The position numbers were made by a program, and so were the translations under genes. This document shows, in pieces, positions 1 to 52,600 of a DNA stretch of 52,600 nucleotides; within the stretch, counting starts at the first letter, position 1; every line of letters starts with the position of its first letter. This stretch comes from a virus. The DNA lies in the IMG/VR virus record IMGVR_UViG_3300009537_000015, positions 1 to 52,600 of that record; one strand, given 5' to 3'. Below the pieces are notes generated by a model. The model was not told the DNA's origin. It saw nothing but the letters and a program-made list of their open reading frames with translations, and did no database searches.

Positions 1-44
1 CAAGGATAAGCAAATTATTACAAGAAAAAAAATTAAAGGAAACA

Positions 45-617
45 TTACCCCCTTCTTTCCTCATAGAGTCGTAGGGCTTCTTTGGCTTTACATCCCAAAC
101 ATTTTCCACAATCCCTTGAAACGTCAATCTCAAAATACTGCACCTTATCTTTACAAACTTTGAAAGAGTAACAATCCAATGCTTCTTTAAGCCTATCAGT
201 CAGCTCACGCTCGGCTTTGAGTTTAGCGCGTAGATCGTCACAAGCCATGTCTGATCCTTTCAAACTTAAAACGATTGCATGAACAGCCTCATTTAAGGTG
301 TTTTGTTCATAGGGGTAGTCAGTTACGAAATCTTTAATGTAATTAATTGAGTCTTTAACTTCTTCAGAGTGACTTAGTGTGTTGAGCTTATTTCGCTCTT
401 TTTCATAAGCAACCTCCGCTTCAAGCTCCCCTATTTTTTTAGACGCATCTACCCCATAAATGCCCAACTCATAAGCCCTGACTTCATTTTCAAGCTCCTT
501 AATTCGTGCGTCTTTGACCCTCAAAATCTCATCTAATTTACAATCCAAACAGTTAGAGTGTAAATATTTCCCATGACTACAAAGCTCTAAAAATCCCTCC
601 CCCGCCTTATCCCTCAT
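45..617 (-). CDS. Coiled-coil protein with terminal Cys clusters
   Basis: A 190-residue protein of unknown function. Heptad-like Glu/Lys/Leu stretches (about residues 35-85 and 125-145) predict coiled coil. Cysteine clusters lie at both ends: C13, C23 and C26 near the N-terminus, and a CGKCLGC motif near the C-terminus, which together could bind a metal. The ATG overlaps the stop of the upstream gene as ATGA, so it is probably translationally coupled. It is the most distal gene seen in the leftward operon. The function cannot be assigned from sequence. Confidence 0.75.
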   Translation of the reverse strand: MRDKAGEGFLELCSHGKYLHSNCLDCKLDEILRVKDARIKELENEVRAYELGIYGVDASKKIGELEAEVAYEKERNKLNTLSHSEEVKDSINYIKDFVTDYPYEQNTLNEAVHAIVLSLKGSDMACDDLRAKLKAERELTDRLKEALDCYSFKVCKDKVQYFEIDVSRDCGKCLGCKAKEALRLYEERRG

Positions 618-1213
618 TTCCGTAGCTCATCCTCTCCTCCTATCGGTATCTCTGAAATGGCTTTGGCGATAAAGTCTATTAGTCTTCTCCACACAGACGA
701 TTCTTCCATAATATTTCTGTCCATAATTTTTACATTCTTTGCAACTTCCACCGCCTTCTTCTTCATGTCCTCCTGGCCTTTGCGGTAATCCTCGTGTATC
801 TTTTCTTCGGTTTCTTTCCAGTCAAACTCATCGGTCAGCGTTTGTTTTAAGCTTGCGATTTCCTTCGTCGCCTCGGAGAGTTCGGTTTCCCATTCTGCAA
901 GCGTCTTCCCCTTGTATTTTAAATTCTCGACCGTAGCATAAAGGGGGTGGTGCTTCTCCAACTCCTTCACCCTCGCTTCGGTAGTCTTTAAGGTGTTGAT
1001 TGATTCCTCCAAAGCTTCTTCCGCTTCCCGCCTCTTGGATCTTTCGTGTTGGAGGGCATCTGCTATTGGCATTCTCCACACACCAAACTGACCAACTTCA
1101 TAAGAGGTCATCTCGTCAATTCGTTTATCAACGGGATAATTTGGAACGATTACTTGTCGAATAACGTTTTCAGCTATTTTAATAACTGATTCCTCCACGC
1201 TCTTATCCGTCAT
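614..1213 (-). CDS. Coiled-coil hypothetical protein
   Basis: A 199-residue, charged, mostly helical protein with a long coiled-coil centre (about residues 55-150). I chose the ATG at 1213 because it overlaps the stop of the small membrane-protein gene upstream in an ATGA junction. A GTG at 1222 would add three residues. The 3' end overlaps the next gene in the same way. Its size and coiled-coil character resemble its downstream neighbour, and the two may act together. No enzymatic motif is visible. Confidence 0.72.
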   Translation of the reverse strand: MTDKSVEESVIKIAENVIRQVIVPNYPVDKRIDEMTSYEVGQFGVWRMPIADALQHERSKRREAEEALEESINTLKTTEARVKELEKHHPLYATVENLKYKGKTLAEWETELSEATKEIASLKQTLTDEFDWKETEEKIHEDYRKGQEDMKKKAVEVAKNVKIMDRNIMEESSVWRRLIDFIAKAISEIPIGGEDELRK

Positions 1214-1338
1214 GTCCCACACCCTGATCTAAAGCCAATGAAAAACGCACCTATCACACAGAAGCCAAACGCAATCGTTAGATTTAAGATTAACCGTGCA
1301 ACACGGCGATCCAATTCTTCCCTCTCCTTATCCGTCAT
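1210..1338 (-). CDS. Small single-span membrane protein (42 aa)
   Basis: A short gene wedged exactly between two ATGA junctions: its ATG overlaps the stop of the YopX-type gene and its TGA overlaps the ATG of the coiled-coil gene. The product has a charged N-terminus (MTDKEREELDRR) and one hydrophobic helix (about residues 14-36, ILNLTIAFGFCVIGAFFIGF). The perfect nesting is the main evidence that it is real. The function is unknown; small phage membrane peptides of this kind can act in lysis control or membrane anchoring. Confidence 0.6.
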   Translation of the reverse strand: MTDKEREELDRRVARLILNLTIAFGFCVIGAFFIGFRSGCGT

Positions 1339-1754
1339 CCCTCACCACCCTTCAATAATTCGGGGTTCTCGAAGATATTCCCGGTGATTTCCAGATCCCC
1401 CTCTTCATTGGCATACCAAAGAAACATGTCGTTCCATTCCGTCCCAATTTTAAAAGAGGCGCAACGCTCACTGAACTTAACTGATGCCACACATTCCCAA
1501 GGCGGTTCGAATTGTATGACTTTTAATATATCCCCCTCATAGATTTCCTTGCCGTTCTTGTCGCGGAGGCCCGTGCTTTGTATCAAAGTAAGGTCGTATA
1601 ATGATTCAAAATGTCCGTCAGAGTCATAATATCCTGCTTGCAATCCGTATTCTGTGTACCGAAGAATTTCAAACTCGGGACAACCGAAGTAATACATTTT
1701 GAATGGTGCTGTTGAATACTCTTTAGCCCACGCCCTATAACGATGCTCTCTCAT
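1335..1754 (-). CDS. YopX-domain protein
   Basis: A 139-residue protein with the hallmarks of the YopX family found in many phages: an N-terminal RYRAW segment, a central STGLRDKNGKEIYEGDILK motif (about residues 60-78) and a C-terminal ITGNIFENPELL. The biochemical role of the family is not established. The start is supported by AAGGAGGAA a few bases upstream of the ATG at 1754. It heads a run of ATGA-coupled genes leading leftward. Confidence 0.85.
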   Translation of the reverse strand: MREHRYRAWAKEYSTAPFKMYYFGCPEFEILRYTEYGLQAGYYDSDGHFESLYDLTLIQSTGLRDKNGKEIYEGDILKVIQFEPPWECVASVKFSERCASFKIGTEWNDMFLWYANEEGDLEITGNIFENPELLKGGEG

Positions 1755-1791
1755 CCCCCGTTCCTCCTTGGTTATTCATTACGGCTCACCC

Positions 1792-1956
1792 CTAGTTAAG
1801 ATTCTTCCATTCTTTTAATTCATCCAGCATTTGATCCATCTTAGCCTTGAATAAATTGATAAGCATTTCTGAGGTCTGATCATTAGCTTTTAGTTCTTCA
1901 ACACTTATTTCAATACTTGCTTCATACGCTAGTTTATTTTTCATGGGTTTGATCAT
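1792..1956 (-). CDS. Small helical hypothetical protein (54 aa)
   Basis: A short gene reading MIKPMKNKLAYEASIEIS at its start and ending MLDELKEWKNLN. It has an acidic, amphipathic helical composition. A purine-rich GAGGTGATGG lies directly upstream of the ATG; a second in-frame ATG at 1944 is possible. It fills an otherwise empty gap between two operon genes on the same strand, and its codon use is like theirs. No family is recognised. Confidence 0.5.
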   Translation of the reverse strand: MIKPMKNKLAYEASIEISVEELKANDQTSEMLINLFKAKMDQMLDELKEWKNLN

Positions 1957-1967
1957 ACCATCACCTC

Positions 1968-1983
1968 ACTCCCTAGTTGCTTG
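1968..1983. repeat. 16-bp repeat carrying a Shine-Dalgarno, copy 1
   Basis: Identical to 2245-2260 (minus-strand reading CAAGCAACTAGGGAGT). Each copy places AGGGAG just upstream of a leftward start codon. The copy at 2245 also encodes the last codons and the stop of the upstream gene. A related sequence lies just upstream of the start at 4436. Confidence 0.6.
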
Positions 1984-1988
1984 CTGTT

Positions 1989-2240
1989 TTAAAAAAGACC
2001 ATCCTCAGCAATTCTCTGTAAAGTTTTTAGCTCATTGTTCCAGTTGTTCAAAACATCATTCTTGAGTATAGTTACAAGGGAAATAGCTTGCGACCAATTC
2101 CCTTTTCCATATTGAAAAAACATCTCACCGTTTTTATCTTTATCCGCGTAAGTCTGATAGGCAAGCACCATACAAACGCTTCTTCTTTCAATCTCTTTAA
2201 CCAAATCGTCAAATTGGACTAGACTTAAATCATTGTTCAT
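1989..2240 (-). CDS. Hypothetical protein (83 aa)
   Basis: A small protein with predicted helices and no recognisable motif. The ATG at 2240 is preceded by the repeated CAACTAGGGAGT element, which supplies the ribosome-binding site. It belongs to the leftward early operon by strand and spacing, with a 9-bp gap to the upstream gene. Function unknown. Confidence 0.65.
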   Translation of the reverse strand: MNNDLSLVQFDDLVKEIERRSVCMVLAYQTYADKDKNGEMFFQYGKGNWSQAISLVTILKNDVLNNWNNELKTLQRIAEDGLF

Positions 2241-2244
2241 ATTT

Positions 2245-2260
2245 ACTCCCTAGTTGCTTG
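2245..2260. repeat. 16-bp repeat carrying a Shine-Dalgarno, copy 2
   Basis: An exact copy of 1968-1983. It spans the 3' end of the gene at 2250-2426 and gives AGGGAG to the gene starting at 2240. Confidence 0.6.
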
Positions 2261-2426
2261 GTTGGGGGTTCAAAAAGTCATAGATTATCCTGAAACAAAC
2301 TCTACAGTCATCGGTATCAAGCTCTTTGAGTCCCGCTTCTTTTCTCGCAGGGTTCACTTCCTTTTTAACGTATCGTACAAATTCGTCTTGTTTGGTGTAG
2401 TATTCCTCAGTCGATTCTATTGACAT
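2250..2426 (-). CDS. Hypothetical protein (58 aa)
   Basis: The ATG at 2426 is preferred because a strong AAAGGAGGGG lies just upstream. An ATG at 2477 would extend the protein but would overlap the upstream gene and has no such site. The product starts MSIESTEEYYTKQDEF, is charged and helical, and holds two cysteines in a DDCRVCF segment. No family is recognised. Confidence 0.55.
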   Translation of the reverse strand: MSIESTEEYYTKQDEFVRYVKKEVNPARKEAGLKELDTDDCRVCFRIIYDFLNPQPSN

Positions 2427-2451
2427 TCCCCCTCCTTTCCCCGTGATGGGG

Positions 2452-2748
2452 TTAAACACAATCTCCGTTATAACCATCCCCGTAGTGGTCGTTATATTCC
2501 ATGCACTCTAAGCACTCACAGTCATCATCATGCTCTTCTGGCTCTTTCATTCTACCCCTCCCGTTTAAGTTCTCTGTTGGTTGTTCATTGGGTCTTACAT
2601 TCCAGCCGGAAACATGGATTGGATTTATCTTCCGCATCGGATGGCCTTTGGGGATACCCGCCTTGTCGTAAATTTTTTGAATCCTCTTTCTGGCCGCTTT
2701 TCCCATCGCATAAGCCATAGACTTGAAATCATCCGCGTCCACACTCAT
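2452..2748 (-). CDS. Hypothetical acidic protein with a Cys pair
   Basis: A 98-residue protein with a basic N-terminal half (AARKRIQKIYDKAG) and a strongly acidic C-terminal tail rich in Asp/Glu/Tyr that contains CECLEC. The charge asymmetry suggests a nucleic-acid or protein contact surface, but this is inference. It is in the leftward operon. Between it and the upstream gene lies only an ATGA-overlapping 12-codon reading frame that I do not call. Confidence 0.6.
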   Translation of the reverse strand: MSVDADDFKSMAYAMGKAARKRIQKIYDKAGIPKGHPMRKINPIHVSGWNVRPNEQPTENLNGRGRMKEPEEHDDDCECLECMEYNDHYGDGYNGDCV

Positions 2749-2788
2749 CCCCTCAATTCTTCAAGACGTTCTAAACACTCCATAGCCG

Positions 2789-3025
2789 TTATCCTTTCTT
2801 GCCAAACATGGCGTCTTGAGTCATAGCAATCGCCTGGGCCGTTGTTCTTTGACCTTGAAGAACCCCATCCGCAAACTGTTTTCTCGAATACTCGTCAGCC
2901 CAAACAATCAAATCCTCAACATCTAAATCTGCTAACCAATCCTCAAAATCATCAGGCATACAATCATCCGTTCCAACGTATTGTTTGCCGTGTTTTTCCA
3001 TTAGGTAATCTTTAAAATCTTTCAT
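2789..3025 (-). CDS. Hypothetical acidic protein (78 aa)
   Basis: A small, acidic, helical protein (MKDFKDYLMEKHGKQY at its start) containing two CMPDDFEDWLADL-like acidic helices. The ATG at 3025 follows AAGGAGGATGAG, a good ribosome-binding site. It is the first gene downstream of the structured RNA region, so RNA processing or a read-through transcript could feed it. Function unknown. Confidence 0.65.
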   Translation of the reverse strand: MKDFKDYLMEKHGKQYVGTDDCMPDDFEDWLADLDVEDLIVWADEYSRKQFADGVLQGQRTTAQAIAMTQDAMFGKKG

Positions 3026-3047
3026 CTCATCCTCCTTGTTATTTAGT

Positions 3048-3159
3048 GCTGTGTCCCTGGCAGTTGGTCTGCAACAACGGATGGAATCGAACCATCATTC
3101 TCAAGTAGAAGCGTTTTAAGCCCCAGACTTGTCAGGGTACCACCCCACAAGGACACAGC
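3048..3159 (-). ncRNA. tRNA-like structured RNA (unusual 5-helix fold)
   Basis: The ends form a perfect 9-bp stem (3048-3056 with 3151-3159). Read on the minus strand it contains a D-arm-like hairpin (GGG, loop with TGGTA, CCC), an extended anticodon-like arm (CAAGT/ACTTG then GGGGC/GCTTC around TTAAAAC), a 5-base variable-like linker and a canonical T arm (GATGG TTCGATT CCATC, 3080-3096). An extra GCAG/CTGC hairpin lies between the T arm and the closing stem. The last feature and the enlarged anticodon arm rule out an ordinary tRNA. It may be a degenerate tRNA or a tRNA mimic. No gene overlaps it. Confidence 0.5.
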
Positions 3160-3495
3160 GTTAATTGGTGTGGGGGTAGGGAAACGATCCCAATTAGTCT
3201 GCTTATTGTTCGTCAATGATTAGTCGTGACAAGTGGACTAACTCGCATTGTCGACACCTACGCCTTTAACGCTCCCCACATGATCGCTGACTGTTCGGCA
3301 GGATTCCCCACCCTGCGCCTACGAGAACGAGTTGTCATTAGATCGTTCTCGCGTTCATCTCTCTTACCTCGGCCTGACCACCGCGAACAGTCAACATTTG
3401 GTGACTGACTGGCGGGGAATAGCCCCACAATGCTTTCACCCCATTATTTTTTATGCCCACCTTACGGCTGCAAAGGGGCCACAGTCAGTCATGTT
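3158..3495 (-). ncRNA. Large multi-stem structured RNA candidate
   Basis: About 340 bases with no plausible gene but three long-range stems. They are 3158-3164/3266-3272 (7 bp, continued by 3167-3171/3254-3258), 3288-3297/3384-3393 (10 bp) and 3402-3411/3482-3491 (10 bp). Inside lie hairpins 3220-3225/3236-3241, 3298-3302/3312-3316, 3322-3330/3343-3351 (9 bp) and a GGGG/CCCC hairpin at 3414-3426. The minus strand is assumed because the flanking genes and the adjacent tRNA-like element are on it. Large ornate RNAs (GOLLD, ROOL) are known in phages near tRNAs; no specific match is claimed. Confidence 0.5.
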
Positions 3496-3503
3496 TCAAA
3501 GAA

Positions 3504-3761
3504 CTAATCTTCTAAATGAGCTTTAACTCGCTCTGCCACATCTTCCGCTGGAACCTTCTCAAGAGCCACAAGCATTTCTTTTACCAAGGGCTTTTTTGAG
3601 AGATTTCGGAAATCTTCTTTGGAATAACTCTTAAACTTCTTTCTAAACGTCCTCACCGTCCCAAAATGGGATGGATTTGCCGATTGGTTTAATCCCATAG
3701 TCGCCTCTAAAAAAGGTGTCTGTCGATAAATAGGATCTTCTAGAATATCCCGTGAGAGCAT
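3504..3761 (-). CDS. Hypothetical protein (85 aa)
   Basis: A basic, helical 85-residue protein (centre FRKKFKSYSKEDFRNLSKK). Its ATG overlaps the stop of the upstream gene in a TAATG junction, so translation is probably coupled. It is the last gene before the structured RNA region. No domain is recognised. Confidence 0.62.
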   Translation of the reverse strand: MLSRDILEDPIYRQTPFLEATMGLNQSANPSHFGTVRTFRKKFKSYSKEDFRNLSKKPLVKEMLVALEKVPAEDVAERVKAHLED

Positions 3762-4231
3762 TACCCTTCGCCATCCTTAAGGATGTCCTCAATCGACACG
3801 TCATTATCCCACTGAGCAATAAAGAAAAGGTCATCACAACCCTCGATCCCTCCGAAAATAATAGGGTCGGGCCTTTCCTCGACCGTCTCAATATCGGCCA
3901 CTTGAAAGTAGTCAAAACAACCCCTTTCTTTAGCTTCTTTAACCTTAAGTAGGACCTCCATTGGTGGGGTTTTCGGTGATTTTGAAATTTCCGTGAGGCG
4001 TAATTGGTCGTAGATTTCTATTTCTCGACGACGGCCGAACCCGTCTTGCACAACCTTAGTTCCGAGCGTTTTCATCTTAAGAGCCTCCTGAAATCTTTCC
4101 AACGCTTCGGGCGACATAAACCTGTAATGTTCATATGCCACCGCAAGTTTAGTCTTTAGCGCAATATTCTTTTTTACTTTCTCAGCCGCTTTTCCAAACC
4201 CCAATTCTTCTAACAGTTCCAATGTTTTCAT
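3761..4231 (-). CDS. Hypothetical protein (156 aa)
   Basis: The start at 4231 is chosen because AAAGGAGGAAAC lies immediately upstream of that ATG; a GTG at 4258 would put this site inside the gene. The product begins MKTLELLEELGFGKAAEKV, has a helical N-terminal half and a mixed C-terminal half with IIFGGIEGCDDLFFIAQWD. No family is recognised. It overlaps the next gene by one base. Confidence 0.68.
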   Translation of the reverse strand: MKTLELLEELGFGKAAEKVKKNIALKTKLAVAYEHYRFMSPEALERFQEALKMKTLGTKVVQDGFGRRREIEIYDQLRLTEISKSPKTPPMEVLLKVKEAKERGCFDYFQVADIETVEERPDPIIFGGIEGCDDLFFIAQWDNDVSIEDILKDGEG

Positions 4232-4244
4232 GTTTCCTCCTTTG

Positions 4245-4436
4245 TTATTTAATCCCACACTTGCTATTCGGTTTAGACTTCGCCTTCCACTTCTCCACTG
4301 TAATCGGCTGAATCCTTACTGCTACGCCTTTTCCTGATCCCTTCACGACTCTCCCAGAACATCTAACATCAACTACATCCACCCTCGGCATCGGTGTTAA
4401 GAGAGCGTTGAAGAAGATAATCAATTCAAGTGTCAT
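4245..4436 (-). CDS. Hypothetical basic protein (63 aa)
   Basis: A short protein with a hydrophobic start (MTLELIIFFNALLTPMP) and a basic, beta-like remainder rich in Val, Lys and Gly. A site AGGGAGTT precedes the ATG at 4436 within a sequence related to the 16-bp repeats at 1968 and 2245. Function unknown. Confidence 0.5.
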   Translation of the reverse strand: MTLELIIFFNALLTPMPRVDVVDVRCSGRVVKGSGKGVAVRIQPITVEKWKAKSKPNSKCGIK

Positions 4437-4461
4437 AACTCCCTATCCAGTTGTTTACACA

Positions 4462-4650
4462 TTAACTCTTGACAGTAGAATTTCTAACATAAAGGTCTGC
4501 CAAATAAGTTAGTTGCCCAAAACTAATTTCGTCTAAAATATTATTGTAATCTAAGTGCCGGTCTAAATTATTAATAAACAAAGACTCCTCATTATTTAAA
4601 CCAACACCTTTCAATCTAATTACCATTTCTTCAAAAGGGGACGTCTTCAT
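4462..4650 (-). CDS. Small hypothetical protein (62 aa)
   Basis: Starts MKTSPFEEMVIRLKG and overlaps the 3' end of the SSB-like gene by 20 bp. An ATG at 4626 is an alternative start. The layout (LNNEESLFINNLDRHL then ISFGQLTYLADLYVR) resembles small phage helix-turn proteins in which a short acidic helix is followed by an LS-x-x-Q-x-x-x-L segment. The role of such proteins is unknown. Confidence 0.5.
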   Translation of the reverse strand: MKTSPFEEMVIRLKGVGLNNEESLFINNLDRHLDYNNILDEISFGQLTYLADLYVRNSTVKS

Positions 4651-5146
4651 CGGGTTGCATCTCTCCCATGTTTTCAGGATCAAATGGCGCTGCTTTTTTA
4701 AAGGCATGATCTTCTATTACGCGATCCACCGACCATCTGGTGTCCGGGCCCTGGCCAGTCCTCTCGATCATAACCCTGTCGCCCTTAGTGGGTTGTAAGA
4801 CGCAAAACGCCTCATACAGGGGCCGAGATCCGCTATCAAGCTTTCCCTCGGCAAAAACATAGCTAATATAAAACCCTTTAGGGAAGCGCTCGTCGTAGTA
4901 CCTGTTTTTAAAAGCCTCACCTGAAGCGTTTTTGATCTTGTTTCCCTGTGAATCCGTTGCCCATTCCGGGTACGAATAAGGCAGCATATATTTAAGCTTA
5001 TCGGCCCAGGATTTGGCGTTTTTTTTCGTTGGGGGGTCGTCCTCGTTTGCGATCTTTTCATAACCAAGATAAGTCAGGGTTATGGGTTTGTCTTGGAAAT
5101 CGGCGTTCTTAAAAAATTTACTTCTGTTCGGGAATTTCTCTTCCAT
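4631..5146 (-). CDS. Putative single-stranded DNA-binding protein
   Basis: A 171-residue protein ending in an acidic tail with tip DEDVPF, the signature by which bacterial and phage SSBs recruit partners. The body (residues 15-150) is beta-rich with many aromatics, as expected for an OB fold, including GFYISYVFAEG and WSVDRVIED. A good GGAGG lies before the ATG at 5146. It sits two genes downstream of a PD-(D/E)XK nuclease, a typical recombination setting. The OB fold itself is inferred, not seen as a clear family match. Confidence 0.5.
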   Translation of the reverse strand: MEEKFPNRSKFFKNADFQDKPITLTYLGYEKIANEDDPPTKKNAKSWADKLKYMLPYSYPEWATDSQGNKIKNASGEAFKNRYYDERFPKGFYISYVFAEGKLDSGSRPLYEAFCVLQPTKGDRVMIERTGQGPDTRWSVDRVIEDHAFKKAAPFDPENMGEMQPDEDVPF

Positions 5147-5396
5147 TTTCTGGCCTCCATTTTATTTTAAATTCTTTGAATGAGTTTTTTCCTGTTAATT
5201 TATTCCTAAATGACGGTATTTTTGATAGCCTTTCCACCCCTTTTCCTAGGGCTATTTTCTCCAGTTCTGATTTAGAAAGTCGCATTTCAACTTCACCGAC
5301 CTTTATCACGGCCGACCCAAAACTTACAGCATCTGCTATCTCAAAATCACGCAGCGAAACATAACCACCGATTACTCGGGTCTTTTCAAACATCAT
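5118..5396 (-). CDS. Hypothetical protein (92 aa)
   Basis: A small beta/alpha protein (MMFEKTRVIGGYVSLRDFE at its start) lying between the nuclease and SSB-like genes. Its start overlaps the nuclease stop (ATGA) and its end overlaps the SSB-like gene by 29 bp. The context suggests a recombination or replication accessory. No motif is recognised. Confidence 0.6.
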   Translation of the reverse strand: MMFEKTRVIGGYVSLRDFEIADAVSFGSAVIKVGEVEMRLSKSELEKIALGKGVERLSKIPSFRNKLTGKNSFKEFKIKWRPENGREIPEQK

Positions 5397-6175
5397 AGGC
5401 CATAAACCTCTTTGAACGCGTTTCTTTTGGCTCCGAAAGTCATTGCCTTCAGGATATATTTAGGATCATCCCTTTTTAGAACATCAATTTTGTTGTTTTT
5501 CATGTCAAACACCGCTATTTGTGGCAGCGGTTTGCTTAAAGACTCATTATAAGAAACTAATTGCGCCATATCATATTGCCCGGTCTTAACATCCGTTAAG
5601 GTTTCTATCGCATCAACCCCGACATTGAAATCAACCTCCCCGGAATAGCGCATTTTCTTGTGGAAAACCTCATATTTCGGTTTGTATAAACTAACGTCGA
5701 TTCTGTCTTTGTGCGTTTCCCAAAACTTTTTCGGGCAGACATCATCATAAGACAATTTCTCAAGCTTTCGGGTATAATCAACCCACTCTCCAGATGTCAA
5801 GAAATGAACGAAAACCTCTTCTACCTCCTCTCCCCGGATAGCATATTCAGGACTAATGCCATCTGGCAGACCGTTCGGATTAAGGATAGACGTCACCGAC
5901 GGATACATGATACCGTCTTTTTCTCTTATCCTGAGGCCGGTTGTGTCTTTTTTGCGCGATGCTTCAAAAGCCTCCCAAGCAGCGGAACAACGATCATCAA
6001 TCTTTTTCTTAAGCATTTCATAAGCCTTTGTGCATTCATCTTCTATTTTATCCGCCGGCACGTTTGAGAAAGTCATTGTGATCTTCTCATTAAACATTGG
6101 CCCGTCTTGTGCGTACTGAACTTTTTGCGGTAGTTTTAGTGTTCTGCCATAGTGTATTTCGCGTGTGACTATCAT
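5393..6175 (-). CDS. PD-(D/E)XK superfamily nuclease (RecB/Cas4-like)
   Basis: A 260-residue protein whose C-terminal half carries the nuclease core: YSGEVDFNVG (the catalytic D of motif II), ETLTDVKTGQYD (the D-x-K of motif III, followed by TG) and QLVSYNESLSK (the downstream Q/Y motif). Upstream is a PSVTSILNPNG segment typical of phage RecB-like exonucleases that load on DNA ends. It probably resects DNA for recombination together with the SSB-like protein. The start ATG overlaps the previous stop (ATGA). Confidence 0.78.
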   Translation of the reverse strand: MIVTREIHYGRTLKLPQKVQYAQDGPMFNEKITMTFSNVPADKIEDECTKAYEMLKKKIDDRCSAAWEAFEASRKKDTTGLRIREKDGIMYPSVTSILNPNGLPDGISPEYAIRGEEVEEVFVHFLTSGEWVDYTRKLEKLSYDDVCPKKFWETHKDRIDVSLYKPKYEVFHKKMRYSGEVDFNVGVDAIETLTDVKTGQYDMAQLVSYNESLSKPLPQIAVFDMKNNKIDVLKRDDPKYILKAMTFGAKRNAFKEVYGL

Positions 6176-6402
6176 GGGTTAACTCCTATAAACTCGGTTG
6201 TCATTAAGATTTTTTTTCTTTTTCTATCATTTTCGCGGATTTGCCAGCAGCCGTTATATTTCTCGATTTGGTCAACCATAAAGTCGATGTTAATCGCGCA
6301 ATCGACTAATTCGGAAACCTCTCTGAGACACTGTTTTTTTGTGTTCCCGTCGACTACGGGCAAGCCAAGAATTTCTCTTTTTGATTTACTTACAGGGTTC
6401 AT
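6172..6402 (-). CDS. Hypothetical protein (76 aa)
   Basis: A small basic protein between the transglycosylase and nuclease genes, linked to both by ATGA overlaps. It contains two well-separated Cys residues and a basic stretch (RENDRKRKK). No family is recognised. Confidence 0.58.
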   Translation of the reverse strand: MNPVSKSKREILGLPVVDGNTKKQCLREVSELVDCAINIDFMVDQIEKYNGCWQIRENDRKRKKILMTTEFIGVNP

Positions 6403-6812
6403 CGGATACCGCCTTCCGCCTCGAGAGCATAACGTTTTAAATATTCAACCGTTTCGTCTGGGATGCGTTTTTTCTCTACCAGATAATTGATACCGGCGTT
6501 ATACGCAATTAATCTGTTTTCTATTGTGTCTTCAATGTCAAAGTAACGCAACATTTGAGGGATTCTAATCCCCATATACCACCAGCCAACTAAGGCATTG
6601 ATATGTCCGACAAACAAGTCATCATAAGTAAAACTTGTTCCGAACTTTTGGTTGTACTCGGCCAACGCAGGTTTTCCAACACCGTACAAACCACGCGCGC
6701 AACAGCTTTCGGCCCTTTCATAACCGCTTGATTCTAAATGCTTTATGATGCTCATGTCGACCGTATTCCCGGCCTGACTTAAAACAATTGCGCCTATGAT
6801 TAAGGTTTTCGT
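6399..6812 (-). CDS. Lytic transglycosylase-like protein, possible ACG start
   Basis: The core from 6755 (118 aa) has the SLT/lysozyme-like pattern: ESSGYERAESCCARGLYGV, with the likely catalytic Glu in ESSG, then a WWYMGIR helix and RLIAYNAGINYLVEKKRIP, matching the AYNAG motif. The conventional ATG at 6755 leaves almost nothing before the catalytic Glu. The frame stays open upstream and encodes KTLIIGAIVLSQAGNTVD, a signal-peptide-like segment. It begins at an ACG (6812) placed 6 bases after AAAGGGG. I prefer that start; the product would then be 137 aa, exported, and act on peptidoglycan. Confidence 0.68.
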   Translation of the reverse strand, partial: TKTLIIGAIVLSQAGNTVDMSIIKHLESSGYERAESCCARGLYGVGKPALAEYNQKFGTSFTYDDLFVGHINALVGWWYMGIRIPQMLRYFDIEDTIENRLIAYNAGINYLVEKKRIPDETVEYLKRYALEAEGGIR

Positions 6813-6982
6813 TGGTTACCCCTTTCTTTATGTTTCCATCGCCTTAGGTCAATGTTCGTCCACTCTTCCGCTGCTTCTTGCGCCTTTTTCTTAATCCAAG
6901 GGTCAATGACTTCCTCGGTAAATCTGGCAAGTATCATCTCATATTCTGCCGGCGTTCCCTTCTGCAATGGTTCATCTTTCAT
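6800..6982 (-). CDS. Hypothetical protein (60 aa)
   Basis: A charged, helical small protein (MKDEPLQKGTPAEYEMILAR) between the HTH regulator and the transglycosylase. Its 3' end contains the ribosome-binding site and the probable ACG start of the transglycosylase. It overlaps the HTH gene by 11 bp. Function unknown. Confidence 0.58.
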   Translation of the reverse strand: MKDEPLQKGTPAEYEMILARFTEEVIDPWIKKKAQEAAEEWTNIDLRRWKHKERGNQRKP

Positions 6983-7166
6983 GGCTCCGCTCCAGTCTGT
7001 GGGTTTGTCCTGTCACTTTTATTTTGTACCTTTTTAAATGTCTATCATCTAAAAACCAAGTCCCATCTAATTTTATAGCAGGTATATCCCCCCTATACAC
7101 CCTTTTAGCTATCGCTTGCCTGGATACTCCTAGTTTAGTTGCAAATGTTTTAATTTTTATTTTCAT
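6972..7166 (-). CDS. Excisionase/MerR-type HTH DNA-binding protein
   Basis: 64 residues with a winged-helix/excisionase-type pattern: TFATKLGVSRQAIAKRVYRG (helix-turn-helix), then DIPAIKLDGTWFLDDRHL, the beta-wing motif typical of these proteins. A sigma70-type promoter at 7173-7201 ends only 6 bases before the ATG, so the transcript would begin at or near the start codon. Tandem GACAACT repeats in the promoter could be its own operator. It is the first gene of the unit running to 45. Confidence 0.75.
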   Translation of the reverse strand: MKIKIKTFATKLGVSRQAIAKRVYRGDIPAIKLDGTWFLDDRHLKRYKIKVTGQTHRLERSHER

Positions 7167-7172
7167 GGTAAA

Positions 7173-7201
7173 ATACTAGCAAAATAGTTGTCAGTTGTCA
7201 A
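7173..7201 (-). promoter_or_regulatory. Sigma70-type promoter with tandem repeat operator
   Basis: On the minus strand TTGACA (7201-7196), a 17-base spacer and TAGTAT (7178-7173). The -35 region is inside a direct repeat (GACAACTGACAACT), a plausible operator. The predicted transcript start falls at about 7166, the A of the ATG, which implies a leaderless message. Confidence 0.65.
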
Positions 7202-7237
7202 CATATATTTTTTGTATTCTACATGAACCGATAATTT

Positions 7238-7681
7238 TCAATCTTTACCCCCAACCCTTTGCAGCTGTCCTTTTACGATACCGCACTTAGCATGATAAGC
7301 TTTAGTTGGCACTTTCTTAAATCTATTAATTCTAATCTGGCAACCCACGCATTGATAAATATGATTAGGCCTTACCTTGGTCACTTCAGCGCCGTAGCAT
7401 CTTCTAGGGCGGGCACCAGTTAAGGCGCAAGCGTTCTTCCAGGCCCCGCCATGTCCTCTATCGGTAGGGCTGAGAGCGTGTGCTATCTCATGAAGTATTG
7501 TGTCGACCACCTCTTCAGTTTTGTTTAGACGTGTTAGGGGCCTAGAAAGCGTGATTTTCTTCTTTCTATAATGGCAAGCGCCAAAACGCCTTTTCGCCCT
7601 ATCGAACTCGAAAGCCCAATCACTAAGGCCGAATTCCTTTAATTTATCCTTTGCCAATTTTTCCGCATGTCTAGTATCCAT
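7238..7681 (-). CDS. SprT-like zinc metalloprotease
   Basis: A 147-residue protein with the SprT/Spartan-type active site HEIAH (H64, E65, H68) and a third zinc ligand in DRGHGGAW (H77). It is followed by a C-terminal zinc ribbon-like segment (YQCVGC ... KCG). Relatives cleave proteins crosslinked to DNA or act in DNA repair; in phages the role is not established. The AAGGAAAAG site precedes the ATG at 7681. It lies upstream of the HTH promoter, so it is transcribed from the 8666-8694 promoter. Confidence 0.85.
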   Translation of the reverse strand: MDTRHAEKLAKDKLKEFGLSDWAFEFDRAKRRFGACHYRKKKITLSRPLTRLNKTEEVVDTILHEIAHALSPTDRGHGGAWKNACALTGARPRRCYGAEVTKVRPNHIYQCVGCQIRINRFKKVPTKAYHAKCGIVKGQLQRVGGKD

Positions 7682-7699
7682 TTTCTTTTCCTTTCTTTT

Positions 7700-7873
7700 T
7701 TATTTGTCGCTCATCTCATCATAGACTTGATCCTCATAGCATCCGCGCCGGTACTCTTCGCAACTAATATCTTCGCCGTGAGGTAGTCCGCATTCCTGGC
7801 AGTTATCGTTATATCCACAATCACAATTTTGGCCCGCGCAATACTGCCCCTTTATGTGTAATTTATCACTCAT
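7700..7873 (-). CDS. Cys-rich small protein (57 aa), likely metal-binding
   Basis: Starts MSDKLHIKGQYCAGQ and contains seven cysteines (C12, C17, C19, C25, C28, C38, C45) in CAGQNCDCG and CQECG contexts, suggesting one or two zinc sites. AAAGGCGGT lies before the ATG at 7873. It fills the gap between two operon genes on the same strand. No family name is assigned. Confidence 0.6.
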   Translation of the reverse strand: MSDKLHIKGQYCAGQNCDCGYNDNCQECGLPHGEDISCEEYRRGCYEDQVYDEMSDK

Positions 7874-7895
7874 AATCGCACCGCCTTTCTTTTAG

Positions 7896-8462
7896 TTAGC
7901 AAATCTCTGCCAATTCTTCAATTTCTTTCTCATTAAACAACTTTTTGACTTCTGCATATTCTTTTTGAACAGCGAAATAGGTCTTTTCGGCTTTTCGGCT
8001 GTCAAGCTCATAGCCAAGCTCAGCGCAAAAGTTTTCAAATGATCCCATATCGTATTTTTGGATACCAGAAAGCACAACATAGGGTGTCGGAGCCTTGCGT
8101 TTTTGGGCGAAGTCTTTAGATGAGTATGGACGTTCACCCCACTTTGCTTTTTGACTTAGGACATGGTTTTCTGTCATTGTTCCACTATTCACGATAGATT
8201 GACCAAAACGGAAAGAGTATTTTTTGTTTCCCCGTTGAAGCGTGACCATGTAAATATCACGGCTTTGATCGTCGTCATCAAAATATGGGCCGTGACCTAT
8301 CATTCTAGCGTTAAATGTCGTGCCTGTTTTAATGAGAAAGTCGATGCCCTGACGCTCATAGTCCGACAGCCCCTTTTCCCATTTCTTAAAGTTGTCGTAA
8401 TGCCCACCATTTGCTAAATAGTACTGTTCGTAGTTTTTGTAAGGTGTGTTCGTTGTTTTCAT
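7896..8462 (-). CDS. Hypothetical protein (188 aa)
   Basis: A soluble alpha/beta protein (NTPYKNYEQYYLANGGHYDN near its start) with an acidic DDDDQSRD loop and a helical C-terminus. The ATG at 8462 is preferred; a GTG at 8465 is adjacent, and both follow AGGGGAGG. It is the first large gene of the leftward unit after the control region, so it is probably expressed early. I do not recognise the family. Confidence 0.65.
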   Translation of the reverse strand: MKTTNTPYKNYEQYYLANGGHYDNFKKWEKGLSDYERQGIDFLIKTGTTFNARMIGHGPYFDDDDQSRDIYMVTLQRGNKKYSFRFGQSIVNSGTMTENHVLSQKAKWGERPYSSKDFAQKRKAPTPYVVLSGIQKYDMGSFENFCAELGYELDSRKAEKTYFAVQKEYAEVKKLFNEKEIEELAEIC

Positions 8463-8482
8463 CACCTCCCCTCTTTCCGCGC

Positions 8483-8608
8483 TTATGCGCTTCTAACTAA
8501 TTTGATAGTATCGTTTGTTAGGTTTCTAGCAAAAGTGTTTCTCGAAAAACCGTTTTCTTTGAAGGTGGCGTCAATCCCTTTCAAGTTCGCTCCACTTCTT
8601 AAATTCAT
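8483..8608 (-). CDS. Possible small basic protein (41 aa)
   Basis: An open frame MNLRSGANLKGIDATFKENG ending KLVRSA, with protein-like composition, between promoter 8666-8694 and the gene at 8462. The ribosome-binding site is weak. A better site (AAAAGGTG) serves an overlapping 15-codon frame starting MKLNEFKKWSELERD in another phase. The two frames together read like one small helical regulator, so a frameshift or a leader arrangement is possible. Confidence 0.35.
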   Translation of the reverse strand: MNLRSGANLKGIDATFKENGFSRNTFARNLTNDTIKLVRSA

Positions 8609-8665
8609 TCAGTTTCATTTTATTTCACCTTTTTTGGTTGTCAATGTGCAACCTTTTATGATGTA

Positions 8666-8694
8666 ATTATCGCCTCGGCCGGCTAAAAACTCAA
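8666..8694 (-). promoter_or_regulatory. Leftward early promoter
   Basis: Minus-strand TTGAGT (8694-8689), a 17-base spacer and GATAAT (8671-8666). It is the best sigma70-type match upstream of the leftward genes. A perfect 19-bp palindrome lies about 30 bp further upstream. Confidence 0.55.
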
Positions 8695-8724
8695 GTTCTT
8701 TTTTTGCATTCCTTCAATTAATAC

Positions 8725-8743
8725 CGAGTCTTAATAAGACTCG
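8725..8743. promoter_or_regulatory. 19-bp perfect palindrome, possible operator
   Basis: CGAGTCTTA-A-TAAGACTCG, two 9-bp arms around a single base. It lies in the divergent control region upstream of the leftward promoter. The very short loop argues for a dimeric repressor site rather than a terminator. Confidence 0.5.
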
Positions 8744-8880
8744 ATCTGACAAGGCCCGGCGCTTCATTATAAAGAATAAATAGCCAGACAAAACAGCAAC
8801 TAATTCGGCATTTGAAATTATCATGCTATATTAAAGAAGTAAACAACACACGCATACAGACCTTTTTAAGCGGGCCTAAA

Positions 8881-8943
8881 TTGTACTCTGTGATCCCGGA
8901 ATTGTGCTCTGTGATCCGGGAAATGTGCTCTGTGATATATCAC
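8881..8943. repeat. Three tandem 21-bp iterons
   Basis: Copies at 8881-8901, 8902-8922 and 8923-8943 share TGT(A/G)CTCTGTGAT in exact 21-bp register, two helical turns. Copies 1 and 2 continue CC(C/G)GGAA, while copy 3 ends in the palindrome GTGATATATCAC. The phasing and the nearby DnaA boxes suggest binding sites for an initiator. Confidence 0.65.
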
Positions 8944-9000
8944 CACGTGAGAGAGAAGCCGCAACACGTTGTAACAACATGAGATAAGCGTGGCCTATGC

Positions 9001-9042
9001 TGTGGACAAGCTGGGGACAAGCTGTGGATAAGCTGTGGACCC
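9001..9042. other. DnaA-box cluster, probable replication origin
   Basis: Four 9-mers, TGTGGACAA (9001), TGGGGACAA (9012), TGTGGATAA (9023) and TGTGGACCC (9034), repeat every 11 bp. The third is the perfect reverse complement of TTATCCACA, the consensus DnaA box. An AT-rich stretch at 9145-9185 could be the unwinding element. With the iterons at 8881 and the divergent genes on both sides, this looks like an origin using host DnaA. Confidence 0.65.
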
Positions 9043-9148
9043 GTGGGTGGCCGACCTGGAATTTGGGGGCCTGTGTGGAAAGTTAATGTTAATTATCACC
9101 ACCAGAGTGTATGAGTAGGTATCCTTTTTCAGAATGGCCCCCCCGTAT

Positions 9149-9186
9149 TTTAGAGTATTGTACAGTATTATACAGTGATATATAGC
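9149..9186 (+). promoter_or_regulatory. AT-rich element / weak rightward promoter
   Basis: Contains TTGTAC (9158-9163) and TATA-rich sequence 15-17 bases later, plus a near-repeat TACAGTATTATACAGTGAT. It could serve as the promoter for the packaging genes or as the duplex-unwinding element of the origin. The match to consensus is poor. Confidence 0.3.
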
Positions 9187-9196
9187 AGGAGTTAAC

Positions 9197-9232
9197 ATGG
9201 CGCACCGTGTGGCGTGTTATAAGATGTTATAA
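9197..9232 (+). CDS. Possible 11-aa leader peptide
   Basis: AGGAG stands six bases before an ATG that opens an 11-codon frame (MAHRVACYKML) ending 14 bases before the terminase start. The well-placed ribosome-binding site is the only evidence. It could be a translational leader for the terminase. Confidence 0.25.
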   Translation: MAHRVACYKML

Positions 9233-9246
9233 GAAGTTAGGAGTTT

Positions 9247-10659
9247 ATGGGACAAGAGGAAGAGATATTATACGCCTTACAGAAGTTAGAGGAGGCGGAG
9301 AACAACAGGATCAAGAATTTCGGGATAGAGGCCTACATTCCGAACAAGCATCAATTTAACGCGCACATTCATCCGGCGAGAACCATTTTACTGATTGGGG
9401 GGAACAGAATTGGAAAATCCACGTATGGGGCGGCGGAACTCACTTTTCACGTCACGAGAAATTACCCGGATTGGTATCCACAGGAGAAGAGGTTTAAGGG
9501 CCCGATTAAAGGTGCAATATCGGCAACGCGATTTCAGACGGTTCAGACCGTTATCGAGCCGAAACTTTTCACTTTCCTCCCCCGAGACTATTACAAATAT
9601 AAAAGAACTGCTCAGGGTTACTTACAGAGGGTCGTGTGTAAAGACGGGTCAACTATCGACATTTTGACTCAAGAAATGAAGAACGAGGCTTATGAGTCGA
9701 TGGACTGGGATTTTATCTGGTGCGACGAGCCTCAGAGTCAGTTCAAGTATCAGGCCATGAGACGCGGTCTTGTGGATCGCATGGGTCGGATGGTCATGAC
9801 TTTCACACCTCTTACTGAGCCTTGGATGAAAGATGAGTTAGTTGATAAGGCTGACGGTAAGAAAATGAAGGTCTTTACCGTCGATATCAGGGAGAATAAA
9901 TTTGACATTAAAGGCAATCCCATTTTGTCTGAGGAAGCGATTCAGGACTTTGAGGAGTCCCTTCCCGAAGACATTAAAGAGGCCCGTTTACACGGCCAAT
10001 TCTTACACTTAAGAGGCACGGTTTATAAGGAATTTTCCGATGTTCATGTTGATCCTGACCTTCGTTACAATCCTGGTGATCCTGTGGTTTGTGTCTTAGA
10101 CCCGCACGACAGACAGCCTCACCATCTTATTTGGGCTTCGGTTGACCGCGATGACGACATCTACGTCTTGGAAGAGATGATGATCCATTGTGAATTAGAG
10201 ACTTTAGCCAAGCGAATCCGCGCTTTTGAGAAGGCCCATAAATTCAGGATGTGGAAACGCCTCATTGACCCTAATTTCGGCCGAAAACCCGCCAAACCCG
10301 GTGTAAATACGTCCGTTATCAAGGAATTGGGTCGATATGGCGCGTCTTTTTACGAGTCAGACGATAACATTGAACTCGGACACATGGTGGTCAGGGAATA
10401 CCTTCATTACGACCTTCAAAAGCCCGTCACGGCGGTAAATAAACCAAAACTGTTCTTCCACGCCAAATGTGTGGAGACCATAAAAAGCATGAGGAACCTC
10501 CAATATGATGAATGGAAAGGAGATGATGAAAAATCTCCTAAAGAACTGGAAAAACAAAAAGACACCCACGGAGCCGACTGCATCAGATATCTCTGCGTCT
10601 CCAAACCAAGATGGTTCTCCCACAGAAGAGAAGAGGAACAAACGGAACCGGCCTACTAA
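9247..10659 (+). CDS. terL: Terminase large subunit (TerL)
   Basis: The packaging ATPase/nuclease that docks on the portal and cuts DNA. Walker A is GGNRIGKS (residues 51-58) and Walker B FIWCDE (D160, E161). The C-terminal RNase H-fold nuclease shows acidic residues in VCVLDPHD (D285), LIDPNFG (D341) and near DTHGADCIRY. The length of 470 aa fits the family. AGGAG precedes the ATG. It is the first substantial gene of the rightward late block, and its 3' end overlaps the next gene by about 135 bp. Confidence 0.93.
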   Translation: MGQEEEILYALQKLEEAENNRIKNFGIEAYIPNKHQFNAHIHPARTILLIGGNRIGKSTYGAAELTFHVTRNYPDWYPQEKRFKGPIKGAISATRFQTVQTVIEPKLFTFLPRDYYKYKRTAQGYLQRVVCKDGSTIDILTQEMKNEAYESMDWDFIWCDEPQSQFKYQAMRRGLVDRMGRMVMTFTPLTEPWMKDELVDKADGKKMKVFTVDIRENKFDIKGNPILSEEAIQDFEESLPEDIKEARLHGQFLHLRGTVYKEFSDVHVDPDLRYNPGDPVVCVLDPHDRQPHHLIWASVDRDDDIYVLEEMMIHCELETLAKRIRAFEKAHKFRMWKRLIDPNFGRKPAKPGVNTSVIKELGRYGASFYESDDNIELGHMVVREYLHYDLQKPVTAVNKPKLFFHAKCVETIKSMRNLQYDEWKGDDEKSPKELEKQKDTHGADCIRYLCVSKPRWFSHRREEEQTEPAY

Positions 10660-11158
10660 CATTGCGAGAAAATTCGATTATGAGCACGTTCATTACGTTC
10701 TCATGCAATTAATTCATGTCGGCAGGATTGTCAAGATCCGTGAGAACTTTGAGGAGAAATTCGGCATTTCCATAAGCCGTGATAAAATATACGACATAAA
10801 GAAAAACAAAGAGTACGAAGCGACCTACATCAAACTCAAAGAGGAATACGAGAAAGGGCTCGCCAAAGAATACATGGTTTCTAAAAGAAACCGAATCTCC
10901 GCGAAAACCGAGATCTACGAAGAGGCAATGGAAAAAGGGAACTTAGCGCAAGCCTCGAAAGAAGTCAAGGATATCGACGACATGCTTGAGAAACGCGCCA
11001 CATTCGGCGTGTCGGGAGAAAACGTTCAAATCAACCTTTATCAAGACATGAAACTTGATGAAATCCGCGAAGAAAAACTTAAACTTTTAGAAAAACTAGA
11101 AAAACTCAAAGGAGATCCATCGTGCCAAAGGGGACCGGATACGGAACAAAGCAAGTAA
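10526..11158 (+). CDS. Putative terminase small subunit
   Basis: A 210-residue basic, helical protein. The middle (about residues 45-95) has an HTH-like arrangement ending FGISISRDKIYDIKKNKEY, followed by a long helical region (KRNRISAKTEIYEEAMEKG) and a coiled-coil C-terminus, the plan of many TerS proteins. The ATG at 10526 is preferred because AAAGGAG lies just upstream; an ATG at 10505 is also open. The order TerL then TerS and the long overlap with TerL are unusual. A different HTH protein is possible. Confidence 0.5.
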   Translation: MKNLLKNWKNKKTPTEPTASDISASPNQDGSPTEEKRNKRNRPTNIARKFDYEHVHYVLMQLIHVGRIVKIRENFEEKFGISISRDKIYDIKKNKEYEATYIKLKEEYEKGLAKEYMVSKRNRISAKTEIYEEAMEKGNLAQASKEVKDIDDMLEKRATFGVSGENVQINLYQDMKLDEIREEKLKLLEKLEKLKGDPSCQRGPDTEQSK

Positions 11159-11211
11159 AATCAACCTCAAAACCGCCCAAACAAGCAAGAAAGAGCGGGA
11201 AAAAGAAATGA
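11122..11211 (+). CDS. Small basic protein MPKGTGYG-type (29 aa)
   Basis: A GTG start eight bases after AAAGGAG opens a 29-codon frame beginning MPKGTGYGTK and rich in Lys, Ser and Pro. Tiny basic peptides with a PKG-x-GYG start are common beside portal genes in phages. The stop overlaps the next small gene as ATGA. Function unknown. Confidence 0.5.
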   Translation: MPKGTGYGTKQVKSTSKPPKQARKSGKKK

Positions 11212-11327
11212 CCGAAAAAGAGTTCTATGAAATGGATTTAAAAGGCCAGATCAAGACGATCATGTCCGTAAAATGTGTTCGCGACTCAATCATCAAGGAA
11301 AAAAAGAAAAAGAAAAATGCCAAGTAG
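11208..11327 (+). CDS. Small lysine-rich protein (39 aa)
   Basis: Begins MTEKEFYEMDLKGQIKTIM and ends in a lysine run (KEKKKKKNAK). It is coupled to the previous gene by ATGA and overlaps the portal start by 11 bp. The context suggests a minor head or packaging factor. It is too short for family assignment. Confidence 0.45.
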   Translation: MTEKEFYEMDLKGQIKTIMSVKCVRDSIIKEKKKKKNAK

Positions 11328-13560
11328 AGACATTAGAGATCAACGCGAAGAAGAGCCTGAAGAAGAAACCGTAAACCCATTAAGGGGCAAGCTTCAGCTT
11401 AAGATTGATGAAAATATGGAGCGTCGATTGGTTGAGATTATTCGCTCCGATTATGACGCCGCCAAACAGGCCAGGAACGATAAAGATTACGGCATTTCCT
11501 CTAAGGGTGAGAAACTGAACTTCACCTCCTGGTACAGGGGTCTTAAAGATCTCTACAATGCTCGTCGGGAACCAAAGACCGTTCCTTGGAAGTTCGCGTC
11601 TAATCGCTCCCTTCGACTGGCAACGGCGATTGTTGACACAATTCATGCCAGGATTTACCCGACCATCGTAAATCAGGAACTCCTGAAATGGAATCCCGGT
11701 GAGGTCAAGGACACCCCGAAGGTTGACAGGATCGACAAACTGATGAACTGGTGGGTTTGGGTCCGCTCGAAGATGCAGGGGTTTTTTGATATTTGGCTAA
11801 AGACCTGCGTCGGGTTCGGAGACGCAATGACGGAGACGATTTGGGTAAAAGACATTGTTTCAGTCGGTTCAACCATTCAGATCCCGATTCAAGACGAGAC
11901 TGGCCAACCTGTCGTCAACGAGGAAACGGGACAACCCGAAACAATGCCTATTAAAGACATTCGTTTTGAGGAGAAAACAGCATCAAGAATCTACATGCGC
12001 GATCAGGTCTTTCTTCAGGAAGGATCAAAAGACATTCAGAAAGAGCCCGTAATTTTAGAAGACGAAATTCTCTACAGAGATCTTTTACAGGGCGAAGATG
12101 AGGGATTGTTTGTAAATGTATCTACCGTTCTTAGAAACCGCATCCCAGTCGAGAGCGTTCCTGGCCAGACAGAGGAGGAGCGCGAAAGGCTCCGAGACAT
12201 TAAGCTCAGGAACAAAAAGGTCAAGATCCAGAAATGGTACTCTGATTTTGATTCCGATGGTGACGGTTTCGCTGAATGCGTTCGCGTTATCGTTTCCCTC
12301 GAACATGACGTCTATCTTGGCGGGATTCAATGTTCAAATCTTACGAAATCGGGAAAGAAACCGCTTCACTATCAAAAATTAGATAACAGGTTGGACAGAC
12401 CTGAAGAAAATGACGGAGAGGGTATAATTGAGAAAATTAAAGAGTTGGCGGAAGAAATTGACGCAATCTTTAATCAGTTAACCGACGCAAATACCCTCTC
12501 CATCCTTCGCCCCATGTTTTATGATCCAGGGGGAGACCTTGATGCTCCCGTATTAAAACTGGCTCCAAACAGGGGTATCCCCGTATCAGATCCTCAGAGG
12601 AACGTTCTTTTCCCCGACATTTCCGTTGACATTTCTAGGCTTATTGAGGCGATAAGACTTGTCCTTGAATTTGTTGAGCGCTTGACCGCTGCTTCGGCTT
12701 TTGTGTTCGGCAAAGAGGGCGAGTTCGCGGGTGGGAGCGGTACGGCGACACGAACAAACGCAATCCTCCAGAGCGCCGAAACACGATTTGCGAGACCCGC
12801 TGAACGCTTGCGTAGCGGAACGGCTGAGATCATCAAACAGCACTTGGACATGCTTCAACTCAATATTCCCCCAGGTCTTGAGACCAGGGTTCTCGGTGAG
12901 AAGGGTGAGCCTGTATTTGACACCAATGAATTGACAAAAGACGGCATTTCAGGGGAGTTTGATGCTTATCTGTTACCCGACCCCTCAATGGGTTCTAAGC
13001 AGTTGACCAGAGATTTGTCAATGATGTTTTATCAGCTTTTATTGCAGAACCCGTTGGTTGGGAGTGATCCTGTCAAGATTTACAAGATTACGGCAGATCT
13101 ACTGAAGTCTTGGGACAAAAATCCTGAAGAATTCCTCGGCCCCGCCCCGACCGCAGACGATATTGACAGTCCCGAAGATGAGAATACATTGATTGTACAG
13201 GGCGACTTCACGAGAGTCAGAGCCCAAATTACAGAAAATCACATTCACCACATTCAACAGCACATGGCGTTAATCCAATCCCCGTCACTTGCTCAGATGC
13301 CCCCGCATTTTATTGAACAGGTTGTTCAGTTCACGCAGGCGCACATTCAGGAGCATCAACAACAACTCCAACTTATGATTGGAATAGCACAGAAATTCGG
13401 AGGCGGTGGTGGAGCATCTAATGGACCAAACGCAAGAGGAGAAGGACCTAACGATCCAAGCTCTCAGGGAAATGACGGCCAGCCCGGGTTGGCGGAAGCT
13501 ACTGGCGCGGCTGGACAAACTCTCACAACAAAGAGAGACGGTGAAAGCAGGGCAACTTAG
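11317..13560 (+). CDS. Portal protein
   Basis: A 747-residue protein between the terminase and scaffold genes. The N-terminal half has the portal-type WKFASNRSLRLATAIVDTIH segment. The centre has a helical wing with DAIFNQLTDANTLSILRPMF and a Gly-rich loop GEFAGGSGTATRTNAIL before the long crown helix. The C-terminal 120 residues are Gln/His-rich and helical. The start at ATG 11317 is chosen over a GTG at 11275. It should form the dodecameric DNA channel and docking site for TerL. The identification rests on position, size and overall pattern. Confidence 0.75.
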   Translation: MPSRDIRDQREEEPEEETVNPLRGKLQLKIDENMERRLVEIIRSDYDAAKQARNDKDYGISSKGEKLNFTSWYRGLKDLYNARREPKTVPWKFASNRSLRLATAIVDTIHARIYPTIVNQELLKWNPGEVKDTPKVDRIDKLMNWWVWVRSKMQGFFDIWLKTCVGFGDAMTETIWVKDIVSVGSTIQIPIQDETGQPVVNEETGQPETMPIKDIRFEEKTASRIYMRDQVFLQEGSKDIQKEPVILEDEILYRDLLQGEDEGLFVNVSTVLRNRIPVESVPGQTEEERERLRDIKLRNKKVKIQKWYSDFDSDGDGFAECVRVIVSLEHDVYLGGIQCSNLTKSGKKPLHYQKLDNRLDRPEENDGEGIIEKIKELAEEIDAIFNQLTDANTLSILRPMFYDPGGDLDAPVLKLAPNRGIPVSDPQRNVLFPDISVDISRLIEAIRLVLEFVERLTAASAFVFGKEGEFAGGSGTATRTNAILQSAETRFARPAERLRSGTAEIIKQHLDMLQLNIPPGLETRVLGEKGEPVFDTNELTKDGISGEFDAYLLPDPSMGSKQLTRDLSMMFYQLLLQNPLVGSDPVKIYKITADLLKSWDKNPEEFLGPAPTADDIDSPEDENTLIVQGDFTRVRAQITENHIHHIQQHMALIQSPSLAQMPPHFIEQVVQFTQAHIQEHQQQLQLMIGIAQKFGGGGGASNGPNARGEGPNDPSSQGNDGQPGLAEATGAAGQTLTTKRDGESRAT

Positions 13561-13678
13561 AATACCAACGCAGGAAAGCCTTATGATGGCAATGTATCAC
13601 CAGGGCTTTCTTGACGGGGTCGGATCTATAACTCGAACAGCATCCAAGATGCTCAAAGATTCGGCCAAAGAAGAATAG
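13421..13678 (+). CDS. Hypothetical protein, portal-overlapping (85 aa)
   Basis: Starts MDQTQEEKDLTIQALREM and contains TASPGWRKLLARL. Small phage proteins with an x-x-PGW-x-x-L segment commonly lie between portal and scaffold. The ATG follows GGTGGAG, and the gene overlaps the portal 3' end by 140 bp in another frame. Probably a head assembly accessory. Confidence 0.55.
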   Translation: MDQTQEEKDLTIQALREMTASPGWRKLLARLDKLSQQRETVKAGQLRIPTQESLMMAMYHQGFLDGVGSITRTASKMLKDSAKEE

Positions 13679-13716
13679 GTGATACAATTATTTTAACCCC
13701 CGTTAAGGAGAAAAAA

Positions 13717-14511
13717 ATGCCTGGTGATCCAGAGGAAGAACCGAGAATAGAAGAAGCGCCCGAACCTCAGGCGGAAAATGAAGAGGTAAATTTATCTGAT
13801 GAGCCGCAAAGGAAAGATCCGAGCGACTCAGAAAAGCTACTCTTAGAGATGAAGAAAATGCAGTCTCGAAACGAGTATCTTAACAGACAGTTACAAAAAG
13901 CTCTTAGCGAGAAGGCCTCTCAGCCGGAACCCGAACCCGCTCAGGACGAGGGTAACGACGACGAGTACGACAGTCTCGCGCAGAAAGACTGGAAGGCGGC
14001 TGTTCGTAAACTTGCTGACGAAGAGGCGAAAAGGATTCTTGAAGAAGAGCGCAAGAAGTTAACTGAGCAACAAAAAATTGCTCAGACAAACCAAACCCTG
14101 GAACAATCGAAACAATTTGTTAGGGATCGTTATCCTGACCTTGATGATGATTCTAGCGAGATTTCCCAGGCTTATATGCAGATCTTGAATAATAATCCTG
14201 ATTTGCTTACTAACCCCCACGGCCCAAAGCTTGCCATGTATGAGATGGAAGAGCTTTACCGTAGGGAAGGTCGAACCCCCCCGGCATACCGCGAGCAGAT
14301 AAAAGATGAAGCTCAGCAGGAAGTCGAGAGGAGATTAAGAACAACTGCGGCAAATACGCCGCAAGGCCGCAAATCGGGTGACGACGCAGTAGTCATTCCG
14401 AAGCGCGAGATTGAAGCCGCTAAGGCTGCAGGAATCCCGATTAAGGAGTATGCGAAGCATTACAAACTTAGTCAAAAGGATTTCAGAGAAGGAGTGTCCG
14501 TCGATGAGTAA
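13717..14511 (+). CDS. Scaffolding protein
   Basis: A 264-residue highly acidic protein: a Glu/Pro-rich N-terminus, a coiled-coil centre (KLLLEMKKMQSRNEYLNRQL) and a basic helical C-terminus that would bind the coat protein. Composition, length and place between portal and capsid genes match phage scaffolds. The AAGGAG site precedes the ATG. It would guide procapsid assembly and leave before maturation. Confidence 0.75.
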   Translation: MPGDPEEEPRIEEAPEPQAENEEVNLSDEPQRKDPSDSEKLLLEMKKMQSRNEYLNRQLQKALSEKASQPEPEPAQDEGNDDEYDSLAQKDWKAAVRKLADEEAKRILEEERKKLTEQQKIAQTNQTLEQSKQFVRDRYPDLDDDSSEISQAYMQILNNNPDLLTNPHGPKLAMYEMEELYRREGRTPPAYREQIKDEAQQEVERRLRTTAANTPQGRKSGDDAVVIPKREIEAAKAAGIPIKEYAKHYKLSQKDFREGVSVDE

Positions 14512-15079
14512 GACGAGAGAAGAGTCACCAGAACCAGAACAAAAGGTTGAACCTGCAATTCAACCGACGCCCCCTGTCGTTCCACAGGAGCCTAGAACCG
14601 AACGCATTTTATTGTCGGACGTAGACGCTTACGTTGCGGACAGGATGAAGTCACAGCCGAAGACGATTGAAGAAGTCGAGTCTTTGGTTAAAGAAGATGT
14701 TGGTGATAAACCGCATCGTCTAACACTTCCTCCCGAATTAGATGCGTATAGGAAAAAATTTGCCTTTCGGTGGCTATTCAAGCACAAACAGAACCTAGAT
14801 TATCAATGCGACGCCCGAGGATGGGTCTTAGTTAATAGACGCCATTTCGGAGAATTGCCGGAACACTTGTTTTCGGTAAATGGTTCCATTGAGCGGGGTG
14901 ATACTATTTTAGCTTTTATGCCCGTTCAAAAAGCAGAAGTCCTAAGAGAGGAACCGGGACAACAATCAATCGCAGCGATTCAGGGTCTGATGGAAAAACA
15001 CAAGAACAACCCCGCTTTCTACGCTCCTGAAGAAGTAAGAAAAACTGACGAGCTTGGAAACAAGGGGGTTATGATTTAA
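14504..15079 (+). CDS. Hypothetical head-region protein (191 aa)
   Basis: The ATG at 14504 overlaps the scaffold stop and follows AAGGAG. An earlier in-frame ATG at 14411 lies inside the scaffold gene and is not favoured. The N-terminus is Pro/Glu-rich and disordered. A folded middle part follows (LPPELDAYRKKFAFRWLFKH, RRHFGELPEHLF), with a mixed C-terminus. It lies between scaffold and capsid, so a head assembly or minor capsid role is likely. No family is recognised. Confidence 0.6.
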   Translation: MSKTREESPEPEQKVEPAIQPTPPVVPQEPRTERILLSDVDAYVADRMKSQPKTIEEVESLVKEDVGDKPHRLTLPPELDAYRKKFAFRWLFKHKQNLDYQCDARGWVLVNRRHFGELPEHLFSVNGSIERGDTILAFMPVQKAEVLREEPGQQSIAAIQGLMEKHKNNPAFYAPEEVRKTDELGNKGVMI

Positions 15080-15090
15080 GGAGAATATAA

Positions 15091-15708
15091 ATGGCAAACG
15101 ACGATGAAATTTCCGCACGCGGCGGTTTGTTGCCTGTAACGATGCCACACGGTAATATCCGTACCGGTCTCTACAAGGTGACAACTAATGCGACAGTGGG
15201 ATTCTTTATTGGTCAGCCCGTTGATCTTGACGCAAATGGCGGTGTTGTCGGTGCAGGTGTTACCGACGCGGCGTTTTTGCTCGGGTCTATTGTTGGGTTC
15301 ACCGATAATGAAAAAGCTCAATTGCCGTCCTCTTTAAACGATCTTACTGTTGGTCCGAGCCTTCCTGCCAATACGGATGGGTTCGCAATTGTTGCGGACG
15401 ATCCGAATCAAATCTTCCAAATTCAGGAAGATACTGGCGGATCGGCTTTAACTCGCAGTAATGTCGGGAATACGGCGCACTTTGTTCCGCGCACATCAAG
15501 TGGCAACACGACTACAGGGTATTCAACCGCAGAGTTGGATCGTAGCACGGCTGCCGCTGATACGGGCGGATCGCTGACCATTCTCGGTCTGGTTGATCGT
15601 ATGAATTCGGACGGTACTGATAATGACTTTGGAAACTTTGCGAAACTTCGCGTCAAGATCTTTCAGCATAGACTTGCTCATAGTTCTTGGCAGAGTCCCG
15701 CAATCTAA
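15091..15708 (+). CDS. Capsid decoration-like protein
   Basis: A 205-residue, Gly/Thr/Asp-rich, beta-dominated protein immediately upstream of the major capsid gene. This place and composition are typical of head decoration or head-fibre base proteins. It begins MANDDEISARGGLLPVTM. AAGGAG lies before the ATG. Function is inferred from position. Confidence 0.6.
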   Translation: MANDDEISARGGLLPVTMPHGNIRTGLYKVTTNATVGFFIGQPVDLDANGGVVGAGVTDAAFLLGSIVGFTDNEKAQLPSSLNDLTVGPSLPANTDGFAIVADDPNQIFQIQEDTGGSALTRSNVGNTAHFVPRTSSGNTTTGYSTAELDRSTAAADTGGSLTILGLVDRMNSDGTDNDFGNFAKLRVKIFQHRLAHSSWQSPAI

Positions 15709-15720
15709 CGGAGGACCTAA

Positions 15721-16641
15721 ATGAATAGAGCACAATTCAATAAATCAATCGTGCCTGGGCTCTTTGCGTTAGCGAAGTCATCGTATTCGTTGAAAAGTTC
15801 AGAAGCGATCTGGCGAAAGCTTGCGAAGGTTGCAAACTCTAATCGTGCATACGAAGAGGGCGCATACTTTGCAGGACTCGGGCTTCCTGTCGTAAAACCC
15901 GAAGGCCAGGAAATTACATACGACGATCATGTGCAGGGACCCACGAAACGGTGGAACCATCGCACCTATGGATTGGGAACCACGATCACTGAAGAATTGA
16001 TCGAGGACTCTCTCTATGGTGAGGTGCCGACCTCTATGCAGCAGCAAGTTAAAGAGATCGGTGACAGTTTCGCTGAACTTTGGGAAATCCTGGTTCATGA
16101 TATTTTCAATAACGGAACTAACACCAATAATCACACGGACGGTGAAGGTAATGCCATTTTCGGAACGACGCACACGCGGCTTCGGGGCGGAACATGGTCG
16201 AACCTTCTTACGCCCGCGTCTGATCTCTCCGCCACGGCGTTACAGACGGTGATCCAGGAATTTACGACGCAAAAAAATGATTCTGGAAAATTCCAAATCA
16301 TTAAGCCGAAAATCATGCTGGTTCATCCTAATAACGCTTGGAAGACATGGGAACTTTTGGAATCGAATTTCGATCCTGAAAGTGCGAACAACTCCATTAA
16401 TTCCATTCGTAAGTGGGGTCTTCAGCCGATGATTTCTCCGTTCTACACGGACACTGATGCTTTTACGCTTATTGCAGAGCCGTCTGACCCGAATTCGGGT
16501 ATTCGCGCCTACATGCGTAGAAAAGTCACGTTCGCTCAGGACGGTGATTTCGATACTGGTGATATGAAGTTCAAGGGAACGGCTCGTTTTTCTGTGGAAG
16601 TGAACAAGGCTAACAACATGTTTCACTCTGCGGGTGCCTAA
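15721..16641 (+). CDS. Major capsid protein
   Basis: A 306-residue protein with the pattern of HK97-fold coat proteins: a helical N-terminus, GLGTTITEELIEDSLYGEV as the start of the spine-helix region, a Gly/Asn-rich loop (NNGTNTNNHTDGEGNAIFG), a P-domain region KIMLVHPNNAWKTWELL, and a C-terminal VTFAQDGDFDTGDMKFKGTARF strand pair. Its place after scaffold and decoration genes agrees. A GC-rich hairpin follows directly, as often seen after highly expressed coat genes. Confidence 0.85.
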   Translation: MNRAQFNKSIVPGLFALAKSSYSLKSSEAIWRKLAKVANSNRAYEEGAYFAGLGLPVVKPEGQEITYDDHVQGPTKRWNHRTYGLGTTITEELIEDSLYGEVPTSMQQQVKEIGDSFAELWEILVHDIFNNGTNTNNHTDGEGNAIFGTTHTRLRGGTWSNLLTPASDLSATALQTVIQEFTTQKNDSGKFQIIKPKIMLVHPNNAWKTWELLESNFDPESANNSINSIRKWGLQPMISPFYTDTDAFTLIAEPSDPNSGIRAYMRRKVTFAQDGDFDTGDMKFKGTARFSVEVNKANNMFHSAGA

Positions 16642-16654
16642 CCTGTGGTGTAAT

Positions 16655-16676
16655 GGGGGGAGCTTCGGCTCCCCCC
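16655..16676 (+). terminator. UUCG hairpin after the capsid gene
   Basis: GGGGGGAGC-TTCG-GCTCCCCCC, a perfect 9-bp stem closed by the very stable UUCG tetraloop. No T tract follows, so it is more likely a partial terminator or an mRNA-stabilising 3' end than a full Rho-independent terminator. Confidence 0.6.
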
Positions 16677-16724
16677 CATCCTTAACGCAAGCCGCTTTCT
16701 TTAGTGCGGTAAAAGGGAGATAAG

Positions 16725-17153
16725 ATGTCAAATCCTACAAGATTCCCGGGAGGAATCAGTTTTATTTTGCCTCATTCCGAAGCTCGGAGCGGGGCGTTTA
16801 CATTTGTTGCGGGAGACACAACGCCAAGCGTTGCTGATGGTTCTTTGTTTTTTGCTGCAAATTCTGGAGTTACTGTATCTAAGTTTGACGGTGGGGAAAA
16901 GGGAAAAGTTATTTGGGTTTACGATCAGTTTGGGTTGCTGACTTTTGCGACCGGCGGACAGATTGTTTTAGCACCGACCCCCAGAACCACCACTGAAGGA
17001 TTGGCTATTAATACTGGCGCAACGATGCAGGTTGACGGAAGTGGCGCGACCACGACAGAAGTTACAGCGTCCTTGACGATGGCTTCTGATCAGGTGGTTA
17101 CGTTTCTTTTCACCGATTCTGCGCGATGTGTTCAGATTAACAAGCCTCAGTAA
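16725..17153 (+). CDS. Beta-rich virion protein (142 aa)
   Basis: Starts MSNPTRFPGGISFILPHS; rich in Gly, Thr and Val with alternating strands, as in fibre or decoration proteins. It opens the tail and surface gene series downstream of the coat gene. Its stop overlaps the next start as TAATG. No specific family is recognised. Confidence 0.6.
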   Translation: MSNPTRFPGGISFILPHSEARSGAFTFVAGDTTPSVADGSLFFAANSGVTVSKFDGGEKGKVIWVYDQFGLLTFATGGQIVLAPTPRTTTEGLAINTGATMQVDGSGATTTEVTASLTMASDQVVTFLFTDSARCVQINKPQ

Positions 17154-17731
17154 TGGCTAATTTCAGAGACCACACAAGAAGGGGTCAGTCGCGGTTTAAG
17201 AAAAGAAACAGTGACAGATCGGGTTTTACCTTTTTGGAACGTGAACTAATTAGAGATAATGGTTCACTTGTTGGTCCTGAAGAATTTGATTCCCCCCCTC
17301 CGTCCAATGAACCGCTTGGTGGAGAGGGGGACATTTCCCCCGGTGATGTTCGCGCAAACGATCAAAGCACCGAGACCCCTGATGACAAGAAGATTCCCAT
17401 CCAGTACGTAACGGCCGGAGGTGGCGTTACGGCAACTAGGAAGGTTTACAATTCCAGTCAGGAGGTTCTTTCTAGTAACTTCATACACATTGTTGGTTCC
17501 AACCAAACCGTTGATATTACAGCAAACCCTCAAATTTCTGCAGGTTCAGAGGGTGACAAATTAACTCTTTTGTGCGTGGGTTCTAACGTTATATTAAACG
17601 ACGGAAATGGTTTGAGTCTGAGAAAAACGTTTAACATGGATTCGGGAGCAATTATAAATCTTTACTACACAAGCGCGAACACGGTTTGGCACGAGCTTTC
17701 AAGGGGGCATCAGCACAGGAGTTTTGTTTAG
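17153..17731 (+). CDS. Virion surface protein with fibre-type C-terminal domain
   Basis: 192 residues: a basic N-terminus, a Pro/Asp-rich linker, then a C-terminal beta domain (about residues 105-185). The domain shows the recurring phage pattern VDITANPQISAGSEGDKLTL, LNDGNGLSL and a closing TVWHELSRG strand. This domain is common in tail-fibre and head-surface proteins. It overlaps the next gene by one base (TAGTG). Confidence 0.62.
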   Translation: MANFRDHTRRGQSRFKKRNSDRSGFTFLERELIRDNGSLVGPEEFDSPPPSNEPLGGEGDISPGDVRANDQSTETPDDKKIPIQYVTAGGGVTATRKVYNSSQEVLSSNFIHIVGSNQTVDITANPQISAGSEGDKLTLLCVGSNVILNDGNGLSLRKTFNMDSGAIINLYYTSANTVWHELSRGHQHRSFV

Positions 17732-18030
17732 TGACAATTTATGAATACACGACAAGCCTCACAGCAAAGCTAGGTTCTGTCGCGTCCTCAACTCTAAACA
17801 TCCCTGGGGGTCTTCTTAGACACGTTTTAGTAAGGGCGAACACAGACACGACTCAATTTTTATTATCTATAAGCAACAGCAGAAGTGATAACGTTGTGGA
17901 TTACGGGGTTCATACTTGTGAGGTAAACGACTGGGACATTACGCTCCCCGTAACTGGGGTTTATACGGTAACAATAAAAAACGCATCTAAAGACGACACC
18001 TTTAGGATTCAACTGGGGATACAGGAATGA
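17731..18030 (+). CDS. Small beta-sandwich virion protein, paralogue A1
   Basis: A GTG start in a TAGTG junction, AGGAG ten bases upstream; 99 residues beginning VTIYEYTTSLTAKLGS. It is clearly paralogous to the protein at 20334-20636: both run TIYE(Y/H)-T-S, LN(I/V)PGGLL, VL(V/I)RA-TDTT, YG(V/F)H(T/S)CE(V/I)ND and VGVY. It is the first member of a three-gene block repeated downstream. Confidence 0.65.
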   Translation: MTIYEYTTSLTAKLGSVASSTLNIPGGLLRHVLVRANTDTTQFLLSISNSRSDNVVDYGVHTCEVNDWDITLPVTGVYTVTIKNASKDDTFRIQLGIQE

Positions 18031-18203
18031 TTTGGAGAGACAGAAAAAAAGATTACATGGACGGTTTTAAGGATGGATTTTTGAAAGCTTGGGACCAGAT
18101 GATGCCTTTGATGTTAGAGGGCGTAGAGTTACAAAAAAAACAAATATATAAATTGGCAATAGAGGAAAACTTGAGGTCAATGTCTGATGGGGACAAACTT
18201 TAA
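18027..18203 (+). CDS. Small helical protein, paralogue B1 (58 aa)
   Basis: Starts MIWRDRKKDYMDGFKDGF and is ATGA-coupled to the previous gene. Its GFLKAWDQMMPLM segment and MSDGDKL end match the C-terminal part of the protein at 20584-21087 (GFSKAWDMMMPII, MNNGHKLS), which carries an added coiled coil. It is the second member of the duplicated block. Confidence 0.6.
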   Translation: MIWRDRKKDYMDGFKDGFLKAWDQMMPLMLEGVELQKKQIYKLAIEENLRSMSDGDKL

Positions 18204-18423
18204 ATTCGCCAAACCAACCTTAAATAGGGACGGGACAACGGATTCTATTCCGTTTTTGGGTAGGGTTGTGGTCAGCCAGTCCGGCGGTTATGAGGTTTTA
18301 AATTTGGGCTTAGACATTTATACAAGATTGCGACACATAGAGCAAGAGCTAAAGAAAGCTAATATTTATCACGCCGTCGCAAATGACTTTGTTGTTGAAA
18401 ACGCTGACGTGGAGGTTGATTAA
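18187..18423 (+). CDS. Small virion protein, block member C1 (78 aa)
   Basis: Starts MGTNFKFAKPTLNRDG and overlaps the previous gene by 17 bp. Only the MGTN start and the relative position are shared with the protein at 21068; the rest has diverged or been replaced. Beta-type N-terminal half, helical middle. Function unknown. Confidence 0.55.
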   Translation: MGTNFKFAKPTLNRDGTTDSIPFLGRVVVSQSGGYEVLNLGLDIYTRLRHIEQELKKANIYHAVANDFVVENADVEVD

Positions 18424-19056
18424 ATGTCTGAAATAATCGCAGATGGAACTGGCAAGGGACACAAGGCCAAAGTCACAAAGGACAATAGGCAGCTCGGAGA
18501 AGTTATTTCAGAGCCCATTGCATCAGAGAGAAGCCGTTCGGGAAAGCTCTGGGGGTTGGGGACTGGGTCGATCTCTGTTAACTCGGGGATGACTTTGGGA
18601 TCTGTTTTATGGTTTAAAAACAATTATTCTGATCAGGACATTTATGTTGAAAAAATAATCTATGGCTGGAATGGTGGGACTGCGTCGAGGAACGTCACTT
18701 GTTTTAATTCGATTCACTACAATACGGACGAACCTGGGGCGAACAGAGCCTCAGCATCTCCACAAATAGAAAACATCGGGAAATCTGGCACGAGTAGCCC
18801 AGTGACAGATTCAGATGTCACGGCCTGGAAATGGGACGGGACGGGGACCCTCGGCATGACGGATACTGGCGGTGGGTTTGCACAGATCCCCAACAGGGTT
18901 GCTATTGGGGACACCGAAAAGCCGATTGATGGACAGATTATTTTAGCCCCTGGCAACAGCATGGAAATGCGGGTTATTCCAGAGGAGGATGGATTGTTCC
19001 AGGTTAGCGTAGTTTATTATACGGCAAAAGCAAATGTCGGAAGGTCGGGTGAATAA
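18424..19056 (+). CDS. Virion protein with DGxGKG N-terminal motif (1)
   Basis: 210 residues starting MSEIIADGTGKGHKAKVTKD. The N-terminal pattern I-x-DG-x-GKG-x-x-A-x-VT-x-DNR is shared with the next two proteins and likely forms a common attachment strand. The rest is a beta-rich domain with conserved Gly and Trp (KIIYGWNGGTASRNV, PGNSMEMRVIPEEDG). Probably a structural protein of the tail or capsid surface. Confidence 0.6.
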   Translation: MSEIIADGTGKGHKAKVTKDNRQLGEVISEPIASERSRSGKLWGLGTGSISVNSGMTLGSVLWFKNNYSDQDIYVEKIIYGWNGGTASRNVTCFNSIHYNTDEPGANRASASPQIENIGKSGTSSPVTDSDVTAWKWDGTGTLGMTDTGGGFAQIPNRVAIGDTEKPIDGQIILAPGNSMEMRVIPEEDGLFQVSVVYYTAKANVGRSGE

Positions 19057-19607
19057 TGGGACTAATCATTGATGATGGAAAAGGAGATGGGGCATCTGCC
19101 GGGGTAACGAACGACAATCGTTTACAGGTTGAGTCGAAAAGCAATGTTCGCGGTTTTTATGTGTCCAGAGATGAGGAAAGATTGTTTAACGTCGTGTTTG
19201 AACAGTCATCCTCGGCTGCAGGCAATTATGTTGGGTACATGAAAAACACGTCTACCACAAGACGTCTAATAATTGATCTCGCTAGATTACAGGCAGATAG
19301 CGCGGCTATTTGGAAAATTTATTCAGCGACAGGGACTGCTACGGGTGGGATAACAGCAACAGCAAAAAACATGAACCTAGAAAGTGCCTTAACACCCGAA
19401 GCGACACTGTTACAATACAACGTTGGTGGGTTTGTCGCGAGCAGTGCATTAATAGCAAGTGAGCGGCACCCAGCCAACACAAGCTCCGTAGTTCCGTTTG
19501 ACGACACTCTTATACTTGGACAAAACAACGCCGTTGCGTTCCAATACAATTCAGGGGTTACTGGAAAAGCGTCTGTTACGGTCAGGTTCTATTATGAGGA
19601 CGTATGA
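19056..19607 (+). CDS. Virion protein with DGxGKG N-terminal motif (2)
   Basis: 183 residues starting MGLIIDDGKGDGASAGVTND, continuing NRLQVES. It has the same N-terminal motif as its upstream neighbour and a separate beta-sandwich-like body (YVGYMKNTSTTRRLIIDLAR, NNAVAFQYNSG). It is joined by a TAATG overlap. Probably one of a set of exchangeable surface proteins sharing one docking site. Confidence 0.6.
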   Translation: MGLIIDDGKGDGASAGVTNDNRLQVESKSNVRGFYVSRDEERLFNVVFEQSSSAAGNYVGYMKNTSTTRRLIIDLARLQADSAAIWKIYSATGTATGGITATAKNMNLESALTPEATLLQYNVGGFVASSALIASERHPANTSSVVPFDDTLILGQNNAVAFQYNSGVTGKASVTVRFYYEDV

Positions 19608-20038
19608 GCTATCCAACTCAGATCATAGACGGGGGCGGTGAAAAAAATAAAGCAACGGTAACAAGATTGGGGCAATTGGTTGTGTCGCCCGTCTCTTATG
19701 ATGACACCGTTTTTAATGAACTTGCAGCAGCAAATACGGCTTATAATTTTTACGGACCAAAAGTAAACAAACAATTCATTATAACGGGGTTTATAGCAAA
19801 GGCGGATAAGCAGGTAAGCTCGACAGTAGATGCGGATGTCGTCATTTACGAAGCAATCGCCGCTGATACCACGGCGTCTACAAAGACGTTGTTTAGGTCG
19901 GCCATGGTGCAGGGCGACCAAGTGGAGGCCCTGCCCTTGAACATAAAGGTTTCCAATGGCGTCTACGTAAACGCAAAGACAACCGACGATGATATACACA
20001 TGACCATAATGGGATATTACATTAATAAAATAGATTAG
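19604..20038 (+). CDS. Virion protein with DGxGKG N-terminal motif (3)
   Basis: 144 residues starting MSYPTQIIDGGGEKNKATVT, then RLGQLVVSPVSYDD. A shorter version of the same N-terminal motif with a new beta-rich C-terminal domain. It is ATGA-coupled to its neighbour. Function inferred from context only. Confidence 0.58.
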   Translation: MSYPTQIIDGGGEKNKATVTRLGQLVVSPVSYDDTVFNELAAANTAYNFYGPKVNKQFIITGFIAKADKQVSSTVDADVVIYEAIAADTTASTKTLFRSAMVQGDQVEALPLNIKVSNGVYVNAKTTDDDIHMTIMGYYINKID

Positions 20039-20046
20039 GAGAAAAG

Positions 20047-20337
20047 ATGGCTAACAGAATTGCTGGAAACGTTTATATTCTTGACACGGCCTCAGGGAAT
20101 GTAACGATTCCTTGGCCCGGTAAAATGAAAATCGAGAGCGTCCTGTTTTGGGCGTCTACAACCGCCGGAAGACTTATACTGACTGAGGCGTCTACGGCCG
20201 ATGCGATTGTTAGCCTTGGGATGCCAGAGGTTGGTGTCGGCGGGGGAAATAACGGGCAGTACCTCGGAGGGGTTGAGGTTCAGGAACTCAAGGTTCTCAC
20301 CCTTACGGCCGGAACAGCGTGGTTGTATCTTAAATGA
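20047..20337 (+). CDS. Small beta-rich virion protein (96 aa)
   Basis: Starts MANRIAGNVYILDTASGNVT. A compact, glycine-rich, all-beta pattern. AGGAG precedes the ATG, and the stop overlaps the next gene as ATGA. It stands just before the second copy of the duplicated three-gene block. No family is recognised. Confidence 0.58.
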   Translation: MANRIAGNVYILDTASGNVTIPWPGKMKIESVLFWASTTAGRLILTEASTADAIVSLGMPEVGVGGGNNGQYLGGVEVQELKVLTLTAGTAWLYLK

Positions 20338-20636
20338 CGATTTATGAGCACAGAACGTCTCAGACAGCTTCTTCTGGGAGCGTTTCTAGTTACACCCTGA
20401 ACGTTCCCGGCGGTCTTTTAAAGCAGGTTCTAATTAGAGCCAGAACAGACACGACCGTATTCAGATTTAATCTGACTGACAACAAAGGGATTGTTCGTTT
20501 GAATTACGGATTTCACTCTTGCGAAATCAACGACGTAAATGTTGAGTTCCCAATCGTTGGTGTTTACAGCGCCAACATAACAAATGCGAGTCCAAATGAT
20601 ACGTTTGATATTATCCTTGCCGTTCAAGAAAACTAA
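20334..20636 (+). CDS. Small beta-sandwich virion protein, paralogue A2
   Basis: 100 residues beginning MTIYEHRTSQTASSGSVSSY. It is paralogous over its whole length to 17731-18030, with shared TIYE, LN-x-PGGLL, TDTT, CE(V/I)ND and VGVY positions. Identity at the protein level is moderate, so the duplication is not recent. It begins the second copy of the block. Confidence 0.65.
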   Translation: MTIYEHRTSQTASSGSVSSYTLNVPGGLLKQVLIRARTDTTVFRFNLTDNKGIVRLNYGFHSCEINDVNVEFPIVGVYSANITNASPNDTFDIILAVQEN

Positions 20637-21087
20637 AGAAAAGATTCTCAAAGCTCTTGAGGAGGACGTTAAGAAATCTCACTGGGAGAAATTAAAACTT
20701 CTTTGTGAACGATGTGACGCGGAACTTGTCTCTAAAAGGAAAGAATACGAGATCAAGTCTTTGGAGATGGAAAATGAAATTAATAAGAAACGGTTTGAAC
20801 AGGATTGTCGAGACCAAGAATTAGACGCTCTTAAGAAACGTGCTGAGGATAAGAGGATTGAGTTGGAGTCTGTTAACAAGGAGCTTCTTGACCAAATTAG
20901 GTTGATCGAGGCCAAGTCATCTCCCTCAGGCGTGTGGGCGCAGGCGTTTTCTATGGGCTTTTCTAAGGCTTGGGACATGATGATGCCGATCATTAACAAG
21001 GGCATCGAAAAGCGCGAAGAATCTATTTCCGAACGCGCCATCGAGGGCGTTTTGAGAGGAATGAACAATGGGCACAAATTATCGTAG
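20584..21087 (+). CDS. Coiled-coil virion protein, paralogue B2
   Basis: A 167-residue maximum frame: a long coiled coil (about residues 15-115, Glu/Lys/Leu-rich) followed by AFSMGFSKAWDMMMPIINKG and an end in MNNGHKLS that is homologous to the 58-residue protein at 18027. The start is uncertain: the ATG at 20584 lies inside the previous gene with no clear ribosome-binding site, and an ATG at 20596 and a downstream TTG are also open. Confidence 0.58.
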   Translation: MRVQMIRLILSLPFKKTKEKILKALEEDVKKSHWEKLKLLCERCDAELVSKRKEYEIKSLEMENEINKKRFEQDCRDQELDALKKRAEDKRIELESVNKELLDQIRLIEAKSSPSGVWAQAFSMGFSKAWDMMMPIINKGIEKREESISERAIEGVLRGMNNGHKLS

Positions 21088-21385
21088 GGACAATCTGTCG
21101 GCCCATTTTGCGAGCACTTTAACAACTCGCTTGATCGACATTACGACAGGTGCCGCGACCCAAGTGTGTGCGTCTACCGGGGCCGTTGGGATGCGCGTAA
21201 CGAACGTTGGGGAAACGGACATCACTTGGGGTGATTCCAGCATAGTGGCCCAAAGTGGCGGGTTATTGTTTTATGCGTCTGAGGAATGTTTTGACAATAT
21301 CCGAGATGATTTTTGTTTGTTTTTTAGGGCGCTTTCTTCAGGCACGTCAGTTGTTGGAAAAGTTGCAGTAACGGAATTCGGCTAA
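21068..21385 (+). CDS. Virion protein, block member C2 (105 aa)
   Basis: Starts MGTNYRRDNLSAHFASTLTT and overlaps the previous gene by 20 bp, the same arrangement as at 18187. Its body (AVGMRVTNVGETDITWGDSS) is a small beta domain seen in other phage surface proteins. The stop overlaps the next start as TAATG. Confidence 0.6.
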   Translation: MGTNYRRDNLSAHFASTLTTRLIDITTGAATQVCASTGAVGMRVTNVGETDITWGDSSIVAQSGGLLFYASEECFDNIRDDFCLFFRALSSGTSVVGKVAVTEFG

Positions 21386-22263
21386 TGAGAAAAGATCCGT
21401 CGTTAAAGGTGTCTAATTCGGCGGGTACGTTTTCTAAACGGCCTGTTTTAGAGCTTGTTCTTTCTGGGGGAACCCTCACCGATTTGGGGCAATCGAGGGT
21501 CCTATATGAACCCCCTGCGGGGGGTGGTGCTAGTACCGCTGGGTTGATGGAGCAGTTAACGTTCCCCCTTGGAATTAATAGTGGTGGGACGGGGTTAGCG
21601 TCCGTTATATCAGCAACTAATCTTATTGGATTTAGTTCTTCTGACACAACTAAGCTTGATAGTTACAGGTTTGTCGGAAGTAACAATACTGCCATATTTA
21701 GGGTTGGAACCAGTTATGTCATTAGCACAACGACTTCCGGGGCTGCGGCGGGTGTCCAGTATGCCGCGACGGGGAATCAGTACGTTACCCTGGCTCTTGC
21801 TGGGGATTTAACTGCTGAACGAGTTTTGAGGGGGTCAACGGGTCTGACGCTTGCTGACGAGGGTGCGAATAATGATGTTCAATTGTCCGTAAACACAAAC
21901 GTTAGGGACAAACAGTTTTCTTTTTTTGGAGCTGGAAATCTAACTGGCGGGAAAGATTTTGAAACGGCCAGGGTTTATGTCCCGTTCAACATGCAGGTTT
22001 TAGATATTCGTTTGGCTCTTGGGACATCTTCGGCGGGTTCTAGTTTTGATGGAACGGTTAATATATTTGGAACTCCGAGTGGGAACGCGGTTGTTGTGGG
22101 TTCAGCCATTATTGCAGCTGGACAGTTTGTCGGAAGCAATAACACGACTTTCACAACAGGCACGATTCACGCGGGAAGTTGGCTTGGGATAGCCGTGACA
22201 AAGTCGGGATCAAGTGTTGCCGGAAGCAATTTGACGGTTAATCTCATTACGAGGACGTCTTGA
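21385..22263 (+). CDS. Tail-fibre-like protein (292 aa)
   Basis: Gly/Ser/Thr-rich with fibre-type repeats: FPLGINSGGTGLASVISATN is the common INxGGTG fibre motif, and LTLADEGANNDVQLSVNT follows. The C-terminal half (about residues 170-292) is a beta-sandwich with SFFGAGNLTGGKDFETARVY. It probably forms a receptor-contacting or capsid-attached fibre. Confidence 0.68.
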   Translation: MRKDPSLKVSNSAGTFSKRPVLELVLSGGTLTDLGQSRVLYEPPAGGGASTAGLMEQLTFPLGINSGGTGLASVISATNLIGFSSSDTTKLDSYRFVGSNNTAIFRVGTSYVISTTTSGAAAGVQYAATGNQYVTLALAGDLTAERVLRGSTGLTLADEGANNDVQLSVNTNVRDKQFSFFGAGNLTGGKDFETARVYVPFNMQVLDIRLALGTSSAGSSFDGTVNIFGTPSGNAVVVGSAIIAAGQFVGSNNTTFTTGTIHAGSWLGIAVTKSGSSVAGSNLTVNLITRTS

Positions 22264-22646
22264 AAAGATATTATGAATGTCCAGTTAAAAAATATGTTGT
22301 CAACGGCAAAGATATTTGGCGGGCCAAAATTACTGAGTACGGCTATTCGTATCTTGCGGAGATCCCCACTGGAGAAGATGGAAAGCCTAAATACGATTGG
22401 ACAATTATTCACGTGGAATCTGATGACTGGACGGATTTGGAAAATGACCCTGATTTTGTGTTTATTGCGGATAATCCAGGCCTAGATGATAGCGTTCGCG
22501 TTCCTAATGCGTTAAGGGGAAGGATGGCGTCTAGGGGGGTTGTGTTGAGGGGAAGGATGAAGAAACGGGATCTTGTCTCAGCGGTAGGCAAGAGATTGTC
22601 GGAAAAGTTTAATGTTGATGATTTTAAGGTGGCTCCTTGGCGCTAA
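22260..22646 (+). CDS. Hypothetical virion-associated protein (128 aa)
   Basis: A TTG start overlapping the previous stop (TTGA), preceded by GAGG. It starts MKRYYECPVKKYVVNGKDIW; mixed beta N-terminus and basic C-terminus (RGRMKKRDLVSAVGKRLSEK). Its place between fibre-like genes suggests a structural or assembly role. No family is recognised. Confidence 0.55.
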   Translation: MKRYYECPVKKYVVNGKDIWRAKITEYGYSYLAEIPTGEDGKPKYDWTIIHVESDDWTDLENDPDFVFIADNPGLDDSVRVPNALRGRMASRGVVLRGRMKKRDLVSAVGKRLSEKFNVDDFKVAPWR

Positions 22647-23254
22647 TCGCACAAGATAATTTTACAGAAGCGACTTCTGCTCTTTTAGAAAATCACACGC
22701 CCGACACAGGTACGGCTTGGGTGGTTGAAGATCCGGCGCATCCATTAACGGTTTCAAATAACCAACTGATGCAAGTTGGGAATAACCGTGACAGAAAAGC
22801 CTATGAAACGACCAATATAGGCGATGACGACATGAACGTTTCGGTCACGGCCCACGCGCAGAATGGTGGAACGGATCGAGGATCAGGGCTTCTTTTCAGG
22901 GCGAGCACTTCTGTTTTCCAGGACAATCACTATCTTCTGGAACTGGACGGAAGAAGCGACATAGTGCTTCAGAAGAACGTTGGTGGAACAACGACCGAGA
23001 TCGCTGCGGTTGCGGTTGGCACTAACTTTGGAGTTGTTGCCGTTTCTTGTAGAGCGACTAAGACTTGTTATTTCGACGGCTCAGCAATGATCATAACGAG
23101 CGACGATGTATTAACTGGGAATAACTGGGCGGGTGTTAAGGTAGAGGGTAGTGCGGAGGATAAATATGTCGATAACTTTAAGTGTGATTCTGTTGGTGGT
23201 GCTCCGGCCCCTGCGGTGATCGTTGACCAAAGTTTTATTAGCGTGGTGTTATAG
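22637..23254 (+). CDS. Jelly-roll (ConA-like) virion protein
   Basis: A TTG start with AAGGTGG upstream; 205 residues beginning MALIAQDNFTEATSALLENH. The pattern D-x-F then GTAWVVED, MNVSVTAHAQNGGTDRGSGL, FRAS and HYLLELDGRSDIVLQKNVGG follows ConA-like jelly-roll folds used for glycan binding. It ends in a Pro/Ala linker and a short hydrophobic tail. Likely an adhesion component. Confidence 0.6.
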   Translation: MALIAQDNFTEATSALLENHTPDTGTAWVVEDPAHPLTVSNNQLMQVGNNRDRKAYETTNIGDDDMNVSVTAHAQNGGTDRGSGLLFRASTSVFQDNHYLLELDGRSDIVLQKNVGGTTTEIAAVAVGTNFGVVAVSCRATKTCYFDGSAMIITSDDVLTGNNWAGVKVEGSAEDKYVDNFKCDSVGGAPAPAVIVDQSFISVVL

Positions 23255-23418
23255 TGGAAAAAGAAGATATTATTTTGCAGTTGTTACAGGATATTAAAGA
23301 TAGGCTTGACAAACAGAACGGAAGGATAGGTCGTCTTGAGGGTTGGCGCTCAGGTATTGTTGCTGTTGTTGGGTTCGTGACGTTTGTTTTGTTGGCTTAC
23401 ATCAATGTCCGTTTTTGA
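23254..23418 (+). CDS. XhlA/holin-like small membrane protein (54 aa)
   Basis: A GTG start in a TAGTG junction. The product has an N-terminal amphipathic helix (MEKEDIILQLLQDIKDRLDK) and one C-terminal hydrophobic helix (about residues 33-50, SGIVAVVGFVTFVLLAYI), the layout of XhlA-type lysis proteins. With the next three tiny genes it may make up the lysis or membrane cassette. The endolysin would then be the exported transglycosylase on the other strand. Confidence 0.5.
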   Translation: MEKEDIILQLLQDIKDRLDKQNGRIGRLEGWRSGIVAVVGFVTFVLLAYINVRF

Positions 23419-23539
23419 GGAAATTTTATATCACATTGGCGCGCTGTTTAGAGAGGTGTTAACCTTAAGAACAGCGCACATTAAATGGCACGCACTTGGA
23501 ATAATGCGTGCATTAAGGAGAATAAAATGGAAACTTTAG
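23405..23539 (+). CDS. Small basic amphipathic protein (44 aa)
   Basis: Starts MSVFEEILYHIGALFREVLT and ends RALRRIKWKL. A basic amphipathic helix that could sit on a membrane surface. It overlaps both neighbours by 12-14 bp. It is supported only by position and composition. Confidence 0.4.
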   Translation: MSVFEEILYHIGALFREVLTLRTAHIKWHALGIMRALRRIKWKL

Positions 23540-23691
23540 GTAAGGTTTGGAACTTTGTTGTTAATCCACCGGCCGAGGTTGTTTCGGCGACGAGTGATTA
23601 TGTTGTTTCTATTGGTCGATGCGTTTTGGAAGCATCGGCAACTTATGGCGCTGCTGTTATTGATGTTGCGCGCGGTCTGTTGGGGGGCTAA
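23527..23691 (+). CDS. Small hydrophobic protein (54 aa)
   Basis: The ATG at 23527 follows TTAAGGAG; an in-frame ATG at 23485 is less likely. The product begins METLGKVWNFVVNPPAEVVS and is moderately hydrophobic with GAAVIDVARGLLGG at its end. Part of the same cluster of tiny genes. Function unknown. Confidence 0.5.
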   Translation: METLGKVWNFVVNPPAEVVSATSDYVVSIGRCVLEASATYGAAVIDVARGLLGG

Positions 23692-23889
23692 ATGAATTGG
23701 GTGATTTCAAGAGCCATTGGCAAGGCGATCAAGAATGTCGCAAAGGTTGTGATTTCGTGGGTCATGGCTCAAAACCTAAGCAGGGTGGGGGTGACGGTCG
23801 ACCCGATAGTCGCAACCCCCGCAATGGTTGGTTTTTTAGAAATGTTAAGAAACTATTTAAAAGTAAAACTTGGAGTCAAGTGGCTGTAG
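23692..23889 (+). CDS. Small membrane-associated protein (65 aa)
   Basis: Begins MNWVISRAIGKAIKNVAKVV and ends LEMLRNYLKVKLGVKWL. This end (L-x-x-LRNYLK-x-K-x-G-x-KWL) recurs in small phage proteins near holin genes. Amphipathic and basic. The ATG directly follows the preceding stop. The 43 bases after it contain only the end of an overlapping frame. Confidence 0.5.
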   Translation: MNWVISRAIGKAIKNVAKVVISWVMAQNLSRVGVTVDPIVATPAMVGFLEMLRNYLKVKLGVKWL

Positions 23890-23932
23890 TTTGGAAAAAA
23901 GACTTTAAGGGTATAAAGATAAGGATTCCCTG

Positions 23933-25042
23933 GTGAGCAAGAATATATCGGAGATACCGTATACGGAACTTCAGGAAAGGGTCAAGTCTTTGGCCAGGGT
24001 TCCTGAAAATTCCAAGGAAAAGATCAGAGGCGTTATTCAAGACGTTTACCTGAGGGAAATTCCGTCTAAATTTGATTGGGATTTTCTTTGGGCAAGTTCG
24101 TCCCTGACTTCTGTAGCCGCACACAATTTGGGAACAGTCTCTATCAATACTGGGACGACAGCGCTTTCGTTCTCAAACGATGCCGCGCTAACGGCTCAAA
24201 TGACTGGTAGAAAGATTTCAATATCGGGGAATCCCGTTGTCTATGATTTCACACAAACCACTGGTTCTGACGGAACGCTAAAGCCGTCATTCGAGGGGGC
24301 GACAAACGCCACAAATGCTAGTTATAAGATTTATCAACCAAAATATCCTCTTTCCAAGGATTTTGATCGGTTCCCTAAGGGTGGTGGACTGTACAGGTGG
24401 GAGGGTCAGCAAAAGCGGGCAATCCCCGAAGAACCTTATCAGGAAGGAATCGAGAATTTCCAAGGCTCTCCTAGCCCGACTCAAGAGAAGGTTCGGGTCG
24501 TAGAACCAAACACCGCAGGGGTTCCGCAAATCGAGTTTAGACCGGCCCCGAGCCAGGCTAGGAATTATGGGTATGACTATTTAAGGCAGGTAGCTCCGTT
24601 AACTGAGACCTCTGCGGGAGTGGCCACCATAGCCGCAAATGGTACTGCGGTGACGGGGAATGCTTCCTGCCGTTTTACGGACGCGACTACGGGAGACTTT
24701 TTCCGTATTAGCGACTTTGGGAAGGGTCAGGATTCCAGCTGGTACAGAATCTTAGCGATTCAGCATGACTCGTCTTTGACTTTAGCGACAGCTTTTGAAA
24801 ATAGTGGGGCAACGAACGCGAATTATTGTATTTCCAAAGCTCCCGAGTTTCCAAACAGGCTTCATCCAGGGGTGTTGTATGGCGCTATTCGGGCTCTGAC
24901 TTTAGACCAAACAGATCAAAGCTTTTCCATTTATCAGATTAAGTTGGCTGAAGTTATGAGTGACGCAAAGAGAATTCACGTTTCTCGCGTTTATTCACAG
25001 AAGATCCCGACAATTGCAGAAGATTACTTGTACAGAAGATAA
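23933..25042 (+). CDS. Tail/adaptor structural protein (369 aa)
   Basis: A GTG start. The N-terminal part is helical (SEIPYTELQERVKSLARVPE, then REIPSKFDWDFLW). Two Thr/Ala/Ser-rich beta domains follow, each with an AHNLGTVSIN- or GVATIAANGTAV-type repeat, separated by a Pro-rich linker. The C-terminus is helical (LYGAIRALTLDQTDQSF). Size and position before the large tail protein suggest a head-tail adaptor or tail tube component. Not assigned to a family. Confidence 0.58.
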   Translation: MSKNISEIPYTELQERVKSLARVPENSKEKIRGVIQDVYLREIPSKFDWDFLWASSSLTSVAAHNLGTVSINTGTTALSFSNDAALTAQMTGRKISISGNPVVYDFTQTTGSDGTLKPSFEGATNATNASYKIYQPKYPLSKDFDRFPKGGGLYRWEGQQKRAIPEEPYQEGIENFQGSPSPTQEKVRVVEPNTAGVPQIEFRPAPSQARNYGYDYLRQVAPLTETSAGVATIAANGTAVTGNASCRFTDATTGDFFRISDFGKGQDSSWYRILAIQHDSSLTLATAFENSGATNANYCISKAPEFPNRLHPGVLYGAIRALTLDQTDQSFSIYQIKLAEVMSDAKRIHVSRVYSQKIPTIAEDYLYRR

Positions 25043-27891
25043 TGCTAAAAAATGTTTCTGATTTAGCAAGTCAAGATTTTTCTCAAGGCCTAAATACTGT
25101 TTCCAATATTTTTGCCGTAAACGAGAAACAGTCACCGAACATGATGGACGTCATTTCTAGGTTTGATGGGTCCATACAGAAACGTCTTGGGAGCAACAAG
25201 CAGAGTACGATTGATTCATCGGGAACGGTGCAGGTTGGTTTTGCGACGGATCTTGGCAGTTCTTTGACAAATGGGTTACAGGCTTTTTGGCCATTAGACG
25301 AGTCGGCTGGAAACAGAAGTGATCTTTTCGGTGGACACACGCTCATTGATGGCAACACGGTTCCTGGGGTTGCGGGTGTGCTTGGGAACGCGGGAAGTTT
25401 TACCGCGTCAAACAGTGAGTATTTACAGCACGCAAATTCCTCGACTTTGGCGACGGGGGATATTAATTTCTCAATGTCTGCTTGGTTTAATCTAACAACT
25501 ACAGGCGAGCGCACAATCATGTCAAAGCGCGATGAGGGTAGTGCGGCCACGCAGTTTGATTTATTGATGCACATGTCGGGTGCTCAGGGGTCTACGGTTT
25601 TTGCTGATTCTGGGAAACACGGGTTAACGGTAACCAGAAGTGGGAACGTTATCATAACGACTGGATTCTCGGCTTTTTCTGGGGGTACATCCGCTGAATT
25701 TGATGGGACAACGGATTCACTGACCGTTAACGCGCCCGCGGAATTTCAGATCGGAACAGATGATTTCACTTTCGATTTCAGGATTCGTTACAGAACGCAC
25801 ACGGCCGAAAAAAGCATGATCCGAATGGTTCCGTCGGTTAATAACCTTTTGTGGAACTGGCATGTTGTCGGTGGTGGCCGTTGGGACATTCAGGTTGCGG
25901 GACAGGGACAAAGCATAAATGTCTCAACCTCAACGGGCGCGTGGCATCACATGGCAATGATTCGCTCATCTGGTATTGTGAAGGTTTTTAAGGACGGCGT
26001 ACAGCAGGGCGTTGACTTGTCTGCGGCGGGGGCGGTCAGTGGCGGTGTTTTTAACATTGGCGCCAGTGAAACGCTTAGCCAGTCGTTAGATGGGTACATG
26101 GATGAAATTCGGTTCATTAACGGAAGCGCGGCATTTGTTCAGAACTTCACACCGCCGACTTCTGAGTACGGGTCTGGACAAGCAGCTGACCCAATGGAAT
26201 ATGAGTATTGGCTTTATGTGAACACTGACAACATCGTAACGTTTAAGGTTTCTTCAAGCGGGACTACCGATAATGGCACGATTAGAGCTACTGATTTTGG
26301 CGCGGTTTCGACCGCGACTTGGTATAACGTGGTTGCGTGGCACAACGCGACCGGGAACCAACTTGGAATCTCGGTTAATACGGTTGCGACATCGGCGGCT
26401 TATACTTCTGGTGTTCGGGCGGGATCGGCTCCGTTTGTTATAGGCGCGACCTCTGAGGGCGGTGCCGCGAAGATGAACGGAAAGATTGACGAGGTAGGGT
26501 TTTGGAAAAGTGTTTTAACGGCTAACGACAGGCTTAGTCTTTACAATTCAGGGAACGCAAGCAGGTTTACGGGCGCGGGTGGTGACGCGTCTATTTTTGG
26601 GTCTTTTGATTTTGGGGCGTCTAATATTAGATGGTTAGTTTACGCCGCCGCAACAGGACTGTACGCTTCTTCTGATCTTGGCGTGACAACAACTGTATTT
26701 GGGACTTCTCAAACGGCCACAACGAATCACTTTGAGAGATCTGGCTCTTTGTTAATTATAACGACCGATGCTTATGACAATGTTCTTAGATGGGATGGAT
26801 CTGGGGGGACGCACGCGGCTCTTCTCAACACGTCTGCTCCGTTAGCGAAGTATGCCATTAATCATCAGGGCTTCACGATTCTCCTAAACTCAAACACTCG
26901 CAAGCGCGGGTTCTTTTATGAGGATGTAAACACGCAACTGACTGGGGATTGGGGGGACAATTTTGATCTTCCGAGTTCCCAAGATGACGAGATTACGGGC
27001 GCGTTCGAGTTACGCAGAAACCTTTACGTTTCGACAAAGTACAGAATCTTTAGGGTTAGTTATGTCGGCGGGAACCCTGATTGGGATTTCTCCACGATTA
27101 AAAACTGGGGATTTGTTCCGCGAACGGCTAAGAAAATAACCCTCAAAGACATTGGGGAGGTTATCGTTGGTTTGAACTGGGACAGAAAATTAGTCCTTTT
27201 CGATGGGGCTGACGATAAGATCGTTTCGGACAATATCGAGAACGACAATGGGCAATGTGATTTTGCTTTAAACAGGATTAGTTTCGCGGGTTCTGGACTT
27301 TTCACGGCGCACGCAGAGGTTGACACCAACGAGCAGGTTTACAAGCTTAATTTAACGATAGGGTCGAACTCGACGAACACAACGCACCTTCTGAATTTTG
27401 ACGGCAGAACGTTAGCTTTTTATCCGTACCAGAATCAACCTTGGCAGACGATGGTGATGGCTGAAAGCGCGAACAGGCGTTACTTGCTAGCGGGTGACAG
27501 GTCAACGAATATCGTCATGTTGGATAGCGGGAACCTTGACATTAACACGACACCGATCAACGAGACATACGACTCGTCGTTTTACAAGGAGAAAAGCCCT
27601 TCTGAAGTTTCTAAGGCGCACGTTATGGATCTTTATTTTTCAGCAACGTCTTCGGGCCGAATGTTTTATCAGGATCGCGCTGTTCTTGGTGGTGGTTTTT
27701 CAACTAGAAGGACATTCAATTTAACAGACACTGGGAATTTTATACAACTAAAAGAACAAATGGACATTCCGTTAACACACAACATTTACCAGTTCAGATT
27801 ACAGTCTTCGGCAAACACGGCTAACCCTTGGACGCTTAACAGGGCTGACTTCTTTGTTTCGGGTAAGGGCATTGGGAGAAACGATGGCTAA
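25042..27891 (+). CDS. Large tail protein with nested LamG domains
   Basis: 949 residues. The N-terminus (QDFSQGLNTVSNIFAVNEKQ) and C-terminal 450 residues form a tail-type scaffold with beta-propeller-like strands. Residues about 78-173 are the first half of a LamG jelly roll (LQAFWPLDESAG ... TIMSKRD). Residues 174-383 are a complete second LamG (LLMHMSGAQGS ... GYMDEIRFINGS ... NFTPPTSEYG). Residues 384-485 are the second half of the first LamG (WYNVVAWHNATG ... GKIDEVGFWKSVLT). LamG domains usually bind glycans, so this is a likely host-recognition protein. Confidence 0.8.
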   Translation: MLKNVSDLASQDFSQGLNTVSNIFAVNEKQSPNMMDVISRFDGSIQKRLGSNKQSTIDSSGTVQVGFATDLGSSLTNGLQAFWPLDESAGNRSDLFGGHTLIDGNTVPGVAGVLGNAGSFTASNSEYLQHANSSTLATGDINFSMSAWFNLTTTGERTIMSKRDEGSAATQFDLLMHMSGAQGSTVFADSGKHGLTVTRSGNVIITTGFSAFSGGTSAEFDGTTDSLTVNAPAEFQIGTDDFTFDFRIRYRTHTAEKSMIRMVPSVNNLLWNWHVVGGGRWDIQVAGQGQSINVSTSTGAWHHMAMIRSSGIVKVFKDGVQQGVDLSAAGAVSGGVFNIGASETLSQSLDGYMDEIRFINGSAAFVQNFTPPTSEYGSGQAADPMEYEYWLYVNTDNIVTFKVSSSGTTDNGTIRATDFGAVSTATWYNVVAWHNATGNQLGISVNTVATSAAYTSGVRAGSAPFVIGATSEGGAAKMNGKIDEVGFWKSVLTANDRLSLYNSGNASRFTGAGGDASIFGSFDFGASNIRWLVYAAATGLYASSDLGVTTTVFGTSQTATTNHFERSGSLLIITTDAYDNVLRWDGSGGTHAALLNTSAPLAKYAINHQGFTILLNSNTRKRGFFYEDVNTQLTGDWGDNFDLPSSQDDEITGAFELRRNLYVSTKYRIFRVSYVGGNPDWDFSTIKNWGFVPRTAKKITLKDIGEVIVGLNWDRKLVLFDGADDKIVSDNIENDNGQCDFALNRISFAGSGLFTAHAEVDTNEQVYKLNLTIGSNSTNTTHLLNFDGRTLAFYPYQNQPWQTMVMAESANRRYLLAGDRSTNIVMLDSGNLDINTTPINETYDSSFYKEKSPSEVSKAHVMDLYFSATSSGRMFYQDRAVLGGGFSTRRTFNLTDTGNFIQLKEQMDIPLTHNIYQFRLQSSANTANPWTLNRADFFVSGKGIGRNDG

Positions 27892-28132
27892 GATCCTTCG
27901 CCCTGAACTTCGCGGAGAAAAACAAGAACTGATAGATGTCATTGACAAGATATTAGAGGTTTTAAATTTCGGGAAAACGCAGTTTACGGTTGTTAGTTCG
28001 GTTCCGACTTTTCGGGGACGAGCGGGAGAACTGGTTATTTTCCAGAACGGAACAGACGGAAGGCTTTACATTAACACGAAGGACGACACAGCGACATGGT
28101 CATTGGCAGCACTATACACAGCGTCGACCTAG
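27884..28132 (+). CDS. Small virion protein (82 aa)
   Basis: The ATG at 27884 follows GGGAG; the frame extends upstream to 27854 without a ribosome-binding site. It begins MAKILRPELRGEKQELIDVI: a helical N-terminus and a short C-terminal beta domain (FRGRAGELVIFQNGTDGRLY) that resembles the end domain of phage fibres. It overlaps both neighbours. Confidence 0.55.
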   Translation: MAKILRPELRGEKQELIDVIDKILEVLNFGKTQFTVVSSVPTFRGRAGELVIFQNGTDGRLYINTKDDTATWSLAALYTAST

Positions 28133-28512
28133 AAATACTGAAGTTTCTTGGGGAGATGGGGATTCGTTATCCTGACAACAAGATCGGGAAGGCTATCGAA
28201 TATGTTGAGAAAATGCGTAACAGTAGTCGCATTGTCAGTGTTCGTGATGATGACGTTCTTCATTCTATTGTGTTTTTCTCTGTTTGTAAAGACATTAAAC
28301 CTTTTTACAAGAAAGAGACGTGGGATTACCGCACCCATGAATATGACGGCACTATCGCTTATATCGAGAAGGCGGCGTCTAAGGGTTGGACGAAACAGAT
28401 AAGAAAAAACATTCAACGCGTCATTTTAAAACTGCATCCTAAAGTAAAGGAAGCAAGATGGCATCGTTGGGGCAAAAAGGGAGACAGACCAGTGATCGGG
28501 AGGGTGTTTTAA
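28096..28512 (+). CDS. Conserved-looking hypothetical protein (138 aa)
   Basis: Starts MVIGSTIHSVDLEILKFLGE. An alpha/beta pattern with RIVSVRDDDVLHSIVFFSV, YRTHEYDGTIAYIEKAASKG and a basic end KVKEARWHRWGKKGDRPVI. The strand-helix order recalls small acyltransferase-like or virion-bound proteins of phages, but no catalytic signature is clear. It overlaps the previous gene by 37 bp and couples to the next by TAATG. Confidence 0.5.
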   Translation: MVIGSTIHSVDLEILKFLGEMGIRYPDNKIGKAIEYVEKMRNSSRIVSVRDDDVLHSIVFFSVCKDIKPFYKKETWDYRTHEYDGTIAYIEKAASKGWTKQIRKNIQRVILKLHPKVKEARWHRWGKKGDRPVIGRVF

Positions 28513-29276
28513 TGGGTGTACCAGAGACGAGAGCGAAAGACAGACAGCAGTTTGGGGAACAGGAAGATATCACAAATACGATTGCCGCATTAATTGGGGG
28601 CGGTGAGTTTTCCCCAGATCGCGGTGTAGCGGGAAGCCCAACTGACAGAGTTCGCAGAGCGCAATTGACGAATCTTAGGACTTTTCTGCAACCCCACCAA
28701 CAACAAACGCGAGGGAATAGAGGCGGTGGCGCAGATCTTCAGCTTGGCGGCCAGAGGCTTGGTCAAATTGTTCAGACTCTATTAGCTATTCGTCAGGGGG
28801 TAGACCCCCAAACACTTCCGTTCGCTCCAGATGCGAATTTGTTTGGGACGACCCTGAGCGAATTCAGAACTAGCGCAAAACAACAGGGGCAAAACAGGGT
28901 AAGTGTTCCTAGCTCAAGCATTTTTTCTAACACCTCATTCAATAATGCCTTAAAGCAGTTTGGTGTCCCTAACGCACCGACAGGAGGACAGCCTTTACCA
29001 AGTCCTTCGATACAGCAACCGCAAGGCCCTGATCTGAGTGGGAATCCCACGAGCGCAACACCGACATTACCGCAACTAACGGCTGTCCCGAACACACTGG
29101 CACAAAGCGTAACCCCTGGTGGACAGGGCGTAACAGGAAGTGCTGCGGGTCAGTTTAGAGCGAGACTGAACGAACCGCTTGGCGGGGGGATCAACCAAAC
29201 GCCATTAAACTCATTTAACAACCAACAAAATCGTAGGCAAAGCGGCTTCTTTGCTGGAAGGGCACTGAGGTTTTAA
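28512..29276 (+). CDS. Gln/Gly/Pro-rich internal virion protein
   Basis: The ATG at 28512 (TAATG junction, GGGAGGG upstream) is preferred over an in-frame ATG at 28458. The 254-residue product is low-complexity: rich in Gln, Asn, Pro, Gly and Ser with a helical segment QRLGQIVQTLLAIRQG. Position before two other large internal-type proteins suggests it is packaged in the head or tail and ejected with the DNA. Confidence 0.55.
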   Translation: MGVPETRAKDRQQFGEQEDITNTIAALIGGGEFSPDRGVAGSPTDRVRRAQLTNLRTFLQPHQQQTRGNRGGGADLQLGGQRLGQIVQTLLAIRQGVDPQTLPFAPDANLFGTTLSEFRTSAKQQGQNRVSVPSSSIFSNTSFNNALKQFGVPNAPTGGQPLPSPSIQQPQGPDLSGNPTSATPTLPQLTAVPNTLAQSVTPGGQGVTGSAAGQFRARLNEPLGGGINQTPLNSFNNQQNRRQSGFFAGRALRF

Positions 29277-29278
29277 TT

Positions 29279-30940
29279 ATGTACACAATCAAAGTATTAT
29301 CCGATAAAGAATTTGACAATCTTCCCCAAACCGTCACAAGAGGTTCCGACATTTCTGATTCTCTTGGATTTGCCAATCCCTTTAGGGGAGAGGCGTTTGT
29401 TCGTTATACGGGACACCCTGAGCTTCAGAAATATCTAATTGACCATGAGTTTGAGGAATTGGTTGAAGGCCATGAAGGTCACGAGGATGAGAACGGGATT
29501 CGACACAAGAAATTTCGGCAAGTTATTGGCGGATTAGCCCCTATTGTTGCTCCTATTCTTGGCGCGGCGATTCCCGGGCTTGGTCCAGTTCTTGGTTCGG
29601 CTCTTGGTGGGGCCGCTGGCGGTGCGTTGCGTGGAGGAATCGGTGGAGACAAGCGGAGTCTCGGCGGTGCTTTGAAAGGTGGCGCTATCGGTGGCGCTCT
29701 TGGCGCTGCGGGTGGAAAGCTCACTGGTGGATTCGGGGTCGGCACAAAAGCAACTGGAGGAAGTTTTCTTGGAAATTTTGGAAGCAATCTCGCAACCCAG
29801 GCAAAGAGCGCGTTCGGGTTAAAGAACTTTCTCGGCGGGACTTCCCGTGCTACACAAGCGGGTTCTCAACTTTCCTCAACTGGCACTGGGTTACCTGGCG
29901 GACTTCCGTTGCAATCGTTTGGACTGACTCCGAGTGCGTCGCAGATTTCCAGTATCCCAGGCCTTTCTGCGGGCAATGCGTCTTTTAATTTTATCGGATC
30001 TCAGAATCCGTTGGGTGGAAATTCTATTAGAGATTTTGGGTTAGGTGGGCGTGAACAGTTGCAAGGCGCTGGTTTTAATCTTCCCCCCATTTCTGGTGGA
30101 ACGGCTCCGCAGATTCCCCAAAACCCTCAGACCGCTCAATTTCAACTAGCGGGTCAAGGCGGTGGTTCTGGCGGCACCCCTCCTGGGGCGGTGAGTCGCA
30201 ATGTTGGGAAGGCGGGCGCTCAAACGGGTGCGCAAACAGGAACTGGTGAAGCCCAGGGAGTTCTTGAAAAAGCGTTTGGGAAAGGAAAAGAGTTTTTCGG
30301 CGATCCCCAAAATCTCCTTGGAACAGCGTTGCTTGGTGGCGGGTTGCTCAAACAATTTCCCGAAGCTCCTGACATTTCCGCACAAACCCAACAGCTTCGT
30401 CAACAAGTCGGTGGCGGACCATTGGGCGAACAGGCAAGGGGAGTATTGTCTCAAAACTTAGACAGACAATTTGAACCGTTGTCTGACGAGGAAATCACGG
30501 CTGTTACACGTGACATTGACAGGCAAGAAGAAGAAGCGAAAGAGCGCGTTCGCGAGACATTTAGAAACGTTCGCCCAGGAACCTCGGAACTTACCGACAC
30601 GGCCCTTGCTCAAGAACTAAGAAATGTAGAGCGTGAATTCGCGCAACTAAGAGAAGATGCAATTGCTGGCAGAACAAGAACGGCAGAAGACAGATTCAGA
30701 TCTCAACAGTTAGCTGACATCCAGACGGCTATCGGTGCAAGTGACCAGGAATTTAATCAACTTGCTCAAATTGCACAACTTGATGTTAACCAAATTGCAC
30801 AGCAACTGCAACTAGATATTGAGCAGGCACAATTGTTCAAGGAGACTATGTTGGGTCTTGGGCAACGGGCATTGTTCCCTCAGCCAACCTTAGCGGACAC
30901 GCTCGGGCAGTTTAAAGGCGTGTTGGGGGGTAATGAATAA
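29279..30940 (+). CDS. Internal virion/ejection protein with metallopeptidase-like N-terminus
   Basis: 553 residues. The N-terminal 80 residues contain YLIDHEFEELVEGHEGHEDE and IRHKK, a His/Glu pattern like a degenerate zinc peptidase. Residues about 85-165 are a Gly/Ala/Leu-rich stretch (GGLAPIVAPILGAAIPGLGP) that could insert in membranes. The C-terminal 200 residues are coiled-coil, rich in Gln and Arg. This plan suits a protein ejected into the cell envelope to form a DNA conduit. Inference from composition and neighbours. Confidence 0.6.
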   Translation: MYTIKVLSDKEFDNLPQTVTRGSDISDSLGFANPFRGEAFVRYTGHPELQKYLIDHEFEELVEGHEGHEDENGIRHKKFRQVIGGLAPIVAPILGAAIPGLGPVLGSALGGAAGGALRGGIGGDKRSLGGALKGGAIGGALGAAGGKLTGGFGVGTKATGGSFLGNFGSNLATQAKSAFGLKNFLGGTSRATQAGSQLSSTGTGLPGGLPLQSFGLTPSASQISSIPGLSAGNASFNFIGSQNPLGGNSIRDFGLGGREQLQGAGFNLPPISGGTAPQIPQNPQTAQFQLAGQGGGSGGTPPGAVSRNVGKAGAQTGAQTGTGEAQGVLEKAFGKGKEFFGDPQNLLGTALLGGGLLKQFPEAPDISAQTQQLRQQVGGGPLGEQARGVLSQNLDRQFEPLSDEEITAVTRDIDRQEEEAKERVRETFRNVRPGTSELTDTALAQELRNVEREFAQLREDAIAGRTRTAEDRFRSQQLADIQTAIGASDQEFNQLAQIAQLDVNQIAQQLQLDIEQAQLFKETMLGLGQRALFPQPTLADTLGQFKGVLGGNE

Positions 30941-31785
30941 TGGTAGAAATTAGACGAACAAAAAACCCCTTCGCAGGTGGGGGGTCCTCGTCTCAGAATG
31001 TTCCTGGTTTGGGGGCGCTTCTTGGATTTGTGCTTGGTCAACAAAACGCTGGAAATATTGGTCAAAGAGCCACGAACGTAAAGGATCAAATTGATGAGGC
31101 TTTTCCCGATGGTGCGCCTCCCGGGACACAAATTAATGTTGGTAAGGAAACGACTGCCAAGATTCCGATTAACAGAGAATTTACAATTGAGGAAGTGCGT
31201 TCTCTTGGAATGTCGGATGCGTTTAAGGCGCACGTAAAGTCCATTCAATCTCAACAGGCCAATCCAGAAAAATTTAGGGAAACTTTTGGCGCGGCAACTT
31301 TTCGTTTGCCTGGTGGCGAAAAAATTGGACAAGTCGGCCCGTTCTCCACATCGTTTGGAAATAAAGATGCCCAATTGATGAAATTTAGGCTTAAAGATAT
31401 GTCTGATCGTCTTTTGAGGCTTAGATCGGGTGCTCAAATTAATGAGCAAGAATTTCTGAGGCTCACGGGTCTTTTGCCAACATTTGAGGATATCAGTGAC
31501 CCTAGTGATGTTAATTTTGATGTTGTTAACACGAAGCTAAACACGTTTCTTCAAGAAATGGACGCAACTCGACAGCGCATTCTTTCTGGGCAAGCATTTG
31601 ATGATGATGGTAATGCCGTTGTTTACAACGAAGGTTATTGGGGTCCGTCTGGAAATCCCATTAACCAGGCGGTCTCTGGTGGGGTAAACGTTCCCACCAA
31701 AATCGAGGTAATGCGAAACGGGGTGGCTGGGGAACTTGACTCAATGGATGAATTTGATCCAACAACAGACAGGCTGGTGGAATAA
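30940..31785 (+). CDS. Putative internal virion protein (281 aa)
   Basis: Starts MVEIRRTKNPFAGGGSSSQN. A Gly/Ser-rich N-terminus with a short hydrophobic LGALLGFVLG, then a mixed helical body (SDRLLRLRSGAQINEQEFLR). TAATG overlaps join it to both neighbours, so the three proteins are translationally coupled. Probably an ejection-set partner. No family is recognised. Confidence 0.55.
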   Translation: MVEIRRTKNPFAGGGSSSQNVPGLGALLGFVLGQQNAGNIGQRATNVKDQIDEAFPDGAPPGTQINVGKETTAKIPINREFTIEEVRSLGMSDAFKAHVKSIQSQQANPEKFRETFGAATFRLPGGEKIGQVGPFSTSFGNKDAQLMKFRLKDMSDRLLRLRSGAQINEQEFLRLTGLLPTFEDISDPSDVNFDVVNTKLNTFLQEMDATRQRILSGQAFDDDGNAVVYNEGYWGPSGNPINQAVSGGVNVPTKIEVMRNGVAGELDSMDEFDPTTDRLVE

Positions 31786-33446
31786 TGGCGTTTAGACCAC
31801 ACAATTCTGAAAACATTTTACAGAAAGCGGTTGGGGCGCTCGGTTCTGGTTCTCTAATTGGGCAAGCTGCAGACGTTCCACTGGTTGACAAACCGAAAGT
31901 GCTCTTTAACACCGCCCAAGGGGTTATTGGGAATTTACCCCAAAACGTAATGGAGAATCCACAGGCTTTCGCCATGGGTGGACTTCCTGGCGTTCAGGCC
32001 GCGGCTGGTGCGATTTCAGGCGAAGATATTAATAATTTGGGGAGGTCTGTTCTTAGCAGGTTTGGCGTTGGCTCTGGGGAACAAACGGATCTATTCCAGA
32101 GGGAACGTGGGGCACTTGCTAATATTGGGCAAATCACATCTCGCGTTTTGTTCCAACCAACTAGCGCACAGGGTCAAGCGATATCAACGATTGGTAATAT
32201 AGCAGCGGGCTCTGTTCCTATAGCCGCACCCACTGGGGTCGCTCGTAGCGTTGCCGGCACTGGGAAAATGGCCGCCCGAGCTCTAGACGCCGTTGACCCC
32301 TTTGGTGAGATGATTGAAAAGTCTAAAATTCCCGCTCAAATGGCCAGAAAGCAACGTTTTATCCGCAATAAATTTTCCAGTAAATTGAAACCAATTGAAG
32401 AAAAAATAACAAGGGTAACTGGTCGTTTGGGCAGGGCGAAGCGCGGCCTTGAACAACGAAAGGAGAGTTTGAGCCTCCAACAGCAAATTGCGAAACAATC
32501 CTTAAAAAAACAACTCCAAGCCACCAACCGTAAATTAGATGAAGAGTTAGAGTCTATTGTTTTTACTGGGGAGCGTGACATTAGGGATAAAGTTCAAAAT
32601 ATATTTAAGGCTGGAAATAAAGAGTTTGGTAAGCGCCTAGATGAGCTTCAATCTGATATGAGCACCGATGATTTTATTGGAATCTTAGACGAAACCGCAG
32701 ATGAACTTGGTTTCAATCTTGGGTCTATTGAAACGGGAGAGGGTGTTGAAAAAAGCGTGGGTCTTGTTGGCGGTTCTTCTGATAAGATCAGAAAACTTCG
32801 GGATACTTTTGCCAACAGATTTGGCGAAGGCGGAACAAGCCTTAATGCCAGACAGGTGAACCTACAGGCGAAGCTTATTAAGGACACCCTTGGTAAAGAT
32901 GAGGTTGCTAAAACGATTTTTAATCAAAAATTTGTAGATAGAATTTCGGAAGGCGTTGATGGGCTTCAGGACCTTAGAGCAGAGCACGCAAAACTGTTTG
33001 AGAAGGCCAAGCAAGCAAAGGCGTTCAAGGGCGCTACCCAGATTCGTCGCGCTGGGGGTAAAGGGAACCCAATATCTCCAGAAGAGTTTGAGGAACTTAG
33101 CAAAGCTGAAAAAGCACTAGGAACAAACGTTTTCCCAAGGGCCAAGGCATTGGCCGAGAAGCGGCTCGCGTCTGATCTTGGCGTTGATGTGGCCGCCATA
33201 AAGAGGGCTGGTTCTAAACGTATAGCCCAGCTTGAACAACAGCTAGAGGCGCTTGGTGGCGAAAAAAAAGCCATTTTGTCGAGGGCCCGAAAGATCGCTG
33301 CTAATGTCAGTGAAAATTTTAGATTAAAAAGAGCGAAACTGAGCGAAAAGCAATTACAAGCCGTTAAAAACGACGCTATTATTGGTGTTACCTTGAGTTT
33401 GCTTGGCTTTAATTTTATTAGGAATATTATCGGTAGAAAGTTTTAA
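31785..33446 (+). CDS. Putative internal virion protein, coiled-coil (553 aa)
   Basis: N-terminal 160 residues are Gly/Ala-rich with hydrophobic patches (QAISTIGNIAAGSVPIAAPT). The rest is a long basic coiled coil (RVTGRLGRAKRGLEQRKESL, KRIAQLEQQLEALGGEKKAI) ending in a short hydrophobic helix FNFIRNIIGRKF. It resembles ejected proteins of short-tailed phages in layout. It is the last gene of the virion block; a new promoter follows 7 bp after its stop. Confidence 0.58.
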   Translation: MAFRPHNSENILQKAVGALGSGSLIGQAADVPLVDKPKVLFNTAQGVIGNLPQNVMENPQAFAMGGLPGVQAAAGAISGEDINNLGRSVLSRFGVGSGEQTDLFQRERGALANIGQITSRVLFQPTSAQGQAISTIGNIAAGSVPIAAPTGVARSVAGTGKMAARALDAVDPFGEMIEKSKIPAQMARKQRFIRNKFSSKLKPIEEKITRVTGRLGRAKRGLEQRKESLSLQQQIAKQSLKKQLQATNRKLDEELESIVFTGERDIRDKVQNIFKAGNKEFGKRLDELQSDMSTDDFIGILDETADELGFNLGSIETGEGVEKSVGLVGGSSDKIRKLRDTFANRFGEGGTSLNARQVNLQAKLIKDTLGKDEVAKTIFNQKFVDRISEGVDGLQDLRAEHAKLFEKAKQAKAFKGATQIRRAGGKGNPISPEEFEELSKAEKALGTNVFPRAKALAEKRLASDLGVDVAAIKRAGSKRIAQLEQQLEALGGEKKAILSRARKIAANVSENFRLKRAKLSEKQLQAVKNDAIIGVTLSLLGFNFIRNIIGRKF

Positions 33447-33453
33447 TTAATAC

Positions 33454-33481
33454 TTGACAAGTAACCGATTATATGTATACT
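33454..33481 (+). promoter_or_regulatory. Near-consensus promoter of the glycan module
   Basis: TTGACA (33454-33459), a 16-base spacer and TATACT (33476-33481). The expected transcript start (about 33488) coincides with the GTG start codon at 33489, which predicts a leaderless or nearly leaderless message. It separates the glycan genes from the late virion genes. Confidence 0.75.
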
Positions 33482-33488
33482 ACTTTTC

Positions 33489-35054
33489 GTGGGATACATT
33501 TCGGAACTCTTATCATACCAGACTTGTCAAGGTTTTCTCTTAGTTTTAGGGGCTTTCATGGTTGCATGGGTGCCCATGCTGTGGGGGAAGTGGGTGTCGG
33601 ATGATTGGCAGGGAGTGGACCAATTTTCCGATAAATTTGACCAGAAGACCAAGAAATTAGTCGTTGAGTATGGCGACAAGAAGAAGTACAAAAACACCCA
33701 GTTCAATCCCGACGTTGGTTTCCCTGGTTCGGTAATACGTTGGTTTCGCATCAACGTTGGCAAAACCTATAAAAAGCTTGGCTCAGACGAGAAGGGGCAT
33801 GATTTATATGGGTACGCTCAAGACCCATTTAAACACCATCTTCTCTCTCTTTTCATACATGCAGTAAACACCCTCCTGGTATATCTTTTAATCTTTCAAT
33901 TATTTGGCCTCAAGTTAGCGGTAATGGCGACTGTGTTATTTGTGGTGCATCCTGTCAGTTGTCAGGCGGTCGCCTGGATTTCGGGGATTGGATACCTAAC
34001 CTGCTTGCTTGGGGCCAGCGCTTCTTATTTAACGGTTTTAAATGTTGAGAACCTTTACTTGCAATTACCGTTAGTTTTGGCGTTTTCCGTTCTTTCTCAG
34101 TCTGGACTGTTTTGCGGCTCATTGAACTGGATAATTCTGCTTTATCTCGGGCATTATCCCGCCGCGATTGTTTCGTTTATTTGTTTCCTTGTTTTTGGCA
34201 TAAAGTTAGGCAAGAAAATCGTGAACCTTAGAGTGTCCGAATTCAAGAAACAGAACATGGAAAAATCAACAGTTGTTCATTGGCGCAAACTTGTGGTAAT
34301 GGCGAAGACTCTTTGGTATTATGTTCGGTTAGTTGTGTTCCCCAAAAGGCTCGGATTATTCCATAAGTGGGGATACCACTATGATGACGCGATTGAGAAA
34401 GTTGACTTTTGCGCTTTGGCTGGGTTTGTTGTCGGTTGTGTGTTATTGAGTGGGTTGTTCCTTGGTGTCCCAGTCATAAGTTTTGCGATCCTTTGGTGTT
34501 TGGTTTATTACGCGACCTTTTCAAATTTTATTACCGCCATGCAGTTTGTTGCTGATAGATATGCTTTCCTCCCCTCTCTCGGGTACAGCCTGATCTTAGC
34601 TCACTTTTTACAAGATTATCCTGCTTTGTGGGCGTTCTTGGTCGGGCTGTACCTTTGCCGAACGTGGGTGCATATTCCGACGTTTGATAATGAGATCAGT
34701 TTTTACCGTTCTAATATATGGAACTTTCCTGACTCCGAGGTTGCGTGGGGGAACATGGGGGTTACGTATATGCACCGGGGCATGGCGGGAACGGCTGTGG
34801 ACTGTTGGAACAAGGCGATACATCTAAACAAACATTATGACGTTCCGCATTACAACCTGTATTCTATTATGAAAAGCAACGGTCAGTTCGAGATAGCCGT
34901 TAATCATCTAAGGGAGTGTCTTAACGCAAAAACAGTGCATTTCAAGGAAGCTTGGGAAAAAGAAATGAAACAAATCAACACGGTCATGGAGTTGAGAAAA
35001 CCCCTTGATCATTTTACAAAACAAATAAGAGTCGGTATGGGGGTATTTAAGTGA
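33489..35054 (+). CDS. TMTC-like GT-C membrane glycosyltransferase with TPRs
   Basis: 521 residues. After a first membrane helix comes a DD pair (D38, D39 in KWVSDDWQG), the place of the catalytic Asp in GT-C enzymes. The TMTC/DUF1736 signatures follow in order: DPFKHHLLSLFIHAVNTLLV, VVHPVSCQAVAWISG, YYVRLVVFPKRLGLFHKWGY and VADRYAFLPSLGYSLI, with about nine membrane helices in all. The C-terminal 130 residues hold two TPR-like repeats (AWGNMGVTYMHRGMAGTAVD). Animal TMTC proteins O-mannosylate cadherins from Dol-P-Man. A polyprenyl-linked sugar donor is likely here. The GTG start directly follows the promoter. Confidence 0.72.
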   Translation: MGYISELLSYQTCQGFLLVLGAFMVAWVPMLWGKWVSDDWQGVDQFSDKFDQKTKKLVVEYGDKKKYKNTQFNPDVGFPGSVIRWFRINVGKTYKKLGSDEKGHDLYGYAQDPFKHHLLSLFIHAVNTLLVYLLIFQLFGLKLAVMATVLFVVHPVSCQAVAWISGIGYLTCLLGASASYLTVLNVENLYLQLPLVLAFSVLSQSGLFCGSLNWIILLYLGHYPAAIVSFICFLVFGIKLGKKIVNLRVSEFKKQNMEKSTVVHWRKLVVMAKTLWYYVRLVVFPKRLGLFHKWGYHYDDAIEKVDFCALAGFVVGCVLLSGLFLGVPVISFAILWCLVYYATFSNFITAMQFVADRYAFLPSLGYSLILAHFLQDYPALWAFLVGLYLCRTWVHIPTFDNEISFYRSNIWNFPDSEVAWGNMGVTYMHRGMAGTAVDCWNKAIHLNKHYDVPHYNLYSIMKSNGQFEIAVNHLRECLNAKTVHFKEAWEKEMKQINTVMELRKPLDHFTKQIRVGMGVFK

Positions 35055-35341
35055 GTGTTTTAAAAACGTATGAGGTCGCGGTTGGTTATATTCAAAACGG
35101 CAAGTTTGGCATGGCGTTGCCATTGTTACAGGATTGCGTCGGGCAGGACCCGAGATTTGGTGAGGCGTGGCTTGAATTGCACAACATCGCTGCACAGGCG
35201 GGGAATTTCCCCGAGGCTTTGGCGTGCTTGGAGAAATGGTGTAACTGTCCCGTGACGCCGAATTCATTAGACGCCGTTCCCAGAGTTCGCGCTCAAATGG
35301 AAGATTACCGAAACAAGATAAACCCAAAAGAAAAGAAGTGA
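35051..35341 (+). CDS. Small TPR protein (96 aa)
   Basis: A GTG start in a GTGA overlap with the TMTC-like gene. The sequence AVGYIQNGKFGMALPLLQDC and FGEAWLELHNIAAQAGNFPE, then ALACLEKW, is two TPR motifs. It probably works with the TPR tail of its neighbour, perhaps in binding the acceptor protein. Being a free-standing TPR unit next to a TPR enzyme, it may derive from it by splitting. Confidence 0.65.
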   Translation: MSVLKTYEVAVGYIQNGKFGMALPLLQDCVGQDPRFGEAWLELHNIAAQAGNFPEALACLEKWCNCPVTPNSLDAVPRVRAQMEDYRNKINPKEKK

Positions 35342-36264
35342 TTGAGGTTTCATGCATCATCCCGGCGAAGGACAGAAACGATCCGAAGTTAAAAGATCTG
35401 ATCGACTCGATCAAAGACCAGACGTATCCCCAGAACAAGATAGAGATTCTGGTGATAACGGAGGGAGACTCGGAGGAAGCGAAGGCAATCGGTATCAGAC
35501 GTGCGCTAGGGTCGGTTGTCCTAATGTTGTGCGCGGACAATTTTTTGGACAGGTCTTATGTCTCACGCGCAATGGAATTGTTCGCGTCAAACCCGAAGAT
35601 TACTGGTGTATATAGTAAACATTATGCATACTTACGCAGTGATATATCTCTTAATCGCTACTTTGCTCTCGTGGGTAATAACGATCCTATATGTGGTGCC
35701 CTTGGGAAACAAGACAGGCTCAGCTATGTGGATTATGATGAGTCTTTTAACTACGACATTGTTGATTTTCCTGACAGTGTTCCGAGTTTAGGATGCAACG
35801 GCTTTTTTTATCGACGCGACCATATTATTCAAAGCGACCTGGATCATTACTATCCTATGGACAACGCCGAGGATCTGCGTCGTCTGGGTATGCACAAATA
35901 CGCAAGAATATCAATCCCCGTGTGGCATCGAACAAGCGACACCCTGATAAGTTTTCTTTGGAAGAGGTATAAGTATGCAAGAGACCTTTATTGTGACAGA
36001 AGCGATAGACGGTGGGACATACTTGAGGATAACGGGGGCAGACAACGGTTATTATTATTCGTATTCGGTACCATTACAATTGCCCCGTGTTTATTTTTCT
36101 CAATTAGAGGATTTAGAAGAGTCCGAGATTTTGCCTGGTTTTGGCACTGGCCGGTCTCGGTTGGGTTTCTTCTAACTTATGGAGCGTTAACATTAAGAAA
36201 CATCCTGAAGTTTCAATTATTATTCCGACGTACGGACGCCCGAAAAGCCTCAAGCGTTGTTTAG
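35338..36264 (+). CDS. GT2 family glycosyltransferase with C-terminal membrane helices
   Basis: A GTG start in a GTGA overlap. 308 residues: EVSCIIPAKDRNDPKLKDLI as the GT-A nucleotide-binding start, RRALGSVVLMLCADNFLDRS with the DxD position replaced by ADN, GCNGFFYRRDHI and ENAEDL-like acceptor region (MDNAEDLRRLG). Two hydrophobic helices (LLLFVFGTITIAPCLFF and WPVSVGFLLTYGALT) anchor it in the membrane. It transfers a sugar from a nucleotide or lipid donor; the specificity is unknown. Confidence 0.78.
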   Translation: MIEVSCIIPAKDRNDPKLKDLIDSIKDQTYPQNKIEILVITEGDSEEAKAIGIRRALGSVVLMLCADNFLDRSYVSRAMELFASNPKITGVYSKHYAYLRSDISLNRYFALVGNNDPICGALGKQDRLSYVDYDESFNYDIVDFPDSVPSLGCNGFFYRRDHIIQSDLDHYYPMDNAEDLRRLGMHKYARISIPVWHRTSDTLISFLWKRYKYARDLYCDRSDRRWDILEDNGGRQRLLLFVFGTITIAPCLFFSIRGFRRVRDFAWFWHWPVSVGFLLTYGALTLRNILKFQLLFRRTDARKASSVV

Positions 36265-36986
36265 ACAGCATAAAGGATCAAACCTTTAAAGACTATGAAA
36301 TTATCAAAGTCACAGAAAAGGGACCGCTGGCTCGAATCCGAAATATGGGGGCGTCCAGAGCAAATGGATGGATCATGGTTTTTATTGACGACGACACCTT
36401 CTGCGATCCTAGATGGCTCGAGTCAATTGTCTGGACTTTCAGATCTAAACCACACGTTGGAGGTGTATCAGGTCCTGCAATCACGCTCCCAGAGTATCGA
36501 GCTAAACGGGACATTTTCCGTTATTCGCGGCTCAAAAGAATATATGATTTCCTTTTTCTTGAAGGACAGCAACATATTCCTGGCCATATTACAAAAGCGG
36601 GCACTTGGACTACTGGAGCGTGTGATGAGGATTGTGACTATGATGGTCCCGTGGAATACCTCGAAGCTTGCAATATGGCGTTCAGATCGTCAATCTTTAA
36701 AAAACTAGGAGGTTTTGATGAAACGTATAAAGGCGTTGGGGACTGGTCGGAACCAGACCTTGCATTTAGAGTTCGCGAAACTGGATCGGGGTTATGGTTT
36801 AACAGAAATGCTTCGTTATATCACGAGCCCTCTACCTCAGGAGCCTTCAAAAAAAGAAAAGCCGATGCCTGGAACAGATACAAAAACTACTTAATATTCT
36901 CAAAACGCTGGGTGAAGCCTCATTGGAGACACACCCTATTTAAAATGTTTATGTGGACTTACTATGCGATTGCGACCATTAAATAA
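36141..36986 (+). CDS. GT2 family glycosyltransferase
   Basis: PEVSIIIPTYGRPKSLKRCL, VFIDDDTFCDPRWLE (DDD metal-binding motif), GGVSGPAI, ACNMAFRSSIFKKLGGFDE and DWSEPDLAFRVRETG are the classical GT2 motifs. The start is uncertain: the frame opens at a TTG (36141), 124 bp inside the previous gene, and the conserved domain begins about residue 22. Probably about 260-281 aa and cytosolic or peripheral. It should add a sugar to the same glycan as its neighbours. Confidence 0.8.
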   Translation: MALAGLGWVSSNLWSVNIKKHPEVSIIIPTYGRPKSLKRCLDSIKDQTFKDYEIIKVTEKGPLARIRNMGASRANGWIMVFIDDDTFCDPRWLESIVWTFRSKPHVGGVSGPAITLPEYRAKRDIFRYSRLKRIYDFLFLEGQQHIPGHITKAGTWTTGACDEDCDYDGPVEYLEACNMAFRSSIFKKLGGFDETYKGVGDWSEPDLAFRVRETGSGLWFNRNASLYHEPSTSGAFKKRKADAWNRYKNYLIFSKRWVKPHWRHTLFKMFMWTYYAIATIK

Positions 36987-37245
36987 CGTAATGTTAATCA
37001 CGGCTGAATATAAACAGACCGTTAAGACTGACTTGATTGCCCTACCCGAGAAAAACTCTGAAACGAAACGTTCTCCGTTTGCAACTGTCTTGGCCGTAGG
37101 GCCTCAAGTCAGTCAGTTCAAACCAGGGGACAGAATCATTTGGGAGACAGACAGGGACCAGAAAGAAGTTCCGATCATTCAGGACAACGCGAAGGTCCGA
37201 CTAATTTATGATAACTACGTAGTGGCTACGGTAGAAGATGATTAA
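36964..37245 (+). CDS. GroES-like co-chaperonin
   Basis: 93 residues with the Cpn10 pattern: RLRPLNNVMLI at the N-terminal strand, a loop in the mobile-loop position (DLIALPEKNSETKRS), PFATVLAVGPQVSQFKPGDRIIWE and the C-terminal RLIYDNYVVATVED. It would cap host GroEL, as T4 gp31 does. Its place inside a glycosyltransferase operon rather than beside the capsid gene is odd. It overlaps both neighbours by 8-23 bp. Confidence 0.72.
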   Translation: MRLRPLNNVMLITAEYKQTVKTDLIALPEKNSETKRSPFATVLAVGPQVSQFKPGDRIIWETDRDQKEVPIIQDNAKVRLIYDNYVVATVEDD

Positions 37246-37468
37246 AACCGCCGCAGCGTTCATTCAAAACGCGATTACGCCCTTGGCAGATAAGACCTAC
37301 GAAATGATCCAATATCTCGAAAAACACGGGGTCGAGGTAGACAGGAATAGTATTCGTAGTGCTTATTACACCGTTGTCACAAGCTTGCTGACAATGATGG
37401 TTGTCAAGGGTGTAATTGCTATAATTATCACGGTACTTATATGTCTGACAGCTTTACAGGTGCTTTAG
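37238..37468 (+). CDS. Small membrane protein (76 aa)
   Basis: Starts MIKTAAAFIQNAITPLADKT; an N-terminal amphipathic helix and one or two C-terminal membrane helices (about residues 44-76, TVVTSLLTMMVVKGVIAIII, then TVLICLTALQVL). It overlaps the GroES-like gene by 8 bp and the next GT2 by 28 bp. Small membrane proteins of this type can assist polyprenyl-linked sugar transport; that is only suggestion by context. Confidence 0.55.
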   Translation: MIKTAAAFIQNAITPLADKTYEMIQYLEKHGVEVDRNSIRSAYYTVVTSLLTMMVVKGVIAIIITVLICLTALQVL

Positions 37469-38121
37469 ATGAAGTCACAATCGTCATCCCATCAAAAGAC
37501 GAGGACCCGAAACACATCGAAGAAATCCTCGCGCTCCCGTGCGAAGTCATCGTCGTCAAGGATAAAAGATACGGTGAGGCCATCAAAGAAGGAATGCAGA
37601 GAGCAAGCAATCAAATTATACTCACTTGTGATGCAGATGGACAACATACCGCCGGCGAGATTGTTAAATTGTGTCGGGCGTACAGACTCTTCGGCTGTGA
37701 CCTACTTGTTGGAGAGCGAAGGACAAAAAGAACCGCGATTCGATTTCTTGCGAGTTTGGGATTCAATCTTCTCGCTAGCGCTTTTGCTGGTCGGTGGGTT
37801 GTGGATCTTAATTCTGGCTTACGGATTTTTCGACGTTCCGTTGCAATGGGGTACGAACCCATTTTATGCGATGACTTTTCTTTTACAACAAGCTTGGCCA
37901 TGTCTTTCCTGGCAGATGGGTATTCTGTAGAATGGTTCCCGATAAAAGTCGATCAGAGAAAGAGTGGGAAAAGCCATATTCGCCCCCTGAAGGACTCTCT
38001 AACTACGATACATTATATTGTACGCGTGGGGTTGGCGCTACGGACACGTCGAATTCGGCAGATTTGGAGAAACATGAAATCTCGGTGGTTATCCCGAACC
38101 ACGAAGAACCGGGGGGTCTGA
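37441..38121 (+). CDS. Polyprenyl-phosphate sugar synthase-like GT2 (DPM1/ArnC-type)
   Basis: 226 residues. EVTIVIPSKDEDPKHIEEIL, KRYGEAIKEGMQRA, LTCDADGQH (D64-A-D66), NSGLRIFRRSVAM and FSFTTSLAMSFLADGYSVEW followed by KSGKSHIRPLKDS are the DPM1/ArnC motifs. This family moves a sugar from a nucleotide to undecaprenyl or dolichyl phosphate at the membrane. The GT-C enzyme at 33489 would be the natural consumer of that product. The C-terminus is basic and may bind membrane. Start weakly supported. Confidence 0.78.
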   Translation: MSDSFTGALDEVTIVIPSKDEDPKHIEEILALPCEVIVVKDKRYGEAIKEGMQRASNQIILTCDADGQHTAGEIVKLCRAYRLFGCDLLVGERRTKRTAIRFLASLGFNLLASAFAGRWVVDLNSGLRIFRRSVAMGYEPILCDDFSFTTSLAMSFLADGYSVEWFPIKVDQRKSGKSHIRPLKDSLTTIHYIVRVGLALRTRRIRQIWRNMKSRWLSRTTKNRGV

Positions 38122-38702
38122 CCATCCACGCCAGGGTTCACAATCAGTTGGCTAGGGACACTCGTGTTGGGGACTTTGAGGTGATCACGGCTTTCGACAT
38201 CAGGGGCGAAGGTTATGGTTTCACTCTCAAGCGCGGGATTAGTTTATGTAAACATGATTGGGTTTTCATTATTGACTCTGACGGTTCCTATAACCCATCT
38301 GATCTCCCGCGTCTTATCGACGAACTTCCATACTGTGATATGGTAGTAGCTGAGAGACGCGGGGCGGTCACGGCGAGCGGGCCCGTCCGAAGTTTCGGAA
38401 GGTTTTTAATCAAGAAATATGCACAGCTCAGGACGGGGTTTCCCATCCGTGATATCAATTCTGGATTCCGAGCCTTTAAACGTTCGCTGTTTGAAAGATA
38501 CAAAAGGTTCTTGTCTGACAAGTTTTCGTTTACGACATCTATTACTTTGCTTGGGTTTTTTGAGGGCGTTCGCATTCTGTATACGCCCGTTTTTTACAAA
38601 TCCCGTGAGGGGTCATCTCATCTAAAACCATTGGAATTTTTTAACTTCATCTTAACAATTGAGAGAATTATATGGACGAGATCCAGACTCAAGACAGGGT
38701 AA
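38064..38702 (+). CDS. Polyprenyl-phosphate sugar synthase-like GT2, second copy
   Basis: EISVVIPNHEEPGGLTIHAR, GYGFTLKRGISL, FIIDSDGSYNP (DSD), DINSGFRAFKRSLFERYKRF, FSFTTSITLLGFFEGVRIL and GSSHLKPLEFF parallel those of the preceding enzyme, so the two are tandem paralogues. The TTG at 38064 fits the domain start. An ATG at 37932 is in frame but would overlap the previous gene by 190 bp with a non-conserved extension. It may load a different sugar onto the carrier. Confidence 0.75.
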   Translation: MEKHEISVVIPNHEEPGGLTIHARVHNQLARDTRVGDFEVITAFDIRGEGYGFTLKRGISLCKHDWVFIIDSDGSYNPSDLPRLIDELPYCDMVVAERRGAVTASGPVRSFGRFLIKKYAQLRTGFPIRDINSGFRAFKRSLFERYKRFLSDKFSFTTSITLLGFFEGVRILYTPVFYKSREGSSHLKPLEFFNFILTIERIIWTRSRLKTG

Positions 38703-39382
38703 GCGAGTTTTACAAGAAGCGCCACACTGGCGTGGGATTTCTTTGGCACGCCAGAGTAACCTGCGATATGTTGGCGGGCTGTAAGTTCAGGGATGGCAGA
38801 ACGTCTGATAAAATATTAGATGTGGGTTGTGGCACAGGATTTTTGTCCCAATTGTTTCCAAACTTTGACATAACCGGGGTTGACATTTCTGACGGAATGT
38901 TGGCTAAAAACCCGTATAAATGGGTGAAAGGAAGTGTTTATGAACTGCCGTTTGACAGTAATAGCTTTGATTGGGTTGTTAGTCGCGGGATGTTACACCA
39001 CCTCGAAGACCCCCGCAAAGGGATGCGCGAAATGTCCCGTGTTCTCCGTCCAGGAGGAAGGTTTGTCTGTTATGAGACAAACTGGTCATTTCTCAACTCA
39101 ATCCCGAGATACCTGGCTACGTTCACTGGCCGATTTAGCAGACAACACAAAAACTTCAAAATAAAAAAGCTTGAGGGGATTGTGTCTAAACACCTTCAAA
39201 TATACGATAAAAGATTTTATGGTTATTTAAGCGTCCCGCTTCTTGGTTTCCCAGACATATTGGATCTAAAAATCCCGATTGGTCTTGGGGAATTTATCAT
39301 GCGCTTGGATAGTCTTATCAGCAAATCTCCGTTGAGGGGTTTGGCATTTAACTCAATGATTAAGGCGGTAAAGACGGTATGA
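38672..39382 (+). CDS. Class I SAM-dependent methyltransferase
   Basis: 236 residues. Motif I KILDVGCGTGFLSQL, the acidic residue at GVDISDGML, YELPFDSNSFDWVVSRGMLH as motif II and LRPGGRFVCYETNW as motif III. The C-terminal 90 residues are hydrophobic and basic and may contact a lipid-linked substrate. It resembles methyltransferases of ubiquinone or polyketide/sugar pathways in general, and probably methylates a sugar or lipid in this module. Overlaps both neighbours. Confidence 0.82.
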   Translation: MDEIQTQDRVSEFYKKRHTGVGFLWHARVTCDMLAGCKFRDGRTSDKILDVGCGTGFLSQLFPNFDITGVDISDGMLAKNPYKWVKGSVYELPFDSNSFDWVVSRGMLHHLEDPRKGMREMSRVLRPGGRFVCYETNWSFLNSIPRYLATFTGRFSRQHKNFKIKKLEGIVSKHLQIYDKRFYGYLSVPLLGFPDILDLKIPIGLGEFIMRLDSLISKSPLRGLAFNSMIKAVKTV

Positions 39383-40968
39383 GTTCATTACATGGAGATA
39401 GAGAGATAACCCGCACCGGCGACGGCGTTTTAACCATCGGAAAAGAGATTGGTTTTGACACGTCCAAGATGACGGACTACGGTTTTAAAAAGGGCCCAAA
39501 GGACTTAAAAGTGATGCTGATAAATCCCCCCGTCAGCTTCGATACTTTTTACGGAGAGTGGGACATGAGCGACGTAAAGTCCTCCTCTCCGCCTTTGGGT
39601 ATTTTGAGTTTAGCTGGGATGATTAGGGAGTATGGATATGAGGTGGATGTGGTTGATGCCCATGCCGACTCGTTAACTTTAGAAGATGTTAGGGACAGGA
39701 TCTTGGAGAGTCAACCCGACGTGGTTGGGTTAACCGCGATGACCGTTATGATCTCTGCGGCCGCAGCCATTCTAAAAATAGCTAAAGAAGAAGGTAAAAT
39801 CACAATCTTGGGAGGTGTTCATGTCACAGCGGAACCAATCAGAACTCTACAACGCTACCCTTTTATTGACTTCGCTGTTATCGGAGAGGGAGAAGTCGTG
39901 TTTACTGAATTTCTTGAAAAACTTGGTGACGGACAAGGCAAAGAGACAGAGATTCTGTCACTGGCTCATAGAAAAGGAGGGGAGATAGTTGTTAATTCTC
40001 GCCGAAATTTCTTCAAGGATTTGGATGAGTTTCCTCCTCCCGCTTTCGATCTCGTACCTAATCTGTTTAATCATTACCGCCTCTCTGTGTTTAAGAGTAA
40101 AAAATTTAAATCCGTCGGTCTCGTTACATCACGCGGTTGTACAGGAAAGTGTACGTTTTGCGATCTTGGTGTTGTTGGGCGTGGCTACAGGTCACACAGC
40201 GCAGACTATCTTATTCGACTAATGAAAGATTTGTACAACAATTACGGAGTGACGGATTTCCTGTTTTATGATGATCTTTTCGTCGGTAGCCGACCGCGTT
40301 TAAAAGAGGTTTGTGACATCATTATCAAGGAGAACCTTCCGTTCACTTGGAACTGTTGTGCCCGTGTAGACTTCATGCACACTGACATGTTAGATCTAAT
40401 GAAAAAGGCGGGATGTTGGTTAATTGAGTACGGCATTGAATCGGGGAACCAGAGAATCATGGACAGTATGCGAAAAAATATAAGCAAGGAGAAAATCCGT
40501 GAAGTTATTGAGGCTACTGACAAGGCGGGGATTGTAACTAAAGGAAACTTCATATTTGCTAATCTTGGCGAAACGCATGACAGTATTATGGACTCCATTG
40601 AGTTTGCTAGGTCTATGCCGTTGACCTATTTTCAGCACACGTTCTTATCCCCGCTTCCGGGCTCTGAGATCTATGAAACCGCGTCTAAATACGGAACATT
40701 CGATCCCGAGTGGGATTCCATGAACACTTTTCAGATAAACTTCGTCCCACATGGTTTCACTAAGGCTGACCTAGTTAGATATTCGAGGATTGCGTGGTGG
40801 CGTTTTTACATGCGCCCCAAAGTGTGGTTGCGCGAACTAAAAAAACTTGGCGGCAAAGACGATTACAAGAGGTTGTGGCTTGCGATCAAGGCGTTTTTCA
40901 AAAGCACCCTTTTCAGGAAGAAACTCCCCGAATTTGTTATCCGTGAGAAAGAATTGGCACAACATTGA
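39379..40968 (+). CDS. B12-binding radical SAM enzyme
   Basis: 529 residues: an N-terminal Rossmann B12-binding domain (VMLINPPVSFDTFYGEWDMS, PPLGILSLAGMIREYG, ILGGVHVTAEP) and a radical SAM core with CTGKCTFC (C254, C258, C261) and the following GGIES-like strand YGIESGNQRIMDSM. A C-terminal extension contains FQHTFLSPLPGSEIYE. Such cobalamin-dependent enzymes methylate or rearrange unactivated carbons in lipids, sugars and antibiotics. The ATGA overlap couples it to the methyltransferase. Substrate unknown. Confidence 0.88.
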   Translation: MSSLHGDREITRTGDGVLTIGKEIGFDTSKMTDYGFKKGPKDLKVMLINPPVSFDTFYGEWDMSDVKSSSPPLGILSLAGMIREYGYEVDVVDAHADSLTLEDVRDRILESQPDVVGLTAMTVMISAAAAILKIAKEEGKITILGGVHVTAEPIRTLQRYPFIDFAVIGEGEVVFTEFLEKLGDGQGKETEILSLAHRKGGEIVVNSRRNFFKDLDEFPPPAFDLVPNLFNHYRLSVFKSKKFKSVGLVTSRGCTGKCTFCDLGVVGRGYRSHSADYLIRLMKDLYNNYGVTDFLFYDDLFVGSRPRLKEVCDIIIKENLPFTWNCCARVDFMHTDMLDLMKKAGCWLIEYGIESGNQRIMDSMRKNISKEKIREVIEATDKAGIVTKGNFIFANLGETHDSIMDSIEFARSMPLTYFQHTFLSPLPGSEIYETASKYGTFDPEWDSMNTFQINFVPHGFTKADLVRYSRIAWWRFYMRPKVWLRELKKLGGKDDYKRLWLAIKAFFKSTLFRKKLPEFVIREKELAQH

Positions 40969-42290
40969 GTGAACGTATATTATTTGTCAACCCTCCGTCA
41001 CCTGATGGCCAAATATACATCAGGGACACGAATAGGTCAGGGCGACTCAGCCGTGAGCGCACGATTTGGCCTCAAACAAGTCTGGCTATGTTAGCTGCCG
41101 TTTTCCCTGATGATGATGTGAAGATAATTGATTGTATCGCGGAGGAAATAACCTACAAACAGTTATTTAAAATGATGGAAGATTTCCGCCCGACGTGGGT
41201 GGTGTTTAACCCGATCAGTTCCACTATTTATCACGATATGATAGTCGCTCATTACGGTAAGGCGCTTGGCGCTAAAACAGCTTGTATAAGTCCCCACACT
41301 AAAGTATTCAAAGAGGAGAGCCATGACAGATTCCCGGCGCTTGATCACAGTGTTGAATATACTAAAGGAGGTACGGAACCAGAATTTAGACTTAGAAGCA
41401 TCATCAAAGGAATTCCTGAAGATGGGACACGATTCGAGGACATCCCGCCTGCTCGCCAGGATCTATTACCGATACACAAATACAGTCTCCCATTTATTGG
41501 AAAATCTTATACATTCGTTATCATCTCTCGAGGCTGTGCGTGGGCATGTATCTACTGTCGAGCCACCGTCCAAAACGAACGAATGCCACGATTTAGACCT
41601 GTTGATACGGTCATTAGAGAGATTAAGCAGTACGGACTTAGAAACATAGCCTTTCATTCGGACACCGCCACGATGAACAGAAAGTGGATGATGGAATTTT
41701 GCAAAAAGGTTCCCAAGGGGACTCGTTGGATCTGCAACAGTAGGGTTGACACGGTGGACCCTGAGATGCTTCGCGCCATGAAAAAGGCGGGATGTTGGAT
41801 GATTGTTTATGGTTGTGAGTCTGGGAATAACGAAGTATTAAAACTAAACAAGAAGGAGACAACAGTTGAAAGAGCCGAATACGCAGTCAGAATCGCAAGA
41901 GAGTCAGGACTTAGAGTCTGGGGATATTTCATGCTCGGTATGCTTGGAGATTCAGAACGATCAATGGGTGAGACAATCGAATTTGCGAAAAGCGGGGGCT
42001 TCGACATTGTTAACTTCGCTATTGCCGCTCCTTATCCAGGGACCGAGTTCCACGCAATTGTTAAAGAAAATGGATGGCTTATGGACGAAAGGTGGGAGTC
42101 TTTCGATCAGAATTACTCCGCGCAAGTCCAGACACGAACCTTCGATAGAGGAACTGTCAGGTTAATGCAGAGAAAGGCTTATAGGCAGTGGTATTTGTCT
42201 TGGCGTGGGTTTAGGTTCTTGTTGTGGGGGTTTAGGCCCGAGCATCTAATGTTTTTTATTAAGACAGCCATTAATCATTTGAGGATTTAG
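40965..42290 (+). CDS. B12-binding radical SAM enzyme, second
   Basis: A TTG start overlapping the previous stop (TTGA). 441 residues: an N-terminal B12-type domain (ILFVNPPSPDGQIYIRDTNR, TSLAMLAAVFPDDDVKIID) and the cluster motif CAWACIYC (C191, C195, C198). VYGCESGNNEVLKLNKKETT follows in the core. Related to the enzyme before it but clearly diverged. Two such enzymes in series suggest two successive modifications of one substrate. Confidence 0.87.
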   Translation: MSERILFVNPPSPDGQIYIRDTNRSGRLSRERTIWPQTSLAMLAAVFPDDDVKIIDCIAEEITYKQLFKMMEDFRPTWVVFNPISSTIYHDMIVAHYGKALGAKTACISPHTKVFKEESHDRFPALDHSVEYTKGGTEPEFRLRSIIKGIPEDGTRFEDIPPARQDLLPIHKYSLPFIGKSYTFVIISRGCAWACIYCRATVQNERMPRFRPVDTVIREIKQYGLRNIAFHSDTATMNRKWMMEFCKKVPKGTRWICNSRVDTVDPEMLRAMKKAGCWMIVYGCESGNNEVLKLNKKETTVERAEYAVRIARESGLRVWGYFMLGMLGDSERSMGETIEFAKSGGFDIVNFAIAAPYPGTEFHAIVKENGWLMDERWESFDQNYSAQVQTRTFDRGTVRLMQRKAYRQWYLSWRGFRFLLWGFRPEHLMFFIKTAINHLRI

Positions 42291-42291
42291 T

Positions 42292-42657
42292 ATGCCAGCA
42301 CGCTCTAAAGAAATGAATAGGATTCATGGGGCAACCTACAGGAAAAAACATAGGGCGAGGTTGCTTGAGAAGGATCGCCAACGGTCACGCGAATCGAGAA
42401 AAAAGATTATAGAACTTCTCGGGGGTGAATGCGTGGGTTGTGGATTTTCAGACCCTCGGGCGTTACAAATTGACCACGTTAATGGGGACGGTTATAAAGA
42501 GAGGCGGCGGACCCCAGGAAAAACGACGCCAGGATCTAAAACATATCTTAAGAGGGTTATTAAATCTCTGGAAAGCGGCGAAAACAGATTTCAATTACTT
42601 TGTGCAAACTGCAACTGGATTAAAAGATACGAAAACAATGAACACGGTAAAAGATGA
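42292..42657 (+). CDS. HNH endonuclease
   Basis: 121 basic residues with the zinc-bound HNH core: CVGCG, LQIDHVNGDGYKERRR, then LLCANCNWIKRYEN. Free-standing HNH proteins of this type are common mobile (homing) elements in phages. It sits between two radical SAM genes and breaks an otherwise continuous set of pathway genes, which suggests insertion. GAGG lies before the ATG, and the end overlaps the next start (ATGA). Confidence 0.82.
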   Translation: MPARSKEMNRIHGATYRKKHRARLLEKDRQRSRESRKKIIELLGGECVGCGFSDPRALQIDHVNGDGYKERRRTPGKTTPGSKTYLKRVIKSLESGENRFQLLCANCNWIKRYENNEHGKR

Positions 42658-43568
42658 GGAGTTGGACCCTTTATGCAGAACAGGCGAAAAAAATCGCGGC
42701 AAAAGCCCCTTGGATCTATAAAACAGCCGCCCAGCTCTACGCGAGGACTGACGGGGGCTTCCCTCGCCACCTTTTTATCGAAACTACGGCGAAATGCAAC
42801 TTATCTTGTGTCTACTGCCCCCGCGAGAAAAACGACGACCATATGGACTTTAGACTTTTCAAGGCTATCGTCGATGAGGCAACACATTACGGCCCAAGAT
42901 CTTTTTCTCTGCATCTCTTCGGTGAGCCATTGTTATACCCCCAAATTATTGAAGCTATTAGGTATATCAAAAGCAAAAACAAGAAACACGTCATCCTCCT
43001 CACGACCAACGGATGTCTCCTCAACCACTACGTCGGGGACCTCGTCAAATACGGAGTTGATGAAATTATCTGGTCGTGGCGCAAGGAAGCGAAGTTCAAA
43101 GAGTCAACGCTGGACGCACTACGTTCAAGCACCCGCTTCGGTAATACTGTGTTCAGGGTCAGAATCCTCAAAGAAGAAACGCCCCAAGAAGAAATCGAAA
43201 GGTGGAAAACGTGGCCCAAAGTCGAAATAAGAAATCTTCATTCGTATGGATCGGCCATTGACATATCTAAGTGGGGCGTTGAGAACCCCAAGGAGCGCCG
43301 TTGGCCTTGTTATCACCCGTTCTACGCGCCAGCGGTTGCTTGGAATGGTGAAATATTAATCTGTTGTGCTGACCCTCACAGGGAAAGCAAGTTGGGAACT
43401 TTCCCAGAAACAAGTATTGCCAAAGCATGGTCTGGTGATAAGATAGAGCAAATACGAAAGGAGCATAAAGATGGCGAATACAACAGCATCTGTAAAGGGT
43501 GTACGGTCTGGAAGTCCTACCCAAACACGTTCTTCGGTTCTGAACATTTCTGCAAAACGGCTAACTAA
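42654..43568 (+). CDS. Radical SAM enzyme with SPASM-like C-terminus
   Basis: 304 residues. CNLSCVYC (C48, C52, C55), followed by [20 protein letters not shown] as the GEP-type SAM-binding strand and [12 protein letters not shown]. The C-terminal region [17 protein letters not shown] and SICKGC supplies extra cysteines for an auxiliary cluster as in SPASM/twitch enzymes. These modify peptides or sugars such as aminoglycoside precursors. It probably tailors a sugar in this module. Confidence 0.86.
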
Positions 43569-43917
43569 ATTCCACCGGAGCTACAAGCGTGGAAGTGGCT
43601 GTTGGGAATGGCAAGCGGCGAAAAGTGACAACGGTCATGGCGGCCATTACGGGGTCTTTAACCTTGAGGGCCATCAATGTTATGCCCACCGCATTATGTG
43701 GGCGATCTATAACAACGCGTCCCCGAAGGGGTTAGAGGTCTGTCATACGTGCGACAACCCGCCGTGTGTCAACCCGAAGCACCTATTCACGGGTACGCAT
43801 AAGGAGAACTTCCAAGACGCTAAGCGCAAGGGAAGAATGGCATCTGGCAAACGACACGGCACGAAGACAAAGCCTGGAAGCTTTAAGCGGGTTAAGGGAA
43901 AATTTGCAAAGAAATGA
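43471..43917 (+). CDS. HNH_3-type endonuclease
   Basis: 148 residues. [50 protein letters not shown] and [16 protein letters not shown] are the complete HNH_3 motif series, typical of phage homing nucleases. AAAGGAG before the ATG lies inside the previous gene, and the two overlap by 98 bp. The basic C-terminal tail should bind DNA. This is the second mobile HNH gene within 1.2 kb. Confidence 0.85.
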
Positions 43918-44480
43918 GTAACTGGACAGCCTATTGGAACGACGTAAGTAAGGCGCCGATTGAACGACTTGTTCAGTGGTGGAAGGAAAGGTTTGGATAT
44001 TCAAGATTTACCAGATACGTTCCTCATAAATCAAAGGTTTTAGAAGTCGGTTCCGGCAAGGGGGTCGTCTCCCGACTCTTACGTAATTGCGATGTCGTCA
44101 CAAGCGACATTGACCCTGAATGCGGGGCTGACTTTACTTTTGACACAAAGAAGATCCCGTTCTCAAACAAGTCTTTTGATGTTGTGATGTCAACGGGTCT
44201 TTTGGAGCATTTCGAGGATTGGGAATGTGTTGGGATTATTAGGGAACAGTTACGTGTTGGTAAGACGGTGATATTTAATGTTCCTGAGAGGTCGCGGTGG
44301 TGGCCTTTGTTGTGGGGTGTTAGACGATTGTTTGGAGCTAAGCTAGATTTACATTTTAATTTAAAAAACGCATCAGAAATGCGTCAGTTTCTTCGAGATA
44401 GCGGAATCAAGGGAATTGTTAGCCGAGAGGTGTTTGGGGTTTTTCCCTATCTTGTCGTAAAATGCAATGGTTTGTCTTAA
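43914..44480 (+). CDS. Class I SAM-dependent methyltransferase, second
   Basis: 188 residues. [20 protein letters not shown] (motif I), [33 protein letters not shown] (motif II with LLEHFED) and [14 protein letters not shown]. Small, without a lipid-binding extension. It probably methylates a sugar or small molecule in the glycan pathway. ATGA overlap with the HNH gene and a 19-bp overlap with the next. Confidence 0.8.
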
Positions 44481-45856
44481 TATTATTTTGGGCTGTTTTT
44501 TGGCGTCGCTTTCTGTGGGACCCATTTTCTTTCGCGACCTCGGATCATCTTTCAACCTATTTCGCGCATTGGCGGTGGCTCGGTGGACGCCTTAGAAATT
44601 TACAGGGAATATCAAAGGATGTTCATTTTGGAGAACCGCTCGGAATCCCTTTCACCTGTTCCTGGCATTTGCCCCACCTGTTTTCCGCGTGGCTTGGATC
44701 TTTCTTTGGGATTAACGGGGCGTTTTATATATACACCCTCTGGCTGCTCCTACACTTTGCACTTACCTCCATCTTTGGTTACCTCCTGTTTGGAAATGTT
44801 CTCCTAGCGATAGCAATCGCGTATTGCCAGAGAGCCATTCACCTCAACCAGTCTATCGTCTACTCCTGGACTTGGTCGATATTTTCATTACTTATGTTAG
44901 AATATAATCACCCGATCCTCGCGGGCATCGGGGTTTACCTCGCTATCTCTGGCGGGTACTGGCCGGTGGTGATGTTTTTGGCTCCGTTCACTCTCCGCTT
45001 TACGGAGTCCCTTTTCCTCCTTTTCATCACCGCCGGTCTCTTATCGCTCCCACAACTAATTGCGACTTTTAGATACATGAAACGCTCCATCCGCCGTAAA
45101 CAATCGTATAAGTCTAAGGCTCAGGGGTCCATCCCTCCTTGGCACCTGATTTCCTTTATCTGGCCATTAAGATTCAATCTGAACGGGCTTTTGTACCCAG
45201 AGCTTTCCTATAGGGTTGGGATTATACCGTTATTTGCTTGTTTTTTGGCCCAAAATGCCCTTCTAAGCCATTATTTTTGGTTGGGGGTACTTGGGGTATA
45301 CCTAAGCATGGGATCGTACGTTAGGGCGCCGATTCCTCTACGCATCCCAAATAGAGCCATGTACATGACCACCATAGCGCTTTGTTTCTTGGCTAATCCT
45401 GTTATATCGGAGTTAAATGGTCCGATTTACGTTATGTTGTGTGTTATCCACATGTTAGATGTATTAAAAAACCATGATTTGTTTCCTTTTTATCCGTTTA
45501 TGGAGAAGCCCGGGGCTCCGTCGGATCAGTTTAATCCTCCCGTTGTCCAGGCGCTTAAAGGCATAAAAGTCGGGCGCGTATCCGGGCTTCCGCACCCGGT
45601 AATGACTGGACACATTACGGGTGTTCGGGGGCTTGGATACTGCGGGGGGTGCATGTTGAAAGAGGAGGCTGACAAGAGGGGGATAACGAATGAGAACGGT
45701 GAGTCCGCGCATGATTGGTTTAAAAACAAGGAAGACGGTGACGAATTAGATGATTTTGGGATCACGCACGCTTACAAACCGTCTGGCAAGCTTAAGGAGG
45801 GGAAATGGAAACTGATAGCGCAGGATCTTTATCAGAACCAGAACTTGCTTACCTGA
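44462..45856 (+). CDS. Polytopic membrane protein, GT-C-like
   Basis: 464 residues with about nine hydrophobic helices over the first 335 residues. Near the N-terminus a short hydrophobic helix is followed by a polar loop with acidic/His residues (FSFATSDHLSTYFAHWRWLG), as in GT-C glycosyltransferases and YfhO-type proteins. The C-terminal 110 residues are soluble, with GYCGGCMLKEEADKRG and many charged residues. The fold is inferred; it could instead be a flippase or polymerase-like component. Confidence 0.6.
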   Translation: MQWFVLILFWAVFWRRFLWDPFSFATSDHLSTYFAHWRWLGGRLRNLQGISKDVHFGEPLGIPFTCSWHLPHLFSAWLGSFFGINGAFYIYTLWLLLHFALTSIFGYLLFGNVLLAIAIAYCQRAIHLNQSIVYSWTWSIFSLLMLEYNHPILAGIGVYLAISGGYWPVVMFLAPFTLRFTESLFLLFITAGLLSLPQLIATFRYMKRSIRRKQSYKSKAQGSIPPWHLISFIWPLRFNLNGLLYPELSYRVGIIPLFACFLAQNALLSHYFWLGVLGVYLSMGSYVRAPIPLRIPNRAMYMTTIALCFLANPVISELNGPIYVMLCVIHMLDVLKNHDLFPFYPFMEKPGAPSDQFNPPVVQALKGIKVGRVSGLPHPVMTGHITGVRGLGYCGGCMLKEEADKRGITNENGESAHDWFKNKEDGDELDDFGITHAYKPSGKLKEGKWKLIAQDLYQNQNLLT

Positions 45857-46101
45857 TGTTGATGAACACGCTCGGGCTTTCAATCATCACGGAGGCTATG
45901 CGTTCCGCTTCTCGTTTATTCATATCAACTAAAAACGTAGGAGAGAAAAAAATAGCCGAATACAGGGAATCTCTTGTTTATATACAGGGAACAGGTCTTG
46001 AACTAACAATGCAGGATTACGGGGTACAATTAGATGCCGAGGAACTCAGAAACAGTTTCTTTACCACATTCGATCAACGCCAATACATTGCCACTTCCTA
46101 G
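45805..46101 (+). CDS. Hypothetical protein (98 aa)
   Basis: Starts METDSAGSLSEPELAYLMLM. A strong AAGGAGG lies seven bases before the ATG, inside the 3' end of the membrane-protein gene. Helical, no transmembrane segment. It overlaps the next gene by 68 bp in another frame. Function unknown. Confidence 0.52.
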   Translation: METDSAGSLSEPELAYLMLMNTLGLSIITEAMRSASRLFISTKNVGEKKIAEYRESLVYIQGTGLELTMQDYGVQLDAEELRNSFFTTFDQRQYIATS

Positions 46102-47098
46102 AGTTTCCGCGATAGTCTGCCACCACAAGGGCGAGAAGCTTTTAATGAACACCCTTGAAAGCCTTCTTAATCAGCAAGGTGTGAAGATGGAAATTATCGT
46201 GGTCTCATCAATTCACGGTTTCCAAACAGGCCATCCACGATCCAAGGTAAGGTTTTTATACGACCAAGGTACGCCAGCAGAAAAACGAAATCTGGGTGTT
46301 CGGGAGGCCTTATACAATAACATTGCCTTTTTTGATGACGACATAAAAGCGCAATTCTCAGCCGTAGCGGAGATGACAACAGTTCTATCTCAACCTGGCG
46401 TGGGTATGTGTTTCGGAAAACTTCTGAACATGGAACATCAGGATCGCTTTGATGAGGCGGGTGGTTATTTGACATGGACGGGTTTCATTTGGGCTCGTTC
46501 GCACGGAGCGGTGAAAGACACGGGCCAGTTTGACAAAACAGAACCCATATTTGCGGGTAAGTCAGCAGCCTGCATGATCAGGAAAGACACTTTCTGGAAA
46601 ATCGGTGGGTTCGACGAGTCCTTTGGAATTCTTGGGGAGGAGAGCGATCTGGCATGGCGTGTTTGGCTTAGTGGCGAGAAAGTGTACTACACCCCGAAAT
46701 CTGTAACCTATCACGCCTTCAACACGCGTTTCAAGCCCCGAAATTACTATACTCATTCCAGGGTCTATTTTAATGGGTGCCGCAATTACCTTACCATGCT
46801 CATCAAGAATCTTGAGATGTGGAACCTGATACGCATCCTCCCGATTCACGTGTTTGCGTGGTTTCTTTCCGGGCTTGGGTTTCTTTTCGCCGGTAAGTTT
46901 AGGGCGTCTTTTCATGTTTTTCGTGGTCTTCTTTATCCTCTAATATCATTTCGACGCACCATAAGATCACGGCTATCAGTCCAAAAAACGAGAGTATTAA
47001 CAGACTCCGCTCTATTTCCATACATCTACCGATCCGTTAGTCTAAAGTATTACGTTGAACGTTTCTTAAGATACATCAAGGTCGGATTACACGGATAG
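46034..47098 (+). CDS. GT2 family glycosyltransferase with C-terminal membrane region
   Basis: 354 residues. RVSAIVCHHKGEKLLMNTLE, NIAFFDDDIKAQ (DDD), SAACMIRKDTFWKIGGFDES and GEESDLAWRVWLSG are GT2 motifs as in rhamnosyltransferase-like enzymes. The C-terminal 110 residues include a hydrophobic segment (LPIHVFAWFLSGLGFLFAG) and basic helices for membrane contact. It is the last rightward gene; its 3' end overlaps the convergent GT2 gene by 23 bp. Confidence 0.82.
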   Translation: MPRNSETVSLPHSINANTLPLPRVSAIVCHHKGEKLLMNTLESLLNQQGVKMEIIVVSSIHGFQTGHPRSKVRFLYDQGTPAEKRNLGVREALYNNIAFFDDDIKAQFSAVAEMTTVLSQPGVGMCFGKLLNMEHQDRFDEAGGYLTWTGFIWARSHGAVKDTGQFDKTEPIFAGKSAACMIRKDTFWKIGGFDESFGILGEESDLAWRVWLSGEKVYYTPKSVTYHAFNTRFKPRNYYTHSRVYFNGCRNYLTMLIKNLEMWNLIRILPIHVFAWFLSGLGFLFAGKFRASFHVFRGLLYPLISFRRTIRSRLSVQKTRVLTDSALFPYIYRSVSLKYYVERFLRYIKVGLHG

Positions 47099-47804
47099 CT
47101 GATAACGCGGTAACTCGCAACCACAAATCCAGACCATAATAATGTTTTTTAATAAATCTCATTCTTGATTCTGCGTATATTTTGCGATGATTCTTTAGTG
47201 TTTTTTTGAGAGTAGTGTTCCCCGAATGGATTGCCTTAGCTCTCTTAGCGACCGCTCGTCTTGCGGGCGCCCTGACGCAAAAGTCAACGTCTTCATAACC
47301 CATGACAAATCCTTCATCAAGCCCGCCAACTGAGTCCCACAATCTTTTCTGAATAACGAAACAGATGTTGGGGATGATGGGGGTGCTTTCTCCTTGCCAT
47401 CGTCTGCGCCCAATTCCGTATCCAGGCCAGACGAGATCCATTCCGCAATTATCAATCGAACCATCTTCTCGGTAGATTGTGGGTTGCACTTGATCATAAC
47501 CCCATTCAATGTATCGAACAAGTTCCTTGACAGCCCCTGGAAGCAAGATAACGTCGTTGGAGATAAAGAGTGCAAGTTCTCCCCCACAGCTTGCAATCGC
47601 CCTGTTACCACCGCCAACAACTCCAACGTTTTGTTCATGGTTAACAATCTTCCAATCATGGCGCGGTCTTGGCGACTCAGCGCTGCCGTTGTCACAGATG
47701 ATTTTTTCGTGTTCGCACGGGATTTCTTGGTCGTCGACGGCATCACAGCACCTCTCTAAGAGCTTGTTATTGTTGTAGTTAAGGACTACGATGCTTAGTT
47801 TCAT
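47076..47804 (-). CDS. GT2 family glycosyltransferase (leftward)
   Basis: 242 residues. KLSIVVLNYNNNKLLERCCD, NVGVVGGGNRAI, LALFISNDVILLPGAVKELV (SND in the DxD place) and GGLDEGFVMGYEDVDFCVRA are typical of rhamnosyl/galactofuranosyl-type GT2 enzymes. It ends the leftward unit and runs tail-to-tail into the GT2 at 46034. Coupled to the nucleotidyltransferase by ATGA. Acceptor unknown. Confidence 0.84.
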   Translation of the reverse strand: MKLSIVVLNYNNNKLLERCCDAVDDQEIPCEHEKIICDNGSAESPRPRHDWKIVNHEQNVGVVGGGNRAIASCGGELALFISNDVILLPGAVKELVRYIEWGYDQVQPTIYREDGSIDNCGMDLVWPGYGIGRRRWQGESTPIIPNICFVIQKRLWDSVGGLDEGFVMGYEDVDFCVRAPARRAVAKRAKAIHSGNTTLKKTLKNHRKIYAESRMRFIKKHYYGLDLWLRVTALSAIRVIRP

Positions 47805-48511
47805 TTTAGATGCGGTCTGGAAACAAACGCCTCAACATCTTCCGGGGTTCCAAGCCCGTACATCCTTTTAACGTGGAAAGGTAAAATCTTCAGGCCCCCG
47901 CTTATCAACTCATTATAAACAGGACACACGTAAAACTCGCCCTTAAATCTTTTGTCTTGCGCGATCATTTGCCTTGCTCCGAAACAAAAGAATCGGCCCT
48001 GCTTAAAGTAATACAGTCCGCAAGTCGCGAAGTCACTGATCGGGCGTTTCTCAGCGACCTCTGTGATGAGTGCGTTCTCAATCTTTGCGTAACTCCATTT
48101 CGGATGACAGGACTCAAACCCCAAGACACCCCCGTCAGCTTCCGCGAGATTAATTGAATCAAAAAACAGATCCCTGTCCCACTCTATATATTGGTCTGAA
48201 TTAGCAATAATCAATGGTTCGCTGTTATCTATTAAATGCTCGGCCAACATCACCGTACACGCAGCGCCCTCGGTTTTTTCGTCAACATAAATAATCTCAA
48301 AATTATCCACAAACTTTGAAACAATGTCTGCCCACGGATAATCCCAATCTCGGCGAACGAGAAAAATGTATTTTCCTTCTACACCGACAGATTCAACAGC
48401 CCATTGTAAAAGCATCTTTCCGCTCGCTTCAATCAGTGGTTTGGGGTGTGACGAATAACCCGCCTCCCTAAATCTTGATCCGTCTCCTGCTGCCGGAATG
48501 ACTATGTTCAT
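47801..48511 (-). CDS. Sugar nucleotidyltransferase-like protein
   Basis: 236 residues. NIVIPAAGDGSRFREAGYSS with PKPLIEASGKMLLQWAV is the nucleotide-binding signature of the MobA/RfbA-like NTP transferases. IIANSDQYIEWDRD gives the metal-binding Asp, and FKGEFYVCPVYNELI is the usual terminal region of capsule-type enzymes. It should make a nucleotide-activated sugar for the GT2 enzymes on both strands. ATGA overlaps with both neighbours. Confidence 0.8.
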   Translation of the reverse strand: MNIVIPAAGDGSRFREAGYSSHPKPLIEASGKMLLQWAVESVGVEGKYIFLVRRDWDYPWADIVSKFVDNFEIIYVDEKTEGAACTVMLAEHLIDNSEPLIIANSDQYIEWDRDLFFDSINLAEADGGVLGFESCHPKWSYAKIENALITEVAEKRPISDFATCGLYYFKQGRFFCFGARQMIAQDKRFKGEFYVCPVYNELISGGLKILPFHVKRMYGLGTPEDVEAFVSRPHLK

Positions 48512-48768
48512 TTTGCACCCAGATTAAGATTCGCATTAACCTCATAAGGCCTTTGCGGAACTTTTTCTTCGTGGATTTTCATTATCTCATCCCCGTTAAA
48601 AAACATTTCCGCCATCGTATAATTTGTTCCGAAATTTTCATTGTAAAGCTTGGCGTTGTAATACGACTTCGGGATGGTTGCAAAAAACGAAATCGAAAGT
48701 ACCGCGATTGACGCATAAATCACCCCAAAGAGCACCCCCTTGGCTAACTCCTCTACGTCTATTTTCAT
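48508..48768 (-). CDS. Small membrane protein (86 aa)
   Basis: One membrane helix near the N-terminus (KGVLFGVIYASIAVLSISFF) followed by KLYNENFGTNYTMAEMFFNG and a charged tail. The same YN-x-x-FGT-x-(Y/F)T-x-x-(E/D)-(M/L)F pattern also occurs in the transglycosylase at 6399-6812. It is embedded by ATGA junctions between nucleotidyltransferase and HAD genes. Function unknown. Confidence 0.6.
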   Translation of the reverse strand: MKIDVEELAKGVLFGVIYASIAVLSISFFATIPKSYYNAKLYNENFGTNYTMAEMFFNGDEIMKIHEEKVPQRPYEVNANLNLGAK

Positions 48769-49364
48769 AAATACTCCTCCATTAGTTTTTTGAAGTCGCG
48801 GAAGTTGTTTAGTACCAACACTTTAGCACCGCTTGCCTCCGCTGCCGCGATGCCGTTAGGGTTGTCTTCAACAATCACTGTTTCTTTCGGTTTCACTTTC
48901 AGTTCGTGCATCGCGATTATGTAACCGTCTGGATTGGGTTTGCATCGAGTCATATCTTCGTTGCTGATTACTACGGAAAAATATTCTAATATATTAGAGC
49001 GCAAAAGCATTAGATGCGCGGAATCCCTAACGCAATTCGTGACGCAACCGATCTTGTATTTATCAACCAATCGTCTAATGACCGCTCGCCTAGAATTTAC
49101 TCGGCACTTTCTTCTAATAACGTCAAACGTGTATTCCTGTTTCAGGTCATGCACAAGACCTTTGACACCGGCATCAATTAACCCCTCGGCAACCAGAGCG
49201 TTAAGCTTGACACGCGTTGGCAGACCGTCATACTTCTTCTCGTGGTCTTCTCTGGGGATTGCGTAACCCGTGATTTCGCGCAACGCCATATTCAACGCCT
49301 CGTAATGCCAATCACAAGCGTTAACCAAAACACCGTCTAAATCGTAAATTATAGCTTTTATCAT
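48765..49364 (-). CDS. HAD-superfamily phosphatase (PGM/Gph-like)
   Basis: 199 residues from the ATG at 49364. AIIYDLDGVLVNACDWHYEA (catalytic DxD), then a helical cap, IGCVTNCVRDSAHLMLL (motif II Thr), RCKPNPDGYIIAMHEL (motif III Lys) and VIVEDNPNGIAAAEASGA (motif IV). It resembles beta-phosphoglucomutase and phosphoglycolate phosphatase. In this setting it may dephosphorylate a sugar phosphate. A terminator-like hairpin ends only a few bases before its start. Confidence 0.83.
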   Translation of the reverse strand: MIKAIIYDLDGVLVNACDWHYEALNMALREITGYAIPREDHEKKYDGLPTRVKLNALVAEGLIDAGVKGLVHDLKQEYTFDVIRRKCRVNSRRAVIRRLVDKYKIGCVTNCVRDSAHLMLLRSNILEYFSVVISNEDMTRCKPNPDGYIIAMHELKVKPKETVIVEDNPNGIAAAEASGAKVLVLNNFRDFKKLMEEYL

Positions 49365-49365
49365 A

Positions 49366-49436
49366 TAAAAACCCCCGCCCCACGCGTCCAGGAGAAAGGA
49401 CAAAAACCTAAACGCGGTGCGGAACGGGACGGGGTT
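49366..49436 (-). terminator. Terminator- or attenuator-like hairpin
   Basis: Minus-strand AACCCCG-T-CCC pairs with GGGGCGGGGGTT, which is followed by TTTAT. A smaller GTCC/GGAC hairpin lies inside. It follows the radical SAM gene stop and ends at the HAD gene start, so it could control read-through into the sugar-activation genes. Confidence 0.55.
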
Positions 49437-50454
49437 AGCATTTCCTGAACTTTTCTTCCAATACTAATCTTGCTCCGCGAACAAGATAAGTAAAATCTTC
49501 CCAACATTTCATGTCTCGTATTTTATGATACCAGAATTTAGGTGATTTGTAAGCATCATAAATCATCGGCACATATCGGTGGCCCTGACTTTTGGGGTCG
49601 GGCTTTGTTCTCGGGGGGCTGTAAACGCTTGCCTGTGCCGTTTTAGCGTAACCAAGCGTTAACATTTTCTTTATAAAATTCACCGTTCGCATTTCGTCTT
49701 CGTGCGATTCCCAAGGGTACCCGAACATACTCGTTAAGTGTGGTTCTAAACCCGCATCAGACATTGCTTTAAGGTTTTTTGTGACGTTCCCCTGGTGTTG
49801 GCCTTTCTTGATCTTGTCTAGGGTTAGTTGGTTAACCGATTCCACCCCAACAAGTATAAACCTGAACCCAGAACTTTTCATCATCTTGAAATCGACTTTT
49901 ATCGGCTTTAAATTGCAGCCGATCTTGATTTTTTTGTGCCTTCCCTTTTCGCGCATCTTTTTACAAAATTCTTCAAGCCAGTCACCGATTGGGAATGTGC
50001 CTGAATCATCGAACACCTCCCTGTAACCATTGGCTATTAGATCGTCTATTTCCTCTATCACGTGATCAACCGATCTCGTTTGGACCGGCTCGCCCTCCTC
50101 GATCTTTTTTGTGTCAACGCAGAACGTACACTTCCCCCACCAACAAAGATTAGCCGCCATCATGTGCGTTGCGGGATGGAATTTGTAGTTGCCATACGAT
50201 TGCCATCGCTTGTTCTTAGCATCTGTGAACTCTCTGTCGGGATAAGGTAACTCAATGAACGGAACCTTGACGTCACTATCGTCCACCACCACCTCATCAC
50301 ACAAGAGCATTTCCTTTCCCGGGTCCCACTCAACCTCATGCCCTTGGTCCCTTAGATAAGTGGCGTACATGGCTAAGTGTGCGGGATACACCCACACAGG
50401 TTTCTCGAATTGGCGCTGCTGGTTGTAGGGATTTAGCGGAAAAATATATTTCAC
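49435..50454 (-). CDS. Radical SAM enzyme with CX4CX2C motif
   Basis: The GTG at 50454, after GAGG, is preferred; the frame extends to 50559 through the upstream gene. The 339-residue product has a reduced N-terminal domain (VYPAHLAMYATYLRDQGHEV) and CWWGKCTFC (C104, C109, C112), a CX4CX2C spacing instead of the usual CX3CX2C. FRFILVGVESVNQLTLDKIK and HLTSMFGYPWESHEDEMRTV follow as in B12-type radical SAM enzymes. It could tailor the same glycan. Substrate unknown. Confidence 0.82.
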   Translation of the reverse strand: MKYIFPLNPYNQQRQFEKPVWVYPAHLAMYATYLRDQGHEVEWDPGKEMLLCDEVVVDDSDVKVPFIELPYPDREFTDAKNKRWQSYGNYKFHPATHMMAANLCWWGKCTFCVDTKKIEEGEPVQTRSVDHVIEEIDDLIANGYREVFDDSGTFPIGDWLEEFCKKMREKGRHKKIKIGCNLKPIKVDFKMMKSSGFRFILVGVESVNQLTLDKIKKGQHQGNVTKNLKAMSDAGLEPHLTSMFGYPWESHEDEMRTVNFIKKMLTLGYAKTAQASVYSPPRTKPDPKSQGHRYVPMIYDAYKSPKFWYHKIRDMKCWEDFTYLVRGARLVLEEKFRKC

Positions 50455-50464
50455 GAACCAAACC

Positions 50465-50650
50465 TCACTTGGGCAATTCTTTGCGGTCAACCTTAAAGAT
50501 ATAGTAACAGTCTGGGGCAAGACACATAACACGGTAATCCCCCAGGACCTCCCAACCATAACTGGTCATTAATTTCGCACAGATTGGGTTCGGACATCTT
50601 TCGGGAATTATGACGGATGGGTCAAGCCTTTTCGGTTTCTTTGCGTTCAT
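50465..50650 (-). CDS. Zinc-ribbon small protein (61 aa)
   Basis: The ATG at 50650 follows GGAGAAAAGG. The product begins MNAKKPKRLDPSVIIPERCP and contains CPNPIC and CLAPDC, a four-Cys zinc ribbon around a short beta hairpin. It overlaps the previous gene by 29 bp. Such ribbons often bind nucleic acid; the role here is unknown. Confidence 0.6.
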   Translation of the reverse strand: MNAKKPKRLDPSVIIPERCPNPICAKLMTSYGWEVLGDYRVMCLAPDCYYIFKVDRKELPK

Positions 50651-50900
50651 CCTTTTCTCCAAGATACACTATTTTATGCACCATCTTGCTTGGGATGGCC
50701 GATTGGTGCCTTTTGAAATCTTTGGCCTTATCCCCTTCTTCGTACTCTCCGTATATTCTTATGTATTTCTTTGTTTTTTTATCCAAGAACCCTACCGTGA
50801 CCAACAATGGAGGCGTTAACTCATCACCTTGACTTTCGCAGTCATGTACGGCGTCCCACCAGTACACGATAATGGGTTTATGCGTTGGTCGGGAGCGCAA
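50622..50900 (-). CDS. Hypothetical phage protein (92 aa)
   Basis: A TTG start overlapping the end of the exonuclease gene. The IIVYWWDAVHDCESQGDELT and LLVTVGFLDKKTKKYIRIYG segments match the general build of small conserved phage proteins of unknown role (aromatic N-terminal strand, then a beta-hairpin, then IPSKMVHKI). The start could lie a few codons later. Confidence 0.55.
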   Translation of the reverse strand: MRSRPTHKPIIVYWWDAVHDCESQGDELTPPLLVTVGFLDKKTKKYIRIYGEYEEGDKAKDFKRHQSAIPSKMVHKIVYLGEKDERKETEKA

Positions 50901-51663
50901 CTTTTTCTTCCTTTGTTTTTTTGATCGTCTCTCGCATATTATGCCCGCATTTCCGACAAACCAACCGTCGATACTTCACGGCGTTCCTCCCATGCCCTCG
51001 CCATCTCGTCCCGTTATTTTCTACTCTCTTAGATTCGCAAACGGTGCATATCCTCTGATTTCTTATGGCGGCCAATGATGGATGGTTTCTCATGTGAGGA
51101 CTTATTTTTAAGTATAACTCCTCGAGCAGCCGAACATCCTGTCTGTTATAACGGATCATCGTTCTAAAAGCTTTTTTGCATCCCCCCATACATTTGACCC
51201 ATAACTCAAACCCTTCGTGAGAAACTTTATGCCCTATTTTTAACTGCGTGCAAATCGCGTTCAGGCGATTAGATAAAAACCCGAACTCTCTACGCAATGC
51301 TTTTACCGTGTCAATGGATTGTTTTGGTGTTCTTGGAGGGAACCCGTTTCTTAAAAAAAACGAGTTAAGGACCTTTAAATCAAATTTATCGCCGTTATGT
51401 GCCAAAACGAGGTCCGCCTCCTCAAGCAATTCATAAATTGATTTACACACAAGACTATCATCCGTCTTGTCTTTCTTAAATCTCGGGTAATTTATAATAG
51501 CATCAGATAATATCTTTTTCCTGCCAACCCACTTCGCTGACCAACACAACAAGTAGGGGTGCGATATTATCTGATTATGACCGATGTTCTGGTCGTAAAC
51601 CCCCCAAGCGTAAACTTTCGCCGGGGCGGTTTCGATGTCCAATGCTAAAATCTTGGTTTTAAT
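50878..51663 (-). CDS. DEDDy 3'-5' exonuclease (RNase H-like) with zinc ribbon
   Basis: ILALDIETAP (DxE, motif I), LVLAHNGDKFDLKVL (motif II) and RYNRQDVRLLEEL (Y-x3-D, motif III) give a DnaQ/PolB-type exonuclease. The C-terminus carries CTVCESKRVENNGTRWRGH and CRKCG, a zinc ribbon. A TTG at 51642 would cut into motif I, leaving no strand before it. Upstream in frame the codons read (ATT)-KTKILALDIETAP, so an ATT start at 51663 is plausible. Probably a proofreading or processing nuclease; no polymerase is seen beside it. Confidence 0.78.
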   Translation of the reverse strand: MKTKILALDIETAPAKVYAWGVYDQNIGHNQIISHPYLLCWSAKWVGRKKILSDAIINYPRFKKDKTDDSLVCKSIYELLEEADLVLAHNGDKFDLKVLNSFFLRNGFPPRTPKQSIDTVKALRREFGFLSNRLNAICTQLKIGHKVSHEGFELWVKCMGGCKKAFRTMIRYNRQDVRLLEELYLKISPHMRNHPSLAAIRNQRICTVCESKRVENNGTRWRGHGRNAVKYRRLVCRKCGHNMRETIKKTKEEKVALPTNA

Positions 51664-51694
51664 AAAGCCACTCAGGTCCCCCCTGATTAGCTTA

Positions 51695-52060
51695 CTAATC
51701 TAACTTCGATACTTCTTTTTTCAACCACACCTCAATCTTTTCGAGATCGGGCTTTTCTGTGCTTCTCGCCAGAAGCCGTAATTGTTCGTAACGCTCTTTG
51801 CCTAGACGCTTTAGGAACACGTCTCTGTGCAGAGGCGGATCTTCGCCAAGCCGAATGTGGCACCGATAACACATCGCTGCACAATTGTTCAAGTTCCATC
51901 TCGTATTCTTGTACCGTCTTCCCATGAAATGAGAGCAGTGCAAGCCGTTGGTCGGTGGGTGATACTGTGTTTGGCAAAGTTCGCATCTCCATTTAGCTCG
52001 GGATCTTACCACAAGCGAAAACATTTTGTCAAGCCTATTTATTTTAATTTTCTTCTTCAA
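51695..52060 (-). CDS. NinG/Rap-like HNH recombination nuclease
   Basis: A TTG start. 121 residues: KKKIKINRLDKMFSLVVRSR, CELC, LHCSHFMGRRYKNTRWNLNN, CAAMCYRCHIRLGEDPP and a helical C-terminus. This is the NinG/Rap and related HNH pattern in phages; lambda Rap cuts branched recombination intermediates. It lies upstream of the exonuclease in the leftward unit. Confidence 0.75.
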   Translation of the reverse strand: MKKKIKINRLDKMFSLVVRSRAKWRCELCQTQYHPPTNGLHCSHFMGRRYKNTRWNLNNCAAMCYRCHIRLGEDPPLHRDVFLKRLGKERYEQLRLLARSTEKPDLEKIEVWLKKEVSKLD

Positions 52061-52239
52061 TTACTTTTTTTAAATTTGGCCATTTTTTTAATTTTTCCCA
52101 AAACATACTGGGGGTTTTCTTTTTTCCTGGGATCAGCAATAAGCGTGCCAGTAGAAAGTAACCCTTTTAGTAACTGTATGTCTTGAGAGTGCTTTGTTTA
52201 TTCAACTAGTAGAGCAGTTATCCCAGTCGAGGCGGTCAA
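52044..52239 (-). pseudogene. Broken small gene (in-frame stop plus +1 frameshift)
   Basis: From a TTG at 52239 the frame reads MTASTGITALLVE, then TAA (52200-52198), then TKHSQDIQLLKGLLSTGTLI and ADPRKKENP. At a CCCCC run (about 52111-52115) the protein-like sequence moves to +1 and continues SMFWEKLKKWPNLKKVIEEE. The pieces join into one plausible helical protein of about 65 residues if one nonsense change and one indel are allowed. A 20-codon ATG frame at 52106 could still be made. Confidence 0.4.
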
Positions 52240-52265
52240 TCATAACCCCCAGTAAAACCAGACCG

Positions 52266-52334
52266 TCAGCCCTCTCTATTTAGCACCGCTTTTTGTTGTT
52301 TGTGAAGCGATGAAAACACGCCGTATTGAATCAT
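52266..52334 (-). CDS. Possible 22-aa peptide
   Basis: The ATG overlaps the stop of the membrane-protein gene (ATGA). The frame reads MIQYGVFSSLHKQQKAVLNR. It is supported only by the coupling. Confidence 0.28.
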   Translation of the reverse strand: MIQYGVFSSLHKQQKAVLNREG

Positions 52335-52477
52335 AGATTTTCAATTTTGTAAAGAATTAAGTTCGTTAACCCGTACAGGAAGTAGAGGGTAGCTAACCAG
52401 TGAGACCCCTTTAAAAAAGCGGTCACGGTAGCTCCGAACTGCAAAACGGCTACGGCTATTAAAAACCAGTTATTCAT
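52331..52477 (-). CDS. Small membrane protein (48 aa)
   Basis: Starts MNNWFLIAVAVLQFGATVTA; two hydrophobic stretches (residues 4-21 and 26-42, HWLATLYFLYGLTNLIL) and a short polar tail. This composition recurs in tiny phage membrane proteins. Its ATG overlaps the stop of the SEC-C peptide upstream (ATGA), which supports both genes. Confidence 0.6.
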   Translation of the reverse strand: MNNWFLIAVAVLQFGATVTAFLKGSHWLATLYFLYGLTNLILYKIENL

Positions 52478-52554
52478 CCGCAATCACATCGCCACCATTT
52501 TCGACCGCTGCCGCACGGACACTCTTCATGGAAAAGTGGTACTATCGGGGCCAC
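52474..52554 (-). CDS. SEC-C motif zinc-binding peptide
   Basis: A short frame ending in HEECPCGSGRKWWRCDCG, an exact SEC-C type motif (CxCGSGxK ... C), which binds zinc in SecA and many other proteins. The GTG at 52554 gives 26 residues; an ATT at 52566 would give MTATVAPIVPLF at the start. The frame is closed by a stop upstream within the window, so it is a stand-alone peptide. No clear ribosome-binding site. Confidence 0.45.
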   Translation of the reverse strand: MAPIVPLFHEECPCGSGRKWWRCDCG

Positions 52555-52600
52555 TGTGGCAGTAATAAAAAAATCTGTGGGGCTGGATTACAGGTACGGC

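Follow-up and report, generated by a model that had tools for sequence, protein, structure and literature searches.

In phage gtr seroconversion, a synthase and a GT-C enzyme recode the surface of the infected host. A further arrangement, a three-component candidate system of the GT136 type, lies in one Caudoviricetes genome (PMC11127046). Among cellular GT-C relatives, the animal TMTCs act in protein O-mannosylation (PMC7801869), and seven ligand-binding motifs have been listed for them: M1 DD, M2 SHKSYRP, M3 RxD, M4 KE(T/Q)xxT, M5 DW, M6 PxxP and M7 ERxxY (PMC7801869, Table 4). The K-E of M4 and the D-W of M5 are metal-binding in the published TMTC model (PMC7801869). Our literature search found no report of a phage TMTC, and the TMTC-like protein described here is absent from 50,697 deposited isolate phage records.

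The window that we analysed, 52,600 nucleotides in length, is the 52.6 kb virus contig of IMG/VR record IMGVR_UViG_3300009537_000015; it carries a terminase at 9247 and a major head protein at 15721 and is therefore viral. With confidence that stands at about even, we propose that the genes from 33489 to 38702 are the leading section of a conserved glycan operon carried by the virus (about 33489-47098; Table 1), and that the products of this operon would combine synthesis with transfer and remodel a surface glycan of the host in the manner of gtr seroconversion. Four genes of this front part, the GT2 genes at 35338 and 36141, the Cpn10/GroES-like gene at 36964 and the gene for a one-helix membrane protein at 37238, went unmentioned in the initial annotation of the DNA.

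Table 1. Genes of the glycan block, in positions of the window (TM, transmembrane; identities are to the homologues in the other viruses)
Feature	Position	Strand	Evidence and occurrence
TMTC-like GT-C/PMT_2-type membrane protein, 521 aa	33489..35054	+	11 predicted TM helices and TPR tail; DD 38-39 and D356-R357 kept; M2-M6 absent
Small soluble TPR protein, 96 aa	35051..35341	+	Pfam TPR_19 E=6e-7, over cut-off; homologue in one other virus (L062)
GT2a, family 2 glycosyltransferase with C-terminal membrane helix	35338..36264	+	Glycos_transf_2 E=1e-4, just below cut-off; all 7 viruses, 49-58% identical
GT2b, family 2 glycosyltransferase	36141..36986	+	Glycos_transf_2 E=4e-16; all 7 viruses, 55-63% identical
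Cpn10/GroES-like protein	36964..37245	+	Pfam Cpn10 E=8e-5, over cut-off
76-aa protein, one TM helix	37238..37468	+	Overlaps synthase gene; match in 4 of 6 other viruses
DPMa, polyprenyl-phosphate-sugar synthase type GT2 (ArnC/DPM/GtrB)	37441..38121	+	Family profile; DxD conserved; all 7 viruses
DPMb, second polyprenyl-phosphate-sugar-synthase-like GT2	37932..38702	+	Glycos_transf_2 E=3e-9; AglJ model 4.8e-14, below cut-off; this window only
MT1, SAM-dependent methyltransferase	38672..39382	+	Methyltransf_11 E=1e-24; all 7 viruses
rSAM1, B12-binding radical SAM enzyme (BchE/HpnJ-like)	39379..40968	+	B12-binding 1e-24, Radical_SAM 1e-18; all 7 viruses, 57-71% identical
rSAM2, radical SAM enzyme	40965..42290	+	Radical_SAM E=1e-24; all 7 viruses
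Radical SAM/SPASM protein	42654..43568	+	Radical_SAM 3e-11, SPASM 3e-10; all 7 viruses
MT2, second SAM-dependent methyltransferase	43914..44480	+	Methyltransf_23 E=3e-11
Multi-helix membrane protein, no known family	44462..45856	+	All 7 viruses
GT2e, family 2 glycosyltransferase	46034..47098	+	Glyco_tranf_2_2 E=7e-10; every relative whose fetched sequence reaches it

Searches of IMG/VR with the TMTC-like protein and the radical SAM gene at 39379 as queries yielded six further viral contigs of about 50 kb (47.8-53.2 kb) with the same gene block, which lies downstream of the virion genes in all seven (approximately 48-53 kb). The TMTC-like genes of these six are 41-46% identical to that of the window. 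The order common to the seven viruses is TMTC, GT2a, GT2b, a DPM-type synthase, a methyltransferase, the B12/radical SAM enzyme, a radical SAM enzyme, the SPASM protein and the membrane protein, followed by GT2e and rSAM3 in those relatives whose fetched sequence extends that far. Variable among the viruses are the Cpn10-like gene, the one-helix protein, HNH genes, a polysaccharide deacetylase (present in L001 and L002) and the second DPM-type gene, each of the other six viruses having a single one. Most genes of the operon overlap, many by 4 nt, and these overlaps of a few bases suggest that the block is one transcription unit. The initial annotation had placed the TMTC-like protein and the synthases in the same unit, and this coupling is borne out, since the genes overlap and their order is conserved in seven viruses. 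Pairwise distances of the TMTC-like protein are uncorrelated with those of the other cassette genes, and strict co-inheritance of the two is unsupported by this comparison. The flank genes covered by our scan, which was not exhaustive, included no integrase-like family, which leaves no evident advantage of the usual kind for a lysogen.

By profile comparison, the product of the 521-codon reading frame at 33489 is genuinely homologous to, but far diverged from, the cellular TMTC-like (GT-C/PMT_2) proteins, a relationship that the first reading of the sequence had supposed. Its membrane domain alone matched a cellular TMTC-like profile with an hhalign E-value of 3.4e-13 and a score of 102, far above the scores of 30 column-shuffled profiles (at most 26) and of the reversed profile (12), and a profile that included more varied cellular relatives raised the match to E=3.5e-24 (probability 99.6). 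In the other direction, an HMM of the viral membrane domain was run with HMMER against 12 genomes in which TMTC-like genes were already known and matched in all of them; across 289 Verrucomicrobiota, 294 Planctomycetota and 296 Nitrospirota genomes, no cellular relative scored better than E=3e-17. A consensus of the bacterial family served purely as bait, after which 58 real cellular or bacterial loci were fetched and confirmed, and 29 cellular TMTC-like proteins were put into the alignment. PMT_2, a GT-C family, was over its cut-off in four of the five cellular relatives tested, which links the family to GT-C. The viral proteins form a monophyletic clade (support 1.0) on a stem branch of 1.78 substitutions per site.

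Several standard searches were silent on the membrane domain. Pfam detected in the 33489 protein only its TPR tail (TPR_1, E=7e-6, residues 419-450), a feature that had been called correctly from the outset, as had the separate TPR reading frame downstream. PF08409, proposed as a check of family membership, matched nothing in the record or in any viral homologue; the model rang in no control and also failed on cellular relatives with canonical motifs, and its silence is weak evidence. Foldseek, the intended fold check, returned from the PDB and BFVD only TPR structures for the whole model, its ranking being dominated by the TPR tail. A scan of genome contigs for TMTC with a two-virus alignment produced no matches, tblastn against plasmids matched TPR parts only, the motif bait matched nothing, and PDB profile searches with the membrane-domain alignments found no GT-C protein. 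The multi-helix membrane protein at 44462 was considered as a second TMTC relative, which the comparisons did not support (E=0.49 and 0.018).

An AlphaFold model of the 33489 protein built from 36 aligned sequences reached a pLDDT of 86 and a pTM of 0.87 (pLDDT 43 with two sequences only). Its secondary structure reads as 11 membrane helices (10-32, 113-139, 141-161, 164-185, 189-202, 213-240, 265-283, 307-325, 328-347, 362-374 and 378-399) followed by TPR helices. The DD pair sits in the loop after helix 1, a long loop 4 (284-306) joins helices 7 and 8, D356-R357 falls in loop 5 between helices 9 and 10, and the TPR tail follows helix 11; this is the TMTC plan described in PMC7801869. The most positively charged loop (238-267) lies on the predicted cytoplasmic side, which fits an N-in/C-out orientation.

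The initial annotation had stated that the protein keeps the ordered signatures of the TMTC family. All the strings it quoted are present and in order (DD 38-39, HAVNTLLV 124-131, HPVSCQAVAW 154-163, FPKRLGL 284-290 and ADRYAFLPS 355-363), but they are mainly structural landmarks, and the statement went too far: of the seven ligand motifs only M1 and the core of M7 are kept. D38 and D39 are invariant in all seven viruses, as is R357, with D or E at position 356 throughout; the final Y of M7 is F in five viruses and Y or H in the others. M2 (SYRP) is unrecognisable in every virus, the RxD of M3 is replaced by IGY, INY, FGY or VNY, the KE of M4 by QS, CA, AW, CS, CM, AM or SM, and M5 DW and M6 PxxP are gone from all seven. 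Cellular relatives keep most of M2-M6; one of them (L078) retains SYRP, FRED, KET, DY, AERYLY and a proline-containing TM9, and M5 itself varies in bacteria (DY/FYP). Outer loops 4 and 5 have the highest density of residues invariant among the viruses, and many such residues also lie in loop 1, a distribution that argues for a maintained function at the outer face, and the TPR tail is retained and conserved throughout. Loop 4 has been rebuilt around the motif GLFHxWGYHxDE, whose two invariant histidines could replace the lost D-W metal ligand; ArnT uses H267 at the corresponding place in loop 4 (PMC7801869). One tentative and rather doubtful extension is that the viral proteins constitute a novel and active subfamily of GT-C enzymes, in which the TMTC metal and sugar sites would be replaced by a site in loops 1 and 4 (the invariant R84, R87, H292 and H297 with the DD pair and R357) and which would move a B12/radical-SAM-altered sugar used by no described phage system.

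The two genes assigned early on to the DPM1/ArnC type are real, and the call was right at the family level. An alignment of DPMa and DPMb matched ArnC (2.8e-16), dolichol-phosphate-mannose synthase (1.2e-13) and the GtrB-like sll0501 (2.6e-10) among solved proteins, and the DxD motif (D64/D66) is invariant in the DPM-type alignment. DPMb alone is weak against the PDB (0.046); its probable start is the TTG at 38064, near which the GT2 domain begins. The small membrane protein at 37238, possibly a membrane anchor, gave no match to GtrA, nor did any other ORF scanned. To speak of a full donor-plus-transferase set, as had been done, is thus too strong, with no GtrA-type flippase found and transferase activity only inferred.

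The nearest cellular relatives of rSAM1 (37-42% identical) occur in Planctomycetota (L096) and Nitrospirota (L097-L100), where they adjoin varying sets of MT1-, SPASM-, rSAM2- or DPM-type genes. One Nitrospirota stretch (L099) also holds WbqC, a DegT aminotransferase and GT1/GT2 genes of the sort common in loci for surface polysaccharides, and this company points to surface glycans. Together with the known phage pairs of synthase and GT-C enzyme, such neighbours lead us to favour remodelling of the host surface. From the observed homology, model topology, gene content, order and conservation, read alongside the motif losses, we infer a scheme of catalysis, sugar, acceptor and purpose as follows. 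DPMa, in this virus with DPMb, would load a sugar onto polyprenyl phosphate at the inner membrane face, and the cytoplasmic GT2s, methyltransferases and B12/radical SAM enzymes would assemble the sugar or glycan or modify its chemistry. A flippase, supplied by the host or found among the block's own membrane proteins, would take the lipid-linked sugar to the outer face. There the TMTC-like GT-C protein, its TPR tail outside, might move the sugar to an acceptor by means of the DD pair, the [DE]R pair and the rebuilt loop 4. The most likely result would be a remodelled surface glycan on the infected host, which could serve, for instance, to prevent re-adsorption or superinfection.

The initial annotation had instead leaned towards protein glycosylation, in which the TMTC-like protein would use lipid-linked sugar from DPMa and DPMb to O-glycosylate proteins held by the TPR tail, whether of the host envelope or secreted by the phage. 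The conserved tail, the resemblance to TMTCs active in protein O-mannosylation (PMC7801869) and the coupled DPM-type synthases all suit this idea, but none of the seven viruses keeps either of the mannose-contacting motifs M2 and M3, and the GT2s, B12/radical SAM enzymes and methyltransferases beside the gene are the company of cellular surface polysaccharide loci. Virion proteins in particular would be unlikely targets, because virions assemble in the cytoplasm, on the other side of the membrane from the predicted active face. On balance we consider protein glycosylation unlikely.

It is also improbable, in our view, that transferase function has been lost altogether and that the protein serves as a membrane scaffold, a receptor mask or a flippase-like partner of the synthases. 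Lacking the presumed metal, sugar and part of the phosphate ligands (M2-M6), the viral proteins may indeed be inactive or do something else; M3 to M6, and with them the metal ligands that the published model identifies, are missing from every viral member, and the long stem branch leading to the viral clade is in keeping with such a change. Against a purely non-catalytic role stand the invariant DD pair and R357, the acidic residue at 356, the strong conservation of outer loops 4 and 5, and the two loop-4 histidines that could stand in for the D-W ligand. That the block is instead a host polysaccharide island without a viral role, brought in by mis-assembly, transduction or a misclassified provirus, would account for its cellular kinds of genes and the related sets in bacterial chromosomes, but we reject this reading as very improbable and largely refuted by seven separate contigs whose TMTC identity is 42-55% and which have the gene order in common beside the same virion genes, by a GC content of 0.454 in block and record alike, and by the single viral TMTC clade.

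A host surface remodelled by the block remains our preferred reading, and it would mean that a group of uncultured viruses carries a conserved set far larger than gtr, with a TMTC-like enzyme among its members. If active, this protein would be a TMTC-like enzyme from prokaryotes that is both compact and expressible; it would allow a test of which residues GT-C catalysis truly depends on, and the set might give access to sugars modified by B12/radical SAM enzymes.

Several described systems resemble the viral block in part. With TMTC1-4 and the cellular TMTC-like proteins (PMT_2, PF13231; DUF1736, PF08409) the viral protein shares the helix layout, the DD of outer loop 1, the long loop 4, the [DE]R of loop 5 and the C-terminal TPR tail; it differs in the absence of M2-M6 and of a PF08409 match, an enlarged loop 1, a short TPR tail and its own long-branched clade. 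The bacterial B12-radical SAM surface polysaccharide clusters of Planctomycetota and Nitrospirota likewise join an rSAM1 to MT1-, SPASM-, rSAM2- or DPM-type genes, whereas those stretches have another gene order and no TMTC-like gene, L096 carrying a DUF2079 membrane protein instead. In the GT136 pentofuranose systems (Citrobacter youngae O1), for which a phage example is mentioned, a synthase-made lipid-linked donor is similarly used by a GT-C enzyme outside the membrane, but the synthase is of the PRPP type, the GT-C family is another one and a MATE flippase is present (PMC11127046). The phage gtr clusters of Shigella and Salmonella phages (GtrA-GtrB-Gtr*) share with the viral block a phage-encoded polyprenyl-phosphate-sugar synthase and a GT-C-type membrane protein; in contrast to them, the block, in which no GtrA was found, uses a different GT-C family and adds further GT2s, methyltransferases and B12/radical SAM enzymes.

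The membrane protein of the glycan operon is kept in all seven viruses, with S/T-x-[DE] and STxFPHW conserved after helix 1. No Pfam family was found for it, and profile comparison did not support kinship with TMTC; it is possibly another GT-C. In eukaryotes, DPM3 anchors a soluble synthase. By analogy, and speculatively, the one-helix protein could anchor the soluble DPM-type (polyprenyl-phosphate-sugar) synthase.

Gene content within the block varies. The deacetylase-like gene of L001 and L002, two related viral contigs, occupies the position of the second DPM-type gene in the window, and its L002 version matches Polysacc_deac_1/DUF3473 in Pfam. The L002 Cpn10/GroES-like gene carries two Pfam-matched Cpn10 stretches. 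HNH/endonuclease VII-like genes are inserted into the operon, which suggests that it has been invaded in a homing-type manner. Beside the operon, the radical SAM gene of the converging block is kept in relatives. HExxH-like motifs (HEYSH, HEMDH) in the N-terminal part of the relatives of the virion-region protein suggest a zincin-like domain for the latter.

Coordinates of the features discussed
Feature	Window	L001	L002	Context
One-helix protein (76 aa)	37238-37468			overlaps DPM-type gene
Membrane protein	44462-45856
Cpn10/GroES-like gene	36964-37245	13318-13629	10771-11346	within glycan operon
HNH/endonuclease VII-like genes	42292-42657, 43471-43917
Deacetylase-like gene		14974-15483	12232-12783	flanked by DPM-type synthase and methyltransferase genes
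Converging block	47076-50559 (-)			GT2, nucleotidyltransferase-like protein, another radical SAM enzyme
Virion-region protein	29279-30940	6233-6835	1763-2395

Of the cellular counterparts found, a bacterial cluster in a Planctomycetota genome (L096, contig C66) comes nearest to the viral gene set. Its B12-binding radical SAM enzyme rSAM1 is 42% identical to viral rSAM1, and the cluster also holds the methyltransferase MT1, SPASM and B12-rSAM2, along with two GT2s and a membrane protein of the DUF2079 family.
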